From a virus, in IMG/VR virus record IMGVR_UViG_3300021963_000063, positions 32,731-96,730 of that record: a stretch of DNA of 64,000 bases; one strand, written 5' to 3'. This document shows positions 1 to 64,000 of this stretch, one piece after another; positions within the stretch are counted from its first letter, which is position 1, and each line of letters opens with the position of its first letter. The position numbers and the translations under genes are program-made. The notes under the pieces are model-generated. The model searched no databases and had not been told where the DNA came from. It saw only the letters and a list, made by a program, of their open reading frames with translations.

Positions 1-1369
1 TCCATCTATCGAATGTAACCTTCTTAATTCTAAACCCTCTTGATCTAAGTTCAAGAATATAATTCTTTACATCCTTAAACTCAACAGTCTTATCTGCTGT
101 TGGAGTCCACCACCTAACTGCATCAACAACAACAAATGGATTAATTACTTCATGATCATTAAAAGTATTAATTGTTACCCACTTATCAACGTGTGCAAGG
201 GCTACCGCACAGTGGTCATGCTTTTGTGCAAGGTCAACGTGAATATAATATTCTTTATCTTCTTGTGGCTTAAATGATTCAAAGAATCTTCCAGAGGCAT
301 CTACACCATTTGTACCACTAAAACAAGTTTCAATCTTTTCTCTTGAACGGAAGAAAGCATCAACAGCGTCTGGTGGCATACAGGCAAAACGAGAAAGAGC
401 ATCAATTGGATTTGTGTAAAATGCAATTTTAAAATCATCAATACTTCTTGTAGGATTGATTTCCCAAGTTGGTCTGCGTAATGCAAAAACTTTAGGAAAC
501 TTGTATGCATTGATATGATCTTCTTCCCATTCAACTGTAAATTCATTTGACGTTACGTTGTCTTCTACTGTTTCGTCAAGCTTAAATGTGTAGTCTTTAA
601 TCTTTACATCTTTGTCTGCAATTACAGCATCATATCTAGTTTGAATATAATCATTTTTATAACGAGGGAAGGAAAGCAATACTACTTTTCCAAAGTCAGG
701 GAAACGAGAATCTACGGATGCACGATACATCTCATAGATTGCAGAAGCTGTTTTTGCTTGATCATGTCCAGATGTTGATTCTGTTGCAAAGCCTGAGATC
801 TCATCAAGAATTACACATAGTACGTTGTATCCTTCCCATGATTCTCTTTCAGAGTGACCTGAGTGACAAGTAATACCTTTGTCAAAAGTTACAGAACCTG
901 CAGTAGGAGTATACCTACCCTGGAACCAAGGTGACTTATCCAATCTTGTTTTAAAACCTTTAAAGAAAACATTCTTAGCCTGTTCAGAGTTAATAGCAAT
1001 ATTAAGAATATCAATAGAGTCACCTGGAGGCTTTCCATAATACTTTGCAGGGTCTTTTAGACACAACAATAAATAAACCATATAGCTTACAGAAATGGTT
1101 GACATATAATCTTTTCCTGAACCCTTGCCAAGTTGTAAGATTACTTCGTTGCAGGTTTGATTCCACCTGTCTAATCCAGTTCTTTCTCCATAAAGATTTA
1201 TCAAAGTTTCTTTTTTATAAATTTGACTCATTGCTTTAATAGCATCGTACTGATATTTTGATAGTGGAGGAAGACCTAGATAATCTTCTGATGTAACAAA
1301 CTCTTCAAGTTCAACTGGATTTTCTTCAAACTCATCACCGCCAAGAAGACCAATAATATCTTCAAACAT
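1..1369 (-). CDS. terL: Terminase large subunit (3' end outside window)
   Basis: This is the ATPase/nuclease motor that packages DNA into the prohead. About 456 residues are visible. A Walker A (LGKGSGKD) lies near residues 80-87, a Walker B (VLCVILDEI) near 183-191, and the start of an RNase H-fold nuclease domain with a candidate metal-binding Asp (YIHVDLAQ) near 379. The ATG shares one base with the stop of the upstream gene (TAATG), which indicates translational coupling to the putative small subunit. The reading frame stays open to the window edge, so the rest of the nuclease domain is missing. The gene lies more than 40 kb from portal, an unusual position for a terminase. The family call is secure. 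Confidence 0.93.
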   Translation of the reverse strand, partial: MFEDIIGLLGGDEFEENPVELEEFVTSEDYLGLPPLSKYQYDAIKAMSQIYKKETLINLYGERTGLDRWNQTCNEVILQLGKGSGKDYMSTISVSYMVYLLLCLKDPAKYYGKPPGDSIDILNIAINSEQAKNVFFKGFKTRLDKSPWFQGRYTPTAGSVTFDKGITCHSGHSERESWEGYNVLCVILDEISGFATESTSGHDQAKTASAIYEMYRASVDSRFPDFGKVVLLSFPRYKNDYIQTRYDAVIADKDVKIKDYTFKLDETVEDNVTSNEFTVEWEEDHINAYKFPKVFALRRPTWEINPTRSIDDFKIAFYTNPIDALSRFACMPPDAVDAFFRSREKIETCFSGTNGVDASGRFFESFKPQEDKEYYIHVDLAQKHDHCAVALAHVDKWVTINTFNDHEVINPFVVVDAVRWWTPTADKTVEFKDVKNYILELRSRGFRIKKVTFDRW

Positions 1370-1884
1370 TAGATCTCCTCTGCTTGACCTGTTACTTTGC
1401 TAAGCTTTCCAAATACAATTGGCTTACATCTTTCACAACCAGAAACTACATCACGAATAATCTCAACAAGCATCTGTTGCTTTTCTTCTGTCTCAACAAT
1501 CTTTTCAGCCATCTCATTGTTATCAAGCATACCTGCTTTTTGAAGCATATCTATTTGTTTTTGTTGAACATCTGCAACAAGTTTTAGTGCTGCAGTTTGT
1601 TGCGGAAGCTGTCCTTGTCTTTTAGCTTCTTCAATAACTTCCCACGCCTCTTTAATAAGCATCGAGTAATGTTGGTCTGCACCTGCTAGTGCCTCACGAG
1701 CACGAACCTGAACTTGCCTATCGCTACGAATAACCATACGCCATTCGTCAAGGTATTCAATAACTTCAGCCCTCTTAAAGCCTGTTGCTTTAGAAATAGT
1801 TGTAGGGTTTGTATTACCCCTTAAAAACTCTTCCGCAACCTTATTAATGTTTTCCCAGCGATTTGCTAGTTCAATTTCAGACAT
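1369..1884 (-). CDS. Putative terminase small subunit (HTH plus coiled coil)
   Basis: This 171-aa protein lies directly upstream of the large terminase and is coupled to it by a one-base overlap. Residues 15-50 look like a helix-turn-helix (TTISKATGFKRAEVIEYL), as in DNA-recognition domains of small terminases. A long helical, Gln/Glu-rich segment at 60-145 could oligomerise. The C-terminal part has a CERC pair near residue 150. Function is inferred from architecture and neighbourhood; no diagnostic family motif was recognised. It could instead be a general HTH DNA-binding protein. Confidence 0.55.
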   Translation of the reverse strand: MSEIELANRWENINKVAEEFLRGNTNPTTISKATGFKRAEVIEYLDEWRMVIRSDRQVQVRAREALAGADQHYSMLIKEAWEVIEEAKRQGQLPQQTAALKLVADVQQKQIDMLQKAGMLDNNEMAEKIVETEEKQQMLVEIIRDVVSGCERCKPIVFGKLSKVTGQAEEI

Positions 1885-2146
1885 TCTTCTTTACTCTTTT
1901 CTTCTTAGGTTTAATTATACCCTTAAAGTCGTGCAAATAAAAGGATCTATAGCCAGTTTGACCAATTACGTCAATCCATTCCTTGCCTGATTCAATGTTT
2001 TTTACATGCTTTTCAAACTTAAATTGTCCACGAACACTCTTTATTTTAACTAATGTTCCTGGAGTAATAAGTTCTTTGCCGTATTGATATTCAAATGATA
2101 CCTCCCAGTTAGGGTTGTAGTTCATCTGAACTCTTTTCTTTGCCAT
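1877..2146 (-). CDS. Small basic protein, DUF7246-like
   Basis: An 89-aa lysine-rich protein starting MAKKRVQMNYNPNW and ending in a KPKKKRVKK tail. The ATG at 2146 follows the zinc-ribbon gene stop by one base and has GGTGG upstream. A GTG further upstream would lie inside that gene and lacks a ribosome binding site. The central segment (PGTLVKIKSVRGQFKF) suggests a small beta-barrel domain. It resembles short conserved actinophage proteins labelled DUF7246, but that comes from memory and is not checked. It overlaps the putative small terminase by 8 nt. Function unknown. Confidence 0.6.
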   Translation of the reverse strand: MAKKRVQMNYNPNWEVSFEYQYGKELITPGTLVKIKSVRGQFKFEKHVKNIESGKEWIDVIGQTGYRSFYLHDFKGIIKPKKKRVKKNV

Positions 2147-2147
2147 T

Positions 2148-2321
2148 TTAACGGAATCCACCAGCAGTTGGAGCCCAAACAGATACGTTACCCAGAGTCC
2201 AACTACGCTTTAAGATATCTCCACATTCATTACAAACTTGATGGTCTCTATCATCTACATTAACTCCAGACATTTCAATTGACTTATCACACTTAATGCA
2301 GGTATATTCATAAGTAGGAAT
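2148..2321 (-). CDS. FmdB-type zinc-ribbon protein with ATT start
   Basis: A 57-aa reading frame that has no ATG, GTG or TTG start upstream of its first cysteine pair. Counting the initiator as Met, it begins (M)PTYEYTCIKC, the classic FmdB-type N-terminus, followed by a second CNECG pair near residues 30-33. The first codon is then ATT, with GGAAGG seven bases upstream. The start lies one base past the stop of the DUF3310 gene, and the stop one base before the next ATG. The tight spacing and family match support a real gene with a rare start codon. Zinc-ribbon proteins of this family are small regulators of unclear role. Confidence 0.72.
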   Translation of the reverse strand: MPTYEYTCIKCDKSIEMSGVNVDDRDHQVCNECGDILKRSWTLGNVSVWAPTAGGFR

Positions 2322-2322
2322 T

Positions 2323-2568
2323 TTATTTACCTTCCAATCTATTTATTTCATCATTAATGTAAAATATTGCTTTTTGCAAATCTTCAATTTGTCTTTTATC
2401 ATCTTTAATTCCAGCTCTCCAAAGATACTTGAAGGCATTACCAATGTTAAAATTTCTGTGACGAGTAATCTGAATGCATTCAACACCAGAGGGGTCTGAT
2501 GTGTAGTGCATTGGGTGGTTTACCTGATCAACTTCAATGTGAAACTTATCATTCTTATATTCGTGCAT
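2323..2568 (-). CDS. DUF3310 family protein
   Basis: An 81-aa protein with the DUF3310 signature: a VNHPMHYT motif, then FNIGNAFKYLWRAG and a C-terminal helix (DLQKAIFYINDEI). This fold is shared with phage T7 gp1.7-type nucleotide kinases and occurs in many phages. A role in nucleotide metabolism is plausible given the MazG and ribonucleotide reductase genes here. It overlaps the upstream glycosyltransferase by 14 nt. Family assignment is good; catalysis is not shown by the sequence. Confidence 0.8.
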   Translation of the reverse strand: MHEYKNDKFHIEVDQVNHPMHYTSDPSGVECIQITRHRNFNIGNAFKYLWRAGIKDDKRQIEDLQKAIFYINDEINRLEGK

Positions 2569-3598
2569 TTAAATCTCCATATATTTCTTTAATTCTAGGT
2601 ACAGCGTGTCTAGCCGTAACATCTTCCCAGTTCCATTCTTTATGAATATCAATTGACTTATTAAAAGAATCCTGGAATTCTTGTTCTCTATTATTATATA
2701 CCTCTCGCATATTATATCTTACTGAATCAATTTTTGGAAGGTATATTTGTCCTAAATAGGTATCTTGTAGGTAATCTGGAAGACCATCTGGCACATCTAC
2801 TAAATCACTTTCAATCTTATGAGATATAAAATCTTTATATTCTGCCCATTCCCAAGTTGTAATTGTTGGAAGTCCCGTTGCCATTGCTTCAAGTGGCATC
2901 ATACCAAAACCCTCCCCCCAAGAAGGGTATACTAAGCAGTGAGTATTATGTAGCATCTTTAAGTAATCATTAAAACCTAAAGACTGTTTTATTGTTTTAA
3001 CATTCTTGTATGCAACTTCTGGTGCAACCTTTTTACCTGTACCATCATCAACTAGGATTGTATGACCACGATCATATGCTTTAATAATCATAATTACATC
3101 TTCGTTATCTGCAAACTCTTCTAGGAAAGCTTCAACTGCTACCTGACCACCTTTACGAACATATGGCTCTCCAGTATGCAGGAAGAAAAACTTATCTTCT
3201 CTTAACTTTCTTTTTGCAGGAACAAACTTTCCAGATACTCCGTGTGGGTAAACATTGATTGGCTTATCAACTTTCTTTCTAAAAACATCTGCTGTCCATG
3301 TTGATGCAGCCCATACCTCATCTGCTTTGTTTAAGCACTCTGCCCAGTAGTCAGATATCTCTGTTGTCTCATGAGAGGAATAAGAAATATTATATGCTCC
3401 TGAAAACATAATGTGTTGATGTGGGGTAGCAAATGAAAGATTAACTTTAGAGTTTAGATCAAAGTTAGATAAATGAAAACCATTATCAACAAAGCCCTGA
3501 GCCATATTTGCAGCAGCAGTTGGGTATCCCATATCCTGCTTACTAAAACCTTTATGAAGATTAACTCCCGTAAGATTTAACTTTATCTTTTCTTCCAT
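2555..3598 (-). CDS. Glycosyltransferase, GT4-like
   Basis: A 347-aa GT-B-fold glycosyltransferase. The donor-binding half contains FFLHTGEPYVRKGGQ near residue 140 and the signature VYPSWGEGFGMMPLEAMATG near 225-245, with the Glu residues typical of family GT4. It probably transfers a sugar from a nucleotide-sugar donor to modified DNA, a virion protein or the host envelope; the acceptor cannot be read from sequence. It overlaps the HTH gene upstream by 16 nt. A second, related enzyme lies at 53086..54036 in the tail-fibre region. Confidence 0.88.
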   Translation of the reverse strand: MEEKIKLNLTGVNLHKGFSKQDMGYPTAAANMAQGFVDNGFHLSNFDLNSKVNLSFATPHQHIMFSGAYNISYSSHETTEISDYWAECLNKADEVWAASTWTADVFRKKVDKPINVYPHGVSGKFVPAKRKLREDKFFFLHTGEPYVRKGGQVAVEAFLEEFADNEDVIMIIKAYDRGHTILVDDGTGKKVAPEVAYKNVKTIKQSLGFNDYLKMLHNTHCLVYPSWGEGFGMMPLEAMATGLPTITTWEWAEYKDFISHKIESDLVDVPDGLPDYLQDTYLGQIYLPKIDSVRYNMREVYNNREQEFQDSFNKSIDIHKEWNWEDVTARHAVPRIKEIYGDLNARI

Positions 3599-3747
3599 GT
3601 CCTCTGATCCCTAATTAATCCAAAGTCTACCAGATGCCTGTATATGGTCTGATGACTTGTATCACATTCTTTTGCTATCTCTTCGATGGTCTTCTTATCT
3701 GTTAAGTACCTCTTAGATAGCCACACCTTTGACTTGTAGAGCTTCAT
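3583..3747 (-). CDS. Small helix-turn-helix DNA-binding protein
   Basis: A 54-aa protein overlapping the RuvC-like gene stop (ATGA junction) and the glycosyltransferase start. Residues 17-42 form a clear HTH (KKTIEEIAKECDTSHQTIYR), as in resolvase or sigma-like HTH domains. There is almost nothing beyond the HTH, so it may be a minimal DNA-binding protein or homing-type remnant. Both overlaps are of the ATGA or longer kind used for translational coupling in this operon. Confidence 0.7.
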   Translation of the reverse strand: MKLYKSKVWLSKRYLTDKKTIEEIAKECDTSHQTIYRHLVDFGLIRDQRTWKKR

Positions 3748-4313
3748 ACACGCTCCGTAAGCGTTTTATATGCGTAATAGGCTATTCCTACTGCATCGCC
3801 AACATCATTGTCTGAGATTGATGTACCAAACTTATCATTGAAGAAATCCATAGTCTTTTGTTTTCTAATTTCTCTAATTTTAGACTTGTACCATGTTACT
3901 GATTTACCTGGAAATTGATTTTGAATCTCAAGCTTTTGTGCCTTTGTGAAATTATTGTTTCCAATATAAGACTGCCAGGAAATTGGAGCAACTGTTACTA
4001 CATTAGTTTCTGGCTTTAAGATAACTGACAAGATAGCACCAACTACCATAGCAATCTTAATCCCAGCATCTGGTGACTTAACCATAATTGCTGATTCAAC
4101 CGCAACATAATCTGGATTACAAAGTTTTGCAATTGCCTTAGCCTTGTTGTTAGCATCCTTAATTTTATCATATATGTCTGAGCCTAAAATTGGAAGCTTA
4201 CCCATTAGCACTGGTGTGCCATCCTCAAATAAACAAAACGCAACAGATGCAGTAGAGGCATCTATTCCTAATACTCTATCTGCTTTTTGTTTTAGAAGTT
4301 TTGATAATTGCAT
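3744..4313 (-). CDS. RuvC-like Holliday junction resolvase
   Basis: A 189-aa protein with an RNase H-fold core: RVLGIDASTASVAFCLF near residue 13 supplies the first Asp, VAVESAIM near 72 the Glu, and a C-terminal DNDVGDAVGIAYYA the last Asp pair. These match RuvC-type four-way junction nucleases, which resolve branched DNA before packaging. The ATG at 4313 is chosen because AAAGGAGG lies nine bases upstream; a longer reading frame would begin inside the zinc-finger gene. It works beside RecA and the other nucleases of this operon. Confidence 0.78.
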   Translation of the reverse strand: MQLSKLLKQKADRVLGIDASTASVAFCLFEDGTPVLMGKLPILGSDIYDKIKDANNKAKAIAKLCNPDYVAVESAIMVKSPDAGIKIAMVVGAILSVILKPETNVVTVAPISWQSYIGNNNFTKAQKLEIQNQFPGKSVTWYKSKIREIRKQKTMDFFNDKFGTSISDNDVGDAVGIAYYAYKTLTERV

Positions 4314-4578
4314 TTTGAATTGCCTCCTTTGCATGATTTGCTTTTTCCTTTTTCTTTTTATTTTGACACATTGCACATGTAGAATCTGGATTATGCATAC
4401 TTAAAGGAGATCCGCAAGAACATAGCCTTACCTTTCCTGCAAGTCTTTCTTTCTTTGCATAATACTTTTCCATAATTCTTTTGTTTGTAGAAACTCTGCA
4501 GCATGTTTGCGAGCAGTATTTTTGATTATGAGTCCTAAACTCAAAATCATTTCCACATTCAATACAGGCTTTGATCAT
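4276..4578 (-). CDS. Zinc-finger protein
   Basis: A 100-aa protein with several cysteine pairs: CIECG near residue 5, YCSQTCC near 22, then CSCG near 54 and CAMC near 69. The first knuckle resembles the one often attached to phage HNH endonucleases, and a similar segment occurs in the HNH protein at 16465..16941, but no nuclease motif is visible here. The C-terminus is lysine-rich. The end overlaps the resolvase start by 38 nt. Probably nucleic-acid binding. Confidence 0.65.
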   Translation of the reverse strand: MIKACIECGNDFEFRTHNQKYCSQTCCRVSTNKRIMEKYYAKKERLAGKVRLCSCGSPLSMHNPDSTCAMCQNKKKKEKANHAKEAIQNAIIKTSKTKSR

Positions 4579-5351
4579 TGACTGCGTACTTTCAGAGAGT
4601 CAATCTTAGTCCTACCATCTGGCTTTGACCAGCAAGATTCTTTGATTGGGCAATATGTACATGGGAAAGCGTTTTCCTTAAATGGTCTTTTAATGTTTTT
4701 ACCATCTATCCACGCCTGATATACTTCTTTCATCCAGTCAAAGATGTAATCTGCATAGACTTTATTTTCTTCTGACATGACAATAGGAACAACTGCAAGC
4801 TCATGAGAGTTCTTATTCTCATATAAGAAGAATCCTTCATCAAGTCCTAACACTTTCATATAAATTAAAAGTTGTACAACGTGGCTATCTGCTCCAGTTG
4901 AGGTATCTTTACGAATATCAAATCCTTCTGCTTTAATGGTTTTAATTTCTCCAACAACCTCTTCTCCGTCAATTTCCATAATGATATCTGCGAAGCCACG
5001 AATAGGTGGGTTAACTGACTTGATCTCACGCTCTAGTTCTTTTACAAGACCAGCCTTTTCCATTGCACCCTGAATACGCTCATGAGCCTGTGTACCTGCA
5101 TTCATTGCAGCCATTCCCTGAGCGTTAAAACTATCCTTAAACTCTGTTCCAGTAAAGGCTAGGCTCCAGTATCTTGCACAGGTTCCGTAACCATAGCCAA
5201 CTGTAGATGGAGAGAAGGTTTTCTTTTTCTTAAACTCTGTACCATTCTTACCTTGTAGATAAGCCTTACCGATTGCAAGACGAAGCTTTTTGGCATCAAC
5301 CTTTGTATCTCTTGGTTTTGTTGTTAGTGTCTTTATTAAGTTTTTAGCCAT
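4575..5351 (-). CDS. Cas4/RecB-like PD-(D/E)XK exonuclease with Fe-S cysteines
   Basis: A 258-aa nuclease with the arrangement of Cas4-type enzymes: a lone Cys near residue 58 (YGTCARYW), the catalytic core GFADIIMEIDG followed by VVGEIKT near 120-140, a helix with QLLIYMKVLG, and a C-terminal CTYCPIKESCW cluster near 232-242 that would complete an iron-sulphur site. Such phage enzymes process DNA ends during recombination. There is no CRISPR array in the window, so a role in phage recombination and replication is more likely than spacer acquisition. It overlaps the zinc-finger gene by 4 nt. Confidence 0.82.
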   Translation of the reverse strand: MAKNLIKTLTTKPRDTKVDAKKLRLAIGKAYLQGKNGTEFKKKKTFSPSTVGYGYGTCARYWSLAFTGTEFKDSFNAQGMAAMNAGTQAHERIQGAMEKAGLVKELEREIKSVNPPIRGFADIIMEIDGEEVVGEIKTIKAEGFDIRKDTSTGADSHVVQLLIYMKVLGLDEGFFLYENKNSHELAVVPIVMSEENKVYADYIFDWMKEVYQAWIDGKNIKRPFKENAFPCTYCPIKESCWSKPDGRTKIDSLKVRSQ

Positions 5352-5352
5352 A

Positions 5353-5688
5353 TCATGCTCCTAAGTTATATCTTGCTACATACTTTAATGCATCTACCAT
5401 TTTATCAAGACTATCTTTCATTGTATAGTAGACGTTCTTCTTTGTGTTATTAATACTTCCAGATGGACCTTTTGCTACTGTTGTGTAGTATGTTGCAAGT
5501 ACAGCAAACTTAACACTCATTGCTTGTAGTTTTCCAATTAGTGCTACTGCTTGAACAGATGGAATGTCAGGCTTCATCATAATTTTAACAATGATTGCCA
5601 TTGCCTCATCAAGTTCTGGATCATTCATAAACTCATGAATGTCGTTAAATTCTGTTACTTGGTTAATATAATCAAGTGTTGATTCCAT
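5353..5688 (-). CDS. Hypothetical helical protein
   Basis: A 111-aa protein of unknown function. It is acidic at the N-terminus, largely helical and hydrophobic in the middle (IPSVQAVALIGKLQAMSVKF). It lies one base upstream of the Cas4-like gene and overlaps the PD-(D/E)XK-type gene by 17 nt, so it belongs to the recombination operon. No domain was recognised. Confidence 0.6.
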   Translation of the reverse strand: MESTLDYINQVTEFNDIHEFMNDPELDEAMAIIVKIMMKPDIPSVQAVALIGKLQAMSVKFAVLATYYTTVAKGPSGSINNTKKNVYYTMKDSLDKMVDALKYVARYNLGA

Positions 5689-5977
5689 TTGCTCTCTCCA
5701 TTAAATCTTCTAGTGCAGCCCATTCAATGACTGCTAATCTTATCTTTTGTGTTTCTCCAATAGCTAGTAATAGGGCAGGATATTTGTTTTTATCCGTTCT
5801 CAATGTGTCTGTGACAATCTTAGCCCACACATCTTGATTGATAGTAAAACTTTTACCTGCTTCTTTTACATCTACAATAAACTCATCTGTATTGCCGTCA
5901 CCCTTATAGTACTGACCACGACCAGAGTTTTTATGTGGCTTGGCACCAATTCTTTTTAGTTCTGCTGCTTCACTCAA
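5672..5977 (-). CDS. Small PD-(D/E)XK-type nuclease
   Basis: A 101-aa protein resembling short phage Holliday-junction or nicking-type endonucleases. It has a Gly-rich entry (NSGRGQYYKGDG), then the core DEFIVDVKEAGKSFTI near residues 31-46, where the Asp and the VDVKE strand fit the D...(D/E)XK metal site, followed by a strand/helix ending in LAVIEWAALEDL. The family similarity is a pattern judgement. It is the second nuclease-like gene in this operon, alongside RecA and the Cas4-like enzyme. Confidence 0.58.
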   Translation of the reverse strand: MSEAAELKRIGAKPHKNSGRGQYYKGDGNTDEFIVDVKEAGKSFTINQDVWAKIVTDTLRTDKNKYPALLLAIGETQKIRLAVIEWAALEDLMERANGINT

Positions 5978-6159
5978 AGTGTTGCCTCATTATCGTGACC
6001 TGCTGCACAAGTATACTTTAAAATCATAGAGTCTTCATCTAAAATAGCAAACCCAATTGATTCCATACAGTTTTGGCATACAAATGTTCCTGTAACCTTA
6101 AGACCTTCTTGCTCTTCATTGTTTTTTAATTTAACAAAATCATTTGGATTTATACTCAT
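5974..6159 (-). CDS. Small zinc-binding protein
   Basis: A 61-aa protein with one CQNC pair near residue 28 and a later C-A-A-G-H segment near 52-56, spacing consistent with a single zinc ribbon. It overlaps its downstream neighbour by 4 nt and the RecA gene stop by 4 nt, so it is co-translated with the recombination genes. Function unknown. Confidence 0.6.
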   Translation of the reverse strand: MSINPNDFVKLKNNEEQEGLKVTGTFVCQNCMESIGFAILDEDSMILKYTCAAGHDNEATL

Positions 6160-7163
6160 AGCTTTGAATACACCTGAGATTCTAAGGTATCAAATACTTC
6201 TTGGTTTTCTCTAACATATTCTACTACCTTTGCACGACCCTGAAGTCTTTGATCTAGAACTGTATACCATGCTCCACCACGCTCAATAATTCCCATGAGT
6301 TCTGCTGTATCAACGAGGTCTGCAACCTTATCAACTCCAACATGGTCTCCCTGGAAATAGAAGTCATATGATCCACTAATGAACTGTGGTCCTGTTTTAT
6401 TGTAATCAATTGTCCAGTTTACTGGACGACCTACACGCTGTTCAATTAGTCTGTCTCCAACAGAGACCTTGTCCTTGATAGAACTTGCTTCAGATTCTGA
6501 TGACCATAACTTTACAATTGTGCTAGAGAAGAACTTAACAGCCATACCTCCAGTTGGGATATGAGTAGCGTGCATTCCACCAAAACTGTTTCTCTGTTGT
6601 GAAATTAAAACTAGCAAAGTATTTTCATTTACATAGTTAAGCATCTTTACTGCATGTGTCATGTCTTTTGCTTCAGCACCAATCTGCTTGGTGTCTTGAA
6701 GATCTTTTAGTTCGTTACCATCTTTTTCAAAGTAAATAGCAGGAAGAAGTGCAGAGATTGAATCAACAACAATTAAATCTACTCCAGCCTTCATGAGGTC
6801 TACTGCTACATCTACCATGTCATTGATTGTTTTAGCAGAAGAATAAATTAATTTGCTTGAGTCTACTCCTAGCTTTTCAGCCCACTCTGGAGAATAAGAT
6901 GCTTCTGAATCAATCCAGGCACACATCTTTCCTTCTTTTTGTGCTTCACCAATCATCTGCAAACAAAATGATGATTTACCTGCAGACTTATTTCCCCATA
7001 CAAGGATTTGTCTACCGTATCCAAAGCCACCCTTTAGTCCAACATTAAGACTGAGGCTTGGTGTTGCTTGTTTTTCTGTTTCTACTTCTGTTGCTGCTTG
7101 TACCCTTTTTCTTGTTTTGGGGTCTAGCTTTGACAGGATTTCTTCCATTGCTAATTCGGTCAT
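6156..7163 (-). CDS. recA: RecA-like recombinase
   Basis: A 335-aa RecA/UvsX-type strand-exchange ATPase. Walker A (GNKSAGKS) is at residues 57-64, Walker B (LIVVDSIS) near 130-137, and a loop with FGGMHATHIPTGG fits the DNA-binding L2 region. Phage RecA proteins drive recombination-dependent replication and repair. The ATG has GGAGAA about 11 bases upstream. The start lies 119 nt inside the preceding gene in another frame, an unusually long overlap. It sits in one operon with nucleases and resolvase. Confidence 0.92.
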   Translation of the reverse strand: MTELAMEEILSKLDPKTRKRVQAATEVETEKQATPSLSLNVGLKGGFGYGRQILVWGNKSAGKSSFCLQMIGEAQKEGKMCAWIDSEASYSPEWAEKLGVDSSKLIYSSAKTINDMVDVAVDLMKAGVDLIVVDSISALLPAIYFEKDGNELKDLQDTKQIGAEAKDMTHAVKMLNYVNENTLLVLISQQRNSFGGMHATHIPTGGMAVKFFSSTIVKLWSSESEASSIKDKVSVGDRLIEQRVGRPVNWTIDYNKTGPQFISGSYDFYFQGDHVGVDKVADLVDTAELMGIIERGGAWYTVLDQRLQGRAKVVEYVRENQEVFDTLESQVYSKL

Positions 7164-7323
7164 TAAAATGATTCTCCAATACTTCCGCTAATTCTTTTAC
7201 TTCTTGATCACGCATTGATTCTAATTTTTTAATAATAGAATACATTTGCTCTTCATTATATCCTCTAATTACAAGTAACAGTTCTTCGTTTACTCCTTCT
7301 AAAAGATATCCTCTTATTTTCAT
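7045..7323 (-). CDS. Hypothetical protein with basic tail
   Basis: A 92-aa protein. The N-terminal 60 residues are mixed acidic/hydrophobic (LLEGVNEELLLVIRGYNEEQ); the last 35 are Lys/Arg/Asn-rich (KARPQNKKKGTSSNRSRNRK) and look disordered and nucleic-acid binding. That tail is encoded in the 119-nt overlap with the RecA start, so its composition may partly reflect coding constraint from RecA. Family not recognised. Confidence 0.55.
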   Translation of the reverse strand: MKIRGYLLEGVNEELLLVIRGYNEEQMYSIIKKLESMRDQEVKELAEVLENHFNDRISNGRNPVKARPQNKKKGTSSNRSRNRKTSNTKPQS

Positions 7324-7335
7324 CTGTCTATTATA

Positions 7336-7680
7336 TCATCCCAGTACGCCATGCATTTTTGGGCGTTCTGTATTGATATTAATCTTTTTCATTAAGGTAT
7401 CTTCTAGTGAGTCTTCTACTTCTCCATACATTCTTAATCCCTCATAAAGATCAAGTACACGGATTAAGATATCAGCAAGCTCTTCTACGACCTCACCCTT
7501 ACCTTTTTGCTTACGAAGGGCTTCAAGAACCTCTGTAACCTCTGAGTGAATCATTGCTAACTGCTTACCAAAGAAGATAAATGTTTCACCTACTGGTTCA
7601 GCGTTTGAGTACATATAATCCCAAAAACCTTTTTCTGTTGCATTTCTATGAATTTCTTTTGCTAAATTATCTAAGTTCAT
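7336..7680 (-). CDS. MazG-like nucleotide pyrophosphohydrolase
   Basis: A 114-aa all-alpha NTP pyrophosphatase. The MazG/dUTPase-type metal motif is visible as HSEVTEVLEALR near residues 46-57 and EELADILIRVLD near 67-78, giving the E-x-x-E plus E-x-x-D set. Such enzymes hydrolyse non-canonical or alarmone-related nucleotides; phages use them to manage nucleotide pools. It overlaps the polymerase stop by 4 nt. Confidence 0.85.
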   Translation of the reverse strand: MNLDNLAKEIHRNATEKGFWDYMYSNAEPVGETFIFFGKQLAMIHSEVTEVLEALRKQKGKGEVVEELADILIRVLDLYEGLRMYGEVEDSLEDTLMKKININTERPKMHGVLG

Positions 7681-10600
7681 CGTTCAAACTCCTTTACTGT
7701 TACGCTTCCTGATGATGTTGTCTGTAAGACTGGCTTACAGTGTGTTCCTGGCTTCATGTTAATCAAAGACGTAGCATACATATTAGGGAAGATAACTAAA
7801 GAGTATAACTCTTTATCTTTATCTGCCAAAACTGCGTTAGCCATTTTCTGTCCTGTTTTAGTTTTGCGAGGAATAAAACTAATGGTATACATTTCATTGT
7901 CAGCAAGTGTCATTGTCTTTGCCTGAATGTACTTAATGAAAGGATCATTAATATCTTTCATATTATCTGCTGTTGCATATGCACCAATTCTGTTATCTGC
8001 TACCAAGAATATGTAAATCTTTCCTGGCTCGATTACAGTATCTGATCTATCAAAGATTCCAACTGATCCTGTCTTGTCAACAATTTCAATTCTGCTCCAG
8101 CCGTCTCCACGCTTAATAGATTTTACCATAGCGACAACAAGGAAGGAACCCTCTTCTGAATATTCTTCAAGTGGTCTTGAATATGCTTCAATCCATCTTG
8201 GAATATCACTAGTGAATTCAGGAATGTTAAGATACTCATAGTAGTTATCTTTTTCATCTCCGATTCTTGGGTTATCAGTAAATGCTGCTGCACCAACCTT
8301 GTTTAAGGATTCAACCGCTCTGTTATTTACTCCAGAGCCTTTTGCAGTTGCAAATTCTTTAAACTGCTGATAGCTACTGAATGGTCTTTCAGCAATAATC
8401 TTACTTCCAATGTTTTCGGAAATAAACTTAATATTACCTAGACCAAATCTAATTGCATCACCGTCAAGGGCAAAGTCAATATCAGATTCATTGATGTGTG
8501 GAAGACGAATAGATATACCCATACGCTTTGCTTCAATCAGGTAGTCTGTACGAGTATCCTTATCTTTTTCATTCTTTAACAAAGAATACATAAACTCATG
8601 TGGGTAATACTTCTTTAACCAAGCAGTCCAGTAAGACAGCATGGAATAGGCAACAGCATGAGATTTATTAAATGAGTAACCTGCGTGAGCTTCAAAGTCA
8701 TGCCATAATTTTTCTGCTTGTTTCTTTTCAATATGCTTAGAAGCACCTGTAACAAACTGCTCTTTATACTGATCAAATTCTCTAGCATCTTTTTTCTTAC
8801 CAATAATTTTACGGACTTTATCTGCTTCTGCCATAGACATACCCCCAAGATGCACACAGGCAAGCATTACCTGCTCCTGATATAGAATACATCCGTAGGT
8901 ATCTTTTGTAAATTCCTTTACAATCTCATGAACATAGTTTACTGGAGCCTTACCCTTTTTACGCTTAATGTATTCTGCACCAATAGTATTCATAGCACCT
9001 GGTCTTACAAGTGCGTTAGATGCAGCAAGTTCATCAAAGTTATATACACCCATCTTAATTAAAAGGTTAGTATATGGAACTGCTTCTGCTTGGAAAACAC
9101 CCTTTGTAAACCCTGCCGTTAAGTCTGCATAAACTTCTTTATCGTCTAGTGGAATTTCACGAAGGTTTATTTTTTTCTTTTTACGCTCTACAATAATATC
9201 TAATGTATCGTGAATTACTGTAAGAGTCTTAAGACCAAGTGCATCAATCTTAATCAAACCAATATCTGCAGCCTGTTCCATATCAACAGCAACCACCTGA
9301 ACTCTTTCATCTGATTGTGTGTCCTTACGAGTCTCCATAGGAGCATAACGCCAGATCTCATCTTTAGATGCAACAATACCAGCAGCGTGCATTCCAGTTC
9401 CACGAATACGTCCACGAAGCCTCTCAGCATACTTTACGACCTCTGGATATTTATCACGGAACTCTTTACAGGTTGATGCTGTCATAAACTCATCCCAAGT
9501 TTCAACACCCTTAAGTGCTTTATTAACTTCTGGAAGTGGAACGTGGAAAGCTCTAGCAACGTCACGAACAACACCCTTATCTTTAAATGTTAAGAATGTA
9601 GCAATAGATGCAACATGAGTATATTGATCTGAAAGATATTCTTTTACTTGACCACGTTTACGATCTTCATAGTCTGTATCAATATCGGGAAAGTCATTGC
9701 GTTCTGGATTAATAAATCGGAAGAATAGCAATCCATACTTAATTGGATCTACTTCGGTAATTCCTAGAGCATAGCAGACAAGTGAACCTGCAGCAGAACC
9801 ACGACCAGGACCAACAAGGATGTTATTATCCTTTGACCAGTTAATCATATTGCCTACAACAATAAAGTAAGATGAAAAGTTTTTAGACTTAATGATATCT
9901 AACTCTTCATTTAGTCTTGCTACATATTCTTCATTGTCTGCAAACCCACGCTTAGCAAGACCTGTTAATGCTAATTGCTCAAGCTCGTAGTCTGGATCTT
10001 TATATTCTGCAGGAAGTAAGTCAAGGTTTTCTTTAAAGTCATAAGAGCCAATCTTATCAGAAATCTCAACTGAGTTTTCATATAAATCATCACGATCAAT
10101 ACCTTGGTCAAGCATAAGGTCTTTAACATCCTTGTGACCCATAAGAAAAATTTCTAAGTCTTTGAAAGACATAAATCGATCACCATATAAGTAATCAAGA
10201 CGTTCAATAATATCTTTAATCTTACGACTATCCTCAAACTTTGCTTCTTTACGAATGTTTGGATGTGTTCCAAGAATAAGCATAATTTCTTCTGCCACAC
10301 GATCTTCTGGAGATGCATAATGACAATCAAGGGTAACAGTGCTTTTAATATTCATTGAGTCTGCTAGTTCTAGCATTTGATGGTTAAGTTCTGCAGGATT
10401 ATGTGGTTGTAGTTCCATGTAGAAGTTATCTCCAAACACTTCCTTAAACCATGCTGTGTGCTTCTTAGCCATTTCTAAGTTACCATTTTGAATAGCCTTA
10501 GCAATAATTCCATTCATGCAGCCAGATACGATTACTAAGTCTGACGAATGCTTTTCTAATACATCAAAGTCAATACGAGGCTTGGAAAAGAAGCCTTCAT

Positions 10601-10937
10601 TCCACCCGATCTCTGATAGTTTAGATAGGTTTTGTAATCCGTTTTCATTCTTTGCTAAAACAATTAAGTGATTGTAAATTTGATCATCTGCACCACGATC
10701 TTTCCTAGCTCTTTTATCAAGACGGTCAGGTGTAAAGTATGCTTCTAAGCCAAGTATTGGTTTTACTTTCGTGTCTTTTGCTGCAATAAGAAAATCTCTA
10801 TGACCACTAAGTGTTCCATGATCTGTAAGTGATAGTGCTGTCATCCCCACCTCTTCTGCACGTTTCAGAAGCTCTTCTGGTGAGGAGAATCCATCTAGCA
10901 AACTATAGTATGAGTGCGAATGGTGATTGTGATACAT
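7677..10937 (-). CDS. dnaE: DNA polymerase III alpha subunit (DnaE type)
   Basis: A 1086-aa family C replicative polymerase. The PHP domain opens the protein (HNHHSHSYYSLLDG, then LSLTDHG near 36-42). The palm carries GPGRGSAAGS and FPDIDTDYED near 412-420, with the third catalytic Asp in IKIDALGLKTL near 565. A helix-hairpin-helix/OB region follows (RLPHINESD). It is slightly shorter than cellular DnaE (about 1160 aa), and no clamp, clamp loader or separate epsilon gene was seen in the window, so host factors are probably borrowed. Expression is likely set by the promoter/operator 20-65 bp upstream. Confidence 0.96.
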   Translation of the reverse strand: MYHNHHSHSYYSLLDGFSSPEELLKRAEEVGMTALSLTDHGTLSGHRDFLIAAKDTKVKPILGLEAYFTPDRLDKRARKDRGADDQIYNHLIVLAKNENGLQNLSKLSEIGWNEGFFSKPRIDFDVLEKHSSDLVIVSGCMNGIIAKAIQNGNLEMAKKHTAWFKEVFGDNFYMELQPHNPAELNHQMLELADSMNIKSTVTLDCHYASPEDRVAEEIMLILGTHPNIRKEAKFEDSRKIKDIIERLDYLYGDRFMSFKDLEIFLMGHKDVKDLMLDQGIDRDDLYENSVEISDKIGSYDFKENLDLLPAEYKDPDYELEQLALTGLAKRGFADNEEYVARLNEELDIIKSKNFSSYFIVVGNMINWSKDNNILVGPGRGSAAGSLVCYALGITEVDPIKYGLLFFRFINPERNDFPDIDTDYEDRKRGQVKEYLSDQYTHVASIATFLTFKDKGVVRDVARAFHVPLPEVNKALKGVETWDEFMTASTCKEFRDKYPEVVKYAERLRGRIRGTGMHAAGIVASKDEIWRYAPMETRKDTQSDERVQVVAVDMEQAADIGLIKIDALGLKTLTVIHDTLDIIVERKKKKINLREIPLDDKEVYADLTAGFTKGVFQAEAVPYTNLLIKMGVYNFDELAASNALVRPGAMNTIGAEYIKRKKGKAPVNYVHEIVKEFTKDTYGCILYQEQVMLACVHLGGMSMAEADKVRKIIGKKKDAREFDQYKEQFVTGASKHIEKKQAEKLWHDFEAHAGYSFNKSHAVAYSMLSYWTAWLKKYYPHEFMYSLLKNEKDKDTRTDYLIEAKRMGISIRLPHINESDIDFALDGDAIRFGLGNIKFISENIGSKIIAERPFSSYQQFKEFATAKGSGVNNRAVESLNKVGAAAFTDNPRIGDEKDNYYEYLNIPEFTSDIPRWIEAYSRPLEEYSEEGSFLVVAMVKSIKRGDGWSRIEIVDKTGSVGIFDRSDTVIEPGKIYIFLVADNRIGAYATADNMKDINDPFIKYIQAKTMTLADNEMYTISFIPRKTKTGQKMANAVLADKDKELYSLVIFPNMYATSLINMKPGTHCKPVLQTTSSGSVTVKEFER

Positions 10938-10956
10938 TTTTCTCCGATAATAATAA

Positions 10957-10993
10957 GTGAGGGTGATAAGCTATTATAGCCCATCACCCTCAC
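10957..10993 (-). repeat. 11-bp inverted repeat, operator-like, with nested stem
   Basis: GTGAGGGTGAT and its exact reverse complement ATCACCCTCAC enclose a 15-bp centre that itself contains GCTAT-T-ATAGC. On the minus strand the arms flank the -10 of a consensus promoter: one arm fills the spacer, the other covers the start site. This is where a repressor operator would sit. In read-through RNA from the SSB gene the same sequence would also form a long hairpin, but it lacks a proper U-tract, so termination is the weaker explanation. Confidence 0.75.
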
Positions 10994-11002
10994 GCTTGTC
11001 AA
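10973..11002 (-). promoter_or_regulatory. Consensus sigma-A/sigma-70-type promoter for dnaE operon
   Basis: Reading leftward: -35 TTGACA (11002-10997), an 18-bp spacer and -10 TATAAT (10978-10973), both exact consensus. It lies 8 bp past the SSB stop and about 35 bp before the dnaE ATG, and would transcribe dnaE and the recombination genes. The spacer and start site are embedded in an inverted repeat, suggesting repression when the operator is bound. Confidence 0.85.
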
Positions 11003-11009
11003 CTAACTT

Positions 11010-11666
11010 TTACCAGTCAACCGATGCACTTGCAGTTACGTCTGCATCAAGACCCATAAAGAAAGCTTCCTGGTCTGAATACTTTACTTGACGTACAGCA
11101 GTCTCATCAAGATTGTAAAGGTCAAGACCCTTAAAATCAAAAGGTGATTCATCTGTAGTTAGTGGGAATAGGGAGTAACTGGTTTGAGTTCCAGTTCCTG
11201 TTCGCTTTAATCGCCAGATTACATTTGTAATTGAACCTGTATCTCCAGCATACTCAACGATTGTCGTTGTTGTTGGGGACTTTGGACCAACACCTTGCGA
11301 CCAAATAGCAACGTATGGTTCATCTGTACCCTCGTCTACTAGCACGTTTGTGTAGTAGCGAAGACGAGCCTTCCATCCTGCCTTTGGATCACGGCGATTC
11401 ATCTCACAACCGTAGCAACGACCTTCCTCGTCCATTGAACATACTGCCTTACGGCGATAGTCTTTTGGATTTGTGTGTTCTGCTACAACGATTGCAAGAC
11501 CACGTTCTGTATTGTAATTTTTTGAGTCTGCATCAACTTCGTTCATAAAACGAATCTTTACGCTCTGTCCATCTTCTAGCTTAAGCCAGCGAGCCTTTGG
11601 ACCACTTTCGGTCCTTGGACGATCAATTAGGTTTTTAATATTTGCTAAACCTGTAATACTTGCCAT
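11010..11666 (-). CDS. ssb: Single-stranded DNA-binding protein, T4 gp32-like
   Basis: A 218-aa protein. A zinc site of gp32 type is visible as EH then VC after 11 residues, and a C-x7-C-x2-C group (CSMDEEGRCYGC) near residues 95-106; T4 gp32 uses an H-x12-C-x9-C-x2-C arrangement. Conserved basic and aromatic residues follow (AGWKARLRYYTNVLV). The C-terminus is acidic and aromatic, as expected for partner contacts. It would coat ssDNA at the fork with the DnaB-, DnaG- and DnaE-type proteins. AAGGAG precedes the ATG, and the gene has its own promoter. Confidence 0.82.
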   Translation of the reverse strand: MASITGLANIKNLIDRPRTESGPKARWLKLEDGQSVKIRFMNEVDADSKNYNTERGLAIVVAEHTNPKDYRRKAVCSMDEEGRCYGCEMNRRDPKAGWKARLRYYTNVLVDEGTDEPYVAIWSQGVGPKSPTTTTIVEYAGDTGSITNVIWRLKRTGTGTQTSYSLFPLTTDESPFDFKGLDLYNLDETAVRQVKYSDQEAFFMGLDADVTASASVDW

Positions 11667-11714
11667 AATATATTTCTCCTTAATAGTTGGTTCGATAAGT
11701 GAACCTGTCTAAAC

Positions 11715-11743
11715 ATTGTATCAGATTGATAATGCTAAGTCAA
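11715..11743 (-). promoter_or_regulatory. Promoter upstream of ssb
   Basis: Leftward -35 TTGACT (11743-11738), 17-bp spacer, -10 TACAAT (11720-11715) preceded by TGA, an extended -10. The -35 lies inside the end of the primase gene. The leader of about 40 nt contains a small stem (GGTTC/GAACC) before the ribosome binding site. It would raise SSB output above that of the upstream replication genes. Confidence 0.78.
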
Positions 11744-12671
11744 GTGACTTTATTTGTTTATATGAAGATAAGATTTGATCATCTTTCATATCTCCAATGT
11801 CTTTTACTCCATCTGGGAAGTCCATTGACAACACTGGAACAGTTAGGTTGTTATTTAGATTTTGCATTAGTTTCATTCCTGCTTCATCCTGATCCATAGC
11901 AAGGATAACTCTAACAGCATACTTATTTAAAAGTTTTATTTGATTCTTTCCAAGGTTGGCACCAAGGGTTGCTACCGCAGGAATATTTAATTGCCACAAA
12001 CGAATTGCATCAAAAGAAGACTCTACAATAACTATGTCTTTAAACTTGCAATTGTTTAGATTAAAGAGTACCTTGTTCCTTGGTAGACCAGTTGAGTTCT
12101 TGAACGACTTTCCTTCTACCGAACGTCCCACAAATCCAACGCATATGTTTGTGTGTGAGTAAACAGGAACCGTAACCATGTCTTGCTTTTCTGAGTACCC
12201 AAGCTTAAAATGTTTTATTGCATCTGAAAGAATATTTCTACCATTAAAGTATGCTAGGGCTCTTTCGTTTTGCATCAAAGAGTTATGTAGCCTGTTTACA
12301 GTTGCTGAATCAAACTCCTCAAACTCTTCTTTCACCTGGATATCTTTTTCAATAACTGAAGAAAAGTCAATGCTTTTTTCTGAAGATGAAATTATTCTAC
12401 TGGCTTCAAAGTAGTTTCTATTAGTTGTTCGCATAACTAAATCTAATAAGTTACCACGCTCTCCGCAGGAGAAGCAAACAAACAAACCTTTTTCTTTACT
12501 TACTTCACAAGCAGGGGTATTTTTGTTATAGTGAAATGGGCAGAATACAAGATAGTCAGAGTCTAACTCTGAACCTATTTCGACTCCACAGACTTTGAGG
12601 ACTTCTCTGATTTGATCTGGGTCGTATGACTCATTGGAACTAGGCTGTTTCCACTTACTCCTCTGTAGCAT
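11721..12671 (-). CDS. dnaG: DnaG-type DNA primase
   Basis: A 316-aa primase. An N-terminal CHC2 zinc site is formed by CPFH (residues 44-47) and CFSC (66-69). The TOPRIM core has VIVESSFDAIRLW with Glu217 and the Asp pair AMDQDEAG near 259-266. It is shorter than bacterial DnaG (about 600 aa) and lacks the C-terminal helicase-binding domain, so it may contact the helicase differently. Its start overlaps the preceding gene by 97 nt, with GGAAAGG about 11 bases upstream of the ATG. Confidence 0.92.
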   Translation of the reverse strand: MLQRSKWKQPSSNESYDPDQIREVLKVCGVEIGSELDSDYLVFCPFHYNKNTPACEVSKEKGLFVCFSCGERGNLLDLVMRTTNRNYFEASRIISSSEKSIDFSSVIEKDIQVKEEFEEFDSATVNRLHNSLMQNERALAYFNGRNILSDAIKHFKLGYSEKQDMVTVPVYSHTNICVGFVGRSVEGKSFKNSTGLPRNKVLFNLNNCKFKDIVIVESSFDAIRLWQLNIPAVATLGANLGKNQIKLLNKYAVRVILAMDQDEAGMKLMQNLNNNLTVPVLSMDFPDGVKDIGDMKDDQILSSYKQIKSLDLALSI

Positions 12672-12910
12672 TTAGCTTTTACCTTTCCTAGATATATACC
12701 ATACCATGTTATCTTAAATTCGTAAGAATGTCCAGTGTAACTTGTACTAAAAATTGGATCTAAATCAAGGTGAGGAACATAACCTTTTATTCTCATATAT
12801 TCCTCAACAATAACCATATATTGTTCACGCAGTCTTGGGAAATCGGCATCATCATAGATTTGACCATCTATTGAAAAGTCTTTAATTTTCCTGTGTCCTG
12901 CAAACTCCAT
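12575..12910 (-). CDS. Hypothetical protein in replication operon
   Basis: A 111-aa protein of mixed alpha/beta character with aromatic-rich strands (SYEFKITWYGIYLGKVKAKCYRG). It lies between helicase and primase genes and its last 97 nt are shared with the primase start in another frame. Location suggests a replisome accessory role, but no domain was recognised. Confidence 0.55.
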   Translation of the reverse strand: MEFAGHRKIKDFSIDGQIYDDADFPRLREQYMVIVEEYMRIKGYVPHLDLDPIFSTSYTGHSYEFKITWYGIYLGKVKAKCYRGVSGNSLVPMSHTTQIKSEKSSKSVESK

Positions 12911-12927
12911 ACATCCATTATATTGTA

Positions 12928-14157
12928 CTAAAAGCTATCAGAAGGATCTTCTATTTCTTCAAACTTTCCTTTATCAAAATCAGCAAACATAATAAAGTCA
13001 CCCAAAAATCCGTGACGATTCTTTCTAAAGGCACACTCCAATGCATCAGAGTTCTGTTTACGACCCATAGCAAGCACCCAGTCAGCATCGTAGGCAATTT
13101 GGCGTGACCATGCTACCTGACCTAGCTGTGGCACAGATTCAAGGTCTGAGGCATCGTCAGGGGTCGCTGAGGCGATTGCAACAATAGGTACTTGTTCAGA
13201 TATGGCTAAAAGTTTAAGTTCTCTAGAGAGATTCTTAATCTTAACAGTCTCATTCTGACCAGTACCTGCGTTATCTTGCATCAACTGTAAATAGTCAATG
13301 AATACAATATCTGGCTTATATTGATCAATTTTTGCACGAATAACATTTGGTGTTACTTCACTGCCACCGTCATTTGAAATAATCTTAAATGGCTGTTTAC
13401 CAGCAACATTCTTTTCAGCCCAATCTTTAAACTCTGATTCATCAATACGACCTGCACTAATTGCACGATGAGAAAACTTTCCATCACCTGCAATTGTATA
13501 AATACGATTACGAACTTCTTGCTCTGTCATTTCAAGAGATAGGATCATTGGAACACGACCATTCTCCCAAGCCTTTACAGCAAGATACATAGCCATCCAT
13601 GACTTACCAATAGCAGGATATGCTAATAGAATACCTAACTGACCCTTAGAGATACCCATGGGCAAACAAATATCAAATGCTGCAATACCAGTCTTAATAC
13701 CAACGTCACCATTCTTTGCTGCCTGACGAGTCTTTTCAAAATGTGCAAGTGCATCCTCAACATCTGTTACATCAATGTCTCTAACTTTTGCAGTTAATCT
13801 AGATATTGAAGAGATGTCAGAATTAAGTGAACTTAATGCGTTTGAAGATTGATTGTCTTGAAGCAATTGAGCAGCCTTTTTAACAGCACTTCTTAGTGAG
13901 TCATCAAGGAATGTTTCCTTTAATCTATTAACGTGATAAATTGTTGGTCCAGAGTCAACTGGTTCAAAGTCACGGAATCTAGTTGCAAGTAAATCTTTAT
14001 CTGGAATCTGCTTGGTTTCATTGTAGTACTCTTTAACAAAGTACCACACATCTGCACAGCTTTTAAGCATTGAGTCTACATTGTTTTCATATAGAACATG
14101 TATGTCTTTATTCTTACATACAGCAGAAATAACTTCTACTTCTTCACGCATTCCCAT
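12928..14157 (-). CDS. dnaB: Replicative DNA helicase, DnaB type
   Basis: A 409-aa RecA-fold hexameric helicase. After an N-terminal helical region, GQLGILLAYPAIGKSW holds Walker A near residues 179-187, a conserved ILSLEMTEQE follows near 205, and Walker B with the Gln-containing extension (IVFIDYLQLM) is near 284-293. A later basic segment (FRKNRHG) fits the arginine-finger region. It would unwind DNA ahead of the DnaE-type polymerase. It overlaps the upstream gene by 14 nt. Confidence 0.93.
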   Translation of the reverse strand: MGMREEVEVISAVCKNKDIHVLYENNVDSMLKSCADVWYFVKEYYNETKQIPDKDLLATRFRDFEPVDSGPTIYHVNRLKETFLDDSLRSAVKKAAQLLQDNQSSNALSSLNSDISSISRLTAKVRDIDVTDVEDALAHFEKTRQAAKNGDVGIKTGIAAFDICLPMGISKGQLGILLAYPAIGKSWMAMYLAVKAWENGRVPMILSLEMTEQEVRNRIYTIAGDGKFSHRAISAGRIDESEFKDWAEKNVAGKQPFKIISNDGGSEVTPNVIRAKIDQYKPDIVFIDYLQLMQDNAGTGQNETVKIKNLSRELKLLAISEQVPIVAIASATPDDASDLESVPQLGQVAWSRQIAYDADWVLAMGRKQNSDALECAFRKNRHGFLGDFIMFADFDKGKFEEIEDPSDSF

Positions 14158-14479
14158 TTAAATACTCCTGCTTTAACCTTGCTGTTTGTGCTCTACGCTC
14201 TGCTCTTAATTGTTCATCTCTAATGTTTGATTCATAAGAATTATACACTATGTCAAAGTTATTAAACAGCCACCCAAGAGGATGACCGTCTTTATTTAAC
14301 TTAAAGTAGTACTCAACACCTATAATTACTTTTTCTTTGCCATAGTCATCTAGGAGTGAGATGGCTCCCCATTTTTCTTTATACTTATTCAGTAAAGGCT
14401 TCTTGCCATACTTTTTCTCATAGCATTTTTCATAGTGGGCAAGGATCCCAAATGCAGCACCTACTGATTCTTTAGTCAC
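14144..14479 (-). CDS. Hypothetical protein, possible helicase loader
   Basis: A 111-aa basic helical protein directly upstream of and overlapping the helicase. Aromatic and Lys residues dominate (HYEKCYEKKYGKKPLLNKYKEK), followed by a WLFNNFDIVY segment and an Arg-rich C-terminal helix. Small proteins placed before DnaB-type genes in phages are sometimes loaders or primosome organisers. Here that is only positional inference. Confidence 0.55.
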   Translation of the reverse strand: MTKESVGAAFGILAHYEKCYEKKYGKKPLLNKYKEKWGAISLLDDYGKEKVIIGVEYYFKLNKDGHPLGWLFNNFDIVYNSYESNIRDEQLRAERRAQTARLKQEYLNGNA

Positions 14480-14697
14480 TTACCAAGATCCTTTTCAATC
14501 TCTTGAACTTTTTCTACTAACTTTGATGAAACAAATTCATAAATGCGATCTACTGCAGCATCTGTGTTGGCATCAATGTCACGAACAAAATCATCTACGC
14601 CAATATCAATATGGATACTTTCATAGTTACCTAGATTTTTTACGAACTTTAGATCTACCTTTACTCTTGTTAGATCTTTCTGTACTGATTTCTCCAT
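14476..14697 (-). CDS. Hypothetical protein
   Basis: A 73-aa acidic protein with a beta segment (IHIDIGVDDFVRDIDANTD) followed by a C-terminal helix of coiled-coil type (VSSKLVEKVQEIEKDLGK). It overlaps both neighbours, consistent with a translationally coupled operon. Function unknown. Confidence 0.5.
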   Translation of the reverse strand: MEKSVQKDLTRVKVDLKFVKNLGNYESIHIDIGVDDFVRDIDANTDAAVDRIYEFVSSKLVEKVQEIEKDLGK

Positions 14698-14974
14698 TTA
14701 CTTCACTTTCTTCTTCGACTCCAATAAAACCAAATGTTTTATTTTTAGAAAACTCTTCTTCAAGAACTAGAACCTTAGAGATACTAAGCCATCTATCTGA
14801 TATTGATAAAAGCATTTTAGTGTCTGCATTTATTCTTGCTAGTTCTTCAGCGTAAAGCAAAGAGCTCGCTGCATTAATTATTGCATACTCCTGTGTTATT
14901 GTCAACACTTCTTCTTTGTCTTTACTTTTCTTTTTATGCTTACTCATATTCTTCAGCACTCCAAACTGGAACAA
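14627..14974 (-). CDS. Hypothetical helical protein with basic tail
   Basis: A 115-aa protein: Lys-rich start (KHKKKSKDKEE), a helical centre (TQEYAIINAASSLLYAEELA), and a Ser/Lys/Arg tail. The ATG is possibly that of MSKHKKKS (residue 10), where the N-terminus becomes more typical. The last 71 nt overlap the next gene in another frame. No family recognised. Confidence 0.5.
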   Translation of the reverse strand: MFQFGVLKNMSKHKKKSKDKEEVLTITQEYAIINAASSLLYAEELARINADTKMLLSISDRWLSISKVLVLEEEFSKNKTFGFIGVEEESEVNGEISTERSNKSKGRSKVRKKSR

Positions 14975-15482
14975 AATTTCCTTCTTTCGTTCTCATATAT
15001 AGCATAGGCTTTTTACCAAGGACTGCATCTATCTCAGATATCGTTGGTACATTTTTAGATACCACTATGCCATCATTTCTTGGTCTACCACGATGAACAT
15101 TTGCAAAGTAGTCTCTAAGTTCATAAATGTTTTCTTCTGAAAAATAGTATACTCCACTTCTATTTTTATACTCAACCATATAAGGCTTTGATACATCCAG
15201 GTTCCAGATAGCAATTCTTATTCTATCTTCATGCCTTCTTAGAATTTTAGAAACCTCGCTTATTCTAAATGCTGGCTTTCTAAACTTTTTGTAGTCATAG
15301 TATGTATACTTAACTACTTTATTTTGATGATAGTTAAATGCATGACAGACATTTCCAGAGGCATTTGTCCTAACAACTCTATGTAGTTCTCCATTAAGGA
15401 AAAATATTAGATTGTTGTTTTTCTTGACCAGCTGCCCATTGCTGAAAGCTTTAGTACCTGTCTTTCCATTTTCCATATCCAT
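14940..15482 (-). CDS. DNA-binding protein with MerR-like HTH and AT-hook-like motif
   Basis: A 180-aa protein. Residues 70-130 resemble a winged MerR-like HTH (RISEVSKILRRHEDRIR, then YYFSEENIYELRDYF). It is followed by RGRPRNDG, an AT-hook-like Gly-Arg-Pro-Arg core. The N-terminal 65 residues form a probable small beta domain. The ATG has GAGGAAG nine bases upstream. It may recruit factors to AT-rich phage DNA or regulate transcription; no partner is evident. Overlaps neighbours on both sides. Confidence 0.6.
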   Translation of the reverse strand: MDMENGKTGTKAFSNGQLVKKNNNLIFFLNGELHRVVRTNASGNVCHAFNYHQNKVVKYTYYDYKKFRKPAFRISEVSKILRRHEDRIRIAIWNLDVSKPYMVEYKNRSGVYYFSEENIYELRDYFANVHRGRPRNDGIVVSKNVPTISEIDAVLGKKPMLYMRTKEGNFVPVWSAEEYE

Positions 15483-15619
15483 AACGCAAAACTTCCTCTA
15501 TTTTGTGGATGATTAAATATCCATCTCTTGCCACAAGTAAAACAGTATAACTCTATATGAGTTTCAGAGCTAAAAACTCTATCAACTAAAACTCTTCCAT
15601 TACACTTCTTACACCACAT
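15407..15619 (-). CDS. Zinc-ribbon protein
   Basis: A 70-aa protein opening MWCKKCNGRVLVDRV with a second pair CFTCGKRW near residues 26-33, a standard two-knuckle zinc ribbon. The remaining tail is Trp- and basic-rich and is encoded in the 76-nt overlap with the HTH/AT-hook gene. Likely nucleic-acid or protein binding. Confidence 0.6.
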   Translation of the reverse strand: MWCKKCNGRVLVDRVFSSETHIELYCFTCGKRWIFNHPQNRGSFALWIWKMERQVLKLSAMGSWSRKTTI

Positions 15620-15639
15620 TGTTAAATTATAGCGTAAAG

Positions 15640-16449
15640 TTATACTTTAAACATCTTTCCATCAACAATACAAGAGTAATCTGGTGATACATGAACTAGT
15701 TGAATGTGTGGATAATTACCATTTTCAATGTGAGCAATAGCAAATGCTTTTTGCCAATTGTGATTATTTGTATACATCATTCCTGTAGACTTTTCATCAC
15801 ACATATGACCAATTTCATATCCTCGTAAGGTCTCACCCTTACCACCATTTCTAAGCTCATAAGTATTAAAGTATACACCTGCACGATGTGAGTGACCACG
15901 AATAAGTGATACGCCAAAGTTATCTACGTCTTTACGAACAGACTCACCTGCATTTTGAGAGATAGCATTGCCATGATGAACGTGAATATCTCCAAAGCGA
16001 TGTGCAGGTGGCTGGTTGTAATAAATATAATCATAACCAAGGCTGTCTAAGTTCCACAAACTTTCTGGAGTAGTAACCTCAATGTAATCTGGTAACTTTG
16101 CATCTACATAATCAAACACACGAATATCGTGATTTCCAAGTGCGGAAAACAGTTGTGCATTCTTAGCAACTTTACGAGTCTTAGTATAAAAATCCCTTGC
16201 TAGTTTTGCTTCATGCTTCATAAGAGGAACAATAGCATCACCATTGTTATCTTTGTGCATCTTTAAAAACTCTGCTGAGCGACCTTCTGTGTACTTGCTA
16301 TAGCAAGCCTGATCGTCAGTATCACCTAAGTAGTCAATAACATCTGGCTTAAACCATCTCATTACTTTAAACCATAGTTCAATCATCTTATCGTCTTGAT
16401 AAGGGAATTGCTGATCGGATGATATCATCCACTTTAAATCGTTTGTCAT
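15640..16449 (-). CDS. Calcineurin-like metallophosphoesterase
   Basis: A 269-aa enzyme with the ordered metallophosphoesterase motifs: SSDQQFP near residue 10, YLGDTDD near 40, ALGNHDIR near 105, HVHHGN near 156 and IRGHSHRAG near 183. These supply the two-metal site. Substrate is unknown; phage relatives are often suggested to act on DNA ends or cyclic nucleotides. It lies between the HNH gene and the replication operon. Confidence 0.88.
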   Translation of the reverse strand: MTNDLKWMISSDQQFPYQDDKMIELWFKVMRWFKPDVIDYLGDTDDQACYSKYTEGRSAEFLKMHKDNNGDAIVPLMKHEAKLARDFYTKTRKVAKNAQLFSALGNHDIRVFDYVDAKLPDYIEVTTPESLWNLDSLGYDYIYYNQPPAHRFGDIHVHHGNAISQNAGESVRKDVDNFGVSLIRGHSHRAGVYFNTYELRNGGKGETLRGYEIGHMCDEKSTGMMYTNNHNWQKAFAIAHIENGNYPHIQLVHVSPDYSCIVDGKMFKV

Positions 16450-16464
16450 TGTAAACCTTTCTGT

Positions 16465-16941
16465 TTACGCAGCTTTGGCTCTAAGGCGACAAACCTTAGA
16501 GCAATACTTGTAGTGCTTATCTGCAGTTGCAGGTATAGTGTAACTAGTGTAACAGTGCAAACAAATTTTATCAATAGTTTTTTTACTTTTACACATAGAA
16601 TTACATCTTTTTCTTTTCTTCATAATACTAGGAGTACCATAAAATGTTTTGCCACAAGATTCACATTGTTTTCCTACCCATGTTTCATGCACTCTATAAA
16701 GAGATACATTCTTCATTCCGTGGGCTTTGTCATGCTCTTGCCTGTGGCAAACAAAAAGATTATCTATTCTGTTATCTGTTTTTATTTCATTTATGTGGTG
16801 AACTGATTCATACTCTTTTAAGTATCTTCCAAGTTCTTTTTCTATATTTATGACGTGCTCAAAATACCAGCCTCCATGAAAGGCTTTTGGATGCTTTGTC
16901 TCTTTTACCAAAACATATCCGTTTAGTATTTTATGGAGCAT
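16465..16941 (-). CDS. HNH endonuclease with zinc fingers
   Basis: A 158-aa HNH_3-type nuclease counted from MLHKILNGYVLV. The HNH core is visible as YESVHHINEIKTDNRIDNLF near residues 45-65. The C-terminal half has paired Cys knuckles (CESCGKTF, CLHCY, YCSKVC). Such free-standing HNH genes are common homing elements in phages. It overlaps the structural gene stop at 16931 by 11 nt and separates tail genes from replication genes, a typical insertion site. Confidence 0.78.
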   Translation of the reverse strand: MLHKILNGYVLVKETKHPKAFHGGWYFEHVINIEKELGRYLKEYESVHHINEIKTDNRIDNLFVCHRQEHDKAHGMKNVSLYRVHETWVGKQCESCGKTFYGTPSIMKKRKRCNSMCKSKKTIDKICLHCYTSYTIPATADKHYKYCSKVCRLRAKAA

Positions 16942-17389
16942 CCCCCACCGCAATGTAATTAATAATTACATCCTGTCCTGCTTTTAATGATTCGCCATCA
17001 ATTGGAGTAACTGTGCAAGTAAATCCATCTTTTGTAACATTGGCTACTGATACAGCAAGCTGTTCTGCTGATGTTTTATTCTTACGCATATCTGCGGTAG
17101 CAACAACAATTACACTTGCATCTTTAAATCCATTTCCAGGGAAGTCAACGTATGCATTAAATGCTGCTTTAGACTTTCTAGCATCACCAATTTTTTGCTG
17201 ATCAGCAATAACTTTAATCTTACCTGCAGAAGCAATTGCGTCTCCAGCATAGGTAATTGGTCTTGCTCTATTTTCTGCATCTGCTTTAGTATTGGCTGCA
17301 AGTTGTGATTGCAATGTATTAATTTCAGACACAAGACTATTAAGCCACTCAAAAGTAATTGGCTGTCCGTCACTTAGTTGTGCTGCCAT
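16931..17389 (-). CDS. Probable virion/tail fibre-associated protein
   Basis: A 152-aa protein: a short N-terminal helix of coiled-coil type (NSLVSEINTLQSQLAAN), then a beta-rich domain with KAAFNAYVDFPGNGFKDAS and a terminal VIINYIAVGDAP strand. This resembles small beta-sandwich domains at the ends of baseplate or fibre proteins. Its place directly after the collar fibre gene supports a tail role. Function is inferred. Confidence 0.55.
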   Translation of the reverse strand: MAAQLSDGQPITFEWLNSLVSEINTLQSQLAANTKADAENRARPITYAGDAIASAGKIKVIADQQKIGDARKSKAAFNAYVDFPGNGFKDASVIVVATADMRKNKTSAEQLAVSVANVTKDGFTCTVTPIDGESLKAGQDVIINYIAVGDAP

Positions 17390-17394
17390 TAAAA

Positions 17395-17559
17395 TTATTC
17401 TCCTTTAGATTCCTTGAGACTTGCAATTTCTGCATCCTTTGCCTCAAGTGCCTCTGTTGCTTGTGCCTTAAGCACAGCCATTTGTGTTTCATAGTTACTA
17501 GTCATTTGTCCAATTCTGCTTTGCAGTTCTTGTACTACTAGTTCTAGTGTTTTTGACAT
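17395..17559 (-). CDS. Small coiled-coil protein
   Basis: A 54-aa protein (start MSKTLELVVQEL) that is almost entirely a predicted coiled coil with regular hydrophobic spacing, ending EIASLKESKGE. The ATG at 17559 has AAAGGAGA upstream and a dedicated promoter about 25-55 bp further. Its coiled coil may pair with the N-terminal helix of the next protein, also coiled-coil-like. Confidence 0.68.
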   Translation of the reverse strand: MSKTLELVVQELQSRIGQMTSNYETQMAVLKAQATEALEAKDAEIASLKESKGE

Positions 17560-17583
17560 TATTGTCTCCTTTGTCTCTTGTAC

Positions 17584-17612
17584 ATTATAGCATTTATAAA
17601 GTGTTTCTGCAA
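17584..17612 (-). promoter_or_regulatory. Promoter for the coiled-coil and downstream genes
   Basis: Leftward -35 TTGCAG (17612-17607), 17-bp spacer, -10 TATAAT (17589-17584) with TGC immediately upstream, an extended -10. It lies between the 74-aa gene and the coiled-coil gene. It would express the small tail-associated proteins and possibly the HNH and replication genes beyond. Confidence 0.75.
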
Positions 17613-17616
17613 CCTT

Positions 17617-17841
17617 TTATTCTGCTTCTATTTCTTGAATTTTTTCTTTTAACCAAATTTCTTTTGACTCTAAAGATTCAATTATTTCATCCTTTACTTG
17701 GTTAAAGTCAAGATAAAACCATGGAATGTCTTCGTGTGGAACACCTTCAAAATAATTAAAAATACCATAGTATGTTTCTTTTTCTGAGTTATTAAATTTT
17801 AACTGTTTATTTAGAAATAATAGTTTTTCTTCTTTATTCAT
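17617..17841 (-). CDS. Hypothetical acidic protein
   Basis: A 74-aa protein downstream of the tail fibre gene, with an aromatic-rich centre (YYGIFNYFEGVPHEDIPWFY) and helical ends. Short acidic proteins next to collar-type fibres can be fibre assembly chaperones; this is positional speculation. No family recognised. Confidence 0.55.
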   Translation of the reverse strand: MNKEEKLLFLNKQLKFNNSEKETYYGIFNYFEGVPHEDIPWFYLDFNQVKDEIIESLESKEIWLKEKIQEIEAE

Positions 17842-17849
17842 TTTTCCTC

Positions 17850-20800
17850 CTATCCTGCATATATAATAAAGTATACAGCAAGATATGGTGGTATCGTTGC
17901 AACCGAAGCTGTTGCTGCTGTATTTGCTCCTGCATTACCAATAATTGATCTGTCTGTTATAGAGAAATTATGATTAAATGCGTTAAGTGTGTGAGAGTGT
18001 CCATTTCCAGCATTTGCTACATACGTTCCATCTCCGTGGGTGTGGTTAACGGTAGGAGTTAAAATAGTTGTTCCACTAATTCCTCTTGATCCAGCTTCAG
18101 CATTTCCTGCGGCTGAGGAGGTACCTGTTACAGAGTGAGTATGATTATTTGTACCAACTGTTCCTTCTGTAACGCTTCCAGATATACCTCCGATTACATT
18201 TGCATTGTTTGTAGCAGCAGTGGCATCTGATGCCATTGTGTGCGTATGTGCAGTTACTGTTGTATATGTTGCTGATGCAGCACCACCAACGTCTCCCAAA
18301 GGATAGGTTGTTCCACTTACGCCAAGTGGGAATCTTCCTGTTAGATTTGGAGTAGTAGTCATTATTGCACGAAGCTGTGGATATAGTGTTGAGCTAACTG
18401 CCTGACCATTACATAATAGCCACCCAGCTGGTGGGGTTGCTGTGTACCACATAACAATAGATCCAATTGGTACAGCACCCTTACCAGAAAATTCTGGGGC
18501 TAGAAGAACTCCATCATTTCTAAAATAGAATTTTTGATCTTCTGTTCCATCGCTATTTAAATTATGAAGTACGGTATGAATTGTATTATCAGTATTATGA
18601 ATTTGACCTAAAACAGATATTCTTGTTTTTGCAGCTCCTTGAACTCTTGACTTAATTAATGGCACAAAAGATGATCCTGATATTCCAGTGGCTTTTGCTG
18701 TAAATGGTGCAAATGTTGATTCAACTGACTGACTTACAAAAGATTGACCCAGAGCTCTATTTTCAATAGTAAGGCTATTCAATCCAGTGGCGGTAGACTT
18801 TTTTATTGTAAATGGAGCTAGGTCTGCGTCATCATCACCTGCCCACATATAATAGAATCCATCAGCCAAGGGAGATGTTACTAGTTCATCATAAAATGAT
18901 AACTTAGGTTTTGTTGTGGTATATGAATAAAATCCCTCTGAACCTGTATCATGTACAACAATACCAGAATCTTCTGGATAAAATACTAATGTATAGTATC
19001 CAGCGGTGTCTAATAAACTAAGACCTCCTCCAGATGATTCTTGTAAAGATATTGCAGATCCGCTTCTTGTTAAAGTAAGTTTTCCAAACCTGGCATTATA
19101 TCCATCAGCTTCTCCATATAAAATTGTTCCTTCGTCTAAATCTTGTGTTCCAATAGCTGCAATTACATAGTTTCCAGCAGCCACTCCAGGTAGAACATCT
19201 GATTCAAGAACTAAAGTATTTCCTACAGCTAGTCCTCCTGTGGATGACGTAAACTCATCATCTGTAAAAATTTCTGTAAAATATAGTGATAGCTGAGTTG
19301 TTGTTGCAGAACCGTATACAGGATAAATATCTGTAGCAGCCTGTGGTGAACTTATCTCTGGAAAACCACCATCTGGATCATAATTATCTATTTCTTTTAC
19401 AAAAAAAACTCTTTTTCTATCAAGTACATCAGTAATCGAAATACTTTTTCCATCAAAAACTGTTGTTAGATTATTTGTACTAATCCCCTGGAAATCAAAT
19501 TTCATAATTTTTCCATACAAAATATCTGGTAATTGTGCTTGCATTTCTGAAGAGAATCCTGATGTTGCTACCGTAACATATATAGAAGCAAAATTTTCTT
19601 CATAATCTTCAAATTCATCATCAAGAAGAATTCTTTCAATATTAATTGTTGCAAGTCCACCAGTAAATTCTGCTGCAGATGAAGCTAAGGCTAATCTTCC
19701 TTCTCCAGATCCAGTTTGTAAAATTCCAGCAGCATCAAATTTCCATCCTTTATCTCTACTTCCAATAGATCCTTGAAGAGCTTGGATTGTTCCAGTTACG
19801 GTAACGGTTCCCTTACCGCCAATTCCAATATCTGGCTGATAAGTTAAAGAAGAGTCTCTATCTCCAACCGAGAAATATCCTTGAGAGTCTACATAAAATG
19901 GGGTGTCAGCACCATTCCAGCTGGCGGTTTCAGTTGGTCCAATAAATATCTTTGGGTTATTTTCATCTGTTGCTCCATCAGATAAATGAATATTTTTATT
20001 GTCTTGATTTGCAATTGATTTAATTAGTCCACTTGAAATTTCCCATCCACTATCTGTTCCACCAATATATCCTGATGTGGCTCTAATTTGACCTACTACA
20101 TCAAGTAGTGGCTCTGGTTCAGTTGTCCATTTAATATAAGAATCCACTGATCCTACTCTAAATTGATTATTTGTAAACCACCAATTAAATTTATCAAGTC
20201 TAATTCCAGTTCCATTTGAATGAGAATATGATCCTGTTCCTTGTGCAGGATGAAGACCTAATGTTAACTCTCTTAGCGTAACTGTTCCTGTAAGACTATT
20301 ATTTGTTGAGTTTGTTACCCCTGAAACTCCAGACAGTTTTATAGTAAATGTTACGCTATCTGCAAGAGTGTCAATAGCAAATTCTCTATTAAGATTATTT
20401 AATCCATTAGTTGCTGGAAGGTTTTCAATTAATACTTTTTCTCCAGCTATAAATGCGTGTCCTGTTGTAGTAATTGTTGCTATTTGATTTCCTGCTGTTC
20501 CTGAAATTACTACTGAAGTTGCGGTTGTTTGAAGTCTTGGGGTAGAAATAGATGTTGTTGATTCAAGGACACCTTTAATTCTTCCTTGAACTTGAAGCTC
20601 TGAAAAATCTGCAAGGCTAAATGTTAAACTTACTCCTGATCCATTTGCAGTGTGATTATTTGTAACAGTTATGGTTGTTCCTGAAATATTTGTTACTGTA
20701 GAGTTTGATGCAATACCAGTTCCGATAACAAGCATTCCCTTTACAATTCCAGTAGCACTGGAAACTGTTATGGTATTATTTCCTGAAGTAAATGTTCCTG

Positions 20801-22601
20801 TTGTTATTACTTCTGGGGTATCTACATCTGGGGAAAAGGTAAGCTGATCTGATAATGAAAACTTACCTGTTGAATCAACATAAAATCCTGTACCTGCTGA
20901 TGAGTGTACACCAGATCCAATATATATCTTTGGCGTTGTACCTGCGTTTAATGCAATCTTAGAAGATCCGCTGCCTTTAAATATTTCATCTGAGCCAATT
21001 GACCAACCTGCTATGCTTCCACCTGCGGAAGCATTAATTACACCAGTTACATTTAGTGCTGAGCCATTCCAAGTTAGACCTTTTGTACCGTCCCCAATTC
21101 CAAATAATCCATTACTATACCAATAGTTGTGTTGATTTACATAAATACCATCATAAGAATATTCTGTAATACCATTACTCCATCCAGCATCGGTAGAGTC
21201 ATATGTTCCATTAATTGGACTAAACGTAATAGATACATCAGATAGTGCTTGTGTGGTTGCATTTGAAATTGTTATTACTGTTGCAGTTGCACTAACTACA
21301 GTTGTATTTGACGGAATTCCTGTGCCTGACACTGACATTCCTGCATATACTCCAGTAGAGGATACTACAGCTAGTGTGGTATCTGAATTATCTGCATTTA
21401 CATTTATAGATTTTGTAGAACTACTAGCATTAACATTAATTATATTAGAGCTAACAGAAGCTACTTGGAAAACTTTATTTAAAGATCCTAATCCACCACC
21501 ACTATTGCTTAACCCCGATAAGTAAATAAAATCTCCTGCAACAAAAGGATGTGAAGTTGACGTAGTAATTTCTGCTAACTGAGGAGAAGTTCCTGATAGT
21601 ATAACTTTTGTTATAGTTCTTTGTGAAGAAGAAATTGGATTATGGTTTGCTTTAATAGACATGCTAAATGCACCACTGGTAAGAAGTAGAGAGTTAGCAC
21701 TAATTTCACCAGCAATCTGTACACCCGTTCCAACAACAATATTTGAACCATTAAATGAGATAGTATTTGTTCCAGTTCCAAGCGAGAAGTTTCCATCATC
21801 ATACCAGTAGTTTGTTGCATCAATATAAATTCCATCTTCTAAAGATGGGGAAGCATCTACACCAAGGAACATGTCTCCAATTCTTACTTTTCCTGTAAAA
21901 ATTCCACCTGTTGCATTTATATCACCAGTGACGGCTAGGTTTGTGTTATTCCAGGTAACATTTTTTGTAGCATTTCCAATTTTAAATAGTCCAGAATCAT
22001 ACCAGTAATTATGCTCATTTATATATATACCATCATTGGTGCTATTTACATTTGTTCCAATTTTCATAGACCCTGGAGAATCTGGATCTAATGGATCTCC
22101 AATTACTAGGAACCCGTCAAAATATCCATCTGTTGCTTCAATTGTTCCTCTTACTGCAACATTAGAAAATACTGAATTTCCTTCTGTAGTAATTGTCCAA
22201 CCTGAATCACCTATAGATTTATTACTCCAGTCATCTTTTCTTATTTGAAGCTCTGTACCATCTGTAAATATCTTTACACCATTTAATATTGTTTTGTATC
22301 TTTCTACTCCACCTGCTGTATACCAGACGTTGTAAGATATGGTATCTGTTGTTGTTGGATCAATGTTTTCATCAACTCTAGTAATTAAATAATAAGTATC
22401 TGATATTAAAAAGAATCTTCCTGGAATCAAATCATCTGTTACAGCATCTGGATATTGTACAACTAAGTCTGGAATTGCTCCATTAAAGTTTGCAGAAGAA
22501 ATTGTTGAAAGCAATTTAGAGGAACCATCAAAGGGATCAAAAATTGCTTCTAGATAGCTAGACTGTGGAGAACTTAAAGAGTCCTGTGTTTGATTAGTCA
22601 T
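17850..22601 (-). CDS. Tail fibre / receptor-binding protein with collar domain
   Basis: A 1583-aa fibre. Repeats of the type DGIYINEHNYWY followed by a Gly-rich strand (LFKIGNATK) recur near residues 190, 257, 483 and more loosely later, forming an elongated stalk. FCCH-like beta modules lie at about 329-396 and 695-776. A second repeated module with V-x-GTGI motifs lies at about 397-462 and 599-663. The C-terminal 150 residues are a phage tail collar domain (PIGSIVMWY, GWLLCNGQAVS, NLTGRFPLG and several His-Thr-His clusters). This is the probable host-recognition tip. Confidence 0.85.
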   Translation of the reverse strand: MTNQTQDSLSSPQSSYLEAIFDPFDGSSKLLSTISSANFNGAIPDLVVQYPDAVTDDLIPGRFFLISDTYYLITRVDENIDPTTTDTISYNVWYTAGGVERYKTILNGVKIFTDGTELQIRKDDWSNKSIGDSGWTITTEGNSVFSNVAVRGTIEATDGYFDGFLVIGDPLDPDSPGSMKIGTNVNSTNDGIYINEHNYWYDSGLFKIGNATKNVTWNNTNLAVTGDINATGGIFTGKVRIGDMFLGVDASPSLEDGIYIDATNYWYDDGNFSLGTGTNTISFNGSNIVVGTGVQIAGEISANSLLLTSGAFSMSIKANHNPISSSQRTITKVILSGTSPQLAEITTSTSHPFVAGDFIYLSGLSNSGGGLGSLNKVFQVASVSSNIINVNASSSTKSINVNADNSDTTLAVVSSTGVYAGMSVSGTGIPSNTTVVSATATVITISNATTQALSDVSITFSPINGTYDSTDAGWSNGITEYSYDGIYVNQHNYWYSNGLFGIGDGTKGLTWNGSALNVTGVINASAGGSIAGWSIGSDEIFKGSGSSKIALNAGTTPKIYIGSGVHSSAGTGFYVDSTGKFSLSDQLTFSPDVDTPEVITTGTFTSGNNTITVSSATGIVKGMLVIGTGIASNSTVTNISGTTITVTNNHTANGSGVSLTFSLADFSELQVQGRIKGVLESTTSISTPRLQTTATSVVISGTAGNQIATITTTGHAFIAGEKVLIENLPATNGLNNLNREFAIDTLADSVTFTIKLSGVSGVTNSTNNSLTGTVTLRELTLGLHPAQGTGSYSHSNGTGIRLDKFNWWFTNNQFRVGSVDSYIKWTTEPEPLLDVVGQIRATSGYIGGTDSGWEISSGLIKSIANQDNKNIHLSDGATDENNPKIFIGPTETASWNGADTPFYVDSQGYFSVGDRDSSLTYQPDIGIGGKGTVTVTGTIQALQGSIGSRDKGWKFDAAGILQTGSGEGRLALASSAAEFTGGLATINIERILLDDEFEDYEENFASIYVTVATSGFSSEMQAQLPDILYGKIMKFDFQGISTNNLTTVFDGKSISITDVLDRKRVFFVKEIDNYDPDGGFPEISSPQAATDIYPVYGSATTTQLSLYFTEIFTDDEFTSSTGGLAVGNTLVLESDVLPGVAAGNYVIAAIGTQDLDEGTILYGEADGYNARFGKLTLTRSGSAISLQESSGGGLSLLDTAGYYTLVFYPEDSGIVVHDTGSEGFYSYTTTKPKLSFYDELVTSPLADGFYYMWAGDDDADLAPFTIKKSTATGLNSLTIENRALGQSFVSQSVESTFAPFTAKATGISGSSFVPLIKSRVQGAAKTRISVLGQIHNTDNTIHTVLHNLNSDGTEDQKFYFRNDGVLLAPEFSGKGAVPIGSIVMWYTATPPAGWLLCNGQAVSSTLYPQLRAIMTTTPNLTGRFPLGVSGTTYPLGDVGGAASATYTTVTAHTHTMASDATAATNNANVIGGISGSVTEGTVGTNNHTHSVTGTSSAAGNAEAGSRGISGTTILTPTVNHTHGDGTYVANAGNGHSHTLNAFNHNFSITDRSIIGNAGANTAATASVATIPPYLAVYFIIYAG

Positions 22602-23428
22602 TATGCTGCTCCTGCTGCTGATACTATAATATCATCAATTGACGATGCCCTAACAGAGTCTCCTAAAAGCATTGGAAAGTATCCAATCCAGGATCCTGAA
22701 GAATTTTTATAGTATCTAACTATAACATATCTAAACTTATAATTTCCAGACTCAATTCTAGTTTCAGCATTTGCTCTTTTTCTAGTAAGTCCTGAAGGGT
22801 ATGCTGGTGGGGTGGTAGTGAATGCTGTTCCTCCATTTGATATATCTGAATCTAGATAATAAAGCTCTCCAGGATTTTCTTCTTCTTCCCACAAAAAGAA
22901 AACTACATCTCTTAGTGTTGTTGTCCATTCTAAACTGTTTCTAAGATTTGTTGGAAGATATGTTTTAATTATAAAATAGTCTGGAACGCTTACCGTTTCA
23001 GATAAAGATATTGTTCCAGCGTCTGTGGTCTTAGCAAAATTTGATCCTTTTCTATTAAACTTTATCATTTTTGAATTTGGAACAGTTGTAACCGTATGAG
23101 TTGCGTTTAAATTTGCAACTGTCATACCATTTAACAATATCCTATTTCCCTTTTTAAGACCATGGCTTGCTGTGGTCCATAGGGTTACTACATTTTTTGA
23201 TCTTTGTCTATATCTAACAGTGTCTGTATAAGTTCTTGTTATTTGTTTTTTTACCACTCTTTTTGTTACTGTGGGTGCAAATTCTGGATTTGAAATAAGT
23301 GGTGGAGCTTTTGGAGTTTCAATAAACAAGGCTCTACTAAACGAAGAATCTGTTACAGAAAATGGATCAGAGTACTTTAAAAGAACTCTATGCTTTCCTG
23401 GTTTTAAGTTTGGTACTGTAATATCCAT
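22601..23428 (-). CDS. Virion protein with FCCH-like module
   Basis: A 275-aa beta-rich protein. Residues 78-142 form an FCCH-like insertion (VVTLWTTASHGLKKGNRILL, then VANLNATHTV and a closing GTISL strand), also seen in the fibre and neck proteins. The rest has Trp/Tyr-rich strands typical of tail-tip components. The stop and the fibre ATG overlap by one base, indicating coupled expression. Confidence 0.6.
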   Translation of the reverse strand: MDITVPNLKPGKHRVLLKYSDPFSVTDSSFSRALFIETPKAPPLISNPEFAPTVTKRVVKKQITRTYTDTVRYRQRSKNVVTLWTTASHGLKKGNRILLNGMTVANLNATHTVTTVPNSKMIKFNRKGSNFAKTTDAGTISLSETVSVPDYFIIKTYLPTNLRNSLEWTTTLRDVVFFLWEEEENPGELYYLDSDISNGGTAFTTTPPAYPSGLTRKRANAETRIESGNYKFRYVIVRYYKNSSGSWIGYFPMLLGDSVRASSIDDIIVSAAGAA

Positions 23429-24366
23429 TATTCATTAAATCCTAAAACTAAGTAATACTCAATTGTAATAGGTTCTCCTGCTGATTTTTGGATAGGTGTT
23501 GCAAGTGCTGTTCTAGAAATTAATCCGTAGTTTACATCTACGTTATCTGTATCATCAAATTTAATTCCATCAAGAACTAATCCAGTTGATGTCATTGTAA
23601 TTGATATTTTATTTATGTTTGCCCATGAAGGTGCTCCAGTTGCTAGAATTTCATCTTTTGCACAGTTTAATATCTGATACCCTCCAGAGGATATTGTAAA
23701 AGTTTTTGAGTAAAAGTTTGTATCATTTGTTTCAAACTTAATTAATAAAGTTCCACTTGTACCTGTTGGGTCAACTGCTAGTTTAAGTAAATCTTTATCA
23801 CTAAAATCTGTAAAGTTTTTAGAAAATACGGTACTAAAGACTGTTGATCCAGCATCTATGTATACTGCTTCGTTTCCAATTCTGTATGTGCCATTGGCAA
23901 TGTTTTCTGAAATCATTCTTGATCCAGTTGTTTTTGATGATAGTTCTTCTACTCCCTCCGTCCAGCCATCATCGCTTTCTCCATTAAATAAAAGTAAATC
24001 TGAAAATTGAATAATCTGATTTTGGATAGCTTCTGGATAAAGACCAACCTCATAGATTGTGTATTTTAACGGATCATTAATTGTTGTTTTAAAAATTAAA
24101 GCATCAACATTATCTGTTCTATTTAATGTTGCAAGCTGTACTGGGGATTGACCAATTGAGAACCCCATTGTATTTAGGTCAATTAACTTATTGGCATTTA
24201 GTGCTGGATTTGCTTGACTGTCAACTCCAATAGCAATAGATCCTCCCACTGAAGGAATAAGACCTAGCAAACTTTTAAGGATAAGGGATCTTCCAACTAC
24301 TGTCAAAGCATTATCTTGTTCACATACAAGAGTGTCTCCCTTATAAATTCTATAAAAACCTCTCAT
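23428..24366 (-). CDS. Tail tip / baseplate-type protein
   Basis: A 312-aa protein. The N-terminal part (LILKSLLGLIPSVGGSIAIGVDS followed by YTIYEVGLYPEA) resembles phage tail-collar or fibre-attachment proteins. The middle and C-terminal parts look like a jelly-roll (DLLKLAVDPTGTSGTLLIKF), as in carbohydrate-binding modules. It lies between the large minor tail protein and the fibre. Role inferred from position and fold pattern. Confidence 0.55.
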   Translation of the reverse strand: MRGFYRIYKGDTLVCEQDNALTVVGRSLILKSLLGLIPSVGGSIAIGVDSQANPALNANKLIDLNTMGFSIGQSPVQLATLNRTDNVDALIFKTTINDPLKYTIYEVGLYPEAIQNQIIQFSDLLLFNGESDDGWTEGVEELSSKTTGSRMISENIANGTYRIGNEAVYIDAGSTVFSTVFSKNFTDFSDKDLLKLAVDPTGTSGTLLIKFETNDTNFYSKTFTISSGGYQILNCAKDEILATGAPSWANINKISITMTSTGLVLDGIKFDDTDNVDVNYGLISRTALATPIQKSAGEPITIEYYLVLGFNE

Positions 24367-24388
24367 AATATACTATTTTACCACCTTA

Positions 24389-24934
24389 TTAGGATACATG
24401 TTCTGTCCTAACTTCAGCTTCTATTTCACCTATGGTATTGCCAATAGATACCCTCATATCGTACACAGGATTACCCTCAGCATCATATTTTATAATTGTT
24501 GGGTAAAAGGTTCCCGAAGCTGTATCTATCTTACCAAAATAGTTAATCAGGGAAGACTTATTACTTTTACCAAACTTTACCAATGATTCTATAGACCTTA
24601 CAATTGTATTTATTTTTTCAAGGTACTGGTTTTTAGTTATACTAACCTGTGCAGTTGCTGCTGCAAATGCCTGTGGTATAGTTCTATCATTTAGCCTAGT
24701 AATACTATCATTCGCTGGAATAATTGATTCTGGAATAGAGTTTACAGTACTAGCAGTAAATGTATTTAATAACCCTTCACCGCTTTTTATAAGAGACATT
24801 TGAAATTGATTAATAACTTCTTTGTATTTTTCATCAACATTTGGATCATTAAAAACCTTGCTTGATCCTGCAGGAGTTATTTTCTTTGAAGCTTTAGCTC
24901 TTGATGTAAAGTATTTAGATGCCATTATGGACAC
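24389..24934 (-). CDS. Tail-associated protein, function unknown
   Basis: A 181-aa mostly helical protein with Thr/Ser-rich segments. It opens MSIMASKYFTSRAKASKK; a second in-frame Met (residue 4) could be the start. It overlaps the 1307-aa tail gene by 10 nt. A long helix (QVSITKNQYLEKINTIVRSI) might mediate trimerisation. Confidence 0.5.
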   Translation of the reverse strand: MSIMASKYFTSRAKASKKITPAGSSKVFNDPNVDEKYKEVINQFQMSLIKSGEGLLNTFTASTVNSIPESIIPANDSITRLNDRTIPQAFAAATAQVSITKNQYLEKINTIVRSIESLVKFGKSNKSSLINYFGKIDTASGTFYPTIIKYDAEGNPVYDMRVSIGNTIGEIEAEVRTEHVS

Positions 24935-27900
24935 TCCCTAATAACTATAGAAGTTGTTGGACCAGCTTCGTTTACTTCCCTGTTAATTTCAGCAACAACA
25001 TATGTCTTGTTTCCAATATCATCTACTGAGTAACCTGCGTCTGAGTAAAATACTCCTACCTTGTCACCTAGTTCTAGTAGGGGATTACAAAAGGCTGAAA
25101 TATTTAATTCTTTTCTTTCTTGAGATGCATTCTTAACAATCCATTGCATCATTTTTTCTGCCTGTCTTTCTGTTGCAATATACTCAGATGCAATACCTAC
25201 AGAAACATCACCATACATTTGTTTGTTTTGATATAACCTATTTTGTAAGATATCGTATTCGTTATTATCTTCAAGATCTTCAATATATTTCTTTAGACTT
25301 ATTTCTCCGTCTGCAATATAATCTAATTTAATGCCACTAATAAATAGTGGTGTCAGAGAATCTTCTCCAAGAGTTATTGTAGAGTTTGATGTATTGTATA
25401 CCCAGAACTTAGCACCAAAGGCATTTGGATAATAGTTTTTAACAAGGTAGTCTGAACTTACTGATGAAAAATCTATCATAGATGAAGTAAATGTTGGTGA
25501 ATCAAACTTAACATCAAACTTTTTAATTTCTCTAGCCATCGTAGCAAAGTCTTCAAAGTAAACTTTTTTATTATTCTGTGATCCTATAGCAGCCATCTTT
25601 ACTGCTTTACCCACACTCATCTGACGATATCCCAGTGAGTCTTCAAAAGATGATGTAATTTTATTTTCTGCATCAGAATAAGCATAGATGTGGTCATATA
25701 TTGCTTGGCTATCATCTCTAACAAACATTCCAATTCTATTTGTTCTTGGCAATCTTGATGCGTTTTTATCAATGATTTTAAATAATCTTTCACCTTGCCA
25801 ATATACACTAAACTCTAAATCAAACTTAGAACCCTTTTTATTTACTACTTTACACTTTAAATCTAATTCAAAAATTGTGGCAGTAACTCCATCCTTTAAG
25901 GACTTTGAATTTTCAGATATACTTCCAATAAAATTGGTTGTACTTATATTAGCTCTAGCGGTTCCTAAAACAAAACATTCAGTTGTATTAGATGTGGTTG
26001 TCATTCTATAAAGCCTTATATTTCCAGTTGCCTCTCCGTCTCTTGATGGAGCAACTTCAAGAAAATATCCACTCATATATTTGCCATCGCCAACTATTCC
26101 AGAGTCTGTTAAATGCATTGCTATTCCTGCAATGTGAGAAGAGGTATCCTTTTTAGGATCACCGTCAGTCATTACAAGTCTCATTCTTGTTCCAACTGCT
26201 TCTGGGATAGCCTCTAGATTATTTGAATATCCATGAATGAATCTTTGACCATAGTCATCTATTTGTAAGTTCTTTACTGCTGCACCTGGTTTTTGATTTT
26301 CTTTCTTTAAACTTGATGGTCCTGAAAGTCTAGCATATCCTGATTGATTTCCATTAAGTGTGTAAGATAAGGAAGCTTCTCTATTTCCTAATCCATCTAA
26401 TTTTTTATCAGCAATAATTGTTGACATATGTTTCCAGTCATCGTTAAAGTCTGATGAAGACCTTGCAACATGTTTTTGAGCACTAGTGCCATTTTGAGCT
26501 CTTCCATCGCTTTGAATAGTATATCTAAAACTACTATCTGAAAGAGTTGGCTTTCCAACAAACTTAAAGTTCATATAAACAATTAAGGCTTTTGGCAATA
26601 CTTTTGATCCACTAGGGATAGTTCCTCTAAGGGATTCAAGTTCATCTTGATTAAAAATAAATCTAGAATATGATTTTGCAGGCTCTGTAACACTAACCAG
26701 GATTCCATTATATTTAATAACTTCATTATTAATATAAACATATCCTTCATATTTATTTGACTGTAAAAATAGATATGCTGAGTCGTTATCAATGTTAATT
26801 AAAAGATCGTCATCTGTATATCCAGGATTTTGATATATGGTACCAAAAGCTTTTCTTATGGCATCTTCTTCATTTATGGCAGGTATTGTTTTTCCAGATA
26901 GTGCTTTTAATGGTCTACCGTCTTTTGACATACTTTTTTCTAAGATTGCTGAAATTAAAACTGATTGAGAACTATCTGATTGAGTTGCTTCCCAAAGTAT
27001 TCCTGGTACATAGGAAAGCTCTGTTAAAACTGTAGTTGGGCTGGTAGATGCCCTATCAATAAGTTCTTGTCTTTTTACTGGATCAAATTCTTCTGCAAGT
27101 GCTGTTGGCTCCTTTTTAATATTAATAATTTTGTACTGAATAGTACCATCAGTAACTGGAGGAATAGATGTTTCACTAATTGATTCAATGTTAGAAAACT
27201 TACCATCAATATAAGAATATTCAGCATCACTAGAAACTGGTTGATTTCCAATAAACCAGTAATTCTTTCCTCGTATTTCTGCAGAGTTTATATCAAATGC
27301 AGTTCTAGAAGATATTCTATCTTTTGTCATAACCACAAAGTTATTATCTGCATCCATGAACATTGATAGTTGTACCGAAGTTGCAATATCATTAAGTGCT
27401 TCTGCAACTGTAAAATCATTTGAGGAATAAAAGAAATTCATTTCTGGATCAATACCATCTTTTGTTTCAAAAGAAAACTTATTATATCCAATGTTATCTA
27501 GCAACATTCTAATAGCTAGAGATGACTTTAGTGGATTCTTATATCCAATAAGTAAGTTTGGTGCCTGAGTCTCTCTAAAGAATTTAATATAGTCTTCTAG
27601 GTTAACTGATGTAGTAAATTCTGAAGCCTGGGACCATTGGGTTGAATACATAGTTTTAATTGGAACAGCATATTCATTTAAATCATTTATAAGTATTTGA
27701 TAAAATACAAACTTAACATTTGCCCTTAGCATTGTCTCTAATTCATAATTTGCCACACTAGAATCTTTTACATATGTAAAAATAGAATCTGGATTCATCT
27801 TATCAAATATTCTAGTTTCATTTGATAAGACCATGCTTCCATTAGAGCTTACAAGTGATCCTAAAGGTAATCCATACTGACTATCTCCAATGCTTGAACT

Positions 27901-28848
27901 TATTGAAAAAGACATAACATGGTTTGTCATATTTACAACTAACCTTGGTGAAATTTCAATAAGTTCTAGTGGGATATACTGTCTTGACATTCCATAAACA
28001 AGAATCCTTACACCCTTCATTGTTACAGCCTGTGTTGTATTTTCAGAAAACTGATCTAAATAAGACTGAGAACTTGATGAGCTTACAAAATACCAACTTG
28101 TTCCATTATAAGATATCTCAATTTTTCCATTAATTCCAGCAGTGGTTGCAGATGAGGATCTATCAATTGCTGTTACCCAGTTATTACTTGTATTTAGATA
28201 TTGAATCTTAAATTTATTTGGATATCCTTTATCTTTTTGAGTTTTAATTGTTATCTTGTTAGCTTTAAAGCTATTTGAGTAAACAACAAAAGGATTAGCA
28301 TTTGATATGTTTAAAGAAGAGTTAGATAAGCCAACATTGGCATTATCTAAACTTCTATAAGAATTCCAATACTTAAAGGATGAGTCTGCAGATACTGGGT
28401 ATAGCCTAGTTTCTGAATTAGAAAAATTTGCCTGTTTAGTATAATTGCTATTAGATATAATTCTTCCAGGTGTGCTGTCTTTATATCCATTAATTGCTAC
28501 TCCGTGAATAAGACCAGCATCTGGTCTATTTGGTTTAAAGCATTCTCTTAATGGGCTTACCTTTAATCTATCATCATTATCAGTATAGATGTTACCTATG
28601 TCATCCGAACCAAATGCATTTTTATCATTTCCATTATCCCATCCACTTGCCGTGTAAGTTTGTGGAACAGCTGAGGGTGCACCAGTGTAGCATCCAAGCT
28701 TTGCAATCTCATAGTATGAATTCATATTGAACTCAGCAACTACAACATGAGATGATTTAAGAGATGCCTCTGTATCAAATAATAAATCTACAGAACTATT
28801 TCCTGTGGTTTTCACTAGACCTCCACCAAAGAAATATTTACATTCCAA
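24925..28848 (-). CDS. Large minor tail protein (tail tip hub / tail-associated)
   Basis: A 1307-aa beta-rich protein placed after the distal-tail-like protein, the usual place of the tail-associated hub. The segment around residues 430-560 (EAQAPNLLIGYKNPLK-like, then FTVAEALNDIATSVQLSMFM) looks like hub gp27-like domains. A region near 880-1060 looks like a concanavalin/LamG sandwich (LRLVMTDGDPKKD and GRLFKIIDK-like strands). The C-terminal part includes LGDKVGVFYSDAGYSV. No enzymatic motif was found. The name is inferred from gene order. Confidence 0.62.
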   Translation of the reverse strand: MECKYFFGGGLVKTTGNSSVDLLFDTEASLKSSHVVVAEFNMNSYYEIAKLGCYTGAPSAVPQTYTASGWDNGNDKNAFGSDDIGNIYTDNDDRLKVSPLRECFKPNRPDAGLIHGVAINGYKDSTPGRIISNSNYTKQANFSNSETRLYPVSADSSFKYWNSYRSLDNANVGLSNSSLNISNANPFVVYSNSFKANKITIKTQKDKGYPNKFKIQYLNTSNNWVTAIDRSSSATTAGINGKIEISYNGTSWYFVSSSSSQSYLDQFSENTTQAVTMKGVRILVYGMSRQYIPLELIEISPRLVVNMTNHVMSFSISSSIGDSQYGLPLGSLVSSNGSMVLSNETRIFDKMNPDSIFTYVKDSSVANYELETMLRANVKFVFYQILINDLNEYAVPIKTMYSTQWSQASEFTTSVNLEDYIKFFRETQAPNLLIGYKNPLKSSLAIRMLLDNIGYNKFSFETKDGIDPEMNFFYSSNDFTVAEALNDIATSVQLSMFMDADNNFVVMTKDRISSRTAFDINSAEIRGKNYWFIGNQPVSSDAEYSYIDGKFSNIESISETSIPPVTDGTIQYKIINIKKEPTALAEEFDPVKRQELIDRASTSPTTVLTELSYVPGILWEATQSDSSQSVLISAILEKSMSKDGRPLKALSGKTIPAINEEDAIRKAFGTIYQNPGYTDDDLLINIDNDSAYLFLQSNKYEGYVYINNEVIKYNGILVSVTEPAKSYSRFIFNQDELESLRGTIPSGSKVLPKALIVYMNFKFVGKPTLSDSSFRYTIQSDGRAQNGTSAQKHVARSSSDFNDDWKHMSTIIADKKLDGLGNREASLSYTLNGNQSGYARLSGPSSLKKENQKPGAAVKNLQIDDYGQRFIHGYSNNLEAIPEAVGTRMRLVMTDGDPKKDTSSHIAGIAMHLTDSGIVGDGKYMSGYFLEVAPSRDGEATGNIRLYRMTTTSNTTECFVLGTARANISTTNFIGSISENSKSLKDGVTATIFELDLKCKVVNKKGSKFDLEFSVYWQGERLFKIIDKNASRLPRTNRIGMFVRDDSQAIYDHIYAYSDAENKITSSFEDSLGYRQMSVGKAVKMAAIGSQNNKKVYFEDFATMAREIKKFDVKFDSPTFTSSMIDFSSVSSDYLVKNYYPNAFGAKFWVYNTSNSTITLGEDSLTPLFISGIKLDYIADGEISLKKYIEDLEDNNEYDILQNRLYQNKQMYGDVSVGIASEYIATERQAEKMMQWIVKNASQERKELNISAFCNPLLELGDKVGVFYSDAGYSVDDIGNKTYVVAEINREVNEAGPTTSIVIRECP

Positions 28849-29336
28849 AGATCGTTGTAGTGCCCTCTTCTAGACACGGAATAATCAAAAGACTGGAAAA
28901 ATACATGATACATTTCTGCGGAAACATCTACATTGTCTGATGCATCTGTATCATATACAAGCAACATCCAGAAATCTCCAGTATTTGTTTCATGCCAATT
29001 TTTAATGTCCAGACCTGCACCAAATGTGTCTGAGGTTAGTGATTCTGAACCATTTAATTTTCTTGATGGAATATCCGACCAAGATGTGGAGAATGTTTTC
29101 TTATCTGCAACATGGTATGAACGCATGGTGCCATCAATCATTCTTCTTTTATATTCAATTCTTTCTGGGTTAATTTGCAAAGGAGCTCTATTGTCATCTG
29201 TTAAATATAAAGTAGTTCCACCTTTGAAGTCCCACTTATTTGCATTTATGCCAATGCCTTCTTCTGGCTCTACAGTAGAAAAAACAATTAGAGAGGGTCT
29301 TCTCCAAACTTTATTTAATGAACTATATGTTGCCAT
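28815..29336 (-). CDS. Distal tail-like protein
   Basis: A 173-aa protein located between the tape measure and the large tail-tip protein, where the distal tail (Dit-like) protein lies in siphophages. It has Trp-rich beta strands and ends in SVSRRGHYNDLWNVNISLVEV, a typical terminal strand. Its ATG overlaps the tape measure stop by one base and its end overlaps the next gene by 34 nt. Confidence 0.6.
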   Translation of the reverse strand: MATYSSLNKVWRRPSLIVFSTVEPEEGIGINANKWDFKGGTTLYLTDDNRAPLQINPERIEYKRRMIDGTMRSYHVADKKTFSTSWSDIPSRKLNGSESLTSDTFGAGLDIKNWHETNTGDFWMLLVYDTDASDNVDVSAEMYHVFFQSFDYSVSRRGHYNDLWNVNISLVEV

Positions 29337-32300
29337 TACCCTATGCTCCTGCTAAACTTTCTTCTATTCATTTCTGAATTAATTAATTGAGCTGCTCTAT
29401 CTGCTGCCTGTTTAGGATCATTAACACCATTTACAGTAACATTAATCTGTGGTGAACTTGATACCATGCTACCATTCATTATACCACCACTAGCCATTGC
29501 TGGAACATTATATTTAATTGGAACAACTTTACCACCTGAACCATAAGGCATCACGATTTCAGGACCATTTTCACCAACCATGTAAGGTTTATTCATTGTC
29601 ATTGATCCACCGAACCTGCGACCAACTAAGGATGCAACTCCATCCTTAATAACCTTATTGTATGTAGCTTCAGTAGTTCCCATTGCTGTTGCGATTTGAG
29701 CAACAGATGCTTCAAGTTGTGTATCTGATTGTGAGATTTCTTGTGTTCCAGTTGGACCATTGTAGTTTCCGCTAATGGCAGCCAGAGGGTTCATTCTTCT
29801 TCCACCCTTAAAAACTTCAAAGTGAAGGTGTGGTCCCGTTGAGTTTCCTGAATTTCCAGAAAGGGCAACAACTTCTCCTTGAGATACATTTCCAGTTTTT
29901 AATACTTTTCCAAGGTGGGCATATTTTGTTTTCCATCCATTTCCAGTAATTGTTAATAATCTTCCGTAGCTGGCTAAACCGTCACCATAATTTCTTCCAG
30001 CCATTGGGTTTGATGCTGAGTTTATTCCATTTGGATCCATTTTAATAGTTTGAGATTCAACATTTCCACTGTGTGCTGCAACAACAGATGCTCCTGTTGG
30101 ACCGCTAAAGTCTGTTCCAAGGTGTCCGTTGTCTCCGTAAGGATATCCCTTGTTTGCTCCATAACTAATTGGTTTTACAATTCCACCATCAGCAAACTTT
30201 TGCTCGTTAATAGCATCCATCATGCCTACGCCATACTCATCTACTGCAGATGCTTGCACAACATATTCTCCATTAGATAAGCGAGCAGGGATTAAATCAG
30301 CCTTTGGTCCACCTGCACCTGAAATGTATCCCCCCGATGCGTAGCCTCCCTTTGATTCTCCACCAGATGTAGGACCATTTGATCCTGATCCAGAGTTTCC
30401 TGCAGTTGTTCCTGTTGTAGTATAGGCAGAAGATCCTTCACCACCATTTGAGTTTTGAACTCCATAGGTCTGCTTCATGTATGCCTGACCAGCTGCTATT
30501 GCTTCTTCAATAGTTTTACCCTTTGCTAATTCAGCAATTGCAATTTGAACGGCTACAACTTTTCCAGCTTCTGTTGCTGCTTTGCTATACCCACCCATCA
30601 TTGAGTCAAATGCTCCACCAGACATTGTGCTTAATGAGCTCCAAGCACCTTGCTGATCCTGTAAAGATTTCATTTCTACAGCATTTGCTGCTACAAGAGC
30701 ATCTCTTTGGGCTTGAATTGCTTCCAGTCTATTTTGATGACGCTCATCTTCTGTTGCAGCTAGTTCTTGTTCTTTCTTTATTTCTTCTTGTTTTGCATCT
30801 ACTGCTGCTTGTCTTCTATCATCAATAGCTTTTATTTCAGATTCAAAACCAAATTGTTGTGCTGCTCCAGCCATGTTTTCTTGTGCCTGAACAAATCCAA
30901 ATACGTCTCCACTTGCAAGTGACTTTAAGCCACCAACTGCGGTATCTCTTTGTTGATTTGCAAAATCATCTGCTCTTTGTTCATCCTGAAGTGCCTTAAT
31001 ATAAGCATCAGCACTCTTATTAATTTCTTCAATTTCATCTTGCTTTTGCTTAATAAATTTTTCATGTGCTTTTTGAGCATTTTCATATCTTTTATTTTCA
31101 GCTTCTGTTGCATTTTCATTAGCAATTATCTCTTGATCAAATTTTGCTTGTTGTGCTGTTATTTGCTTATCAAGATCTTTAAGGGCAGCTTCAGCTGCTT
31201 CTTTATTTTGAATATCAATATTTATTTTAACATCTCTATTTCTTTCGACCTCATCAAGAATTGAATTGACTTTTTCTATGTCTCCTTCTGCAAGAGCAAC
31301 ACTGATAATTCTTTGCTGAGACTCATTAATAATTCCTTGCTGTTCTGCATTCATAATTCTTGTTCCAAGAACTAGGTCTTGTTGTTGTTGGTCTTCAGTT
31401 TTTGTGTATCCATCTTCTGTTGTAGTACCAAATAGTTGTTCTAGGGTGGAACCCATTCCACTTTGAGTTCCATAGGCTGCAGCTGCTGCTTCTTTTAATG
31501 CCTCTGCACCTAAAGTAACCTGATCAGCATTAAAGTTGCTCATATTATTAATTAAATTATTTAATGCGTCTAACTGATCTTCTGGGGGAGCAAACTGAAT
31601 AACATCTAATGATCCAGCCATCGACTCTTTAAATGCTTCCTTTGCTCCTGCATCAAATACACCAAAATCTTTTTGTGAGGTTAATGCTTTTAGCTGTGCA
31701 TCTTGAGCAGCTTTAAAAACTTCATTAATATTGTCACTGTTCATTTGTTCAAGCTGAGGTCTCATGTCACTAAGAACACTTAATATATCATCTCCACCTT
31801 CTCTTGCAATTGTTGTAATGATTTCATTTGCATCTTCAACGCTTACACCCTGTTGTCTTAAAGTGGCATACTTAGTAATTAATTGACCCTTTACGTTATC
31901 TATATTTTTCTTATTTTCTTCATCACTAAGATATGGGCTTATTCCTTCTGTTTTTTCTTGAAGATTTGCAATTAAAGCTGAGTTATCTTCTTTAATAGCA
32001 GCTTTCTTTTCTTCAGAAACTACTGTTGATTTTGTTTCAGTAAAGCCAATTCCTAGGTCTTTTGTAAGCTGTGCATTTTCTTTAATTTTATCATTAATTT
32101 TAGTTAGCTCATAGCCATAGGCTTGTGCTGTCTTGGCACCAACAGAGAATGCTTGTTCTGCTGATTTTCTTGCTTCTTCAACTTCTTTTTTGTATTTCAT
32201 CCATGCTGCTGCTCCAAGTGCAATTGCTGCAACTGCAATTAGTCCAGGTCCAGACATTAAGGCACCCATTGCAAGTCTACCTGCACCACCTGCCATTTGA

Positions 32301-35300
32301 GCACCACGACCAAGAACTCCAGAAGTTTTACCAGCTGCACCAGTTCCCTTAATGGCTTCTAAGCCACTAGCTCTTTTACCAGCACCACGTTCAAGCACTC
32401 CTGACAATGATTGTGCATTTAATTTTTTACCGAACATATCCACTACACCAGATAGTGCTGATATCGTAAAGGATGCTGCAGCAAGATTATTAGAAAACTT
32501 TGCAAGACCTTCATTTGTTGGAGCAAGCATTGGCATAAAACTAGCCATCATACCAACTGCACCCGTACCTGCAGATATTCTTTGATTTTTTGAGAATCCT
32601 GAACTTTGTCTTACTTCATCAGGACTGCCACCTTCTTGGAATCTTGGTGCTTGGTTAAAGTTTATGTCTTCTAACATTCCACCATATTGTTTAGCAGCCT
32701 TCTTATTTACTACAAACTCTCCTGGCTCTAATAAAGCAGGAACTCTGTCTCCAGTTCCCTTTCCAGGAACCCATGGACCACCAGATTGCATACCAGCTAT
32801 GCCACCAACCTGTCTAGCCATCATTCCAATTCCAGTAGTTCTTGCAAATCTTCCAGTTACTGGGTTTCTAAGTCTAGGCTGTGATGCTGATTGTGTTACT
32901 GGCAAACCCATAAGTTTTGAAATTGATGGATGAATGCTTCTAGATCTTTCTGCTTCTGGTCTAAATTGTCTTCCTAACTCGTTTAAATATATTTTTTTAA
33001 TTCTTCCAGATGATGACTGTCTTTCGCCTTCATAAAAAACCTGACCGTCTTTTTCAAAAACTAAAACATCAGATTCTCTTCCTCCAGAAGATTTTAAAAT
33101 TGAGTCTTGAATTGTTTTTGGTGCTTGTGAAAATGGAATAATACTTTGAGAAAATCCTCTTTCTAATAACTTAGATCTACTTATTCCAACAGAGAATTCT
33201 TTTACATATTCTTGTCTAGAAAATAGGTCGGAAATTCTTTTCTTTCCAGACTCATATCTTAAATCTTTAGTCTTTTTATAAATCATTTGATCATTTACTA
33301 AATCATCTCCTAGTGCTGTTAGATACCTAGCTACCCTTGATTTAAATGTTCTAGCAATTGATTTAGCTTCATTTTCACTTAATCCATTTGATACCATTCT
33401 TTGTATCATTGCATCTTCTGACCCTGGTGAGTTAATTTCTTTTAATAAATCTGATGCTTTAACGCTTGGAGAATTTTTATTTAAATCTGAATTATATTGA
33501 CTATAAAATCCTAAATCTAAATATTCTTTTCCTATACCTCCAAAATCATTTGGGGGATACATATGAGCAAAGGCTCCACCATTTTGAAATCTTGGAACTC
33601 CATTGTTTATATCCTCTAATAAACCGCCATATTGCTTTGCTGCATTTCTATTTACAACAAATTCTCCAGGCTCAAGTAATGCCTTTACCCTATCTCCACT
33701 TCCAGATCCTGGAACCCATGAACCTTGTTGTCTTCTAATTGGTGATCCAGGAGGTGGCTTTCCACCCCTTCTTGGAGGATTAACTAATGGTGTGCTTGTA
33801 AATGCACCTGGAGTTGCAGATTTTTGTGCAATAAGAGTAGCATTATAATCTCTCATTAATTGAACTAATCTAGTCATTGCTGTAGCTTGATTTTGGATAG
33901 AAACAGTTAGTGTGTCTGTTGCTTTTGCTGCTGCAATTTGTTGATCATCAAGTAAGCTAAATTGTTTTGTTGGAAGACCAGCAAGTCTTCTACCTAAGTT
34001 AACAAATCCCATTGCACCCTTAGTTACATATCCAAGGAAGTTAGCGAGTACACCAGTGATCATAACTACTGGTCCTGCAATTGCAGTTAATCCTGCTGCA
34101 AATTTTAAGAAATTCTTAACTGGTTCTGGAAGACCCTTGCCAATTTCTATAACTCTTTCCATGAAATTTGCAAACTTTTCCATAAATGGAATTACTGCTC
34201 TTGTAATTGTTTCGCCAACTGGGAGTAGGGATGCTTTAATTCCTTCCATGGCACGTTGGAATCTCATGGATGTAGATTCTGTTAAAGTTTTAATTTCAGA
34301 GTCAGCAATTTTTGCAAGTTCTTCAGAAGAAGCACCCATCAATTTCATAACTTCAACTGTTTGTGATCCCTGTGCATTAAGGTTATCAAATAGTGCAGAA
34401 ATTCTAGCAAACTGATATTTACCAAAAAGTTGTTCAATAATCTTTGCTTTACCAAAATCATCAAGAGTTTGAAGTGATGCTTGGAACTCTAAAAGGGTTG
34501 GCATTAACTGTCCCTTGTTTCTGGTTACAATACCCTCAAGATCAATACCATATTGCTTTGCAACCGCAGAACCTGCTTTAGTTGGATTGATAAGAGAGGC
34601 AAGACCAGACTTTAATGCGTTAGCACTTTCAGCAGCATTGATGCCACCTTCTTTCATTGCTACAAGCAAAACAGAAAGATCTTTAACATCTCCACCAAGG
34701 GAGTTCATTACTGGTCCAACCTTTGGAATTGCTGTAGTTAAGTCTTGCAAAGATACAGAAGTTTGGTTTTCTACTGCGTTTAAGAAGTCAATAGATTCTG
34801 CTAATTCTTTAGTGCTCATGTTGAAAGCATTTTGCAAAGAAAGGGTTGTTGCCATAGCATCTTGTCTATCAAGTTCACCAAGAACTGCTAGTCTTGATGT
34901 TTGCTTAACAGAATCAACTAACTTTTTACCTTCAAGACCAGTTGCAGCTAAGTCTGCAGCAAGACCTGCAGTTTCTTTTGCTGCTATACCGTAGCTCTTG
35001 GCAATATCAATTGCAACTGCTTGAATAGCATTTCGCATTTCCATGGATGCTTCTTTTGTTGTTCCAACAAGGTCTGCACCATATACTTTTTGGAATCTTG
35101 TTAGTTCTTTATCAACATCGTTAAATGCTTTAATTGTTGTTGATGCAAATATTGTCATTGGAACGGTAAGACCTACTGTAAGCTGTCTACCTGCCCATTG
35201 GGTATTTTTACCCCAGTTAATTAACTGTGTTGCACCGTCTTGAATAAGTCTATTAAATATATCAAATTGTTTTCTAGCAACTTGTAACTGATTATTCATA

Positions 35301-35734
35301 TCAGTCATGTCAAGTCGCATTGGGGTTACAAGAATACCCTTACGTCTTCCCTCAGCATCCATGCCAAGTTCAACTAGTTGACCTTTTGTTCTTCTTACCT
35401 GATCTTCAGCAAGTTTTCTTGCATTACTATTTTGAGAAAATGCTCTAGAAGCTTCTCTGTAGTAATCTCTTAATTTTAGCTTGCTCTTATCAAGAGCTTT
35501 TCCAAAATTATCTAAGTCAGATGTAATAGTTACAGTTTTTGTACTAAAGCCACCAATTTGACCTGCTGCTGCTGTAAAGGTATTGGCAATATCGTTTCTT
35601 AATACACGAGCATTTTTATCTAAAGAGTTAAATGACGTGTTTAATACACTAAGCTCTTTGGATAGAGCTTTAATTTGTGATAAGGCTGATCCAAAGTCTG
35701 CATCATAATTAAATGTAGCATTTACATCAGCCAT
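29336..35734 (-). CDS. Tape measure protein with M23 peptidase domain
   Basis: A 2132-aa tail length ruler, the longest gene here. N-terminal helices (SALSQIKALSKELSVLN) and a TP901-like core (AETAGLAADLAATGLEGKKL, with VSLQDLTTAIPKVGPVMNSL) precede membrane-spanning hydrophobic stretches and coiled coils. Three repeats with GDRVxALLEPGEFVVN-type cores lie near residues 680, 990 and 1810. Near 1873-1975 an M23 metallopeptidase has HLGTD and HLHFEV zinc ligands, so the tail tip probably cuts host peptidoglycan during DNA entry. Length predicts a tail of about 300 nm if 1.5 angstrom per residue holds. Confidence 0.93.
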   Translation of the reverse strand: MADVNATFNYDADFGSALSQIKALSKELSVLNTSFNSLDKNARVLRNDIANTFTAAAGQIGGFSTKTVTITSDLDNFGKALDKSKLKLRDYYREASRAFSQNSNARKLAEDQVRRTKGQLVELGMDAEGRRKGILVTPMRLDMTDMNNQLQVARKQFDIFNRLIQDGATQLINWGKNTQWAGRQLTVGLTVPMTIFASTTIKAFNDVDKELTRFQKVYGADLVGTTKEASMEMRNAIQAVAIDIAKSYGIAAKETAGLAADLAATGLEGKKLVDSVKQTSRLAVLGELDRQDAMATTLSLQNAFNMSTKELAESIDFLNAVENQTSVSLQDLTTAIPKVGPVMNSLGGDVKDLSVLLVAMKEGGINAAESANALKSGLASLINPTKAGSAVAKQYGIDLEGIVTRNKGQLMPTLLEFQASLQTLDDFGKAKIIEQLFGKYQFARISALFDNLNAQGSQTVEVMKLMGASSEELAKIADSEIKTLTESTSMRFQRAMEGIKASLLPVGETITRAVIPFMEKFANFMERVIEIGKGLPEPVKNFLKFAAGLTAIAGPVVMITGVLANFLGYVTKGAMGFVNLGRRLAGLPTKQFSLLDDQQIAAAKATDTLTVSIQNQATAMTRLVQLMRDYNATLIAQKSATPGAFTSTPLVNPPRRGGKPPPGSPIRRQQGSWVPGSGSGDRVKALLEPGEFVVNRNAAKQYGGLLEDINNGVPRFQNGGAFAHMYPPNDFGGIGKEYLDLGFYSQYNSDLNKNSPSVKASDLLKEINSPGSEDAMIQRMVSNGLSENEAKSIARTFKSRVARYLTALGDDLVNDQMIYKKTKDLRYESGKKRISDLFSRQEYVKEFSVGISRSKLLERGFSQSIIPFSQAPKTIQDSILKSSGGRESDVLVFEKDGQVFYEGERQSSSGRIKKIYLNELGRQFRPEAERSRSIHPSISKLMGLPVTQSASQPRLRNPVTGRFARTTGIGMMARQVGGIAGMQSGGPWVPGKGTGDRVPALLEPGEFVVNKKAAKQYGGMLEDINFNQAPRFQEGGSPDEVRQSSGFSKNQRISAGTGAVGMMASFMPMLAPTNEGLAKFSNNLAAASFTISALSGVVDMFGKKLNAQSLSGVLERGAGKRASGLEAIKGTGAAGKTSGVLGRGAQMAGGAGRLAMGALMSGPGLIAVAAIALGAAAWMKYKKEVEEARKSAEQAFSVGAKTAQAYGYELTKINDKIKENAQLTKDLGIGFTETKSTVVSEEKKAAIKEDNSALIANLQEKTEGISPYLSDEENKKNIDNVKGQLITKYATLRQQGVSVEDANEIITTIAREGGDDILSVLSDMRPQLEQMNSDNINEVFKAAQDAQLKALTSQKDFGVFDAGAKEAFKESMAGSLDVIQFAPPEDQLDALNNLINNMSNFNADQVTLGAEALKEAAAAAYGTQSGMGSTLEQLFGTTTEDGYTKTEDQQQQDLVLGTRIMNAEQQGIINESQQRIISVALAEGDIEKVNSILDEVERNRDVKINIDIQNKEAAEAALKDLDKQITAQQAKFDQEIIANENATEAENKRYENAQKAHEKFIKQKQDEIEEINKSADAYIKALQDEQRADDFANQQRDTAVGGLKSLASGDVFGFVQAQENMAGAAQQFGFESEIKAIDDRRQAAVDAKQEEIKKEQELAATEDERHQNRLEAIQAQRDALVAANAVEMKSLQDQQGAWSSLSTMSGGAFDSMMGGYSKAATEAGKVVAVQIAIAELAKGKTIEEAIAAGQAYMKQTYGVQNSNGGEGSSAYTTTGTTAGNSGSGSNGPTSGGESKGGYASGGYISGAGGPKADLIPARLSNGEYVVQASAVDEYGVGMMDAINEQKFADGGIVKPISYGANKGYPYGDNGHLGTDFSGPTGASVVAAHSGNVESQTIKMDPNGINSASNPMAGRNYGDGLASYGRLLTITGNGWKTKYAHLGKVLKTGNVSQGEVVALSGNSGNSTGPHLHFEVFKGGRRMNPLAAISGNYNGPTGTQEISQSDTQLEASVAQIATAMGTTEATYNKVIKDGVASLVGRRFGGSMTMNKPYMVGENGPEIVMPYGSGGKVVPIKYNVPAMASGGIMNGSMVSSSPQINVTVNGVNDPKQAADRAAQLINSEMNRRKFSRSIG

Positions 35735-36111
35735 TATTCACCACTCCTTAGTATTGCATAACCAATTCCCATGTCAGGCGTTAAACCAAGTTCTGCTGCA
35801 CCAGTAATATTTTCGTTACTGGTCAGCTTTGATAGAGCCCTTGCCTGTATTTCTTGAAATGTCGATGGCTTGTCTGTAGAGTCAGAAGAAGTATTGTCAG
35901 AATCTAAATCTACTCCTTGCATTGCTGCAATGAATTTATTTTTTCTATTTTCTACTTTGTACATTGCTTTTAATGTTGCTGTTAACTCAGGCATTGAGAT
36001 ACTTTCCTCAAGTTCTTCGTAGTCTTTCCAGTGTCCAAGCAAAAATACTTCTGCCTCTAGCTCCGCAAGATCTAGTTCGTTCCAACCAGTTCCTGAGCCA
36101 TCGCTACGAGG
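35734..36111 (-). CDS. Tail assembly chaperone, -1 frameshift extension (T-like part)
   Basis: This frame is open through the end of the upstream chaperone gene and has no good start of its own. It is reached by -1 slippage at 36111..36117 and adds 125 residues (beginning PRSDGSGTGWNELDLAELEAE) to the first 99 residues of the 0-frame product, giving a fusion of about 224 aa. This mirrors the G/GT arrangement of lambda-like tails, where the fusion loads onto the tape measure. It abuts the tape measure start by one base. Confidence 0.85.
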   Translation of the reverse strand, partial: PRSDGSGTGWNELDLAELEAEVFLLGHWKDYEELEESISMPELTATLKAMYKVENRKNKFIAAMQGVDLDSDNTSSDSTDKPSTFQEIQARALSKLTSNENITGAAELGLTPDMGIGYAILRSGE

Positions 36112-36407
36112 TTTGGGTCGTTCAGCTTGATTTCAGCAGCCACCTCCAAGATTTTATACATTGTCTGGATGTCAAGTGCATTTTCAAGTGCATCTCTATC
36201 TCCAGCAAGTTCTGCGTTGTACTGTTTGAAGGCAATTTGGGTGCAATTGATTAGAGTGTTTAAGAACTCATCTTCATCTTTTGCTTCCTGTGCTTTTTGC
36301 CATTCTTTCATTAGTTCTCTTAGGTTCTTTAAGTTTAAAGGCTTGATGTTTACTACTGTGCCGTCTAGAAGTTCTAGCTCTACACTTTCATATACTTTGG
36401 TTGCCAT
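36072..36407 (-). CDS. Tail assembly chaperone (G-like, 0 frame)
   Basis: A 111-aa helical protein lying between the major tail protein and the tape measure, the position of tail assembly chaperones. It starts MATKVYESVELELLDGTVVNIK and is largely alpha-helical afterward (LRELMKEWQKAQEAK). A canonical slippery heptamer near its end produces the longer fusion. AAAGGAG precedes the ATG. Not a virion component in related phages. Confidence 0.85.
   Translation of the reverse strand: MATKVYESVELELLDGTVVNIKPLNLKNLRELMKEWQKAQEAKDEDEFLNTLINCTQIAFKQYNAELAGDRDALENALDIQTMYKILEVAAEIKLNDPNLVAMAQELVGTN
36111..36117 (-). promoter_or_regulatory. -1 programmed frameshift site
   Basis: On the minus strand the bases read C CCA AAC in the 0 frame, a perfect X XXY YYZ slippery heptamer (X=C, Y=A, Z=C). 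It lies 13 codons before the 0-frame stop, and the -1 frame is open from there into the 125-residue extension. No clear downstream pseudoknot was identified by eye. Confidence 0.82.
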
Positions 36408-36456
36408 TTTTTCTCCTTTGGATTCTCTTTAATTATATAGCATTTATTGTTATAAC

Positions 36457-36490
36457 ATAATAGGGTAGGCATTTCTGCCTACCCTATTAT
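36457..36490 (-). terminator. Intrinsic terminator after major tail protein
   Basis: A perfect 14-bp inverted repeat (ATAATAGGGTAGGC, six-base loop, then its complement) lies 18 bp after the major tail protein stop and before the chaperone gene. The downstream tract is only moderately T-rich. Partial termination here would keep tail-tube RNA high relative to the chaperone and tape measure. Confidence 0.8.
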
Positions 36491-36507
36491 ACATTATTAA
36501 GTTATGT

Positions 36508-37182
36508 TTACGCTGGTGTGAAAACTCTATCAATGATTTTTCCGTATGCTGCATTGCCATCTGACGCTGCTGCATTAACTGAAGACGCTAGAAGACGGAA
36601 GGAAACAGGGAAAACTGTTGCTTCGTTTCTTCTAATGCCAACGGTTACAGTGTCCATAGAAAGAGCACGATAAGCTAAGTAGACTCGTTCTACTACTTCA
36701 CCTGATGTTGTCTTTGATTCTGGACCTGGACCAACAATTGCGATTGAACGCTCTAGTGGAGTATATCCAAGAGATCCACCGTTAATTGTGAAAGTCTGAA
36801 TGTCTGCAGTTGATGCACCGCTAAGGTCATCTGAATCTGCACCAAGAACGATAAGCATGTTTTCTAGTGTTGCTTCTGTAAGGGTTGTGTTAACCATTAC
36901 TCTCTGACCTTGCTTGAAGATCTTTGCAACGTCAAGAAGCTGATCAACTTGAACTTCACCGAAGTCTGGTTCAAAAGAAAGTTCAGCACCTTCCGATGTG
37001 TAACCTACTGATTTCCAGTCTGTTGAGTCAACATTAGCTGGGTCTGTCAAACGCTTGACTGAGCCAGATAGGGTCGAACTCGCTGCTGGTAGAGTATTTT
37101 CTCCGTATTCTGTGCCTGTAACTGCTCCTACATAAAGAGCACCAGCACCTACGATAATATTTTTTGCATTACCAATTGCCAT
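36508..37182 (-). CDS. Major tail tube protein
   Basis: A 224-aa protein in the tube-protein position before the chaperones. The sequence is beta-rich with few Cys/Trp and contains SVGYTSEGAELSFEPDFGEVQVD near residues 60-82, a pattern typical of siphophage tail tube subunits. AGGAGGT precedes the ATG, and a strong terminator follows it, consistent with high expression. Confidence 0.85.
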   Translation of the reverse strand: MAIGNAKNIIVGAGALYVGAVTGTEYGENTLPAASSTLSGSVKRLTDPANVDSTDWKSVGYTSEGAELSFEPDFGEVQVDQLLDVAKIFKQGQRVMVNTTLTEATLENMLIVLGADSDDLSGASTADIQTFTINGGSLGYTPLERSIAIVGPGPESKTTSGEVVERVYLAYRALSMDTVTVGIRRNEATVFPVSFRLLASSVNAAASDGNAAYGKIIDRVFTPA

Positions 37183-37249
37183 AGTGTATTTTTACACCTC
37201 CTGTCATTTATTAAGATATGACTTGCTGTGGTCTTGCTTCCTCAAGTTA

Positions 37250-37258
37250 ATAGTACCA
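37250..37258 (-). promoter_or_regulatory. Possible extended -10 promoter for major tail gene
   Basis: Leftward TGG-TACTAT forms an extended -10; no convincing -35 stands 16-18 bp upstream. It lies in the 85-bp gap before the major tail gene. Presence of a dedicated promoter would fit the strong terminator downstream, but the motif is weak. Confidence 0.35.
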
Positions 37259-37267
37259 CGATTAGTT

Positions 37268-37990
37268 TTATGATTTAGTATAATCATATGTAAGGATAAG
37301 GGAAGTAACAAATTTAGGCTTAAAGCTATCAACTCTTTTTTCGTCAATCATATAGTTTGACTGCTCACATTTGATAAACTTAAACTTAATTTCATCATCT
37401 TGAATATAGTCATTTACTGACTGAGCTGAAATATCAAATTTCTTCAATGTTTCATAGATAAAGTTTCTAAAATAGTAAATTTGAGGCAACTCTCCAACTA
37501 TAGTGTAGACAGCTTTTTCGCAGTCAATAAACCACTGGGTATTGGTTGGTGGGGTAAATAGGAAATCATAGATTACGAAAGGTGTAATGTCTGTATTTGC
37601 ACCAGAGTTTTCTGCTACTGGGTAGAATGGAAAAAGACCTATTTCTTTGACTGTTCCACCACCTGATGCACTTGATCCAAGATTTGGTCTTGCAATGGTA
37701 AAAGTGGTTGGGGTTGGTGTGGATAAAACTCTATGGTTTTTATCATAATAGGCATTAACTCCAGAAATCTTACACAACTGATTTGCTATGACTCCATGAT
37801 CTGAGGTAGTTGTAACTGTAGAAATTTCACCAGAAGAGGTGATTCCAGATACGGTTGACGTTGTTCCATTTAACGAATAGTTTTCAACATTTATAACTCC
37901 AGTATCTATAACATTTCCATCAACAAGACCTGATGCTAGGTCCCAGATGTACTTGTTAATAAGTTGTATTGGTAGCTTATTATAAGTCAT
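37268..37990 (-). CDS. Tail terminator/neck protein with FCCH-like insertion
   Basis: A 240-aa protein just upstream of the tail tube gene, where the tail terminator normally lies. The N-terminal INKYIWDLASGL and the C-terminal half (IYYFRNFIYETLKKFDIS, then FVTSLILTYDYT) would form the terminator fold. Residues 47-116 look like an inserted FCCH-like beta module (TVTTTSDHGVIANQLCKISG, closing in GGGTVKEI). Function from gene order; the insertion is unusual. Confidence 0.6.
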   Translation of the reverse strand: MTYNKLPIQLINKYIWDLASGLVDGNVIDTGVINVENYSLNGTTSTVSGITSSGEISTVTTTSDHGVIANQLCKISGVNAYYDKNHRVLSTPTPTTFTIARPNLGSSASGGGTVKEIGLFPFYPVAENSGANTDITPFVIYDFLFTPPTNTQWFIDCEKAVYTIVGELPQIYYFRNFIYETLKKFDISAQSVNDYIQDDEIKFKFIKCEQSNYMIDEKRVDSFKPKFVTSLILTYDYTKS

Positions 37991-38718
37991 TACCTTAGTC
38001 TCCTAACAATTGAGTTGGCTGATTTTGCTGCTTCTGATGCCATACCCTCTATTCTACCAGCAGACACCCTAGCAAGTGCAATTCTTGATTCGTTTGATAT
38101 TCCATTTTCTATTCTTTCAAAGAATCCTAATTCTTTTAATGCTGAAGGTCCCATTGATGTCATAAATATGTTAAAAGTTTCTACAAATGATCCAGCAACA
38201 TCTTCTCCACCTGGCTCAGCAACAAAAACTGTTTTCTTTGAGTAGAACTCACCCTCATACTCAAATCTTAGGTATTCAGCATTTCTTGCAGTAATTGTTA
38301 ACGGTATCTGATTTTCCATAACATATGCCTTATTTTTAAACACATATCCACTTTCTGGTGGAATTCTTGAAGGCTTAAAATTATATACAAGAGATGGCTT
38401 GGTTGCGGATGTAGATATACTGGACTCAAATAGCCTACCCGTTTTGTCTCCTACCATTCCAGGCTCATAGACGTGATGAAATTTTGAATAGTTCATTCTT
38501 GCTAGATTATCCACATACGCTTCAAAATAGGTAGCAAGCATTTTTAATCCTGCAATCTGAATTCTAGGCTTATCTTGGTTATTTATTCTATTAATGAGTT
38601 CTGAATTAAATAAAACACTAGCAGCGATTTTTTCTGTTATGTTGCCTGTTCGTATGTGTTTTCTATATTTAGGCTTTGTGAGGGCTCTGAGAGCTCCTGT
38701 GTCTATACTTCTAGCCAT
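37990..38718 (-). CDS. Neck / tail completion protein
   Basis: A 242-aa basic protein between the presumed head-tail stopper and the tail terminator, the position of HK97 gp10-like tail completion proteins. Long helices (AGLKMLATYFEAYVDNLARM) and a C-terminal Arg-rich helix (AKSANSIVRRLR) are visible. It overlaps both neighbours by one base. Family assignment is positional. Confidence 0.55.
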   Translation of the reverse strand: MARSIDTGALRALTKPKYRKHIRTGNITEKIAASVLFNSELINRINNQDKPRIQIAGLKMLATYFEAYVDNLARMNYSKFHHVYEPGMVGDKTGRLFESSISTSATKPSLVYNFKPSRIPPESGYVFKNKAYVMENQIPLTITARNAEYLRFEYEGEFYSKKTVFVAEPGGEDVAGSFVETFNIFMTSMGPSALKELGFFERIENGISNESRIALARVSAGRIEGMASEAAKSANSIVRRLR

Positions 38719-39161
38719 TACTCTGTCTCCAGAGTTTGGATTTCCTGTCTATAAAGAACGGTTTCATATTCTAGTACTCTGCCATCAAAATCAATAATAG
38801 GGGTACTACCACGAGGTTCAAAAATAGTTGCTCCATTTACACCACCACTTGTTGTAATGACTCCAGATTCGCTCCAGATGACTCCAGAGGCATTTCTAAT
38901 TGATACCACCCTGTCTTCAGAGCTAATAGGATTTGCTGTTCTTACTTTTACGATATTACTAACTGCAGTTAAATAATTTTTAATGTCAACAGCACTAGAG
39001 TTTTGAGAGATTGTATCTCTTACAATTCCTTTTGCCAAGCAGTTAACTGTGCTAGATAGTGTCCAGATATTTTGAAAGGTTCCACTATTAACGTCCTGAA
39101 TTTTTCTAGGACTATAGATATCTGCTTTCATTGTATAGGAGGCGTGAGATAAGCAACTCAT
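38718..39161 (-). CDS. Head-tail connector/stopper-like protein
   Basis: A 147-aa beta-rich protein in the neck gene cluster. The C-terminal part (STPIIDFDGRVLEYETVLYRQEIQ) resembles the end of head-tail joining proteins. It may start at MKADIYSPRK (residue 11) instead of residue 1. Assigned by size and gene order. Confidence 0.5.
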   Translation of the reverse strand: MSCLSHASYTMKADIYSPRKIQDVNSGTFQNIWTLSSTVNCLAKGIVRDTISQNSSAVDIKNYLTAVSNIVKVRTANPISSEDRVVSIRNASGVIWSESGVITTSGGVNGATIFEPRGSTPIIDFDGRVLEYETVLYRQEIQTLETE

Positions 39162-39164
39162 TTG

Positions 39165-40313
39165 TTATACCGCCCATAGGTCAAATCTATTATACTGAGA
39201 TATCAAAGACTCAACTAAAATGCTTCCAATTCCATTTCCTGGCATAAACTCAACAGTATATGCATCATTTTTAACTGACTTAACTCCACGATTTTTATAA
39301 TTAAAGTCTGAACATAACATATCGTTAACAAGCTCAAGTGTTGCTAGATTAATATCATTTGGAATATACTTCCATCCATATTCTCCACGAATTAGATAAA
39401 GACTGTTTCTTTCAAAGTATCCTGCTGAATTAATTACGCTGGTATCTGACCACTCAATAATATTTGCACCTTCCCAGACAACCTTTAAGCTATTCTTTCC
39501 GTTTGTGACTGCAAATGGGTAATCTAAAAGGTTAATTTCTGGGTCTGCTGTAGTATCATAAATAACTTCATCATCTTTAATAATCTTGTCAAATGATTCA
39601 ATTCTTTGACCAATAAATAGTACATCTGATCCTTGACCAAGGGTTCCTACGGTTTTATATTTAAATGTAAAATCATCACTAATTTTTGAATTAATATATA
39701 GTCTTGCTCTTCTTTCTAATTTAGTAAGTTCTGCTTCTGTAATTTCACCAAAACCTGGATCTAATGCTACGATTGTAAGACCTGCATGTTCTGCAAGTTC
39801 TACTGTTGTTGCATATGGTCTAATTAGACTTACATAAATTTCATCTTCTGTATAAGAAGAAGCATCAATAATCTGAAGTTCAATTTTAAGTCTTCTATCA
39901 TATGTGGTAACTTCTTGATCTAAAACTAAGTTAAAATCAGTTGTTATTTGCAAGGCTGTACCAGATTGGGTGGCTGTTGCAGTTCCTGTGGTTGTATCAG
40001 TTATAGTAAATTGTGAGTCTGATCTAGTTGCAATTGTAACATTTGACTTATTAAGGCTTGATCCAGTTGTTGTGGATAGTCCAGTAATTGTAACTACATC
40101 ACCAACCGCAAATGTGTTTGATGCAGTGTAAGTGATAGTTGTTCCATTTCCAGATGCTCCTGTTACTGTTGCTCTTTTTACCAGTGATTCATCTGACTGA
40201 ACATATTCTTCTAGATCTAGGTCATATACACTAAAAACAACTGCGTCTGTGCCTGATGGGGCTGTATATGGAATAGTTACAATATCTCCATCTGACCTTA
40301 AGTATTCTTTCAT
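39165..40313 (-). CDS. Head-tail adaptor-like protein with FCCH-like insertion
   Basis: A 382-aa protein. The region after residue 180 (LTKLERRARLYINSKISDD, then a mixed fold with LATLELVNDMLCSDFN) looks like the helical head-tail connector (gp6/adaptor) core. The N-terminal 125 residues are beta-rich and hold an FCCH-like module at 47-124 (TASNTFAVGDVVTITGLSTT). It is about twice as long as simple adaptors, because of these additions. Overlaps the gene upstream by one base. Confidence 0.58.
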   Translation of the reverse strand: MKEYLRSDGDIVTIPYTAPSGTDAVVFSVYDLDLEEYVQSDESLVKRATVTGASGNGTTITYTASNTFAVGDVVTITGLSTTTGSSLNKSNVTIATRSDSQFTITDTTTGTATATQSGTALQITTDFNLVLDQEVTTYDRRLKIELQIIDASSYTEDEIYVSLIRPYATTVELAEHAGLTIVALDPGFGEITEAELTKLERRARLYINSKISDDFTFKYKTVGTLGQGSDVLFIGQRIESFDKIIKDDEVIYDTTADPEINLLDYPFAVTNGKNSLKVVWEGANIIEWSDTSVINSAGYFERNSLYLIRGEYGWKYIPNDINLATLELVNDMLCSDFNYKNRGVKSVKNDAYTVEFMPGNGIGSILVESLISQYNRFDLWAV

Positions 40314-40735
40314 TAAACATTTACACCATAGAATGTTGCAACTTCTTCTGGGGTAGCCTCCCTAACTTCGTCTTTTGCTCTTCTTAAGATATCGTCTGCA
40401 ACTGATCTTGAGAATGTCTTGAATGGTTCATCAATTGTAAAAACAATTCCGTTTCCAACATTATAAGCACCTCTTGGGTATACCATTTTTAGTACAACCT
40501 TTTCTTGGGTTTTTGTTTCAACTGGTTCTTTTTCTACAACCACAATTTCTTTTTCTACTTTTTCTGCTTCTTTAATGCCAAAGGCATCTTCTAATTCTTT
40601 TGCATATTTTTCTTCTGTAATCCCTGCTTTTTCAATAAGCTTGATAATATCAGCTTTCTTAGCAGCTTTTGGATATTCAATATCATACATCATGCAGATG
40701 CTTTTTAATTCATAAACTGTTTTTTCGTTAAACAC
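40313..40735 (-). CDS. Head-associated protein with SAP/HeH-like domain
   Basis: A 140-aa protein starting with GTG after AGGAGG. Residues 5-36 resemble a HeH/SAP-type DNA-binding helix-extension-helix (VYELKSICMMYDIEYPKAAK). A Glu/Lys/Val-rich linker near 60-85 leads to a beta region containing YPRGAYNVGNGIVF and a final helix. Lying just after the capsid gene, it may be a head completion or decoration protein that contacts DNA; inference. Confidence 0.5.
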   Translation of the reverse strand: MFNEKTVYELKSICMMYDIEYPKAAKKADIIKLIEKAGITEEKYAKELEDAFGIKEAEKVEKEIVVVEKEPVETKTQEKVVLKMVYPRGAYNVGNGIVFTIDEPFKTFSRSVADDILRRAKDEVREATPEEVATFYGVNV

Positions 40736-40753
40736 AAAATCCTCCTATCATAA

Positions 40754-40759
40754 ATTATA
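40754..40759 (-). promoter_or_regulatory. Possible -10 element after capsid terminator
   Basis: TATAAT on the minus strand lies just past the capsid terminator and about 19 bp before the GTG of the next gene. The upstream region is the terminator hairpin, so a true -35 is not evident. It may restart transcription for neck genes. Confidence 0.35.
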
Positions 40760-40769
40760 CACTAAAAGT

Positions 40770-40801
40770 AAAACAGGGGCTACCGAAGTAGCCCCTGTTT
40801 T
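40770..40801 (-). terminator. Strong intrinsic terminator after major capsid gene
   Basis: A 14-bp stem (AAAACAGGGGCTAC and complement) closed by a TTCG tetraloop on the minus strand, followed by TTTTACTTTTAG. It begins 12 bp after the capsid stop. UUCG loops are exceptionally stable, so this is a textbook intrinsic terminator or RNA 3'-end stabiliser. It would allow far more capsid RNA than downstream neck RNA. Confidence 0.9.
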
Positions 40802-40812
40802 TAATAGATAGA

Positions 40813-41862
40813 TTAGCTGGCACGAGTTGCGTATGCAATCGCTGACTTTTCTTCTACTGCTACACCCATACGGACGTATACTGTGTACTCTACTGTGTCC
40901 TTCTTTGGCTTGAATTCACGATGTACGGTTACATCACGCTGGAAGCCCCAGATTCTGTTGCTTGGTAGAGTTAGATCAACATAGTTGTCTGGATACAAAG
41001 GTACTTCTACAACTGGCAATCCGAAGATCAGGTATTGTGCACCTGCGGATCCACCAACTTGTGGAATTACACCATCGATTACACGAGTTGCAACCATATC
41101 TGGAACTGTTCCGATGTTTCTCAACTCGGAAAGCAATTCTGATAGATGCTTGCTATTCATGTAGAACTTTAGGTCCTGACGGCGAGCCTTGAACTTACGA
41201 GGCAATGCATTGTAGATTGCTTCGATAGCGTCCAAACCAAGTGTCGTTGTAGAACCATCGCTTGATTCAGGAGTAGACTCCCAAATGTTAGTCATTGTTG
41301 CTGACGCAGCAGCTGCTTCGTGAGCACCTGCATATGTTGCATCAAGAGTCTGACGATAGAACCCTGCAAGGGTGTTATTGTAAGAACCATCTCCTGATGT
41401 AGCTGGACGACCATTGATAGCAATGTCCTCAAGATCGTTTCCGAACTGAGTTGCCATCAAGCGAACGATGTGATCTTCTAGCTGTTCACCTTCAATGTTA
41501 TCCTCTAGGGATTCTGTTGAAAGTTCGTAGTCTAGACGGAACTTTGTTGTTGTAAGTTCGATCTTAGTGAACGCTGGAGCTGAATTGCTTCCTGTATCCT
41601 CAGCCTGGGTTGCCTTAGCAACTAGGCGTGAACCAACACGAACCTTATCAAGTTCCATTGTATTAGCTCTCATTACAACTCTACGACCATCATTGGCGAG
41701 AACCATCTCGTCAAAAATGTAGTCAATGAATTGGCGTGACTGCTCTGGGTTAAGTACACCACCCTCGTTTGTGCTAACATCAAAAGATGTCATTGCACCT
41801 GGGGATTCCAGTGGAGAGATTACTGTACCACTTGCTGCAGCCTTTTCGATAATATCACTCAT
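40813..41862 (-). CDS. Major capsid protein (HK97 fold)
   Basis: A 349-aa capsid subunit following the protease/scaffold gene. Typical regions include the E-loop/spine portion (TKFRLDYELSTESLEDNIEGEQ, continuing as ATQFGNDLEDIAINGRP) and P-domain strands near 240-290, ending VYVRMGVAVEEKSAIAYATRAS. GC and codon use look higher than in the neighbours, as expected for a highly expressed gene. AAGGTG lies about 12 bases before the ATG. A strong terminator follows. Confidence 0.9.
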   Translation of the reverse strand: MSDIIEKAAASGTVISPLESPGAMTSFDVSTNEGGVLNPEQSRQFIDYIFDEMVLANDGRRVVMRANTMELDKVRVGSRLVAKATQAEDTGSNSAPAFTKIELTTTKFRLDYELSTESLEDNIEGEQLEDHIVRLMATQFGNDLEDIAINGRPATSGDGSYNNTLAGFYRQTLDATYAGAHEAAAASATMTNIWESTPESSDGSTTTLGLDAIEAIYNALPRKFKARRQDLKFYMNSKHLSELLSELRNIGTVPDMVATRVIDGVIPQVGGSAGAQYLIFGLPVVEVPLYPDNYVDLTLPSNRIWGFQRDVTVHREFKPKKDTVEYTVYVRMGVAVEEKSAIAYATRAS

Positions 41863-41889
41863 TTTATTTATTTCACCTTCTTTTCCTTT

Positions 41890-43602
41890 TTAATTTAGGT
41901 ATTCTGCGGAGCCGAGGAAGCGTCCACCCCATACTGACTTGCGTAGTATGGTAGTCTGTTCTGGAGCATTTTCCAATTCTCCAGACTTCTTTACGGCTGT
42001 GTCTGACTCAACCGAGTCAACTCTGGAATTTAGATTTTCCAAAGTGCTTTTAACATCAGCCAAAGCTTTGTTTAACTCTTCATTTTTATCTGCAAGAGCC
42101 TTTGTTACTTCTGCAACAGAAGATGCTACCTCATTGATAGCGTTTGTATTTGTTGCAGTATTCGTTGAAATTGTTTCTGAAATGAAGTTTTTAATCTCGT
42201 CAAGAGCCTTAGCCATATCAGTTACCTCACCGTTATCGGTGGAGGCTACTGTAGCTTCAACATTTTCTGAATCGGATTTTTCAACAGATTCCTCTGCTGG
42301 TGCTTCTACTACTGGAGCTTCTTCAACTGGAGCTTCCTCTGCAACTTCTGCAGACTCTTCAACAACTTCATCAACTACAACATCTTCAGCTACTTCATCA
42401 GACTTAACAATATCTTCATTGGTCTCTACGACCTCTGTATTTTCAGCCACTTCAACACCTCCTTCATTTTGTTGGTAGGCAACTGATTCTAAGTCAACTG
42501 CCATTTTTACTACTTCTGATTGTAGCAAACCTGTGGTTACACCTAAAGATTTGGCAACTTTTGCTGCCCAAGATCTTAGTGTATTCATTCTATGTCCTAC
42601 TGTGGTATCGGATGGCTTCCAAGAATTACCATCCTTTTGATAAACTCTAATAGCAACTGCTGGATCTTCTGGAGTTCCAGTAATAGTAACATTAGAGTTT
42701 GGTACTTTTATTTTACCATTAGTTACTACTCTTGTTACTTTACCTCTTGCTGTGCCACCTGAAGAGTTCCATTGTACAAAATCTCCTACAGAGTATTTTG
42801 CCTTTAGTAGTTCGTCTTCTAATTCATTTTGTTCTGGATACTTATTTGGTGTTTCTTCATTAGTAACAACATTATCCTGTGACTTTTGAAGTAAAGCAAA
42901 TACTGCTTTTGTTACTTCTTCTTTTGACACTTCATCAATCCATCCAATTGATGTTAAATCACAGTCGCAATTAGCACATTTGTGTGATTCGTTTTCATCA
43001 ACGTAGGCAAGCTCGTCTGTCTCGCACCAGAATACGTTTTGAATATTTGATTTGTTAAAAATTCCTGTTGCAATGTCCCCATTGTCTGTTTTTTGAATTG
43101 AAAAAATATTTGCTAGGTGATTTGCAGGGGAATCAACAAGGGATAGCTCAACCAAGTCATAGTCCTTAATAATTCTTACTGAGTTCTTTGATTCTCCATC
43201 TAGAACGCTTTCTGAATCTTTTACATTTCCACCAATTGAAAATCCTGTTAGGGTTCCATCAAGAACCATTTCCCATACTTCTTGAGCACCCTTAGAAACA
43301 TATGTATCTACATATACACCGCTATATTGCTTGTTTGTATTTGGATCAAAGAAAGTTTCTGTTCTAAAGTTTACAACTTTACCTGCTGGAATTGGCTGGT
43401 GCATAAGGCGAACATTTCCTCTAAAGTTTTCAAAAGCTCTGCGTGAAGCCTCTGCTGTAACACGATCACCTTGACGGTCAATATTATCAAGTGTGGCAAA
43501 GCCAGAAACAATTCTTTTTTCTACATCTACCTTTGAGATAGGCATGGTAAGCGTAACTTGATTACCATTAGTAGTAAGGGATGCCTTTTGTAAATCTACC
43601 AT
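41890..43602 (-). CDS. Capsid maturation protease with zinc, Tudor-like and scaffold domains
   Basis: A 570-aa fusion. Residues 20-170 are a U35-type prohead protease: catalytic His in RLMHQPIP (about 68) and Ser in TGFSIGG (about 122), with ELSLVDSPAN near 152-161. A zinc-knuckle-like group (C193, CANCDC near 209-214) follows. Residues 270-340 (YSVGDFVQWNSSGGTARGKV) resemble the HVA1/DUF2945 Tudor-like domain. A Glu/Val/Ala-rich acidic tract at 375-450 and a coiled coil at 470-545 fit an internal scaffold. Processing probably removes the scaffold during maturation. Confidence 0.85.
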   Translation of the reverse strand: MVDLQKASLTTNGNQVTLTMPISKVDVEKRIVSGFATLDNIDRQGDRVTAEASRRAFENFRGNVRLMHQPIPAGKVVNFRTETFFDPNTNKQYSGVYVDTYVSKGAQEVWEMVLDGTLTGFSIGGNVKDSESVLDGESKNSVRIIKDYDLVELSLVDSPANHLANIFSIQKTDNGDIATGIFNKSNIQNVFWCETDELAYVDENESHKCANCDCDLTSIGWIDEVSKEEVTKAVFALLQKSQDNVVTNEETPNKYPEQNELEDELLKAKYSVGDFVQWNSSGGTARGKVTRVVTNGKIKVPNSNVTITGTPEDPAVAIRVYQKDGNSWKPSDTTVGHRMNTLRSWAAKVAKSLGVTTGLLQSEVVKMAVDLESVAYQQNEGGVEVAENTEVVETNEDIVKSDEVAEDVVVDEVVEESAEVAEEAPVEEAPVVEAPAEESVEKSDSENVEATVASTDNGEVTDMAKALDEIKNFISETISTNTATNTNAINEVASSVAEVTKALADKNEELNKALADVKSTLENLNSRVDSVESDTAVKKSGELENAPEQTTILRKSVWGGRFLGSAEYLN

Positions 43603-43640
43603 AACAATTCTAATTATATAACATATTTGTTATTATAGTG

Positions 43641-45209
43641 TTATGCTTGTTGTCTACCTTCACCTTGAGGTACTCTAGCACCTGTTCCAGTATCTGCTGC
43701 ATTGGCTTCTCTTTGCTGATCTCTTAACCTATTTCCATTAGCTTGGGCTCTTTGTTCTGCCTGACCTTGTGCAGTTAATTGCACTGGTTCATCGCCTGTT
43801 GGCAATGCAGTCATACCCTTTCTTGATCTAACTTCATTAGGAAGATATACTCCCATTCTTAGATAACGCTCATCAATCTTTGATTGAGTATCTTCATCTG
43901 TAAGAGTAAGTTCATTAAATTTAAGCTTAAACATATCAGTTTTTTCTGAAACAATTCTGTTTACAGACTTTTCTAAAGTATCTTGTTCTGGACGACATAC
44001 CTGATCCTTAAAGGTTCTATCTGCTTCACGAGCATTCGCTAAAGATATATTTTCAGCAGTTCCAACTTTTGAAATTGGAACACGATGTGCCATAAGAATT
44101 TCACTAAGGTTTGTTTTTCTGTAGTTATTAAATGAAGAATCTTGAATTCCATTTTCTACTGCTTCCATCTTTACATCAATCTTTTGACCATTCTCATCAC
44201 CAGGAATTGGGATTACGAGGGTTCTATGGGATTGACCACGAAGGTTATTTTGGAAGAATTCAAATAACTTTGCTTCTGCATCTTTTGATAACTTTGCTCC
44301 CTTGATCCAGAATATGTATCTGGGAGTTGCTTTGTTTTCAAAGTATTCAAGATTAAATCTTGATGCAAATTCTGTACCTGCCATTGCATTTTTTGCTGCA
44401 ACGATAGGTGGAATTCCGTAATAAGTGTTTGTTGGTGTGTAAGACTTTAAGTGAATAATTTCATTTGGACGAGCATCCGCACCAACTGGATTTGGTTGAG
44501 ATAGGTCTTGAAAGTTTCTAAAGAATACTGCTTTACCATTTACGATTTGAACAAATCCATCACGAAGTCTACGGATACGAACAGTTGCTGCAGGAATGTG
44601 ACCAATATAGCCAATCTCTCCTGTTACCTTACGACCAATTTCTAGGTATCCATTTCCAGTTGCTTCTTTATCAATGTATGCTTTTACAAGAGTTGCGGTA
44701 AATGTATCTTCATCATTTCTTGATTCTAGCCACTCTTCAATTTCAAGCTTAGTTCTATCAAGCTTGCGTCTTCTTCTAGAAAGTTGATCCTTGTCTGTGG
44801 TTTCTTCAAGCATCTGCAAAACCTGTAGTGTTGGCTCTAGATTATAACCAAGACCTACAATGTTTGCAACCTTAGCATTAATTGCAGCAAAGTTTGCTGC
44901 TGAAACTTCATAAATTCTTGATAGAGAAATTAAGTTATATGGAGGCTCTACAACATCAAATAGACCATAGCCATACTTGTCTGGAACCAGTTGCTTAGAT
45001 TCTGATTCATCTCCATTTAGAGAGTTTTGATCTGCTTTTTCTAACTTTCTTTTAGCATTTCTTTTAAAGTTATGACCAAGACCTGACAACTTCATTAAGT
45101 CATCTGGCTTCTTACTAAAATCATCTGTGTCGTTATTATTAATAAGAGAATTAGACTTTACTGTATCAAGTCCAATATCTCTACCACTAATTTCCTGCAT
45201 TTCGTGCAT
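43641..45209 (-). CDS. Portal protein
   Basis: A 522-aa portal of the HK97/PBSX kind. Recognisable pieces are FDVVEPPYNLISLSRIYEVS near residue 90, DKEATGNGYLEIGR near 185, IIHLKSYTPTNTYYGIPPI near 250-268 (the Y-G-x-P motif) and the C-terminal helical crown LSEILMAHRVPISKV near 360. The start overlaps the preceding gene by 23 nt, with GAGAGG about 11 bases upstream. It forms the dodecameric DNA gate contacted by terminase. Confidence 0.9.
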   Translation of the reverse strand: MHEMQEISGRDIGLDTVKSNSLINNNDTDDFSKKPDDLMKLSGLGHNFKRNAKRKLEKADQNSLNGDESESKQLVPDKYGYGLFDVVEPPYNLISLSRIYEVSAANFAAINAKVANIVGLGYNLEPTLQVLQMLEETTDKDQLSRRRRKLDRTKLEIEEWLESRNDEDTFTATLVKAYIDKEATGNGYLEIGRKVTGEIGYIGHIPAATVRIRRLRDGFVQIVNGKAVFFRNFQDLSQPNPVGADARPNEIIHLKSYTPTNTYYGIPPIVAAKNAMAGTEFASRFNLEYFENKATPRYIFWIKGAKLSKDAEAKLFEFFQNNLRGQSHRTLVIPIPGDENGQKIDVKMEAVENGIQDSSFNNYRKTNLSEILMAHRVPISKVGTAENISLANAREADRTFKDQVCRPEQDTLEKSVNRIVSEKTDMFKLKFNELTLTDEDTQSKIDERYLRMGVYLPNEVRSRKGMTALPTGDEPVQLTAQGQAEQRAQANGNRLRDQQREANAADTGTGARVPQGEGRQQA

Positions 45210-45528
45210 TGTGGAACACCTCTCTCCAGTTGTCTGTGTCTCCGTATGGAGTTAGACCTTCTGCCATTCTATCAATATCTTCTTGAGCCTGAGTATCAGA
45301 AGACCTACCAACACCTGGCATAAATACGGCTTTTCCTTCTGGTTTACCCCAGTATGCTGCTGCATCTGCAAGTTGTTTCATCTTTTGAATATCATATTTG
45401 CGAGCAGGTACGTTTAGAGTATTACCCTGATCGTCCTGAAAGTTAGATCCGTTTGGCAGTTGCCATACATAAATTCCATATTCTGCATTGCTTTGTACTG
45501 CTTGTACTTTGTTTTTAGGTTTTGACAT
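45187..45528 (-). CDS. Hypothetical protein preceding portal, leaderless start
   Basis: A 113-aa protein with an N-terminal WQLPNGSNFQDDQGN segment and a C-terminal DTDNWREVFHNARN. Genes of this size often precede portal in related actinophages, but function is unknown. The ATG lies six bases after a TATCAT -10, so the mRNA probably starts at the ATG. No ribosome binding site is present. Confidence 0.62.
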   Translation of the reverse strand: MSKPKNKVQAVQSNAEYGIYVWQLPNGSNFQDDQGNTLNVPARKYDIQKMKQLADAAAYWGKPEGKAVFMPGVGRSSDTQAQEDIDRMAEGLTPYGDTDNWREVFHNARNAGN

Positions 45529-45534
45529 ACCACA

Positions 45535-45543
45535 ATGATACCA
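45535..45543 (-). promoter_or_regulatory. Extended -10 promoter giving a leaderless head-gene mRNA
   Basis: Leftward TGG-TATCAT followed by six bases and then the ATG at 45528. A TTGACA exists further upstream but 28 bp away, so it is probably not the -35 used. Position suggests a dedicated promoter for the portal/protease/capsid genes. Confidence 0.6.
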
Positions 45544-45577
45544 TTTTTTAAATCTTATTGCTAGTACTTGTCAAAAA

Positions 45578-48466
45578 TTAATCTGAACTAACTAAGTCTG
45601 TTTCTTTATATGAAACTATTTTGTTTGTCATAAACACTTGACTATATGTTCCATTTGATTGTTTTTGTAAAAATTCTTTTCCATTTTCATCACCATTTTG
45701 AACATATATTAAATCTCCAGTTGCTATGTCTGCTGCTTCTAGTGATGTGTTAGCTGTAAAAGTAGCAATTCCATCGGAAAATCCAATTGAATAAACACCT
45801 CTATCTGCTGCTAATGTTTGATTTGCCAGTAAAACTGTAACTGGTCTTGCCAATCCTGGTGCACTAACACTATCAATTTCAATTAGATCTATATCATTAG
45901 AATAATTTATTGTATTAGAAGAAAGGGTATAATTTTCTGTGGCTGCTAGGGATACTGTAGCTTTTATTGAGTTTTGATTTGGAAGAAGTTCGTATTCTAG
46001 ATTTTCGTGTCTTACTTCTTTGTCATAAAAATTAATATTAAGAACACTAGAATCTTTCACTGATTCTGAGTAAGATGAATAAAATAAATTGTAATACTTT
46101 AAGGCTTGAGATGCTGTTAATTGAGATTCTAAGAAAGACAAATTATCAATATAGAATGTTCCTGTTGTTGATGAGGAGTTTCCAATTTCAATAGGTGTTC
46201 CAGTGAGAGTGTTGATTGGGATTGGATTATCTAAAACAATAGTATAGTGATTCCACTCATTAGTTTCTGCACTTGTTGTTGGTAGTCCATTAACATAGAC
46301 CGTACCAGTAATTCCACTACCTGCAATTGCTACTGTGCCTGATGTCTGCCTAATTATAACTGGATTAGAGTAAATAAATCTGCATTGAGATGTAGTTGTT
46401 GGCTTTGCTGTAAATATGATTGTACTAATTCCTTCAGTTGATTCTGTTCCAATGGCTTTTGCTGAATAATTTATTGTTCCATACTGATCACCAATCTTTA
46501 GACCAGTGGTGTTTCCATAGTACATTGAAGGTGTTTTCTTAACTTCTGGCAGATATAAATCTTTTCCAGACTTTGGTGTAATGGTTATATTTTGACTACC
46601 AATATCTGATCTCATTTCAACAGATGAGTTTGTTGAGTTAAATACATTAAGATTAAAGTATTGTAAAACGGGAGGATATAATTCATAATCATCTGACTCC
46701 ATAGTTATATCAAATCTAACAACATGGTCTGTGATAGCCTGACCAACTAAACCTTTTATTGGATCTCCATTTAAAATTTCTTGAGATGCTAAAAGTTCTG
46801 ATGTCTCATTATATACGGTAGCTTCTACCTTAACAAAACTATCTCCTTCAACTTCTCCATATCCTAAATCTATTCTATGTGGAAGAACTGCTGTAGTTCC
46901 TAGGAAATTAACTCCAACATAAAACTTAGCTTTACCCTTTGTGTATCTAAGTAATCTTTTTTCTTTGCTTGGAGATATTTTATAATTGTAGTCATAGTTT
47001 TCTAATTCAGTAAAATTTTGTGGGATAGATATTGTATCTTTTAATGCACCAATTAGATTTAGCTTTCCAGTAAATCTATTGGTTTCTGTTTCCGTTGAGG
47101 GAAGTATCTCGGTATTCGCAAAAGGAGTTATAGTTTCTCCACCAAATGTTATTGATGATGACATGATAGGTAGCTCTAAGCTTGTATTAGATTCTGTGTA
47201 TTGACTTGATGGTGTGTACAAAAATAGACTTAAAATATTATTTGATTCATAAAATCCTAAATAAACTTTTCCAGTTATTTCTGTAGTAGTTGATAGCAGT
47301 GTTGTGTCTGCCTTCTTAGTTCCATTAACATATTCTGTTGAATAATAAATTTTATAATCTGATCCGATTTTTTCAGCATATACAGATAAACCTGCATTTG
47401 TTAATGAATCTATTTTAAATAATAATTGTTTTGTTGTCCAGGTGGCTCCTGTAAAATCAAGTTTTGATATCATTCCATTAGGGAATGAATTAACTTTATC
47501 TGCAACATATAAAGATGTTCCGTGTGGAAAAGAAATTTCTCCATCAGTAGTTCCGTACATTGTTTCGTAACTAACATCTGAAAAGGTAACATGCTCTATT
47601 GTTGAATAATTATTGGTTGTTAAGTATCCATCTTTTTGAATTTGTAATGTATTATTTTCAATAACTAAGTTATTAGACCATGATGACTTATCGTTATAGG
47701 AAAGAGAGTAAAGCTTAGATGTGTTTTCCATATGCATCGAATACATTGTTCCAGCTTTTGCTGATATAGCAAATCTAGAAATATCATATCCTACTCCATA
47801 AATAAAATGCCTTTTTGCTATTGTGGGGTTAAATGGGTAGCTATAAATTGCAATACTATCTACATAAATTCCTAAAGATAAGCTTCCAAAAAAATCAAAG
47901 TACTCATCAGCGGAACTATAGGTTTTTGTAAAATATCTTAAATTTGATATTGGGGTTGAAGACTGAACTCCATTTACAAAAAGACTAATACCTTTTGGTG
48001 TATAGGTCATTGCAATATGAAGTGGTTTATTGAAAGTATCTACTGGCAAGGAAACTGCTATTGTATCTTGATCTCCAACTCTAAATATTAAATAATTATC
48101 TTTAATATAAAGACCAGTAGCACTGTTTGGTTTTCTAAGAATTACTGTTTCATCTTTTACAGAGTTTGTTATTTTAAGCCAAAACTCTAGGGTTGATGTA
48201 TATTGTCTATTTGCGGAAGACATTTTATCTAAAGATGGTATTCTAAGAGAAGGTATATTGTTTCCTACTAATTTTATACACTGTCCACCGCCATATACAA
48301 GAGGAACTTTAATTCTTTTTGAATTTGCTCCACTGGTACCTAGATATGTTCCGTTATATGAATCTCCTAGTAAAAAACCATCATTATTTGCTACAGTGCC
48401 ACTTGCCTCAGATAAACTCCAAATTGAGACAGGTGAATCTTGTAAAATTAAATCAGTATAAGACAT
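45578..48466 (-). CDS. Virion protein with LamG/concanavalin-like fold
   Basis: A 962-aa protein. The opening MSYTDLILQDSPVSIWSLSE and a region near 95-175 (TLEFWLKITN, then HIAMTYTPKGISLFVNG) are typical of LamG-like carbohydrate-binding sandwiches. Further beta-sandwich segments with similar strands follow (WNHYTIVLDNP near 730). It lies at the head-gene end of the structural block instead of with the tail fibres, so it could be a capsid or neck fibre. Glycan binding is inferred from fold. Confidence 0.62.
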   Translation of the reverse strand: MSYTDLILQDSPVSIWSLSEASGTVANNDGFLLGDSYNGTYLGTSGANSKRIKVPLVYGGGQCIKLVGNNIPSLRIPSLDKMSSANRQYTSTLEFWLKITNSVKDETVILRKPNSATGLYIKDNYLIFRVGDQDTIAVSLPVDTFNKPLHIAMTYTPKGISLFVNGVQSSTPISNLRYFTKTYSSADEYFDFFGSLSLGIYVDSIAIYSYPFNPTIAKRHFIYGVGYDISRFAISAKAGTMYSMHMENTSKLYSLSYNDKSSWSNNLVIENNTLQIQKDGYLTTNNYSTIEHVTFSDVSYETMYGTTDGEISFPHGTSLYVADKVNSFPNGMISKLDFTGATWTTKQLLFKIDSLTNAGLSVYAEKIGSDYKIYYSTEYVNGTKKADTTLLSTTTEITGKVYLGFYESNNILSLFLYTPSSQYTESNTSLELPIMSSSITFGGETITPFANTEILPSTETETNRFTGKLNLIGALKDTISIPQNFTELENYDYNYKISPSKEKRLLRYTKGKAKFYVGVNFLGTTAVLPHRIDLGYGEVEGDSFVKVEATVYNETSELLASQEILNGDPIKGLVGQAITDHVVRFDITMESDDYELYPPVLQYFNLNVFNSTNSSVEMRSDIGSQNITITPKSGKDLYLPEVKKTPSMYYGNTTGLKIGDQYGTINYSAKAIGTESTEGISTIIFTAKPTTTSQCRFIYSNPVIIRQTSGTVAIAGSGITGTVYVNGLPTTSAETNEWNHYTIVLDNPIPINTLTGTPIEIGNSSSTTGTFYIDNLSFLESQLTASQALKYYNLFYSSYSESVKDSSVLNINFYDKEVRHENLEYELLPNQNSIKATVSLAATENYTLSSNTINYSNDIDLIEIDSVSAPGLARPVTVLLANQTLAADRGVYSIGFSDGIATFTANTSLEAADIATGDLIYVQNGDENGKEFLQKQSNGTYSQVFMTNKIVSYKETDLVSSD

Positions 48467-48482
48467 AGGGACCTCTTATACA

Positions 48483-50426
48483 TTATACAGCTTTAACGGT
48501 ACCAAAATCACTTATATCGCAAGCTCCAGCAACACATGCTAGATCTTGTACGCTTGTAGTAGCATCAAATGTTTCATATATTTCAAGCCATTTCCAATCA
48601 AGATCAGATGGAGTTTCTGAAAGAAGAACTTCATATTCTGATTTAGTAATTTCTTGATATGGTGCTTGTTGATATGTATGCTCTGAATAAGGTAAGAATG
48701 ATACACCTGACATTTCATCAATATGTTCAAATACCCATGCACCTACAGCCATCCATTCATTTTCTTTTACAGATACTGTAATAGAAGGCTTGTGTTCTGC
48801 CCAATGACGTTGGTATGTTAACCAAATATCTAAATGCTGAACTGCTGTTAAATCTTGACGAAGCGTTGCACCTTCTGGTGCTGCAATTGGGAATGTGAAT
48901 ACCATAGTATCATTTGGCTTCATAACATCTGGCTCATTCTTTACACCCATATCAACTAGGAAAGATGTAATTGGATCTTTCATATCTCCACGAATTGTAC
49001 GAGCATAATATTGTGAGTGCCATGGATGCATACCAGATGAAGCATTTACTAACTGGGACACCGTTCCTGATGGCTTAACACATGTAATTGCTGCTGCTTG
49101 ATTAATACCAATCTTTTCAGACCATTCTTTATTTACAACAACAGAATACTCTCTTAGTTCATCTAGCCATGCTGATAGTAAATCAACGCCCTGTGAACCA
49201 TTAAGAACTGGATGAGATAGCTGACCTGTAAGAGAAAGACCTAATAATCTTTCTTCCTCAGAATTCTTTTGCCAAATCTTTCTTAAGTACTTAAAGCGAG
49301 TAAATGTTGACTGAATAGTTCCAAGGATAGCAGCTAGTTCTACCTTTGCCTTAAGATCTTCAAGAGTGTCTGTATCACGAACAATAACCTCAGTAAGATT
49401 ACAGAACTGATTTGGTCTTAAGATAATTTCAGAACAAGGGTTAGTTCCAAAGTCTACTGTAGAATCTCTACGACCATTTTTTGCTGCAACTCTTTGTGCT
49501 GCTTCACGACTAAAGATTCCACGCTCTCCAGACTTTGAATCATATAGAGCCTTCCACTCGTCCATAAAAACTTCCATGGTTGGTTTTGTATTATAGACTG
49601 CTGAGTTGTTGGCAAGTGCTCTTTGACCGCTGTATTCCCACCAGGAACCAGACTTAGCTGCTGCCATGTTTCGGTCTTCCAAGTCTGATAGCGAGATCAT
49701 CGCTGAACGGCGAACACCGCCAACAACAACTACTTCTGCGATCTTACACATTAAGTCATGTGCCTCAAGAGGAGTCAACTTACGACCTGCTGCACCCTTG
49801 ATAAGAGAAACAGAAAACTTAAACAAACGATCTAGTGGGTCTGGACCTGATGCACGACCACCAAATGTTTTTAGACGAGCACCTGCTGGTCTAACTTGTG
49901 ACATATCCCATGAAGGAACCTGTCCTTGCCAAAGTAGGGCAAGTAATTCTTTTAGGGAACGTGCCCATCCAGCTTTTGAATCTTCTACAACAATAGTTGT
50001 ATCTGTAGTTTCAAAGTGTTCAGAAATTTCTGGTAATTGATTTACATATCTTGACTCAACAGAATATCCAACTCCAGTTCCACACATTAGAATATACATA
50101 CCTTCATCAAATGAACGTAGGCTATCTACTGGCATATACGCACAGTTGTATATACAAGTGCTATCTCTATCAAGTGCTGGTCCTGCTGTCATAAGACCAC
50201 GCATGGATGGCATAACTTTTGTTTCTAAAATAGCAGTACGGAGTTGCTGCTTAATATTTTCTGAAAGGGTAAATTCGTTATGCTTCTTAATAGCTTCTGT
50301 TACATAGTCCATGTAACGATCAACAGTTTCATCCCAGTTTTCTCTACGATTATCTTCTTCTCTCCATCTTGCATATCTTGTCTTATGGATTACTTGCTGG
50401 TATGCCGTTGGCAAAGAAACTGTCAT
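48483..50426 (-). CDS. nrdJ: Class II (B12-dependent) ribonucleotide reductase
   Basis: A 647-aa monomeric adenosylcobalamin-type ribonucleoside-triphosphate reductase, similar in layout to the Lactobacillus enzyme. Visible landmarks are STCIYNCAYMP near residue 105, NPCSEI with catalytic Cys and Glu near 328, FCNLTEV near 340, VKPSGTVSQLVNASSGMHPW near 460-480, and a C-terminal C-x4-C pair (CVAGAC) for re-reduction. The ATG at 50426 is chosen for GGAGTG nearby; a longer frame starts at 50462. Its cofactor implies a cobalamin-supplied host. No intein or second subunit is seen. Confidence 0.92.
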   Translation of the reverse strand: MTVSLPTAYQQVIHKTRYARWREEDNRRENWDETVDRYMDYVTEAIKKHNEFTLSENIKQQLRTAILETKVMPSMRGLMTAGPALDRDSTCIYNCAYMPVDSLRSFDEGMYILMCGTGVGYSVESRYVNQLPEISEHFETTDTTIVVEDSKAGWARSLKELLALLWQGQVPSWDMSQVRPAGARLKTFGGRASGPDPLDRLFKFSVSLIKGAAGRKLTPLEAHDLMCKIAEVVVVGGVRRSAMISLSDLEDRNMAAAKSGSWWEYSGQRALANNSAVYNTKPTMEVFMDEWKALYDSKSGERGIFSREAAQRVAAKNGRRDSTVDFGTNPCSEIILRPNQFCNLTEVIVRDTDTLEDLKAKVELAAILGTIQSTFTRFKYLRKIWQKNSEEERLLGLSLTGQLSHPVLNGSQGVDLLSAWLDELREYSVVVNKEWSEKIGINQAAAITCVKPSGTVSQLVNASSGMHPWHSQYYARTIRGDMKDPITSFLVDMGVKNEPDVMKPNDTMVFTFPIAAPEGATLRQDLTAVQHLDIWLTYQRHWAEHKPSITVSVKENEWMAVGAWVFEHIDEMSGVSFLPYSEHTYQQAPYQEITKSEYEVLLSETPSDLDWKWLEIYETFDATTSVQDLACVAGACDISDFGTVKAV

Positions 50427-50479
50427 TTTTAATTCACTCCGTTTAATTTTTAATCTCCCCATATTTGAGGGTAAGTACT

Positions 50480-50508
50480 ATTGTACAACAACTAGTGTTA
50501 GTGGTCAA
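50480..50508 (-). promoter_or_regulatory. Promoter for ribonucleotide reductase gene
   Basis: Leftward -35 TTGACC (50508-50503), 17-bp spacer, -10 TACAAT (50485-50480). The predicted start site leaves a leader of about 45 nt. It overlaps a divergent extended -10 for the rightward gene at 50527. Confidence 0.82.
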
Positions 50509-50511
50509 GTG

Positions 50512-50520
50512 TGATAGAAT
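50512..50520 (+). promoter_or_regulatory. Extended -10 promoter, leaderless gene at 50527
   Basis: TGA-TAGAAT followed by six bases and then ATG. No ribosome binding site is present. It is back-to-back with the ribonucleotide reductase promoter; the two would compete for RNA polymerase. Confidence 0.6.
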
Positions 50521-50526
50521 TATTCA

Positions 50527-50754
50527 ATGATAACAATTCAAGAAGCACACAAATATATGAACTTAGCAAATGATGGATTTACTAAAAAAATTTTATGCGG
50601 TAATGATTCAGATCACACTAGTTTACTTCCGTCACTTAATGAACAAGATGAAGTATATTTTTATTGTTTAGGGTGTACCTATAAAATTACTCCAGGTTAC
50701 AAAATGGAAAGATATATAAAATTTGTTTTAAATAGTTTTGCTGTTAAGAACTAA
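50527..50754 (+). CDS. Small zinc-ribbon-like protein, lone rightward gene
   Basis: A 75-aa protein with a YFYCLGC pair near residues 45-50 and an earlier Cys (LCGND) near 24; this could form a partial zinc site. It is the only supported rightward gene in the first 54 kb and converges on the fibre-region gene, overlapping its end by 11 nt. The start is probably leaderless. Its different strand suggests later insertion (a moron-like gene). Confidence 0.65.
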   Translation: MITIQEAHKYMNLANDGFTKKILCGNDSDHTSLLPSLNEQDEVYFYCLGCTYKITPGYKMERYIKFVLNSFAVKN

Positions 50755-51076
50755 CGTCAGAAACAACTACAACTGGTCCATATAGAATTGTTGAAACAAC
50801 TCCTGAATGTGTCATCTGAACATCATATTCATATTTTCTTCCACCAGTAAGGTTTGCTGATTCTGAAGCAGGTAGCGTTAAAAGAACTACCCCACCAGCA
50901 GCGTTTTCAATTGTGTAATCAAATTCTGCAACTGCAGTTGATTTTCCTTTTTCTTTAATTTGTGCTAAAAAAGTATGGCTAGTAATATTATAGTTTGAAT
51001 TTCCAACATCTAAAGATAACCTAAAAGCAAAGGTATCACCTTTGTAGATTTTAAAAGGCTTATACCCTGGTAACAT
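50744..51076 (-). CDS. Baseplate/fibre adaptor-like protein (BppU-N type pattern)
   Basis: A 110-aa beta-sandwich-like protein. The opening KPFKIYKGDTFAFRLSL and the later TGGRKYEYDVQMTHSG fit the N-terminal domains of baseplate upper proteins that plug fibres into the tail. It follows the fibre gene with only one base between them. Assigned by pattern and context. Confidence 0.55.
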   Translation of the reverse strand: MLPGYKPFKIYKGDTFAFRLSLDVGNSNYNITSHTFLAQIKEKGKSTAVAEFDYTIENAAGGVVLLTLPASESANLTGGRKYEYDVQMTHSGVVSTILYGPVVVVSDVSS

Positions 51077-51077
51077 A

Positions 51078-52559
51078 TTATCCTACCACCACAACAGTGT
51101 ATTGGTTGGTAGTAGGAACACTATTTGTATTAATAGTAATTGTATCTGCTGTTGCATGAAGAACTTCTACTTCTACCTGTGCATATGGAGCAGCTGTTTC
51201 ATAAACCTGAACAGTAACTGCTCTTGTATTTAGGCTATGGGTAACTGTAAATGCTTGTAGAGTTCCATTTCCAATAGTTGTTGAATATTTTTTAGCATAG
51301 CCATCAGTTGTAAGCTTTGTTTCAAGAGCAGAAATATCTACTGCAAGACCAGATGAGATGGATAGGTATGGATTAGATGCTGCAAGGATTACTGCTGCAC
51401 TAATTGTACCTGCTGATGTTGAATTATCTGTATATGTAAAATCAATAGTTCCAGAATCTGTAAATGCTGTTGCTACTGTATCTTCAATATATTCTTGGAT
51501 TCCTGTAATATCACTGGTTGAATGTCCGTGACCTGCAACAGAAATTTCTGCTTCAACTACAGCATCTGTATTATCAACTGGTGTACCTAAGTACCACTTG
51601 TTTGAAGCTTCTTTCCAGAATAGTGTTGCGTTAGTATAATCTCCACGCTCAACTTCTAGACCTGCATTTAAAGTAGGTACTCCAGTAACTCCATTGTTAA
51701 GAAGAACAATATTATCTTCCACTGCAAGAGTAGCAGTATTTAGTGTCGTTGTATTACCATTTACTGTAAGATCACCAGTTACAGTAAGTCCTCCCCCAAT
51801 GGTTACATCGTTTGGAAGACCAATAGTTACTGCTCCTGTGTAAGGACCTGAACCAGTTCCGCTAACTTCAATCTCGTTTGAAGTTCCTGCAATACTTGTT
51901 ACTCCAGTATTTGTGAAAGCAAGGGTTCCTGCATTTGCACCATCATCTGTATATGCTACAGAAATTCCTGAGTGTGTTGATCCTGTAATTAGTGAGGCTA
52001 CTGCATCACGAGCATTTTCATCGCTGTATGTTGCACCTGCGGTAAATGCAAGAGTTCCTGCTTCATCATTATAGGATACCGAAATATTTGTGTGTGTTGC
52101 ACTTGTAATCATTGATGCAGCTGCGTCTTGTGCTGCTTCGTTAAAGTCTGAAATCTTTGAAGCTGTAATGCTAGGAATATCTCCTGCTACTAATGCTCTG
52201 AATGAAGGTGCTGCTGCAGATCCAGTTGTTGGTCCTGCCCATACATAGTTTGCAGTCTGGGCGGCAAGAGTAAGAGTAAGTGTTCCAGAACTTGTTACTG
52301 GATTATTAGATACTGTAAAAATATTAGGGGTAGAAATATCTACGCTTGTTACAGTTCCACTTGTTAGTTCTGAGGTATATGCAAAAGTCTTAAATTCGGT
52401 GCCATCATGCATCTTAAGTCTATCTGTACCCGTTGTATTATGGATAAGACGACCTGCAAAGTTGCCAGAAGTTGGGTCATTTGCATAATCTTCAACTCTG
52501 AAATTTGTGGCTTTATTGCCATTTAGGTTAAGATCAACAACAAATAATCTTTCTGCCAT
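51078..52559 (-). CDS. Tail fibre protein
   Basis: A 493-aa fibre rich in Thr/Ser/Gly. It contains the common fibre repeat ANYVWAGPTTGSAAAPSFR near residues 103-121, two copies of a DEN-A-RDAVAS or DAAASMITSATH unit near 145-200, and a C-terminal adhesion-like domain ending TNQYTVVVVG. Trimeric beta-helical stalks are typical of such sequences. It forms a fibre operon with its neighbours. Confidence 0.78.
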   Translation of the reverse strand: MAERLFVVDLNLNGNKATNFRVEDYANDPTSGNFAGRLIHNTTGTDRLKMHDGTEFKTFAYTSELTSGTVTSVDISTPNIFTVSNNPVTSSGTLTLTLAAQTANYVWAGPTTGSAAAPSFRALVAGDIPSITASKISDFNEAAQDAAASMITSATHTNISVSYNDEAGTLAFTAGATYSDENARDAVASLITGSTHSGISVAYTDDGANAGTLAFTNTGVTSIAGTSNEIEVSGTGSGPYTGAVTIGLPNDVTIGGGLTVTGDLTVNGNTTTLNTATLAVEDNIVLLNNGVTGVPTLNAGLEVERGDYTNATLFWKEASNKWYLGTPVDNTDAVVEAEISVAGHGHSTSDITGIQEYIEDTVATAFTDSGTIDFTYTDNSTSAGTISAAVILAASNPYLSISSGLAVDISALETKLTTDGYAKKYSTTIGNGTLQAFTVTHSLNTRAVTVQVYETAAPYAQVEVEVLHATADTITINTNSVPTTNQYTVVVVG

Positions 52560-52586
52560 TTACCTCACCACCTTCTTTTTAAATTT

Positions 52587-53078
52587 TTATGTTAGAAAAG
52601 CCTTGCCAGATGCAGCACTATTCATAATAATTGTAGCAGTATTTATATTATTATATTGAATAAATGTTTCTAGAATTCTATTAGAATTATCTAATACTGT
52701 AACATTTGGAAAGAATCCTAAATTATGATTTATTGTCCAGGTTGATGAAATTGAAGCTTGAGTGTGTACATATTTTACATGATTAACTGGGTCTTCTTGC
52801 TCAATATCCTCAAATTGTAAATCTAGTAGTACATGACCAGTCATTCCATTTACTGACTGAACTGGTGCTGATGTATCAACCATTGAAATTTGAACAATAA
52901 TGTTTTCTTGGTTATCGTCAATTGCAATATTTGTAATAGGGCTTTGATCTTCAATAGTGACAATAGTTGCCTCTTCAACTGTATTAACAGCAATAGAATC
53001 AATGCTTTCTACAGGCTCAACACTAATAGTAGTAATGTCGTTTAAAACTTCTACGGTAACTGAATCTGGAACTGGCAT
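52587..53078 (-). CDS. Fibre-associated/tail protein
   Basis: A 163-aa protein: an N-terminal Val/Ile/Asp-rich beta region with repeated short strands (Val-Glu-Pro), then APVQSVNGMTGHVLLDL near residue 80, a motif common in phage fibres, and a C-terminal domain (TWTINHNLGFFPNVTVLD) also typical of fibre tips. Probably part of the same fibre as the 493-aa protein. Confidence 0.65.
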   Translation of the reverse strand: MPVPDSVTVEVLNDITTISVEPVESIDSIAVNTVEEATIVTIEDQSPITNIAIDDNQENIIVQISMVDTSAPVQSVNGMTGHVLLDLQFEDIEQEDPVNHVKYVHTQASISSTWTINHNLGFFPNVTVLDNSNRILETFIQYNNINTATIIMNSAASGKAFLT

Positions 53079-53085
53079 ATTTTGA

Positions 53086-54036
53086 TTATACCATTAAACG
53101 GGCTTCAACAGAATCAAAATGTTCTTTAATTACACGTTTCCATTCATATTCTAGATGAAGTCCTTCAGCCAAATGAAACTGATTTTCTTGAATAATATCT
53201 AAATTAGATACAGTATGCTGAATGAGTCTAATAAAGTCTTCATGGTCTGGTTTAAATTGTTTTCCAGGGTGATAGTGTTGCCATGGACTGTCCTCAAGAT
53301 TTGACATAATAGTTAGTCCTTGAGAATACTTTGTATAGTCTGCCCAACCATTTGTAATAATTGAGGGAGTTCCAGTAGCCATAGCTTGTAAGGGAATTAA
53401 TCCAAAACCTTCACCCCAAGATGGGTACAGCAAGACATCATGATAATGCATTAATGAAGCAACCTCTGGATAAGAAACTGTCTTATCAATAATCTTGATA
53501 TTAGGCTCGTTAATTTCTAGGTTATTATACTTTTCATATATTTTAATTGTAAGCTCGTGATCTTTAGATCCAGCGTAAAGTTCTAGGAAGGAATCAATAA
53601 CATGTGGAATATCTTTTCTAAGTGCTGGATGTCCCATACTTAAAAACTTTATCTTATCCGTTCTTTCTTTCCTTTTGGCAGGAAAAGTAGAATCTACTCC
53701 ATGCTTAAATACATATACTTCTTTATCCGTATATTGCTCTACTACACCTTTAACAAAATTGCTGGGTACCCAGATTTCATCACATTTTTCATTTATGATA
53801 TCTTGCCAACCATCTTGAAGGTTTGTGGATTCCCAAGCCATATATCCAACTTTACGGGAATTTGGGTTATCTGAAAATTTAAAAAATTTAGGAAGGTTGA
53901 AGCAGAACTCTACATCTGCATTTCTTTCAACAAGTAGTTTATGTCCAGTATCTAGGATATTACGCATTATCTTTGAGGTTACATAACCATAGCCAGTATG
54001 TACTGAGCTTGCTGCATTTGTAATGCTAAATTTCAT
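53086..54036 (-). CDS. Glycosyltransferase, GT4-like, tail-region copy
   Basis: A 316-aa GT-B-type enzyme related to the gene at 2555..3598. Matching parts include GYMAWEST near residue 64, VPSNFVKGV near 92, FLSMGHPALRKD near 130 and LYPSWGEGFGLIPLQAMATG near 208-227. It lacks part of the N-terminal domain compared with the other copy. Next to fibre genes, it may glycosylate fibre or virion proteins. It lies between the DUF2746-like and fibre genes. Confidence 0.82.
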   Translation of the reverse strand: MKFSITNAASSVHTGYGYVTSKIMRNILDTGHKLLVERNADVEFCFNLPKFFKFSDNPNSRKVGYMAWESTNLQDGWQDIINEKCDEIWVPSNFVKGVVEQYTDKEVYVFKHGVDSTFPAKRKERTDKIKFLSMGHPALRKDIPHVIDSFLELYAGSKDHELTIKIYEKYNNLEINEPNIKIIDKTVSYPEVASLMHYHDVLLYPSWGEGFGLIPLQAMATGTPSIITNGWADYTKYSQGLTIMSNLEDSPWQHYHPGKQFKPDHEDFIRLIQHTVSNLDIIQENQFHLAEGLHLEYEWKRVIKEHFDSVEARLMV

Positions 54037-54040
54037 TTAT

Positions 54041-54340
54041 CTACTTTTGTTCTAGTTGTTCTAAACGCTTTTCAATTCTGCCAATAGCATCTTTAATAGA
54101 TGTTCCAGAATTTGGTCTCATCTCATAGGAAATGTGTCTAAGTTCTTCTTCTATGATACGCATTCTTTCTTGCATTCCAGGACGACCATTAAATCCTGGT
54201 CTTTCTTCTTCTCCAAAGTAATCATCTAGGAAGTGTATAAATCTTTTTACAAGTTTGGTAGCCTTATAAAGTCCTACCCATATTACTCCAATTGCTGTAA
54301 CTGTAGCAGCCAACATCATTAGGAATTCATTTGCACTCAT
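54041..54340 (-). CDS. Membrane protein with coiled coil, DUF2746-like; holin candidate
   Basis: A 99-aa protein with one N-terminal transmembrane helix (FLMMLAATVTAIGVIWVGLY), then a charged linker and a C-terminal coiled coil (MQERMRIIEEELRHISYEM, IGRIEKRLEQLEQK). This architecture is shared by the DUF2746-type proteins found near lysis genes of actinophages. Lysis role is an inference; no endolysin gene was found nearby. Confidence 0.65.
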   Translation of the reverse strand: MSANEFLMMLAATVTAIGVIWVGLYKATKLVKRFIHFLDDYFGEEERPGFNGRPGMQERMRIIEEELRHISYEMRPNSGTSIKDAIGRIEKRLEQLEQK

Positions 54341-54365
54341 ATTAAATTATACACCCCTAAGAAAA

Positions 54366-54677
54366 CTACTTTGAAGTAGTCTTCTTTGCTGTGGATTTCT
54401 TTGCTGGAGCCTTGGCAGGTGCCTTCTTAGCTACAGCCTTAACAGCCTTAGTTACTTCAGCAGCAACTTCGTCAGGAGTTGAATTACCTGAAATCTTACC
54501 AAAGGCAATATCGTTCTTATTGAAGTAACGAATTGCTACTGGTGCAATAGCTGCTACAAAAGCATTTAGATACAAATATGGATCTGTTACTCCAGCTAGA
54601 TACAACGCAACTGCTGCACCAAGAAATGAGCGTCCATAAGACTGCAAGATTGCAATATTTTCTTTCGATAAAGTCAT
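54366..54677 (-). CDS. Holin-like membrane protein with histone-like tail
   Basis: A 103-aa protein. Residues 15-55 hold hydrophobic segments (SFLGAAVALYLAGVTDPYLY, then FVAAIAPVAIRYF), as in r1t-type holins. The last 35 residues are Lys/Ala/Pro-rich (KAVAKKAPAKAPAKKS), resembling an H1/HU-like tail that could bind DNA or the membrane. First gene of the leftward block. AAAAGGAAAAG precedes the ATG. Confidence 0.68.
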   Translation of the reverse strand: MTLSKENIAILQSYGRSFLGAAVALYLAGVTDPYLYLNAFVAAIAPVAIRYFNKNDIAFGKISGNSTPDEVAAEVTKAVKAVAKKAPAKAPAKKSTAKKTTSK

Positions 54678-54699
54678 TGACTTTTCCTTTTCTGTTTGT

Positions 54700-54836
54700 T
54701 AATATACATCATATATATGTTATATATAATATATATATTAATATATTTATATATTAAATATAATTCTATATTAATATAATACTTAATTATTATATTTAAT
54801 TATATATAATTACAATTATACACAGAATTTTAAATA
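54700..54836. other. Extremely AT-rich intergenic tract
   Basis: About 137 bp made almost wholly of A and T, with repeated TATATA and TAATATA runs and no coding potential. It forms the leader region of the leftward holin-like gene and would melt very easily. It could be a DNA unwinding element or a bent, nucleoid-protein-bound switch region. No DnaA boxes were seen inside it. Confidence 0.7.
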
Positions 54837-54842
54837 ATGCAA
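54815..54842 (-). promoter_or_regulatory. Promoter for the leftward structural block
   Basis: Leftward -35 TTGCAT (54842-54837), 16-bp spacer, -10 TATAAT (54820-54815). It would give a leader of about 130 nt of AT-rich sequence before the holin-like ATG. Other TATAAT-like sequences occur in the same AT-rich tract, so the assignment is provisional. Confidence 0.55.
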
Positions 54843-54903
54843 CGGCTTTTGAAAAAAAAGTTATATTGTTACAAAGTTGTTATTGAAACTCTTATACCCT
54901 GGA

Positions 54904-54984
54904 TTAAAATATTTTATTTCGGCTTTTAATAAAATAAATATACACGGCTACGGCGATGGCGAAAATGAGAACTACAAACAGCAC
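54904..54984 (-). CDS. Possible 26-aa membrane microprotein
   Basis: A GTG-initiated frame of 26 codons. Residues 2-19 are hydrophobic (LFVVLIFAIAVAVYIYF) with a basic end, so it would be a single-span microprotein. The ribosome binding site is unconvincing. It resembles other membrane microproteins at 58188 and 62254. Confidence 0.3.
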   Translation of the reverse strand: MLFVVLIFAIAVAVYIYFIKSRNKIF

Positions 54985-55050
54985 ACCTATATGTTTAAAA
55001 CTCCCCTATTTGCTTCCTATGCCCTCACAGGGGCATTTAAGCAATAAGAG

Positions 55051-55079
55051 TTCACAAATATAAATTGCTGTGATATGAT
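55051..55079 (+). promoter_or_regulatory. Promoter with leaderless start for gene at 55087
   Basis: -35 TTCACA (55051-55056), 17-bp spacer, -10 TATGAT (55074-55079) preceded by TGA. Seven bases later comes the ATG, so the mRNA likely begins at or next to the start codon. Confidence 0.68.
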
Positions 55080-55086
55080 TAGAAAC

Positions 55087-55287
55087 ATGGAAAATGACAT
55101 GAATGAAAATCAGGGAACAGTAAACTACATTATGCTAGGGCGAATATATGATCTTCTTGTCCTATTATGTGATGCACAAGGAAAATCCGAGGATGTTCTA
55201 AAATTGATGGAATTACACAGACAAGGACATTTAATGAGTCCCTTGCCATCTCTAGCTGCATATGAAAAAGAAAATAGCCCAGAGTAA
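55087..55287 (+). CDS. Small hypothetical protein (leaderless)
   Basis: A 66-aa acidic helical protein (MENDMNENQG, then LGRIYDLLVLLCDAQG). An upstream in-frame ATG at 55075 lies inside the -10 element, so 55087 is preferred. It is the first rightward gene after the leftward structural block and ends in a bidirectional hairpin terminator. Function unknown. Confidence 0.6.
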   Translation: MENDMNENQGTVNYIMLGRIYDLLVLLCDAQGKSEDVLKLMELHRQGHLMSPLPSLAAYEKENSPE

Positions 55288-55300
55288 ATAACTCTAGGCT
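55276..55300. terminator. Hairpin between convergent genes
   Basis: AGCC-C-AGAGT pairs with ACTCT-A-GGCT around a five-base loop, overlapping the stop codon of the rightward gene. On the minus strand it is followed by ATTTTCTTTTTC, giving a good terminator for the Hsp20 gene. For rightward transcription the T-tract is further away (55314-55320) and termination would be weaker. Confidence 0.7.
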
Positions 55301-55314
55301 AAATTCCTTATATG

Positions 55315-55749
55315 TTATTTTTTAGGTTTACCTTCCGAAAAATTAGTAATTTCAATTTCTCTAGGCTTTAATTCATCTGGCACATTACGCTTTAAGCCAA
55401 TTACCAAGATTCCATCTTGCATATGGGCATCTGTAACATAAATATGTTCTGCCAGAGAGAAAGATCTTGTAAACTTTCTACCTGCGATTCCTCGATATAC
55501 ATAGTTTTCTGAATCTTCTGGTTTTACACCCTCAACTGTGAGAGTACCGTTTTCTTCAGTAATTTTTAGCATTGACTTATTATATCCAGCAATAGCTAGA
55601 TCAATTGCATATGTGTCTTCGTTGATTTGTCTTACGTTATATGGTGGAAATGCTGTCGCATTTGTCTTTGATAGATCATTAAATCTATCTAGTACCTTAT
55701 CCCAACCAATAAAGAATGGGTCATTTGCCCATGTTAGTGTTCCGTTCAT
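55315..55749 (-). CDS. Hsp20 / alpha-crystallin small heat-shock protein
   Basis: A 144-aa IbpA-like chaperone. The start FFIGWDKVLDRFNDLSK and NATAFPPYNVRQ lead into the alpha-crystallin domain with YAIDLAIAGYNKSML, GTLTVEG and GRKFTRSFSLAEH; the hydrophobic terminal strand ends EIEITNF. It binds unfolding proteins and may help virion assembly or host stress control; Hsp20 genes are known in cyanophages. AAAGGAG precedes the ATG. An array of phased repeats lies upstream of its promoter. Confidence 0.93.
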   Translation of the reverse strand: MNGTLTWANDPFFIGWDKVLDRFNDLSKTNATAFPPYNVRQINEDTYAIDLAIAGYNKSMLKITEENGTLTVEGVKPEDSENYVYRGIAGRKFTRSFSLAEHIYVTDAHMQDGILVIGLKRNVPDELKPREIEITNFSEGKPKK

Positions 55750-55806
55750 TTTTTGCTCCTTTTAAGCGAGTTAATTTACATCCCCATAAGGCAGATGCAT
55801 ATATAA

Positions 55807-55812
55807 ATTATA
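55807..55812 (-). promoter_or_regulatory. -10 element of Hsp20 promoter
   Basis: TATAAT on the minus strand, about 58 bp before the Hsp20 ATG. No good -35 is present; the expected place is occupied by TGTTAT repeats, so a bound activator or repressor may set promoter strength. Confidence 0.65.
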
Positions 55813-55818
55813 ACATTT

Positions 55819-55868
55819 TGTTATTTTAATGTTATCATTTTGTTATCTAAATGTTATCTATTTGTTAA
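55819..55868. repeat. Five TGTTAT direct repeats at exact 11-bp spacing
   Basis: TGTTAT occurs at 55819, 55830, 55841 and 55852, with TGTTAA at 55863, each 11 bp apart, and an inverted copy (ATAACA) at 55810 touching the -10. Eleven-bp phasing places the sites on one face of the helix. The array occupies the -35 and upstream region of the Hsp20 promoter, as for cooperative regulator binding. Confidence 0.82.
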
Positions 55869-55871
55869 ATA

Positions 55872-56297
55872 TTAAGATAAAGTATCCATGTTGAGCTTAT
55901 GATACTGATTTCTGATCATATCCTCAAAATTTTCTTTATTTGTTCCATATCGTAAGTTATCTAGATGATTGTTATTCTTTACATCATCCCAATGACAAAT
56001 TACCATTCCTTGTTCTGGATAACCCACAAAAGTTTGCATAACTAGAACATGTCCTCTGATGTTTTTTCTGTACCTTTCCTTAGAGTGCATTAGATATTGA
56101 ATATACCCACTCTTATCAGGTCTACCCGAAATTATTGTAGGTTCACTTACTAGCTCTCTATAACCAGATCCATTTCCATAGCCATAACGATTACGATATG
56201 ATCTAACTCTTCCCAAATTAGATACCTCGTATCCATAAGGTTCAAATGTTCCGTTTTTTTGTTTAATAGGCACTACTGCCTTCCATATTTCATTCAT
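55872..56297 (-). CDS. HNH homing-type endonuclease with NUMOD4
   Basis: A 141-aa protein. NUMOD4 is seen at the start (EIWKAVVPIKQ, then YGYEVSNLGRVRSY), followed by the HNH core with VLVMQTFVGYPEQG, CHWDDVKNNNHLDNL. The ATG at 56297 lies six bases after an extended -10 (TGC-TATTAT), so it is probably leaderless; an upstream in-frame start would overlap the promoter. A mobile intergenic endonuclease is the usual interpretation. Confidence 0.85.
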   Translation of the reverse strand: MNEIWKAVVPIKQKNGTFEPYGYEVSNLGRVRSYRNRYGYGNGSGYRELVSEPTIISGRPDKSGYIQYLMHSKERYRKNIRGHVLVMQTFVGYPEQGMVICHWDDVKNNNHLDNLRYGTNKENFEDMIRNQYHKLNMDTLS

Positions 56298-56303
56298 ATG
56301 AGA

Positions 56304-56312
56304 ATAATAGCA
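56304..56312 (-). promoter_or_regulatory. Extended -10 promoter, leaderless HNH gene
   Basis: Leftward TGC-TATTAT, six bases before the ATG. The block TAGTGTGCTATT is repeated about 25 bp further upstream, so the promoter region may have arisen by short duplication. Confidence 0.6.
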
Positions 56313-56339
56313 CACTATTTATTATATTTAAATAGCACA

Positions 56340-56484
56340 CTACATATTGATCAGAATGTGAATGTGATTTTAACTTGTATAGTACACGTTTTTAAAAACA
56401 ATAAAAAAATCAACTAGTGCGACCATAAGACACAATAGCTGACCTTTTATTTTAGTTTTAGTTTTTTTTAGTTTATTTTTTTTC
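56340..56484. other. Intergenic region with T-rich tract
   Basis: No gene is supported here. From about 56444 the plus strand becomes a T-rich tract (TTTTAGTTTTAGTTTTTTTT and similar). The minus-strand copy is A-rich and directly follows the 21-aa microprotein. A clean terminator hairpin was not found. Confidence 0.5.
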
Positions 56485-56550
56485 TTATCTTGTAGTGGAA
56501 ATAATTCCTAGAATAATTAAAGTTGCAAGTATCGCAAAAGTTTCTAGCAT
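56485..56550 (-). CDS. 21-aa membrane microprotein
   Basis: A short frame (MLETFAILATLIILGIISTTR) forming a single transmembrane helix. Its ATG overlaps the end region of the 62-aa membrane gene and follows it after one base. Translation is plausible from spacing, though no strong ribosome binding site was found. Confidence 0.4.
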   Translation of the reverse strand: MLETFAILATLIILGIISTTR

Positions 56551-56551
56551 C

Positions 56552-56740
56552 TTATCCGTCTATCATCTCGCATACTAACGCACCTATGCCAGATACTAAG
56601 CCAATAATAAAAGTAACTAGCATAACTGTTGGTGTCATACCGTCTAAGCCAATGACTAGCAATTGCAATTCAAGCAATAGGGCAGGTAATGAGAATACCG
56701 CAATAAAGGTTAGGGGAGCGATTAGGTTATAGATAAACAT
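56552..56740 (-). CDS. Two-helix membrane protein
   Basis: A 62-aa protein with two hydrophobic helices (FIYNLIAPLTFIAVFSLPAL and TPTVMLVTFIIGLVSGIGAL) separated by LDGM. GAGG lies nine bases before the ATG, which is just after the preceding zinc-ribbon gene. The competing rightward frame lacks a ribosome binding site. Possible superinfection-exclusion or lysis-modulating membrane protein; this is speculation. Confidence 0.65.
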   Translation of the reverse strand: MFIYNLIAPLTFIAVFSLPALLLELQLLVIGLDGMTPTVMLVTFIIGLVSGIGALVCEMIDG

Positions 56741-56742
56741 TC

Positions 56743-56853
56743 TTAGTCCTCACACATAATGCATAGTTGGGATTCGATTTCAAACGGTGCTAACTTGTCA
56801 CCGCACACTAGGCAAGTAGCCTTAGTGATTTGTTCTAGTGCTAATTCAGTCAT
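56743..56853 (-). CDS. 36-aa zinc-ribbon microprotein
   Basis: MTELALEQITKATC opens a 36-residue protein with two C-x2-C pairs (CLVCG and CIMC). It has AAAGG before the ATG and a leader related to that of the rightward gene at 58633. It is the first gene of the leftward unit driven by the leftward TTGTCA-type promoter. Confidence 0.62.
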   Translation of the reverse strand: MTELALEQITKATCLVCGDKLAPFEIESQLCIMCED

Positions 56854-56925
56854 TGAACTAACCTTTCGTTTGTGTTAAGGTTTATTTGCTCTTTCGAGGC
56901 TCACCCTTAACTTTCTTATACTCTT

Positions 56926-56948
56926 AGTATGGCATAGGGGTATGACAA
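56926..56948 (-). promoter_or_regulatory. Array-type promoter, leftward copy
   Basis: On the minus strand TTGTCA, then 11 bases (TACCCCTATGC) and a -10 CATACT with TGC before it. A GCGACACGC box stands further upstream, as in the rightward family. This is the only copy on the minus strand and it faces the DnaA-box cluster. Confidence 0.65.
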
Positions 56949-57005
56949 TTTCTGCCCTATTTTGGGCGTGTCGCATAATTATTTTTGTGATGTACACCAC
57001 ACTAC

Positions 57006-57134
57006 TTATACACAACCTTATACACATATGTGTATAACCTGTGGATAACCGCCTCGGGCATTTTTTCAGCCATTTGTCAATACGACACACCGTAAATCTC
57101 ACTGGAATTTTATCTGTGGATAACCTGTGGATTA
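57006..57134. other. Cluster of DnaA-box-like sites; origin candidate
   Basis: Six nine-mers match TTATCCACA or its complement with no or one mismatch: 57006, 57018 and 57029 (TTATACACA type), exact TGTGGATAA at 57040 and 57115, and TGTGGATTA at 57126. The cluster lies between divergent transcription units. Such grouping is what a DnaA-dependent origin or a DnaA-titrating site looks like. No AT-rich unwinding tract lies immediately next to it. Confidence 0.65.
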
Positions 57135-57180
57135 TTGTTCACCTAATGTTCACCTAAACACACCCCTAAAACACCTAAAA

Positions 57181-57203
57181 TTGTCAGCCCCCCCTGATAC
57201 GCT
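57181..57203 (+). promoter_or_regulatory. Array-type promoter 1
   Basis: TTGTCA, 11 bases, then -10 TACGCT preceded by TGA. The centre is more C-rich than in other copies (GCCCCCCCTGA). It drives the gene at 57233. Confidence 0.65.
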
Positions 57204-57232
57204 GAAAGCATAGAAAGAAAGGAGTGATTCAA

Positions 57233-57343
57233 ATGAAAAACTTACTAATCGTGGCTAAGTGCCAATGTTGTGAGGACAACTACCGTCTAGAAGAATTAGA
57301 TTCTGACGGTTACTGTTCAGGTTGTATCGAATACACCCTCTAA
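57233..57343 (+). CDS. 36-aa zinc-ribbon microprotein
   Basis: MKNLLIVAKCQCCEDNY with a second pair CSGC near residue 28, forming a two-knuckle zinc ribbon. AAAGGAG lies about 10 bases before the ATG. First gene of the rightward array. Confidence 0.68.
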   Translation: MKNLLIVAKCQCCEDNYRLEELDSDGYCSGCIEYTL

Positions 57344-57345
57344 AA

Positions 57346-57368
57346 CTGTCAGACCTATCTGATAGACT
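57346..57368 (+). promoter_or_regulatory. Array-type promoter 2
   Basis: CTGTCA, 11 bases, -10 TAGACT with TGA before it. The promoter and the following 35-nt leader are nearly repeated at 57748, apparently by duplication. Confidence 0.7.
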
Positions 57369-57400
57369 CAAACTACTAAACAAAAAGAAAGAGGTCACAA

Positions 57401-57586
57401 ATGACTTACTTAGTAACAAATAAGAGAGACGGTATCTCTAACGAATACATCTCTATTCATTCTGCCTTGCAAATGGTTGCAAGTTGCTATGACGGTGCAG
57501 GTATCACTTGCGAAATCGTCAATACAGAAACAGGGGAACAGGTAGAAATCTACCGCAACCCACTAACAGGTTGGAAGGTGGCTTAA
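57401..57586 (+). CDS. Hypothetical small protein
   Basis: A 61-aa mixed alpha/beta protein (MTYLVTNKRDGISNEYIS, ending NPLTGWKVA). AAAGAGG precedes the ATG. It abuts the next gene (TAAATG-type junction). Not recognised. Confidence 0.68.
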   Translation: MTYLVTNKRDGISNEYISIHSALQMVASCYDGAGITCEIVNTETGEQVEIYRNPLTGWKVA

Positions 57587-57745
57587 ATGGCTTACACTAA
57601 ATTAAAGAATGCATCACTACTAGTAGATGCTATGAAACAATTGGAAGATGCGAAAGCAACTGCCCTAGAATTTCCTGCACACCAAAGAATGGTGGACTAT
57701 TGGGAAAATCAAATTCAAATCTTGACTAAGCGTGTCTACAGGTAA
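57587..57745 (+). CDS. Hypothetical helical protein
   Basis: A 52-aa helical protein (MAYTKLKNASLLVDAMKQLE) whose ATG directly follows the stop of the previous gene. Translation is probably coupled. Its stop lies three bases before the next array promoter. Confidence 0.6.
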   Translation: MAYTKLKNASLLVDAMKQLEDAKATALEFPAHQRMVDYWENQIQILTKRVYR

Positions 57746-57747
57746 AA

Positions 57748-57770
57748 CTGTCAGACCCCTATGCTAGAAT
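57748..57770 (+). promoter_or_regulatory. Array-type promoter 3
   Basis: CTGTCA, 11 bases, -10 TAGAAT with extended TGC. It has the consensus centre GACCCCTATGC. The leader matches that of promoter 2 closely. Confidence 0.75.
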
Positions 57771-57803
57771 CAAACTACTAAACAAAAAAGAAAGGTGGTC
57801 ACA

Positions 57804-58019
57804 ATGACTACACTAAACACAAGAGAATTCATAGATTCTTACAATGCACTAAACAAGGCTAAGCACCCACTTAGCCACACCTCAAGTTCTGGCTATGTTG
57901 CATTAGCAACAATTCTAGAAATCTCAATTAACTGGAAACAGGGTATCAAGCAGATACAAGATACGCTAGATGAAAAATCTGCACAATGGAAAAACGAATT
58001 AGAAAGTTTGGTGAAATAA
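57804..58019 (+). CDS. Hypothetical small protein
   Basis: A 71-aa protein starting MTTLNTREFIDSYN, with a helical C-terminus (KQGIKQIQDTLDEKSAQW). The ATG at 57804 is chosen for AAAGGTGG upstream, in preference to a longer frame from 57795. Not recognised. Confidence 0.65.
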   Translation: MTTLNTREFIDSYNALNKAKHPLSHTSSSGYVALATILEISINWKQGIKQIQDTLDEKSAQWKNELESLVK

Positions 58020-58020
58020 A

Positions 58021-58188
58021 ATGATGACACGCAAAGACTATGTAGCAGTCGCAGAAATTCTAAACTCTTACCACTTGGAAATTGAAGCACAAACTTTTGA
58101 GGATTTGCTTTCAGACTTCCAAACATTTTTCAAAAGAGATAATTCTAATTTTGACTTAACACGATTCAGAGATGCGGTGATGAAATAA
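58021..58188 (+). CDS. Hypothetical protein, common actinophage type
   Basis: A 55-aa helical protein (MTRKDYVAVAEILNSY, ending SNFDLTRFRDAVMK). Short proteins with this MTRKDY start and FD-x-x-RF end are common in actinophages; recalled, not checked. It lies one base after the previous stop. Confidence 0.65.
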   Translation: MMTRKDYVAVAEILNSYHLEIEAQTFEDLLSDFQTFFKRDNSNFDLTRFRDAVMK

Positions 58189-58262
58189 TGAATAGTTTTT
58201 ATTCTTGGATTTTAATTTTATCTTTAGCAAGTTTAGTTTTTTTAATCGGACAGGAAAAATAA
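58188..58262 (+). CDS. 24-aa membrane microprotein
   Basis: MNSFYSWILILSLASLVFLI forms one hydrophobic helix, then GQEK. The ATG overlaps the previous stop (TAATG), so translation is coupled. Such microproteins recur in the array (58264, 62254, 62352). Confidence 0.5.
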   Translation: MNSFYSWILILSLASLVFLIGQEK

Positions 58263-58263
58263 A

Positions 58264-58332
58264 ATGGAAATGTTTTTAGTTTTTATTTTTGGTCTGATCG
58301 CATTGGGAGTAATTTCAAAATACACAGACTAA
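58264..58332 (+). CDS. 22-aa membrane microprotein
   Basis: MEMFLVFIFGLIALGVISKY forms one hydrophobic helix. The ATG lies two bases after the previous stop, where GGAAAAATAAA could act as a weak ribosome binding site. A pair of tandem membrane microproteins suggests a small complex. Confidence 0.48.
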   Translation: MEMFLVFIFGLIALGVISKYTD

Positions 58333-58393
58333 AAAAAATCCAAAGCTTCTGGGCGTGTTGACTTGACATTCCCAGAAATTTTGGCTCGGGGCG

Positions 58394-58468
58394 TTTTCCA
58401 CAACTTATCCACAGCTGTTAAGAACCTGTGTATAACTCACGGGAATTCTGGGGATAACCTGTGTATAA
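58394..58468. other. Second DnaA-box-like cluster
   Basis: TTTTCCACA at 58394, exact TTATCCACA at 58405, TGTGTATAA at 58427 and 58460, and TGGGGATAA at 58449. Five sites within 75 bp and in both orientations, in an intergenic stretch just before an array promoter. Confidence 0.55.
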
Positions 58469-58514
58469 AAAGTTTACCAAATGTTTACCTTAGACACGCT
58501 TAAAAGTCCCAAAA

Positions 58515-58537
58515 TTGTCAGACCCCTCTGCTAAAGT
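58515..58537 (+). promoter_or_regulatory. Array-type promoter 4
   Basis: TTGTCA, 11 bases (GACCCCTCTGC), -10 TAAAGT. A GACACGC box lies upstream. The leader that follows is the longest of the array. Confidence 0.72.
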
Positions 58538-58562
58538 GAAACTATAAATAAATAGTTAAGTA

Positions 58563-58604
58563 TGAGCCTAGCAAATAAACCGCAAGGGTGAGCCTAGCAA
58601 ATAA
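58563..58604 (+). repeat. Duplicated leader element
   Basis: TGAGCCTAGCAAATAA occurs at 58563 and 58589, 26 bp apart, in the 5' leader of the gene at 58633. A related segment (GGGTGAGCC, then AGCAAATAA and AACGAAAGG) stands in the leader of the leftward gene at 56853. Possible RNA regulatory element. Confidence 0.6.
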
Positions 58605-58632
58605 GACTTAACACTAACGAAAGGAATACAAA

Positions 58633-58818
58633 ATGTATTCACTAACTATCGAAGAACTATTGGTGGGTCAGCGTTACACCTCTAGTCGTGGATTCGCTGG
58701 AGAAATTATCACTGCTGAAAAGCGTGAAGATACTATGAGCGATAGTGCTTATCTAATCTATGTCCGTCAAGACGGATTCCCTTACTACTTCTATTCAACA
58801 GTTGAGGTGACTGCATAA
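58633..58818 (+). CDS. Small beta-type protein
   Basis: A 61-aa protein (MYSLTIEELLVGQRYTSSRG) with alternating strands ending YYFYSTVEVTA, consistent with an SH3-like barrel. GAAAGGA lies 11 bases upstream of the ATG. Its stop overlaps the next ATG. Confidence 0.65.
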   Translation: MYSLTIEELLVGQRYTSSRGFAGEIITAEKREDTMSDSAYLIYVRQDGFPYYFYSTVEVTA

Positions 58819-58973
58819 TGAATGAATTTATTTGTTGTTTTTGTGAAACAGAAATGAGTGAAGAACAAATTATTTGTTGCGACACTTACAAGGGTAAAAT
58901 GTCTTTGAAAGATTTTGAAGAAATTTATGGTTACACCTTAGTAACTCTTGACTACCAATACGAGGATTGCTAA
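58818..58973 (+). CDS. Small Cys-rich protein
   Basis: A 51-aa protein beginning MNEFICCFCETEMSEEQIIC, with four cysteines near the start (CCFC and CC) that could bind zinc. The ATG overlaps the previous stop by one base. Function unknown. Confidence 0.58.
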   Translation: MNEFICCFCETEMSEEQIICCDTYKGKMSLKDFEEIYGYTLVTLDYQYEDC

Positions 58974-59165
58974 ATGGGTTATGTAGAAATTTTTGAAATG
59001 AATTCCAATGGTGCAGGTTGGACAAATTTAGATGACCTGCCCGTTGGTGATGTAATCGAAATGCAATTTGAACTTTCAACTAATCCTAGCGTTCAATTGC
59101 TCTGTGCCTTTTGCCTTGTGCCAATTCCTAGTGGCTCAGGTAACGCCTGTGGAAAACATAAATAG
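58974..59165 (+). CDS. Small zinc-binding protein
   Basis: A 63-aa protein with LLCAFCLVPIP and a terminal C-G-K-H group, spacing that suits one zinc ion. ATG follows the previous stop directly. Ends in a stretch of DnaA-box-like sequences. Confidence 0.58.
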   Translation: MGYVEIFEMNSNGAGWTNLDDLPVGDVIEMQFELSTNPSVQLLCAFCLVPIPSGSGNACGKHK

Positions 59166-59199
59166 TTATCCACAAGAGCTATCCACAGCCTGTGGATAA
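59166..59199. other. Third DnaA-box-like cluster
   Basis: Exact TTATCCACA at 59166, CTATCCACA at 59179, and exact TGTGGATAA at 59191 within 34 bp, in an intergenic stretch. With the clusters at 57.0 and 58.4 kb it makes about 14 sites in 2.2 kb. Confidence 0.6.
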
Positions 59200-59269
59200 C
59201 CGCCCGAGCACATTTTTATCCTGGTGTCAATTACGACATTACTAAAAAATCACGAGAATCACAGGAAAA

Positions 59270-59292
59270 ATGTCAGACCCTTATGCTAGTAT
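59270..59292 (+). promoter_or_regulatory. Array-type promoter 5
   Basis: ATGTCA, 11 bases, -10 TAGTAT with TGC. The upstream box GTCAATTACGACA lies at 59225-59237, 45 nt before. Confidence 0.72.
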
Positions 59293-59322
59293 CAGAGATA
59301 CCTACTAAGAAATGAGCACTAC

Positions 59323-59856
59323 ATGACATACGCAACTCTATACCGCAACATTGCTAAGACCGCAACACCTGCACAAATTGAACAAGCCACGCAATGGTAT
59401 GCAGATGCAGAATTACTTGCTAGTGATCTAATCAGAATTTATCAGTCAAGAGGAATTAATCTAACACTAGAACATACCGCTAGTATCATTTCATCATTCT
59501 CACCTCGTCAGCGTTGGAATCGTAACGTAGTGCAAGCATTAGAATTTGCTCATGGAGGTGAGCCAAAAGGCTTAGGCAATAATCTACGCATGGCAAAACA
59601 ATCACAAGAAATTGGTTTCGATGCACTTAAGGGACTAAAGACAAATGCATTCGCTCGTGCAATTGCTGGCGATGATGATGCTATAACAATTGATGTGTGG
59701 ATGTGTTATGCAGCAGGACTAGATACCAATGCACCTAACAAAACACAATACAGAGAATTATCTGAGGCTGTAAGAATTGTTGCAAGCGAAATGAAAATGA
59801 CACCTAGAGTTATGCAAGCCCTGATCTGGATTATCTACAGGGGCAGTGCAGCTTGA
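59323..59856 (+). CDS. Conserved phage protein, DUF7178-like, HhH-GPD-like pattern
   Basis: A 177-aa protein, mostly helical. The central part has SFSPRQRWNRNVVQA near residues 67-81, then DALKGLKTNAFARAIAGDDD followed by AITIDVWMCYAAG near 98-132. The loop-helix-Asp layout recalls the helix-hairpin-helix and catalytic Asp of DNA glycosylases, though the fit is loose. It also resembles actinophage proteins labelled DUF7178. GAG precedes the ATG only weakly. Function unproven. Confidence 0.62.
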   Translation: MTYATLYRNIAKTATPAQIEQATQWYADAELLASDLIRIYQSRGINLTLEHTASIISSFSPRQRWNRNVVQALEFAHGGEPKGLGNNLRMAKQSQEIGFDALKGLKTNAFARAIAGDDDAITIDVWMCYAAGLDTNAPNKTQYRELSEAVRIVASEMKMTPRVMQALIWIIYRGSAA

Positions 59857-59858
59857 CA

Positions 59859-59877
59859 GAGCCACCGAAAGGTGCTC
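59859..59877 (+). terminator. GAAA-loop hairpin with GCTCGGGG
   Basis: GAG(C)CACC-GAAA-GGTGCTC forms a stem with one bulged C closed by a GNRA loop, just after the 59323 gene, then CGGGG. A close relative with a T-run exists at 61376. Probable cassette terminator. Confidence 0.5.
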
Positions 59878-59938
59878 GGGGCTTCCAGCTCCTTACCTAA
59901 TTACGACATTACTAATAACTCACAGGAATCACTGGAAA

Positions 59939-59961
59939 ATGTCAGTGGTCTATGCTAAGAT
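59939..59961 (+). promoter_or_regulatory. Array-type promoter 6
   Basis: ATGTCA, 11 bases (GTGGTCTATGC), -10 TAAGAT. AATTACGACATTACTAA stands upstream from 59899. Confidence 0.7.
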
Positions 59962-59990
59962 GATTTCATCATCAACCGAAAGGGTTTTCA

Positions 59991-60143
59991 ATGAAAACTT
60001 CAGTTCCAGATTTCGTTTCAGATTTCCAAGTTCAGTTTGAAGAGTGGGTTATGTCAATCCACGAAGACCTATGCACCTGTCAGGCTTGTGACCCAGAGTT
60101 TCACATGGAGTTGCTTGAAGAGTGGGAAGGTATGGTGTGGTAA
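59991..60143 (+). CDS. Small acidic Cys protein
   Basis: A 50-aa protein with CTCQACDPEFH near residues 29-39, possibly a zinc-binding loop, and Trp-rich acidic ends. GAAAGGG precedes the ATG. It is a single-gene cassette between two array promoters. Confidence 0.6.
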   Translation: MKTSVPDFVSDFQVQFEEWVMSIHEDLCTCQACDPEFHMELLEEWEGMVW

Positions 60144-60208
60144 AGGGCTCGGGGCTGTGACCTATCTCACATTTACGATTAAGTGAAATATCACGAAGAT
60201 CACGAGAA

Positions 60209-60231
60209 TTGTCAGACCCCTGTGCTATGCT
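60209..60231 (+). promoter_or_regulatory. Array-type promoter 7
   Basis: TTGTCA, 11 bases (GACCCCTGTGC), -10 TATGCT. TTTACGATTAAG-like and TCACGAAG-type sequences stand upstream as in other copies. Confidence 0.7.
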
Positions 60232-60260
60232 ATGAGCATACCTACAGAAATGGAAATGCT

Positions 60261-60512
60261 ATGTTTACACTAAACAAAATTACTAAGAATGAAGAACTAA
60301 ACTATTTTGTATCTTCACACCCTTGCCCAAATTGCGATAGCACTTTATCAGTTGAGATTACTCCTGATAAGTTGTACGCATACAACCAAGGGGCTTATGC
60401 CCAAGATGTATTGTCTGCCTATGATGCAGGTGTGCGTGAGCGTTTCATTAGTGGAATGTGTGAAATTTGTTGGGGACTAATGTTTGACTTTGACGATGAT
60501 GATGAGGAATAA
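60261..60512 (+). CDS. Zinc-ribbon protein with acidic tail
   Basis: An 83-aa protein from ATG 60261; a longer frame would begin upstream of the promoter and is rejected. It has HPCPNCDS near residues 20-27 and a second pair MCEICWG near 67-73, then a poly-Asp/Glu tail. Possibly a nucleic-acid mimic or protein-binding factor. Confidence 0.65.
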   Translation: MFTLNKITKNEELNYFVSSHPCPNCDSTLSVEITPDKLYAYNQGAYAQDVLSAYDAGVRERFISGMCEICWGLMFDFDDDDEE

Positions 60513-60514
60513 AA

Positions 60515-60537
60515 TTGTCAGACCTCTCTGATAAGGT
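60515..60537 (+). promoter_or_regulatory. Array-type promoter 8 (leaderless start, WhiB unit)
   Basis: TTGTCA, 11 bases (GACCTCTCTGA), -10 TAAGGT. Six bases after the -10 comes the ATG of the next gene. It begins the unit that ends with the WhiB gene and its neighbour. Confidence 0.72.
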
Positions 60538-60543
60538 ATACCT

Positions 60544-60681
60544 ATGAATTACAAAACACCAGACCACCCTGAACGCTTGAGGGCTAGACTTGAACTACGC
60601 AGGTCAAGTGCCTCACAACCACACAAGTCCAAAAAGGCTTACACACGCAAGACCAAACACAAGAACCTACAAGGAGAATAA
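60544..60681 (+). CDS. Small basic protein (leaderless)
   Basis: A 45-aa Lys/Arg-rich protein (MNYKTPDHPERLRARLELRR, then a Lys/His-rich end). ATG lies six bases past the -10, so a leaderless message is likely. It probably binds nucleic acid or RNA polymerase; first gene of the WhiB unit. Confidence 0.58.
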   Translation: MNYKTPDHPERLRARLELRRSSASQPHKSKKAYTRKTKHKNLQGE

Positions 60682-60682
60682 A

Positions 60683-60979
60683 ATGGGAAGAAACTTCGCA
60701 ACAGAATTATCCGCTATGGATACTATGCCACTTGAGCAACAGATTAACTTGCACTTGCAATACAACTTCTATCCACCTGTACCGTCCTCAATGGTACAAC
60801 CTTGCATTGAAGCAATTGACGCTTATTGGGACGAGGACATTTATCGTGAAATAGAAATGCCATTAGGAGTTTCTTATCGTGGTAGTGATACTGCACCTGC
60901 TCACGCTATCGTTGAACAACACCGCTTAGATTCCTGGCTAAGCGAACTAGATGACTACTATGAAGATGAAGAGGTTTAA
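60683..60979 (+). CDS. Hypothetical acidic protein
   Basis: A 98-aa protein (MGRNFATELSAMDTMPLEQQ) with an acidic C-terminus (DYYEDEEV). AAGGAG precedes the ATG at 60683. It sits between the basic protein and WhiB; the opposite charges of the first two products may mean they interact. Confidence 0.68.
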   Translation: MGRNFATELSAMDTMPLEQQINLHLQYNFYPPVPSSMVQPCIEAIDAYWDEDIYREIEMPLGVSYRGSDTAPAHAIVEQHRLDSWLSELDDYYEDEEV

Positions 60980-60981
60980 TT

Positions 60982-61188
60982 ATGTGGCAACTACAAGCAA
61001 ACTGTGATGAAACAAATACAGAACTATTCTTTAGCAAACTAGAAAGTAAAGTTGCTAAAGCAAAAGCCCTATGTGGCAGTTGTGCAGTTGCAGACAAGTG
61101 TTTGCAATTTGCATTAGATACAGAAATTGAATTTGGTATTTTTGGTGGAGTCACCGCAGACGAAAGGAAAGCACTTGTTTCAAACTAA
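60982..61188 (+). CDS. whiB: WhiB-family iron-sulphur transcription factor
   Basis: A 68-aa minimal WhiB protein. Cys8, then LCGSCAV with the C-x2-C pair near residues 31-34 and Cys40 (KCLQFAL) form the four-cysteine [4Fe-4S] site; the turn FGIFGGVTADERK matches the conserved G-[VI]-W/F-G-G motif. WhiB proteins bind the region-4 domain of sigma-A and are found only in actinobacteria and their phages. No C-terminal AT-hook is present, so DNA contact would be limited. It lies in the array with displaced-box promoters. Confidence 0.93.
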   Translation: MWQLQANCDETNTELFFSKLESKVAKAKALCGSCAVADKCLQFALDTEIEFGIFGGVTADERKALVSN

Positions 61189-61366
61189 CTTAGTAGTGAA
61201 CTTTACCAATGGTGAAAGTAAAACTTATTTAGATGTTCACCCTGACCAAAGTTTCTTTATCCATAATGAGATGCTTACATTAGAAACGCTAAACGGTGAG
61301 ATGATTTGGTACATACCTGCCGTATCTGTAATTGACTACTACACAGAATGCGTGAGGGTTTCATAA
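61175..61366 (+). CDS. Small beta-type protein
   Basis: A 63-aa protein starting at TTG 61175, where AAAGGA lies 6-8 bases upstream and overlaps the WhiB end by 14 nt. Strand-rich (LVVNFTNGESKTYLDV, then MIWYIPAVSVIDYY). A longer frame begins inside whiB and is less likely. Function unknown. Confidence 0.55.
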   Translation: MFQTNLVVNFTNGESKTYLDVHPDQSFFIHNEMLTLETLNGEMIWYIPAVSVIDYYTECVRVS

Positions 61367-61375
61367 CTTGACAAA

Positions 61376-61407
61376 AGCTCCGAAAGGGGCTCGGGGGGAT
61401 TTTTTTT
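61376..61407 (+). terminator. GAAA-loop intrinsic terminator
   Basis: AGCTCC-GAAA-GGGGCT forms a GNRA-closed stem, followed by CGGGGGGA and eight Ts. It ends the WhiB unit. Its sequence resembles that at 59859. Confidence 0.72.
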
Positions 61408-61458
61408 GAAATGTCAATTACGACACGCTCAAAAACTCACTGAAAAAAACACTAGAAA

Positions 61459-61481
61459 TTGTCAGACCCTTGTGGTAATGT
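61459..61481 (+). promoter_or_regulatory. Array-type promoter 9
   Basis: TTGTCA, 11 bases (GACCCTTGTGG), -10 TAATGT. GTCAATTACGACACGC lies at 61413-61428, 46 nt upstream. Confidence 0.7.
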
Positions 61482-61511
61482 ATACACATAACCTACTAAG
61501 AAAGAGAAAAA

Positions 61512-61643
61512 ATGACAGACCAGCAACTTGTAGATAAAATTGTTGATTTATTTGATGCAGTCATTGACGAGAGTGCATTGGATAGATTATCAGAAGAAGA
61601 ACTAAAAGCAATTGACAAAATACTAACGGAAGCAGGTTACTAA
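61512..61643 (+). CDS. Small helical protein
   Basis: A 43-aa acidic helical protein (MTDQQLVDKIVDLFDAVIDE). AAGAG lies upstream. First of seven tightly packed genes up to 62664. Confidence 0.6.
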   Translation: MTDQQLVDKIVDLFDAVIDESALDRLSEEELKAIDKILTEAGY

Positions 61644-61644
61644 A

Positions 61645-61983
61645 ATGGGTGCAAGAATTAATTTCGTATTTGATGACGGAACAGATAGCCTAGTTAATCT
61701 TTATTCACATTGGGGTGAGACTGATTGGGAAAATGATTTAATAGGTGCATTGATACACGCACAGAAACGCAAAGGTGACTATTCATACTTTACTCGTATG
61801 GTTATCTCACACCTAATTAAAGACTATGTTTTAGATGAAACTGGTTTTGGTATCTATGCAATTAACCGTTCAGAAATTGCTAACAATTTTGATAAGACAG
61901 TTGTATTAGATTTAGTAAATAACACATTGACAGATTTAGACAATGATAAGACAGTTGAACTATATGGAAAGGTATTTGCATAA
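61645..61983 (+). CDS. Conserved phage protein, unknown function
   Basis: A 112-aa alpha/beta protein: RINFVFDDGTDSLVNLYSHW near the start, a helical middle (LIGALIHAQKRKGDYSYFTR), then a Gly-rich strand and an acidic end. Short proteins with a similar opening occur in other phages, but no function is known. Stop overlaps the next ATG. Confidence 0.68.
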   Translation: MGARINFVFDDGTDSLVNLYSHWGETDWENDLIGALIHAQKRKGDYSYFTRMVISHLIKDYVLDETGFGIYAINRSEIANNFDKTVVLDLVNNTLTDLDNDKTVELYGKVFA

Positions 61984-62132
61984 TGGCAAAGATGAAAACA
62001 ATTGAAATGATTCTAATGGAAAACCACCCTGATGGAATTTACAATGAAGATGATGTATGGGAAGCAATTGCAGAAGCAAATGGCATGGACTATTCAGAAA
62101 TAGCAGACGGAGATTTAGCAGAATGGCTATAA
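61983..62132 (+). CDS. Small acidic protein
   Basis: A 49-aa protein (MAKMKTIEMILMENHPDG, ending DLAEWL) starting on a TAATG overlap and ending inside the next gene start by 10 nt. Function unknown. Confidence 0.6.
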   Translation: MAKMKTIEMILMENHPDGIYNEDDVWEAIAEANGMDYSEIADGDLAEWL

Positions 62133-62254
62133 AACTATTTAATAAGAAACCAGAACTAATCGAAGATACATTTACTAAGTTAGATAGACTAATGAGTGAA
62201 ATGGCATCTACTGACATCTACATCGAATACCTTGAATTAAGGGAGGGTATGTAA
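62123..62254 (+). CDS. Small helical protein
   Basis: A 43-aa protein (MAIKLFNKKPELIEDTFTKL) from ATG 62123; an upstream in-frame extension would run into the previous gene and lacks a ribosome binding site. Overlaps the next ATG by one base. Confidence 0.58.
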   Translation: MAIKLFNKKPELIEDTFTKLDRLMSEMASTDIYIEYLELREGM

Positions 62255-62352
62255 TGGCATTTGGTATCCTAATGGTATTGACTGTATACTCATTTATTGT
62301 TATGATAATGCTATACACAGACAAAGTTGAAAGCGAATGGGATAGTCAATAA
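62254..62352 (+). CDS. 32-aa membrane microprotein
   Basis: MAFGILMVLTVYSFIVMIML forms one transmembrane helix with an acidic tail. GGGAGGGT precedes the ATG, a strong ribosome binding site, and both ends overlap neighbours by one base. Confidence 0.62.
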   Translation: MAFGILMVLTVYSFIVMIMLYTDKVESEWDSQ

Positions 62353-62459
62353 TGGAAATATTTTTTGGGGCAATTGGTCTGCTAATATTGTTTGGAGTGC
62401 TTATGTCTAATGGCAAGGGTACACCACACGATGAGGAAGATGGTTGGTATGATTACTGA
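62352..62459 (+). CDS. 35-aa membrane microprotein
   Basis: MEIFFGAIGLLILFGVLMSN forms one helix, then an acidic tail (DEEDGWYDY). Starts on the TAATG overlap with the previous gene. A second tandem pair of membrane microproteins. Confidence 0.55.
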   Translation: MEIFFGAIGLLILFGVLMSNGKGTPHDEEDGWYDY

Positions 62460-62664
62460 GTATAAAGAAATAGATCAACTAATTGGAATGACTATTGAGC
62501 CAGGTGATATGGTAAAGCTGCCTAATGGTGATATTGTAAATATCATTCGCACTGAACCCACCGCAACAGGCTATGATTTATTCTTCTTAGATTTGTTTGA
62601 AGATGAGGAACTGGTTTACAGTTTAGACGACAATGAAAAGGTAACACTCCTAGAATTTGACTAG
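62449..62664 (+). CDS. Small SH3/KOW-like protein
   Basis: A 71-aa strand-rich protein: PGDMVKLPNGDIVNIIRTEP near residues 18-37 recalls a KOW/SH3-like barrel. The start at 62449 is inside the previous gene's end, with AGGAAG about 10 bases upstream. Last gene of the 61459 unit; GCCCCGAGC follows. Confidence 0.58.
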   Translation: MITEYKEIDQLIGMTIEPGDMVKLPNGDIVNIIRTEPTATGYDLFFLDLFEDEELVYSLDDNEKVTLLEFD

Positions 62665-62754
62665 GGGTGCTGCCCCGAGCTCATAACTTGCCAAATGTCA
62701 AGTTACGATGTGTGATTTAAGTCACAGGAAATTAGATGTAAAAAAGACTAGAAA

Positions 62755-62777
62755 TTGTCAGACCTATCTGCTAAGAT
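62755..62777 (+). promoter_or_regulatory. Array-type promoter 10
   Basis: TTGTCA, 11 bases (GACCTATCTGC), -10 TAAGAT. A GTCAAGTTACGATG box lies near 62697-62710, about 58 nt upstream. Confidence 0.72.
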
Positions 62778-62811
62778 GTTAGCATAACAACAACATAGAA
62801 AAGAGAAGCAA

Positions 62812-62967
62812 ATGGATAAAATCCAAACACCAACTGTTGGCTCACAGTTCACGACTGCTAAGTCAGGCGTAACAGGAACAGTTCAGGAAGTAATCAAAAA
62901 TACTACTGGCTCACTCCGTATTCGTCTTGATGTAAATGGTCAAGACCGTTGGACTACTGTAAAGTAG
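62812..62967 (+). CDS. Small beta-type protein
   Basis: A 51-aa protein (MDKIQTPTVGSQFTTAKSGV) ending DVNGQDRWTTVK, likely a small SH3-like barrel. AGAGAAG precedes the ATG. Single-gene cassette. Confidence 0.6.
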   Translation: MDKIQTPTVGSQFTTAKSGVTGTVQEVIKNTTGSLRIRLDVNGQDRWTTVK

Positions 62968-62991
62968 TTTTAGTTATGGGGTCTGGCAAAA

Positions 62992-63014
62992 CTGTCAGAC
63001 CCCTATGCTAAGAT
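62992..63014 (+). promoter_or_regulatory. Array-type promoter 11
   Basis: CTGTCA, 11 bases (GACCCCTATGC), -10 TAAGAT. No separate upstream box fits before it; it follows closely after the 62812 gene. It drives the 161-aa gene and probably tRNA-Asp. Confidence 0.75.
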
Positions 63015-63050
63015 TATTTTAATAAACTACCTACAAATAAGGAGACCCAA

Positions 63051-63536
63051 ATGGGACTAGACATGTATCTTCGTGCGAATGAGTATGTATCACGCAACGA
63101 TTGGACTCGTAATGACAAAGGTGAATTAGTTGATAGCCCTAATTCATTGTTTCAACAAATTGTTGAGACTCTTGAGTTAGAAAACATTATTGACAATACT
63201 GGATTTGCTGGAATGAGCATTGACTTACCAATGGGTTACTGGCGTAAGGCTAATCAAATCCATAACTGGTTTGTTGAAAACTTAGCAGACGGTGTTGATG
63301 AATGTCAGCCAATTGTAGTTCGTAGAGAAGATTTAGAAACTCTAAAAGAATTGTGTATTCAAGTTCTTGCTGTGAAAGAATTAGCAGAAGATTTATTACC
63401 AAGTGCTTCAGGTTTCTTCTTTGGTTCAACTACCTATGATGAATACTACTATAGTGATTTGAATGACACCATTGGTATTATTAACAAGTGTCTTGAAAGC
63501 AAGTTTGATTACTTTGAATACCAAGCATCTTGGTAG
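63051..63536 (+). CDS. Conserved phage protein (MGLDMYL family)
   Basis: A 161-aa protein with the family pattern MGLDMYLRANEYV at the start, GYWRKANQIHNWFV near residue 60-73 and LPSASGFFFGSTTYDEYYY near 116-134. Related proteins are widespread in phages and plasmids but have no known function. AAGGAGA precedes the ATG. Largest gene of the last 4 kb. Confidence 0.78.
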   Translation: MGLDMYLRANEYVSRNDWTRNDKGELVDSPNSLFQQIVETLELENIIDNTGFAGMSIDLPMGYWRKANQIHNWFVENLADGVDECQPIVVRREDLETLKELCIQVLAVKELAEDLLPSASGFFFGSTTYDEYYYSDLNDTIGIINKCLESKFDYFEYQASW

Positions 63537-63538
63537 TA

Positions 63539-63629
63539 GGGCAGTGCCTGAATCCATAAACCTGCTACAGCCACGCAGGTAAAATAAGGGGGACAGTCCT
63601 GAGTACCATACCCAGACTATAAACTGCTC
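63539..63629 (+). ncRNA. Possible structured RNA before tRNA-Asp
   Basis: In the 98-bp gap, GGGCAGT (63539-63545) can pair with ACTGCTC (63623-63629), enclosing a perfect ACCTGC/GCAGGT hairpin (63560-63580). It is not a tRNA: no TTC-type T-loop is present. It could be a processed RNA or a leader guiding tRNA maturation. Confidence 0.35.
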
Positions 63630-63634
63630 ACCCT

Positions 63635-63708
63635 GGTCTGTTAGCTCAATTGGTTAGAGCACTACCCTGTCACGGTAGAGGTTGTGGGTTCAAGTCCCAT
63701 ACAGATCG
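63635..63708 (+). tRNA. tRNA-Asp (GTC)
   Basis: A complete cloverleaf: acceptor GGTCTGT pairs with ACAGATC (one G-T), D-loop with AGCTCAATTGGTTAGAGC, anticodon loop CTGTCAC within a CTACC/GGTAG stem giving anticodon GTC, and a T-arm with GGGTTCAAGTCCC. The discriminator is G, as expected for tRNA-Asp. CCA is not encoded. It may support translation of the Asp-rich, AT-biased phage genes. Confidence 0.95.
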
Positions 63709-63795
63709 CAAAAAGGGCTCGGGGCTCAGCTCCCTATTTGTCAATTACGACACGCCTAAAAATATCACGAAGTTTCTTAAAATAAGTATTGATTA

Positions 63796-63818
63796 TTGTC
63801 AGACCTATGGTGTATAGT
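63796..63818 (+). promoter_or_regulatory. Array-type promoter 12
   Basis: TTGTCA, 11 bases (GACCTATGGTG), -10 TATAGT. The upstream box GTCAATTACGACACGC lies at 63740-63755, 56 nt before. Confidence 0.7.
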
Positions 63819-63851
63819 TAAACTATTAAACAAACAAACAAAGGAATAAAA

Positions 63852-64000
63852 ATGTCAATTGACCAAATTGAAATCATAGACGGCAAGGCTTCTTATGCTT
63901 CCTTGCGTGTACCTGCCTACCACCAATTAGGAACTGTCTTTCAGAATGAAGTTTCTACATCAGAGATGCTTTCACTAGCAAACCTTGACAACTGGAATGT
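63852..64000 (+). CDS. DUF932-like protein (N-terminus only)
   Basis: 49 complete codons are visible. ASLRVPAYHQLGTVFQ followed by SLANLDNW resembles the start of DUF932/phage-plasmid-like proteins (P-x-H-x-LG-T-V). Function unknown. AAAGGAATAAAA precedes the ATG. The rest of the gene lies beyond the window. Confidence 0.65.
   Translation, partial: MSIDQIEIIDGKASYASLRVPAYHQLGTVFQNEVSTSEMLSLANLDNWN

Follow-up and report, generated by a model that had tools for sequence, protein, structure and literature searches.

Serial promoters of the PafBC (RecA-NDp) class before small genes of a phage, probably served by the host damage sensor

The promoter array

The window analysed is a stretch of 64,000 nucleotides, positions 32,731 to 96,730 of the viral contig IMGVR_UViG_3300021963_000063. 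Between 56,926 and 63,818 of the window a block of small genes, one of them of the WhiB family, is served by thirteen copies of a promoter-like element (Table 1). All thirteen had been listed in the initial annotation and were found where it placed them, and in every copy exactly 11 nt separate [TAC]TGTCA from the -10 hexamer, as it stated. The TAnnnT hexamer that it ascribed to each of them is present in 12 of the 13; the exception is the minus-strand copy at 56948, which has a TGTCAT box with CATACT as its hexamer. TGn, said to be usual before the hexamer, is likewise present in 12 and is missing at 63796. The box is longer than was first described, reading AAAA[T/A/C]TGTCAGACC[C/T], and is immediately preceded by A-rich positions. 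Position 145 of the 96,730-bp contig (window -32585) holds a further copy, so that the array continues at the contig's opposite end. In this fourteenth copy and in 12 of the 13 array copies TAnnnT lies exactly 11 nt after a TTGTCR-type box. Where a -35 would be expected, 17 nt before the -10, the sequence is rich in A with no TTGACA, so that the promoters of the array contain no -35 hexamer.

In 10 of the 12 plus-strand copies the start codon lies 29-36 nt past TAnnnT, giving a purine-rich leader of about 25 nt. The copy at 60515 is leaderless, with its ATG 6 nt past the hexamer. The intergenic spaces of the array also contain a cluster of 12 DnaA-box-like 9-mers (57006..59199) that is origin-like in appearance.

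Table 1. Positions in the window of the array promoters and of two phage genes referred to in the text.
Feature	Sequence	Position	Strand	Remarks
Divergent copy	TTGTCATACCCCTATGCCATACT	56926..56948	-	weakest -10 of the array, CATACT
PafBC-type promoter	TTGTCAGCCCCCCCTGATACGCT	57181..57203	+	ATG 57233
PafBC-type promoter	CTGTCAGACCTATCTGATAGACT	57346..57368	+	immediately past a stop codon; ATG 57401
PafBC-type promoter	CTGTCAGACCCCTATGCTAGAAT	57748..57770	+	ATG 57804
PafBC-type promoter	TTGTCAGACCCCTCTGCTAAAGT	58515..58537	+	longer leader; ATG 58633
PafBC-type promoter	ATGTCAGACCCTTATGCTAGTAT	59270..59292	+	before DUF7178 gene, ATG 59323
PafBC-type promoter	ATGTCAGTGGTCTATGCTAAGAT	59939..59961	+	canonical mycobacterial TGTCAGTGG form; ATG 59991
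PafBC-type promoter	TTGTCAGACCCCTGTGCTATGCT	60209..60231	+	ATG 60261
PafBC-type promoter	TTGTCAGACCTCTCTGATAAGGT	60515..60537	+	leaderless ATG 60544; directed towards WhiB
WhiB-family gene within array		60982..61188	+	Pfam Whib 3e-21
PafBC-type promoter	TTGTCAGACCCTTGTGGTAATGT	61459..61481	+	ATG 61512
PafBC-type promoter	TTGTCAGACCTATCTGCTAAGAT	62755..62777	+	ATG 62812
PafBC-type promoter	CTGTCAGACCCCTATGCTAAGAT	62992..63014	+	ATG 63051
PafBC-type promoter	TTGTCAGACCTATGGTGTATAGT	63796..63818	+	ATG 63852
Phage RecA		6156..7163	-	outside the array; gene not preceded by an array promoter

The fixed gap of 11 nt is well above chance expectation. When a 27-column matrix of the motif was scored over the whole contig there were 14 matches of at least 21 bits, and the next best reached 7.7. 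The contig contains 38 TGTCAG words, of which 14 have TAnnnT at a gap of 11 and at most four have it at any other gap. The pattern TGTCAG-N10-TAnnnT occurs 14 times, against a mean of 1.58 and a maximum of 5 in shuffled sequence; one of these copies, at 45088(-), is within a coding region and probably arose by chance. It had been recognized at the outset that such a motif might simply recur at random, yet its strict form, TGTCAGnCC-N4-TGnTAnnnT, is observed 11 times with 0.01 expected from shuffling (maximum 1).

Actinobacteria control their LexA-independent DNA-damage response through PafBC, a heterodimer with WYL domains that acts on sigma-A by 'sigma adaptation'; in mycobacteria it is known to be the chief regulator of the response to DNA damage. 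The published consensus of the PafBC, or RecA-NDp, promoters is tTGTCRgtg-8nt-TannnT, with the identical 11-nt gap (PMC5656591). Judged by sequence, the motif of the array is this published one. Like the array, the promoters of mycobacteria and other actinobacteria have a TGTCR box, 11 nt to TAnnnT and no -35 element. In cells their targets are DNA-repair genes, with an SOS box adjoining at recA, whereas the phage copies are arranged serially before phage small genes and mostly have ACC in place of GTG after TGTCAG. Only one of the 13 array copies (59939) has gtg after TGTCR; these letters are in lower case in the published consensus and thus weaker.

The same element in other viruses and in cells

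How general is the array? The 14-base pattern with which IMG/VR was searched yields some single matches by chance, and we therefore place emphasis on loci with multiple copies and on words that the pattern did not select. Related viral loci yielded 731 TGTCAG words outside the fetching pattern; 416 of them have TAnnnT at a gap of 11, compared with 11 at a gap of 10 and 3 at a gap of 12; a reversed control word has TAnnnT in 6 of 285 cases. The triplet that follows TGTCAG in these relatives is ACC in 251, TGG in 153, TCC in 57 and TGC in 43. One contig (G211) has 24 promoters within 15 kb, mostly of the TGTCAGTGG form, literally that of mycobacteria (TGTC[A/G]GTGG). In another (G214) the boxes are mostly TGTCGGTGG, so that R is A/G, matching the published consensus. 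Most of the motif-bearing phage contigs fall in one extended gene-sharing family. The sole contig having no ORF in common with it, the 8-kb L223, contains six such promoters; its genes gave no match to PHROGs and a GP88 phage-type domain in Pfam. When isolated phages and plasmids were searched by BLAST with a consensus promoter, no actinophage matched, the query being too short to be informative.

The element is also cellular. A scan of bacterial genomes with TGTCAGACCCC-N2-TGnTAnnnT gave 119 matches, 72 in Actinomycetota and 19 in Deltaproteobacteria/Myxococcota, as counted from titles. The cellular copies precede ssb, recN, radA, imuA-like, PARP-WGR and nuclease genes, and are often leaderless, with the ATG 6-7 nt past TAnnnT. 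The Nanopelagicales are candidate hosts. Each of their 41 genomes examined encodes WYL proteins, in most cases as a tandem pair, and the one WYL protein that we tested matches the PafBC structures 6sj9 and 7p5x and adjoins tatC. TGTC-N12-TAnnnT is found upstream of recA in 20 of 30 Nanopelagicales regions, in 15 directly abutting a LexA (SOS) box. The boxes at these 30 regions have TGG, TGC and CCC triplets, and the ACC form dominant in the phage array was found in none of them. Only 13 of 151 Nanopelagicales genomes contain TGTCAGnCC sites, and both observations speak against host PafBC as the reader of the box; in other actinobacteria the ACC form is common.

The factor acting at the promoters

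WhiB proteins bind sigma-A region 4, and the initial annotation suggested that a phage factor, perhaps the WhiB encoded inside the array, diverts host RNA polymerase to these promoters. The general part of this proposal stands, in that an activator box near an extended -10 belongs to the sigma-redirection class, but WhiB does not fit as the agent and we consider this reading very improbable. A WhiB gene does lie within the array, and homologues of a second one (contig 11130-11432) are present in 10 of the 18 relatives compared; yet it is this second gene that the relatives have in common, and not that at 60982. WhiB was detected in 17 of 50 motif-bearing records (13 of the 19 longer than 60 kb), and the WhiB-encoding mycobacteriophages TM4 and Butters have no site with an 11-nt gap among 113 and 47 TGTCRG words, respectively. 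Presence of the motif thus does not follow presence of WhiB. Moreover, the motif is that of a known non-WhiB class, with a consensus assigned to PafBC (PMC5656591), and precedes bacterial DNA-repair genes in identical form. The WhiB gene of the array is likely to be cargo rather than the activator.

Could another phage protein, lacking a WYL domain, mimic PafBC at the same class of promoter as a private sigma-adaptation factor? The core gene set common to most motif phages includes several unknown proteins, the ACC variant is missing from the Nanopelagicales recA regions examined, and the restriction of most motif phages to one extended family is compatible with a shared factor that has escaped recognition. 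However, the ACC form also occurs before repair genes in many bacteria, L223 has its six promoters while sharing no ORF with the family, phages with TGTCAGTGG boxes have precisely the form found in hosts, and no candidate recogniser was found. A private factor is unnecessary because cellular promoters carry the identical element, and we regard it as improbable. The same applies to a mixed arrangement, in which the family would be timed by the ssDNA/DNA-damage sensor and the near-private TGTCAGACC box of some members read by a phage-made non-WYL sigma-adaptation factor.

TGnTAnnnT alone can support initiation, so the promoters might be plain extended -10 promoters of sigma-A that need no activator, the box being the site of a repressor or another protein. 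The TGn found in nearly every copy is in keeping with this, as is TTGACA at the canonical -35 spacing in 14 of 305 phage promoters of the relatives. Yet the box is conserved more strongly than TGn and is locked to a single spacing, as expected of an activator that cooperates with sigma, and the same layout of box and -10 is that of an established activator-dependent class; this reading is quite improbable. Repressor sites of the L5 stoperator type contain TGTCA and recur throughout phage genomes, and could overlap promoters by accident. Here the rest of the box differs from the L5 type, each copy comes with a -10 at the 11-nt distance, and the copies do not scatter but keep to a single block of small genes, so that this explanation can practically be dismissed. 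A sigma-54 -24/-12 layout was rejected by eye, the spacing being off by one, GG absent and TAnnnT sigma-70-like.

The most likely agent at these promoters is thus host PafBC. In our estimation the array is, with a probability of about 0.8, a phage regulon of PafBC-type promoters driven by host PafBC on ssDNA.

A phage programme probably run on a host sensor

PafBC promoters operate through reprogramming of sigma-A; PafB contacts the -26 motif, PafC contacts sigma domain 4, and ssDNA activates (PMC11804915). The array could then work as follows. Single-stranded DNA would build up on infection and be bound by the host PafB-PafC heterodimer via its WYL domains. The heterodimer would join RNA polymerase-sigma-A paused at the extended -10 and at the box near -26, TGTCAG(ACC/TGG), adapting sigma region 4 in replacement of the -35 contact. 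Each small gene of the module would thereby be turned on, together with the repair regulon of the cell. We infer that the host of the phage carries PafBC, that PafBC would drive the array promoters, and that the signal would be ssDNA arising in infection. No WYL domain was found in the contig itself or in 48 motif-bearing records, these being fragments, and a Sigma70_r2 domain was found in none of 21 motif-phage records. Because the rows of promoters match bacterial DNA-repair promoters, this mostly freshwater family of actinobacterial phages probably ties part of its programme to the cell's PafBC damage sensor.

There are parallels in other systems. In the middle promoters of phage T4 (MotA/AsiA) an activator box is likewise set close to an extended -10 at a constant spacing, and the -35 contact is replaced. 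T4 uses phage proteins, whereas here a host factor is probable, and the boxes differ: that of the array, TGTCAGACC or its TGG form, is not of the TTGCTT type of the MotA consensus. A WYL activator working at -26, like that proposed here, is known at the SiwR promoter of M. smegmatis (PMC10693628), where a GGA triplet and a 19-bp imperfect palindrome take the place of the TGTCAG of the array. The nearest RNR to that of the array phage (63%) is in the Stanwilliamsviridae, Streptomyces phages such as Bmoc, which likewise have a block in which single genes stand as separate units behind upstream regions of their own. Unlike the array, Bmoc promoters inspected by eye have -35 and -10 elements 17-18 nt apart, and the 11-nt gap is found at only 2 of the 72 TGTCRG words.

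We found no description of phage promoters of the PafBC class in the open-access literature searched, judged by title and abstract. Up to two dozen such promoters per phage array suggest PafBC as a developmental trigger; if so, the phage genes of the array, and perhaps phage growth, would depend on host pafBC. The hundreds of natural PafBC-type promoters with varied boxes offer material for defining the recognition code, and the motif provides a sequence mark for actinobacterial phages in metagenomes. The RecA gene of the phage provides a context for the link to ssDNA and repair.

The promoter element of the small-gene array

The window spans 32731-96730 of an IMG/VR virus contig that is 96,730 bp long. 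The structural, replication and metabolic genes of the contig (portal, capsid, tape measure, DnaB, DnaG, DnaE, RecA and ribonucleotide reductase) lie on the minus strand, and the block of small genes at its right end on the plus strand. All 12 plus-strand promoters of this array contain a 23-nt element, [T/A/C]TGTCA, 11 nt and TAnnnT, which is preceded by AAAA and usually has TGn directly before the hexamer. The initial annotation had described 13 such fixed-gap copies; all are present, including a weaker one facing the opposite way. We add a fourteenth, indicating that the small-gene block runs on at the other end of the contig. The element is far more frequent in the contig than expected by chance, and its distance from the start codon is uniform across the array. 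The copy at window 59939 is the canonical TGTCAGTGG, and the majority are TGTCAGACC.

The element closely resembles the mycobacterial RecA-independent DNA-damage promoters, with consensus tTGTCRgtg - 8 nt - TannnT; the gap between TTGTCR and TAnnnT is 11 nt in both (PMC5656591). These promoters are under the control of PafBC, a heterodimer with WYL domains. Its PafB subunit binds at the -26 motif and its PafC subunit at domain 4 of sigma-A, replacing the -35 contact ('sigma adaptation'), and the complex is activated by ssDNA on its WYL domains (PMC11804915).

Table. Positions of features in the array, elsewhere in the phage contig (L009) and in a Myxococcus plasmid
Feature	Position	Strand	Remark
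Weaker 13th copy	window 56948	opposite to array	
14th copy	contig 145		
DnaA-box-like cluster	window 57006-59199		
TGTCAATTACGACA	window 59225, 61412, 63739		
GCTCGGGGC	window 58384, 59874, 60147, 63717; 62680 (-)		
tRNA-Asp (GTC)	window 63635-63709		inside array, just upstream of last promoter
HSP20-type small heat-shock protein	window 55315-55749	-	
Second WhiB-family gene	L009 11130-11432	-	outside array; homologues in related phages
Promoter near-match (L131)	NZ_CP123279.1 12798-12819		22 nt; 5′ of ParB-like gene

Occurrence in phages and bacteria

How general is the element? A first pattern scan of IMG/VR gave at least 120 loci, many of them multi-copy. Among TGTCAG words that the scan pattern had not selected, in the viral loci listed, TAnnnT lies at gap 11 in 416 of 731; for a gap one nucleotide shorter or longer the counts are 11 and 3. 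Scanning for TGTCAGTGG revealed nearly pure canonical arrays in viral contigs G209, G211, G212, G213 and G214, with 24 promoters within 14.5-29.6 kb of G211 and with TGTCGGTGG as the form in G214. The 18 motif-bearing contigs compared first have ORFs in common with each other, and so do those with canonical arrays. Most motif phages are of common ancestry. Contig L223, which carries a GP88 phage-type gene, has six copies though it has no ORF in common with the compared contigs. Besides the box, 14 of 305 promoters in the compared phage contigs have a canonical -35 at 17-19 nt, formed by a TTGACA that precedes TGTC by 1-3 nt.

In bacteria, one genome per species, the pattern TGTCAGACCCC-N2-TGnTAnnnT occurs at no fewer than 119 loci; among the matches listed, 72 are Actinomycetota and 19 Deltaproteobacteria or Myxococcota, counted from titles. 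The genes immediately 3′ include ssb, recN, radA-like, imuA-like RecA and PARP-WGR, together with SbcD-like phosphoesterase and nuclease/helicase genes. At many loci the start codon lies 6-7 nt past TAnnnT, so that the transcripts would be leaderless. Five deltaproteobacterial or myxococcal loci (L194, L232, L234, L252 and L255) have recN, ssb or imuA-like genes behind a TGTCAGACCCC fixed-gap promoter, and such promoters suggest a PafBC-like damage response beyond the actinobacteria. BLAST places near-matches to the consensus promoter at three positions in the Myxococcus plasmid, but a strict regular expression for TGTC[AG]G with an extended -10 had no match in the 12-kb stretch scanned.

The Nanopelagicales are abundant freshwater actinobacteria. 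TGTC-N12-TAnnnT is found in 20 of 30 of their recA upstream regions, and the hexamer adjoins a LexA box in 15. The box triplet is TGG, TGC or CCC, and is thus variable at orthologous sites; ACC is absent from the 30 regions. WYL proteins are encoded by all 41 genomes tested, mostly as two side by side, and one adjoins tatC and matches PafBC structures.

The factor reading the box

Control had been tentatively attributed to a phage factor, perhaps the WhiB encoded within the array at window 60982. The distribution of WhiB does not follow that of the motif: WhiB was found in 17 of 50 motif records (13 of the 19 larger ones), and the mycobacteriophages TM4 and Butters encode WhiB without having the motif. 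The array protein itself is further disfavoured because relatives share a different WhiB. A search of this contig and of 48 motif-bearing records found no WYL protein, and in 21 records there was likewise no sigma-70 region 2 domain; these records are fragments. A PafBC mimic made by the phage is possible; the economical reading of the sequences is dependence on PafBC of the host. Single-stranded DNA exposed by infection or phage replication would be bound by PafBC, which would then join sigma-A polymerase at every box, turning on the small genes in step with the host repair genes. The array probably works in this way.

Origin-like cluster and other repeated words

Of the 23 DnaA-box-like 9-mers (TT[AT]TNCACA) in the contig, 12 fall within 2.2 kb of the array, in its intergenic spaces. 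From this origin-like cluster, replication may start nearby, in which case phage DNA rather than host damage could be the signal.

Three array promoters have a conserved TGTCAATTACGACA about 45 nt upstream. The relatives show a peak of GACACG 19 nt before TGTC and one of CGTGTC 10 nt before it, and 15 of the Nanopelagicales recA promoters have GACAC 8-12 nt upstream; GACA..TGTC could include a second half-site for the complex that reads the box. The GCTCGGGGC words recurring between array units, sometimes followed by T runs, are probably terminators, and are comparable with GGCCGCCCCGGCC blocks in the Streptomyces phage Bmoc.
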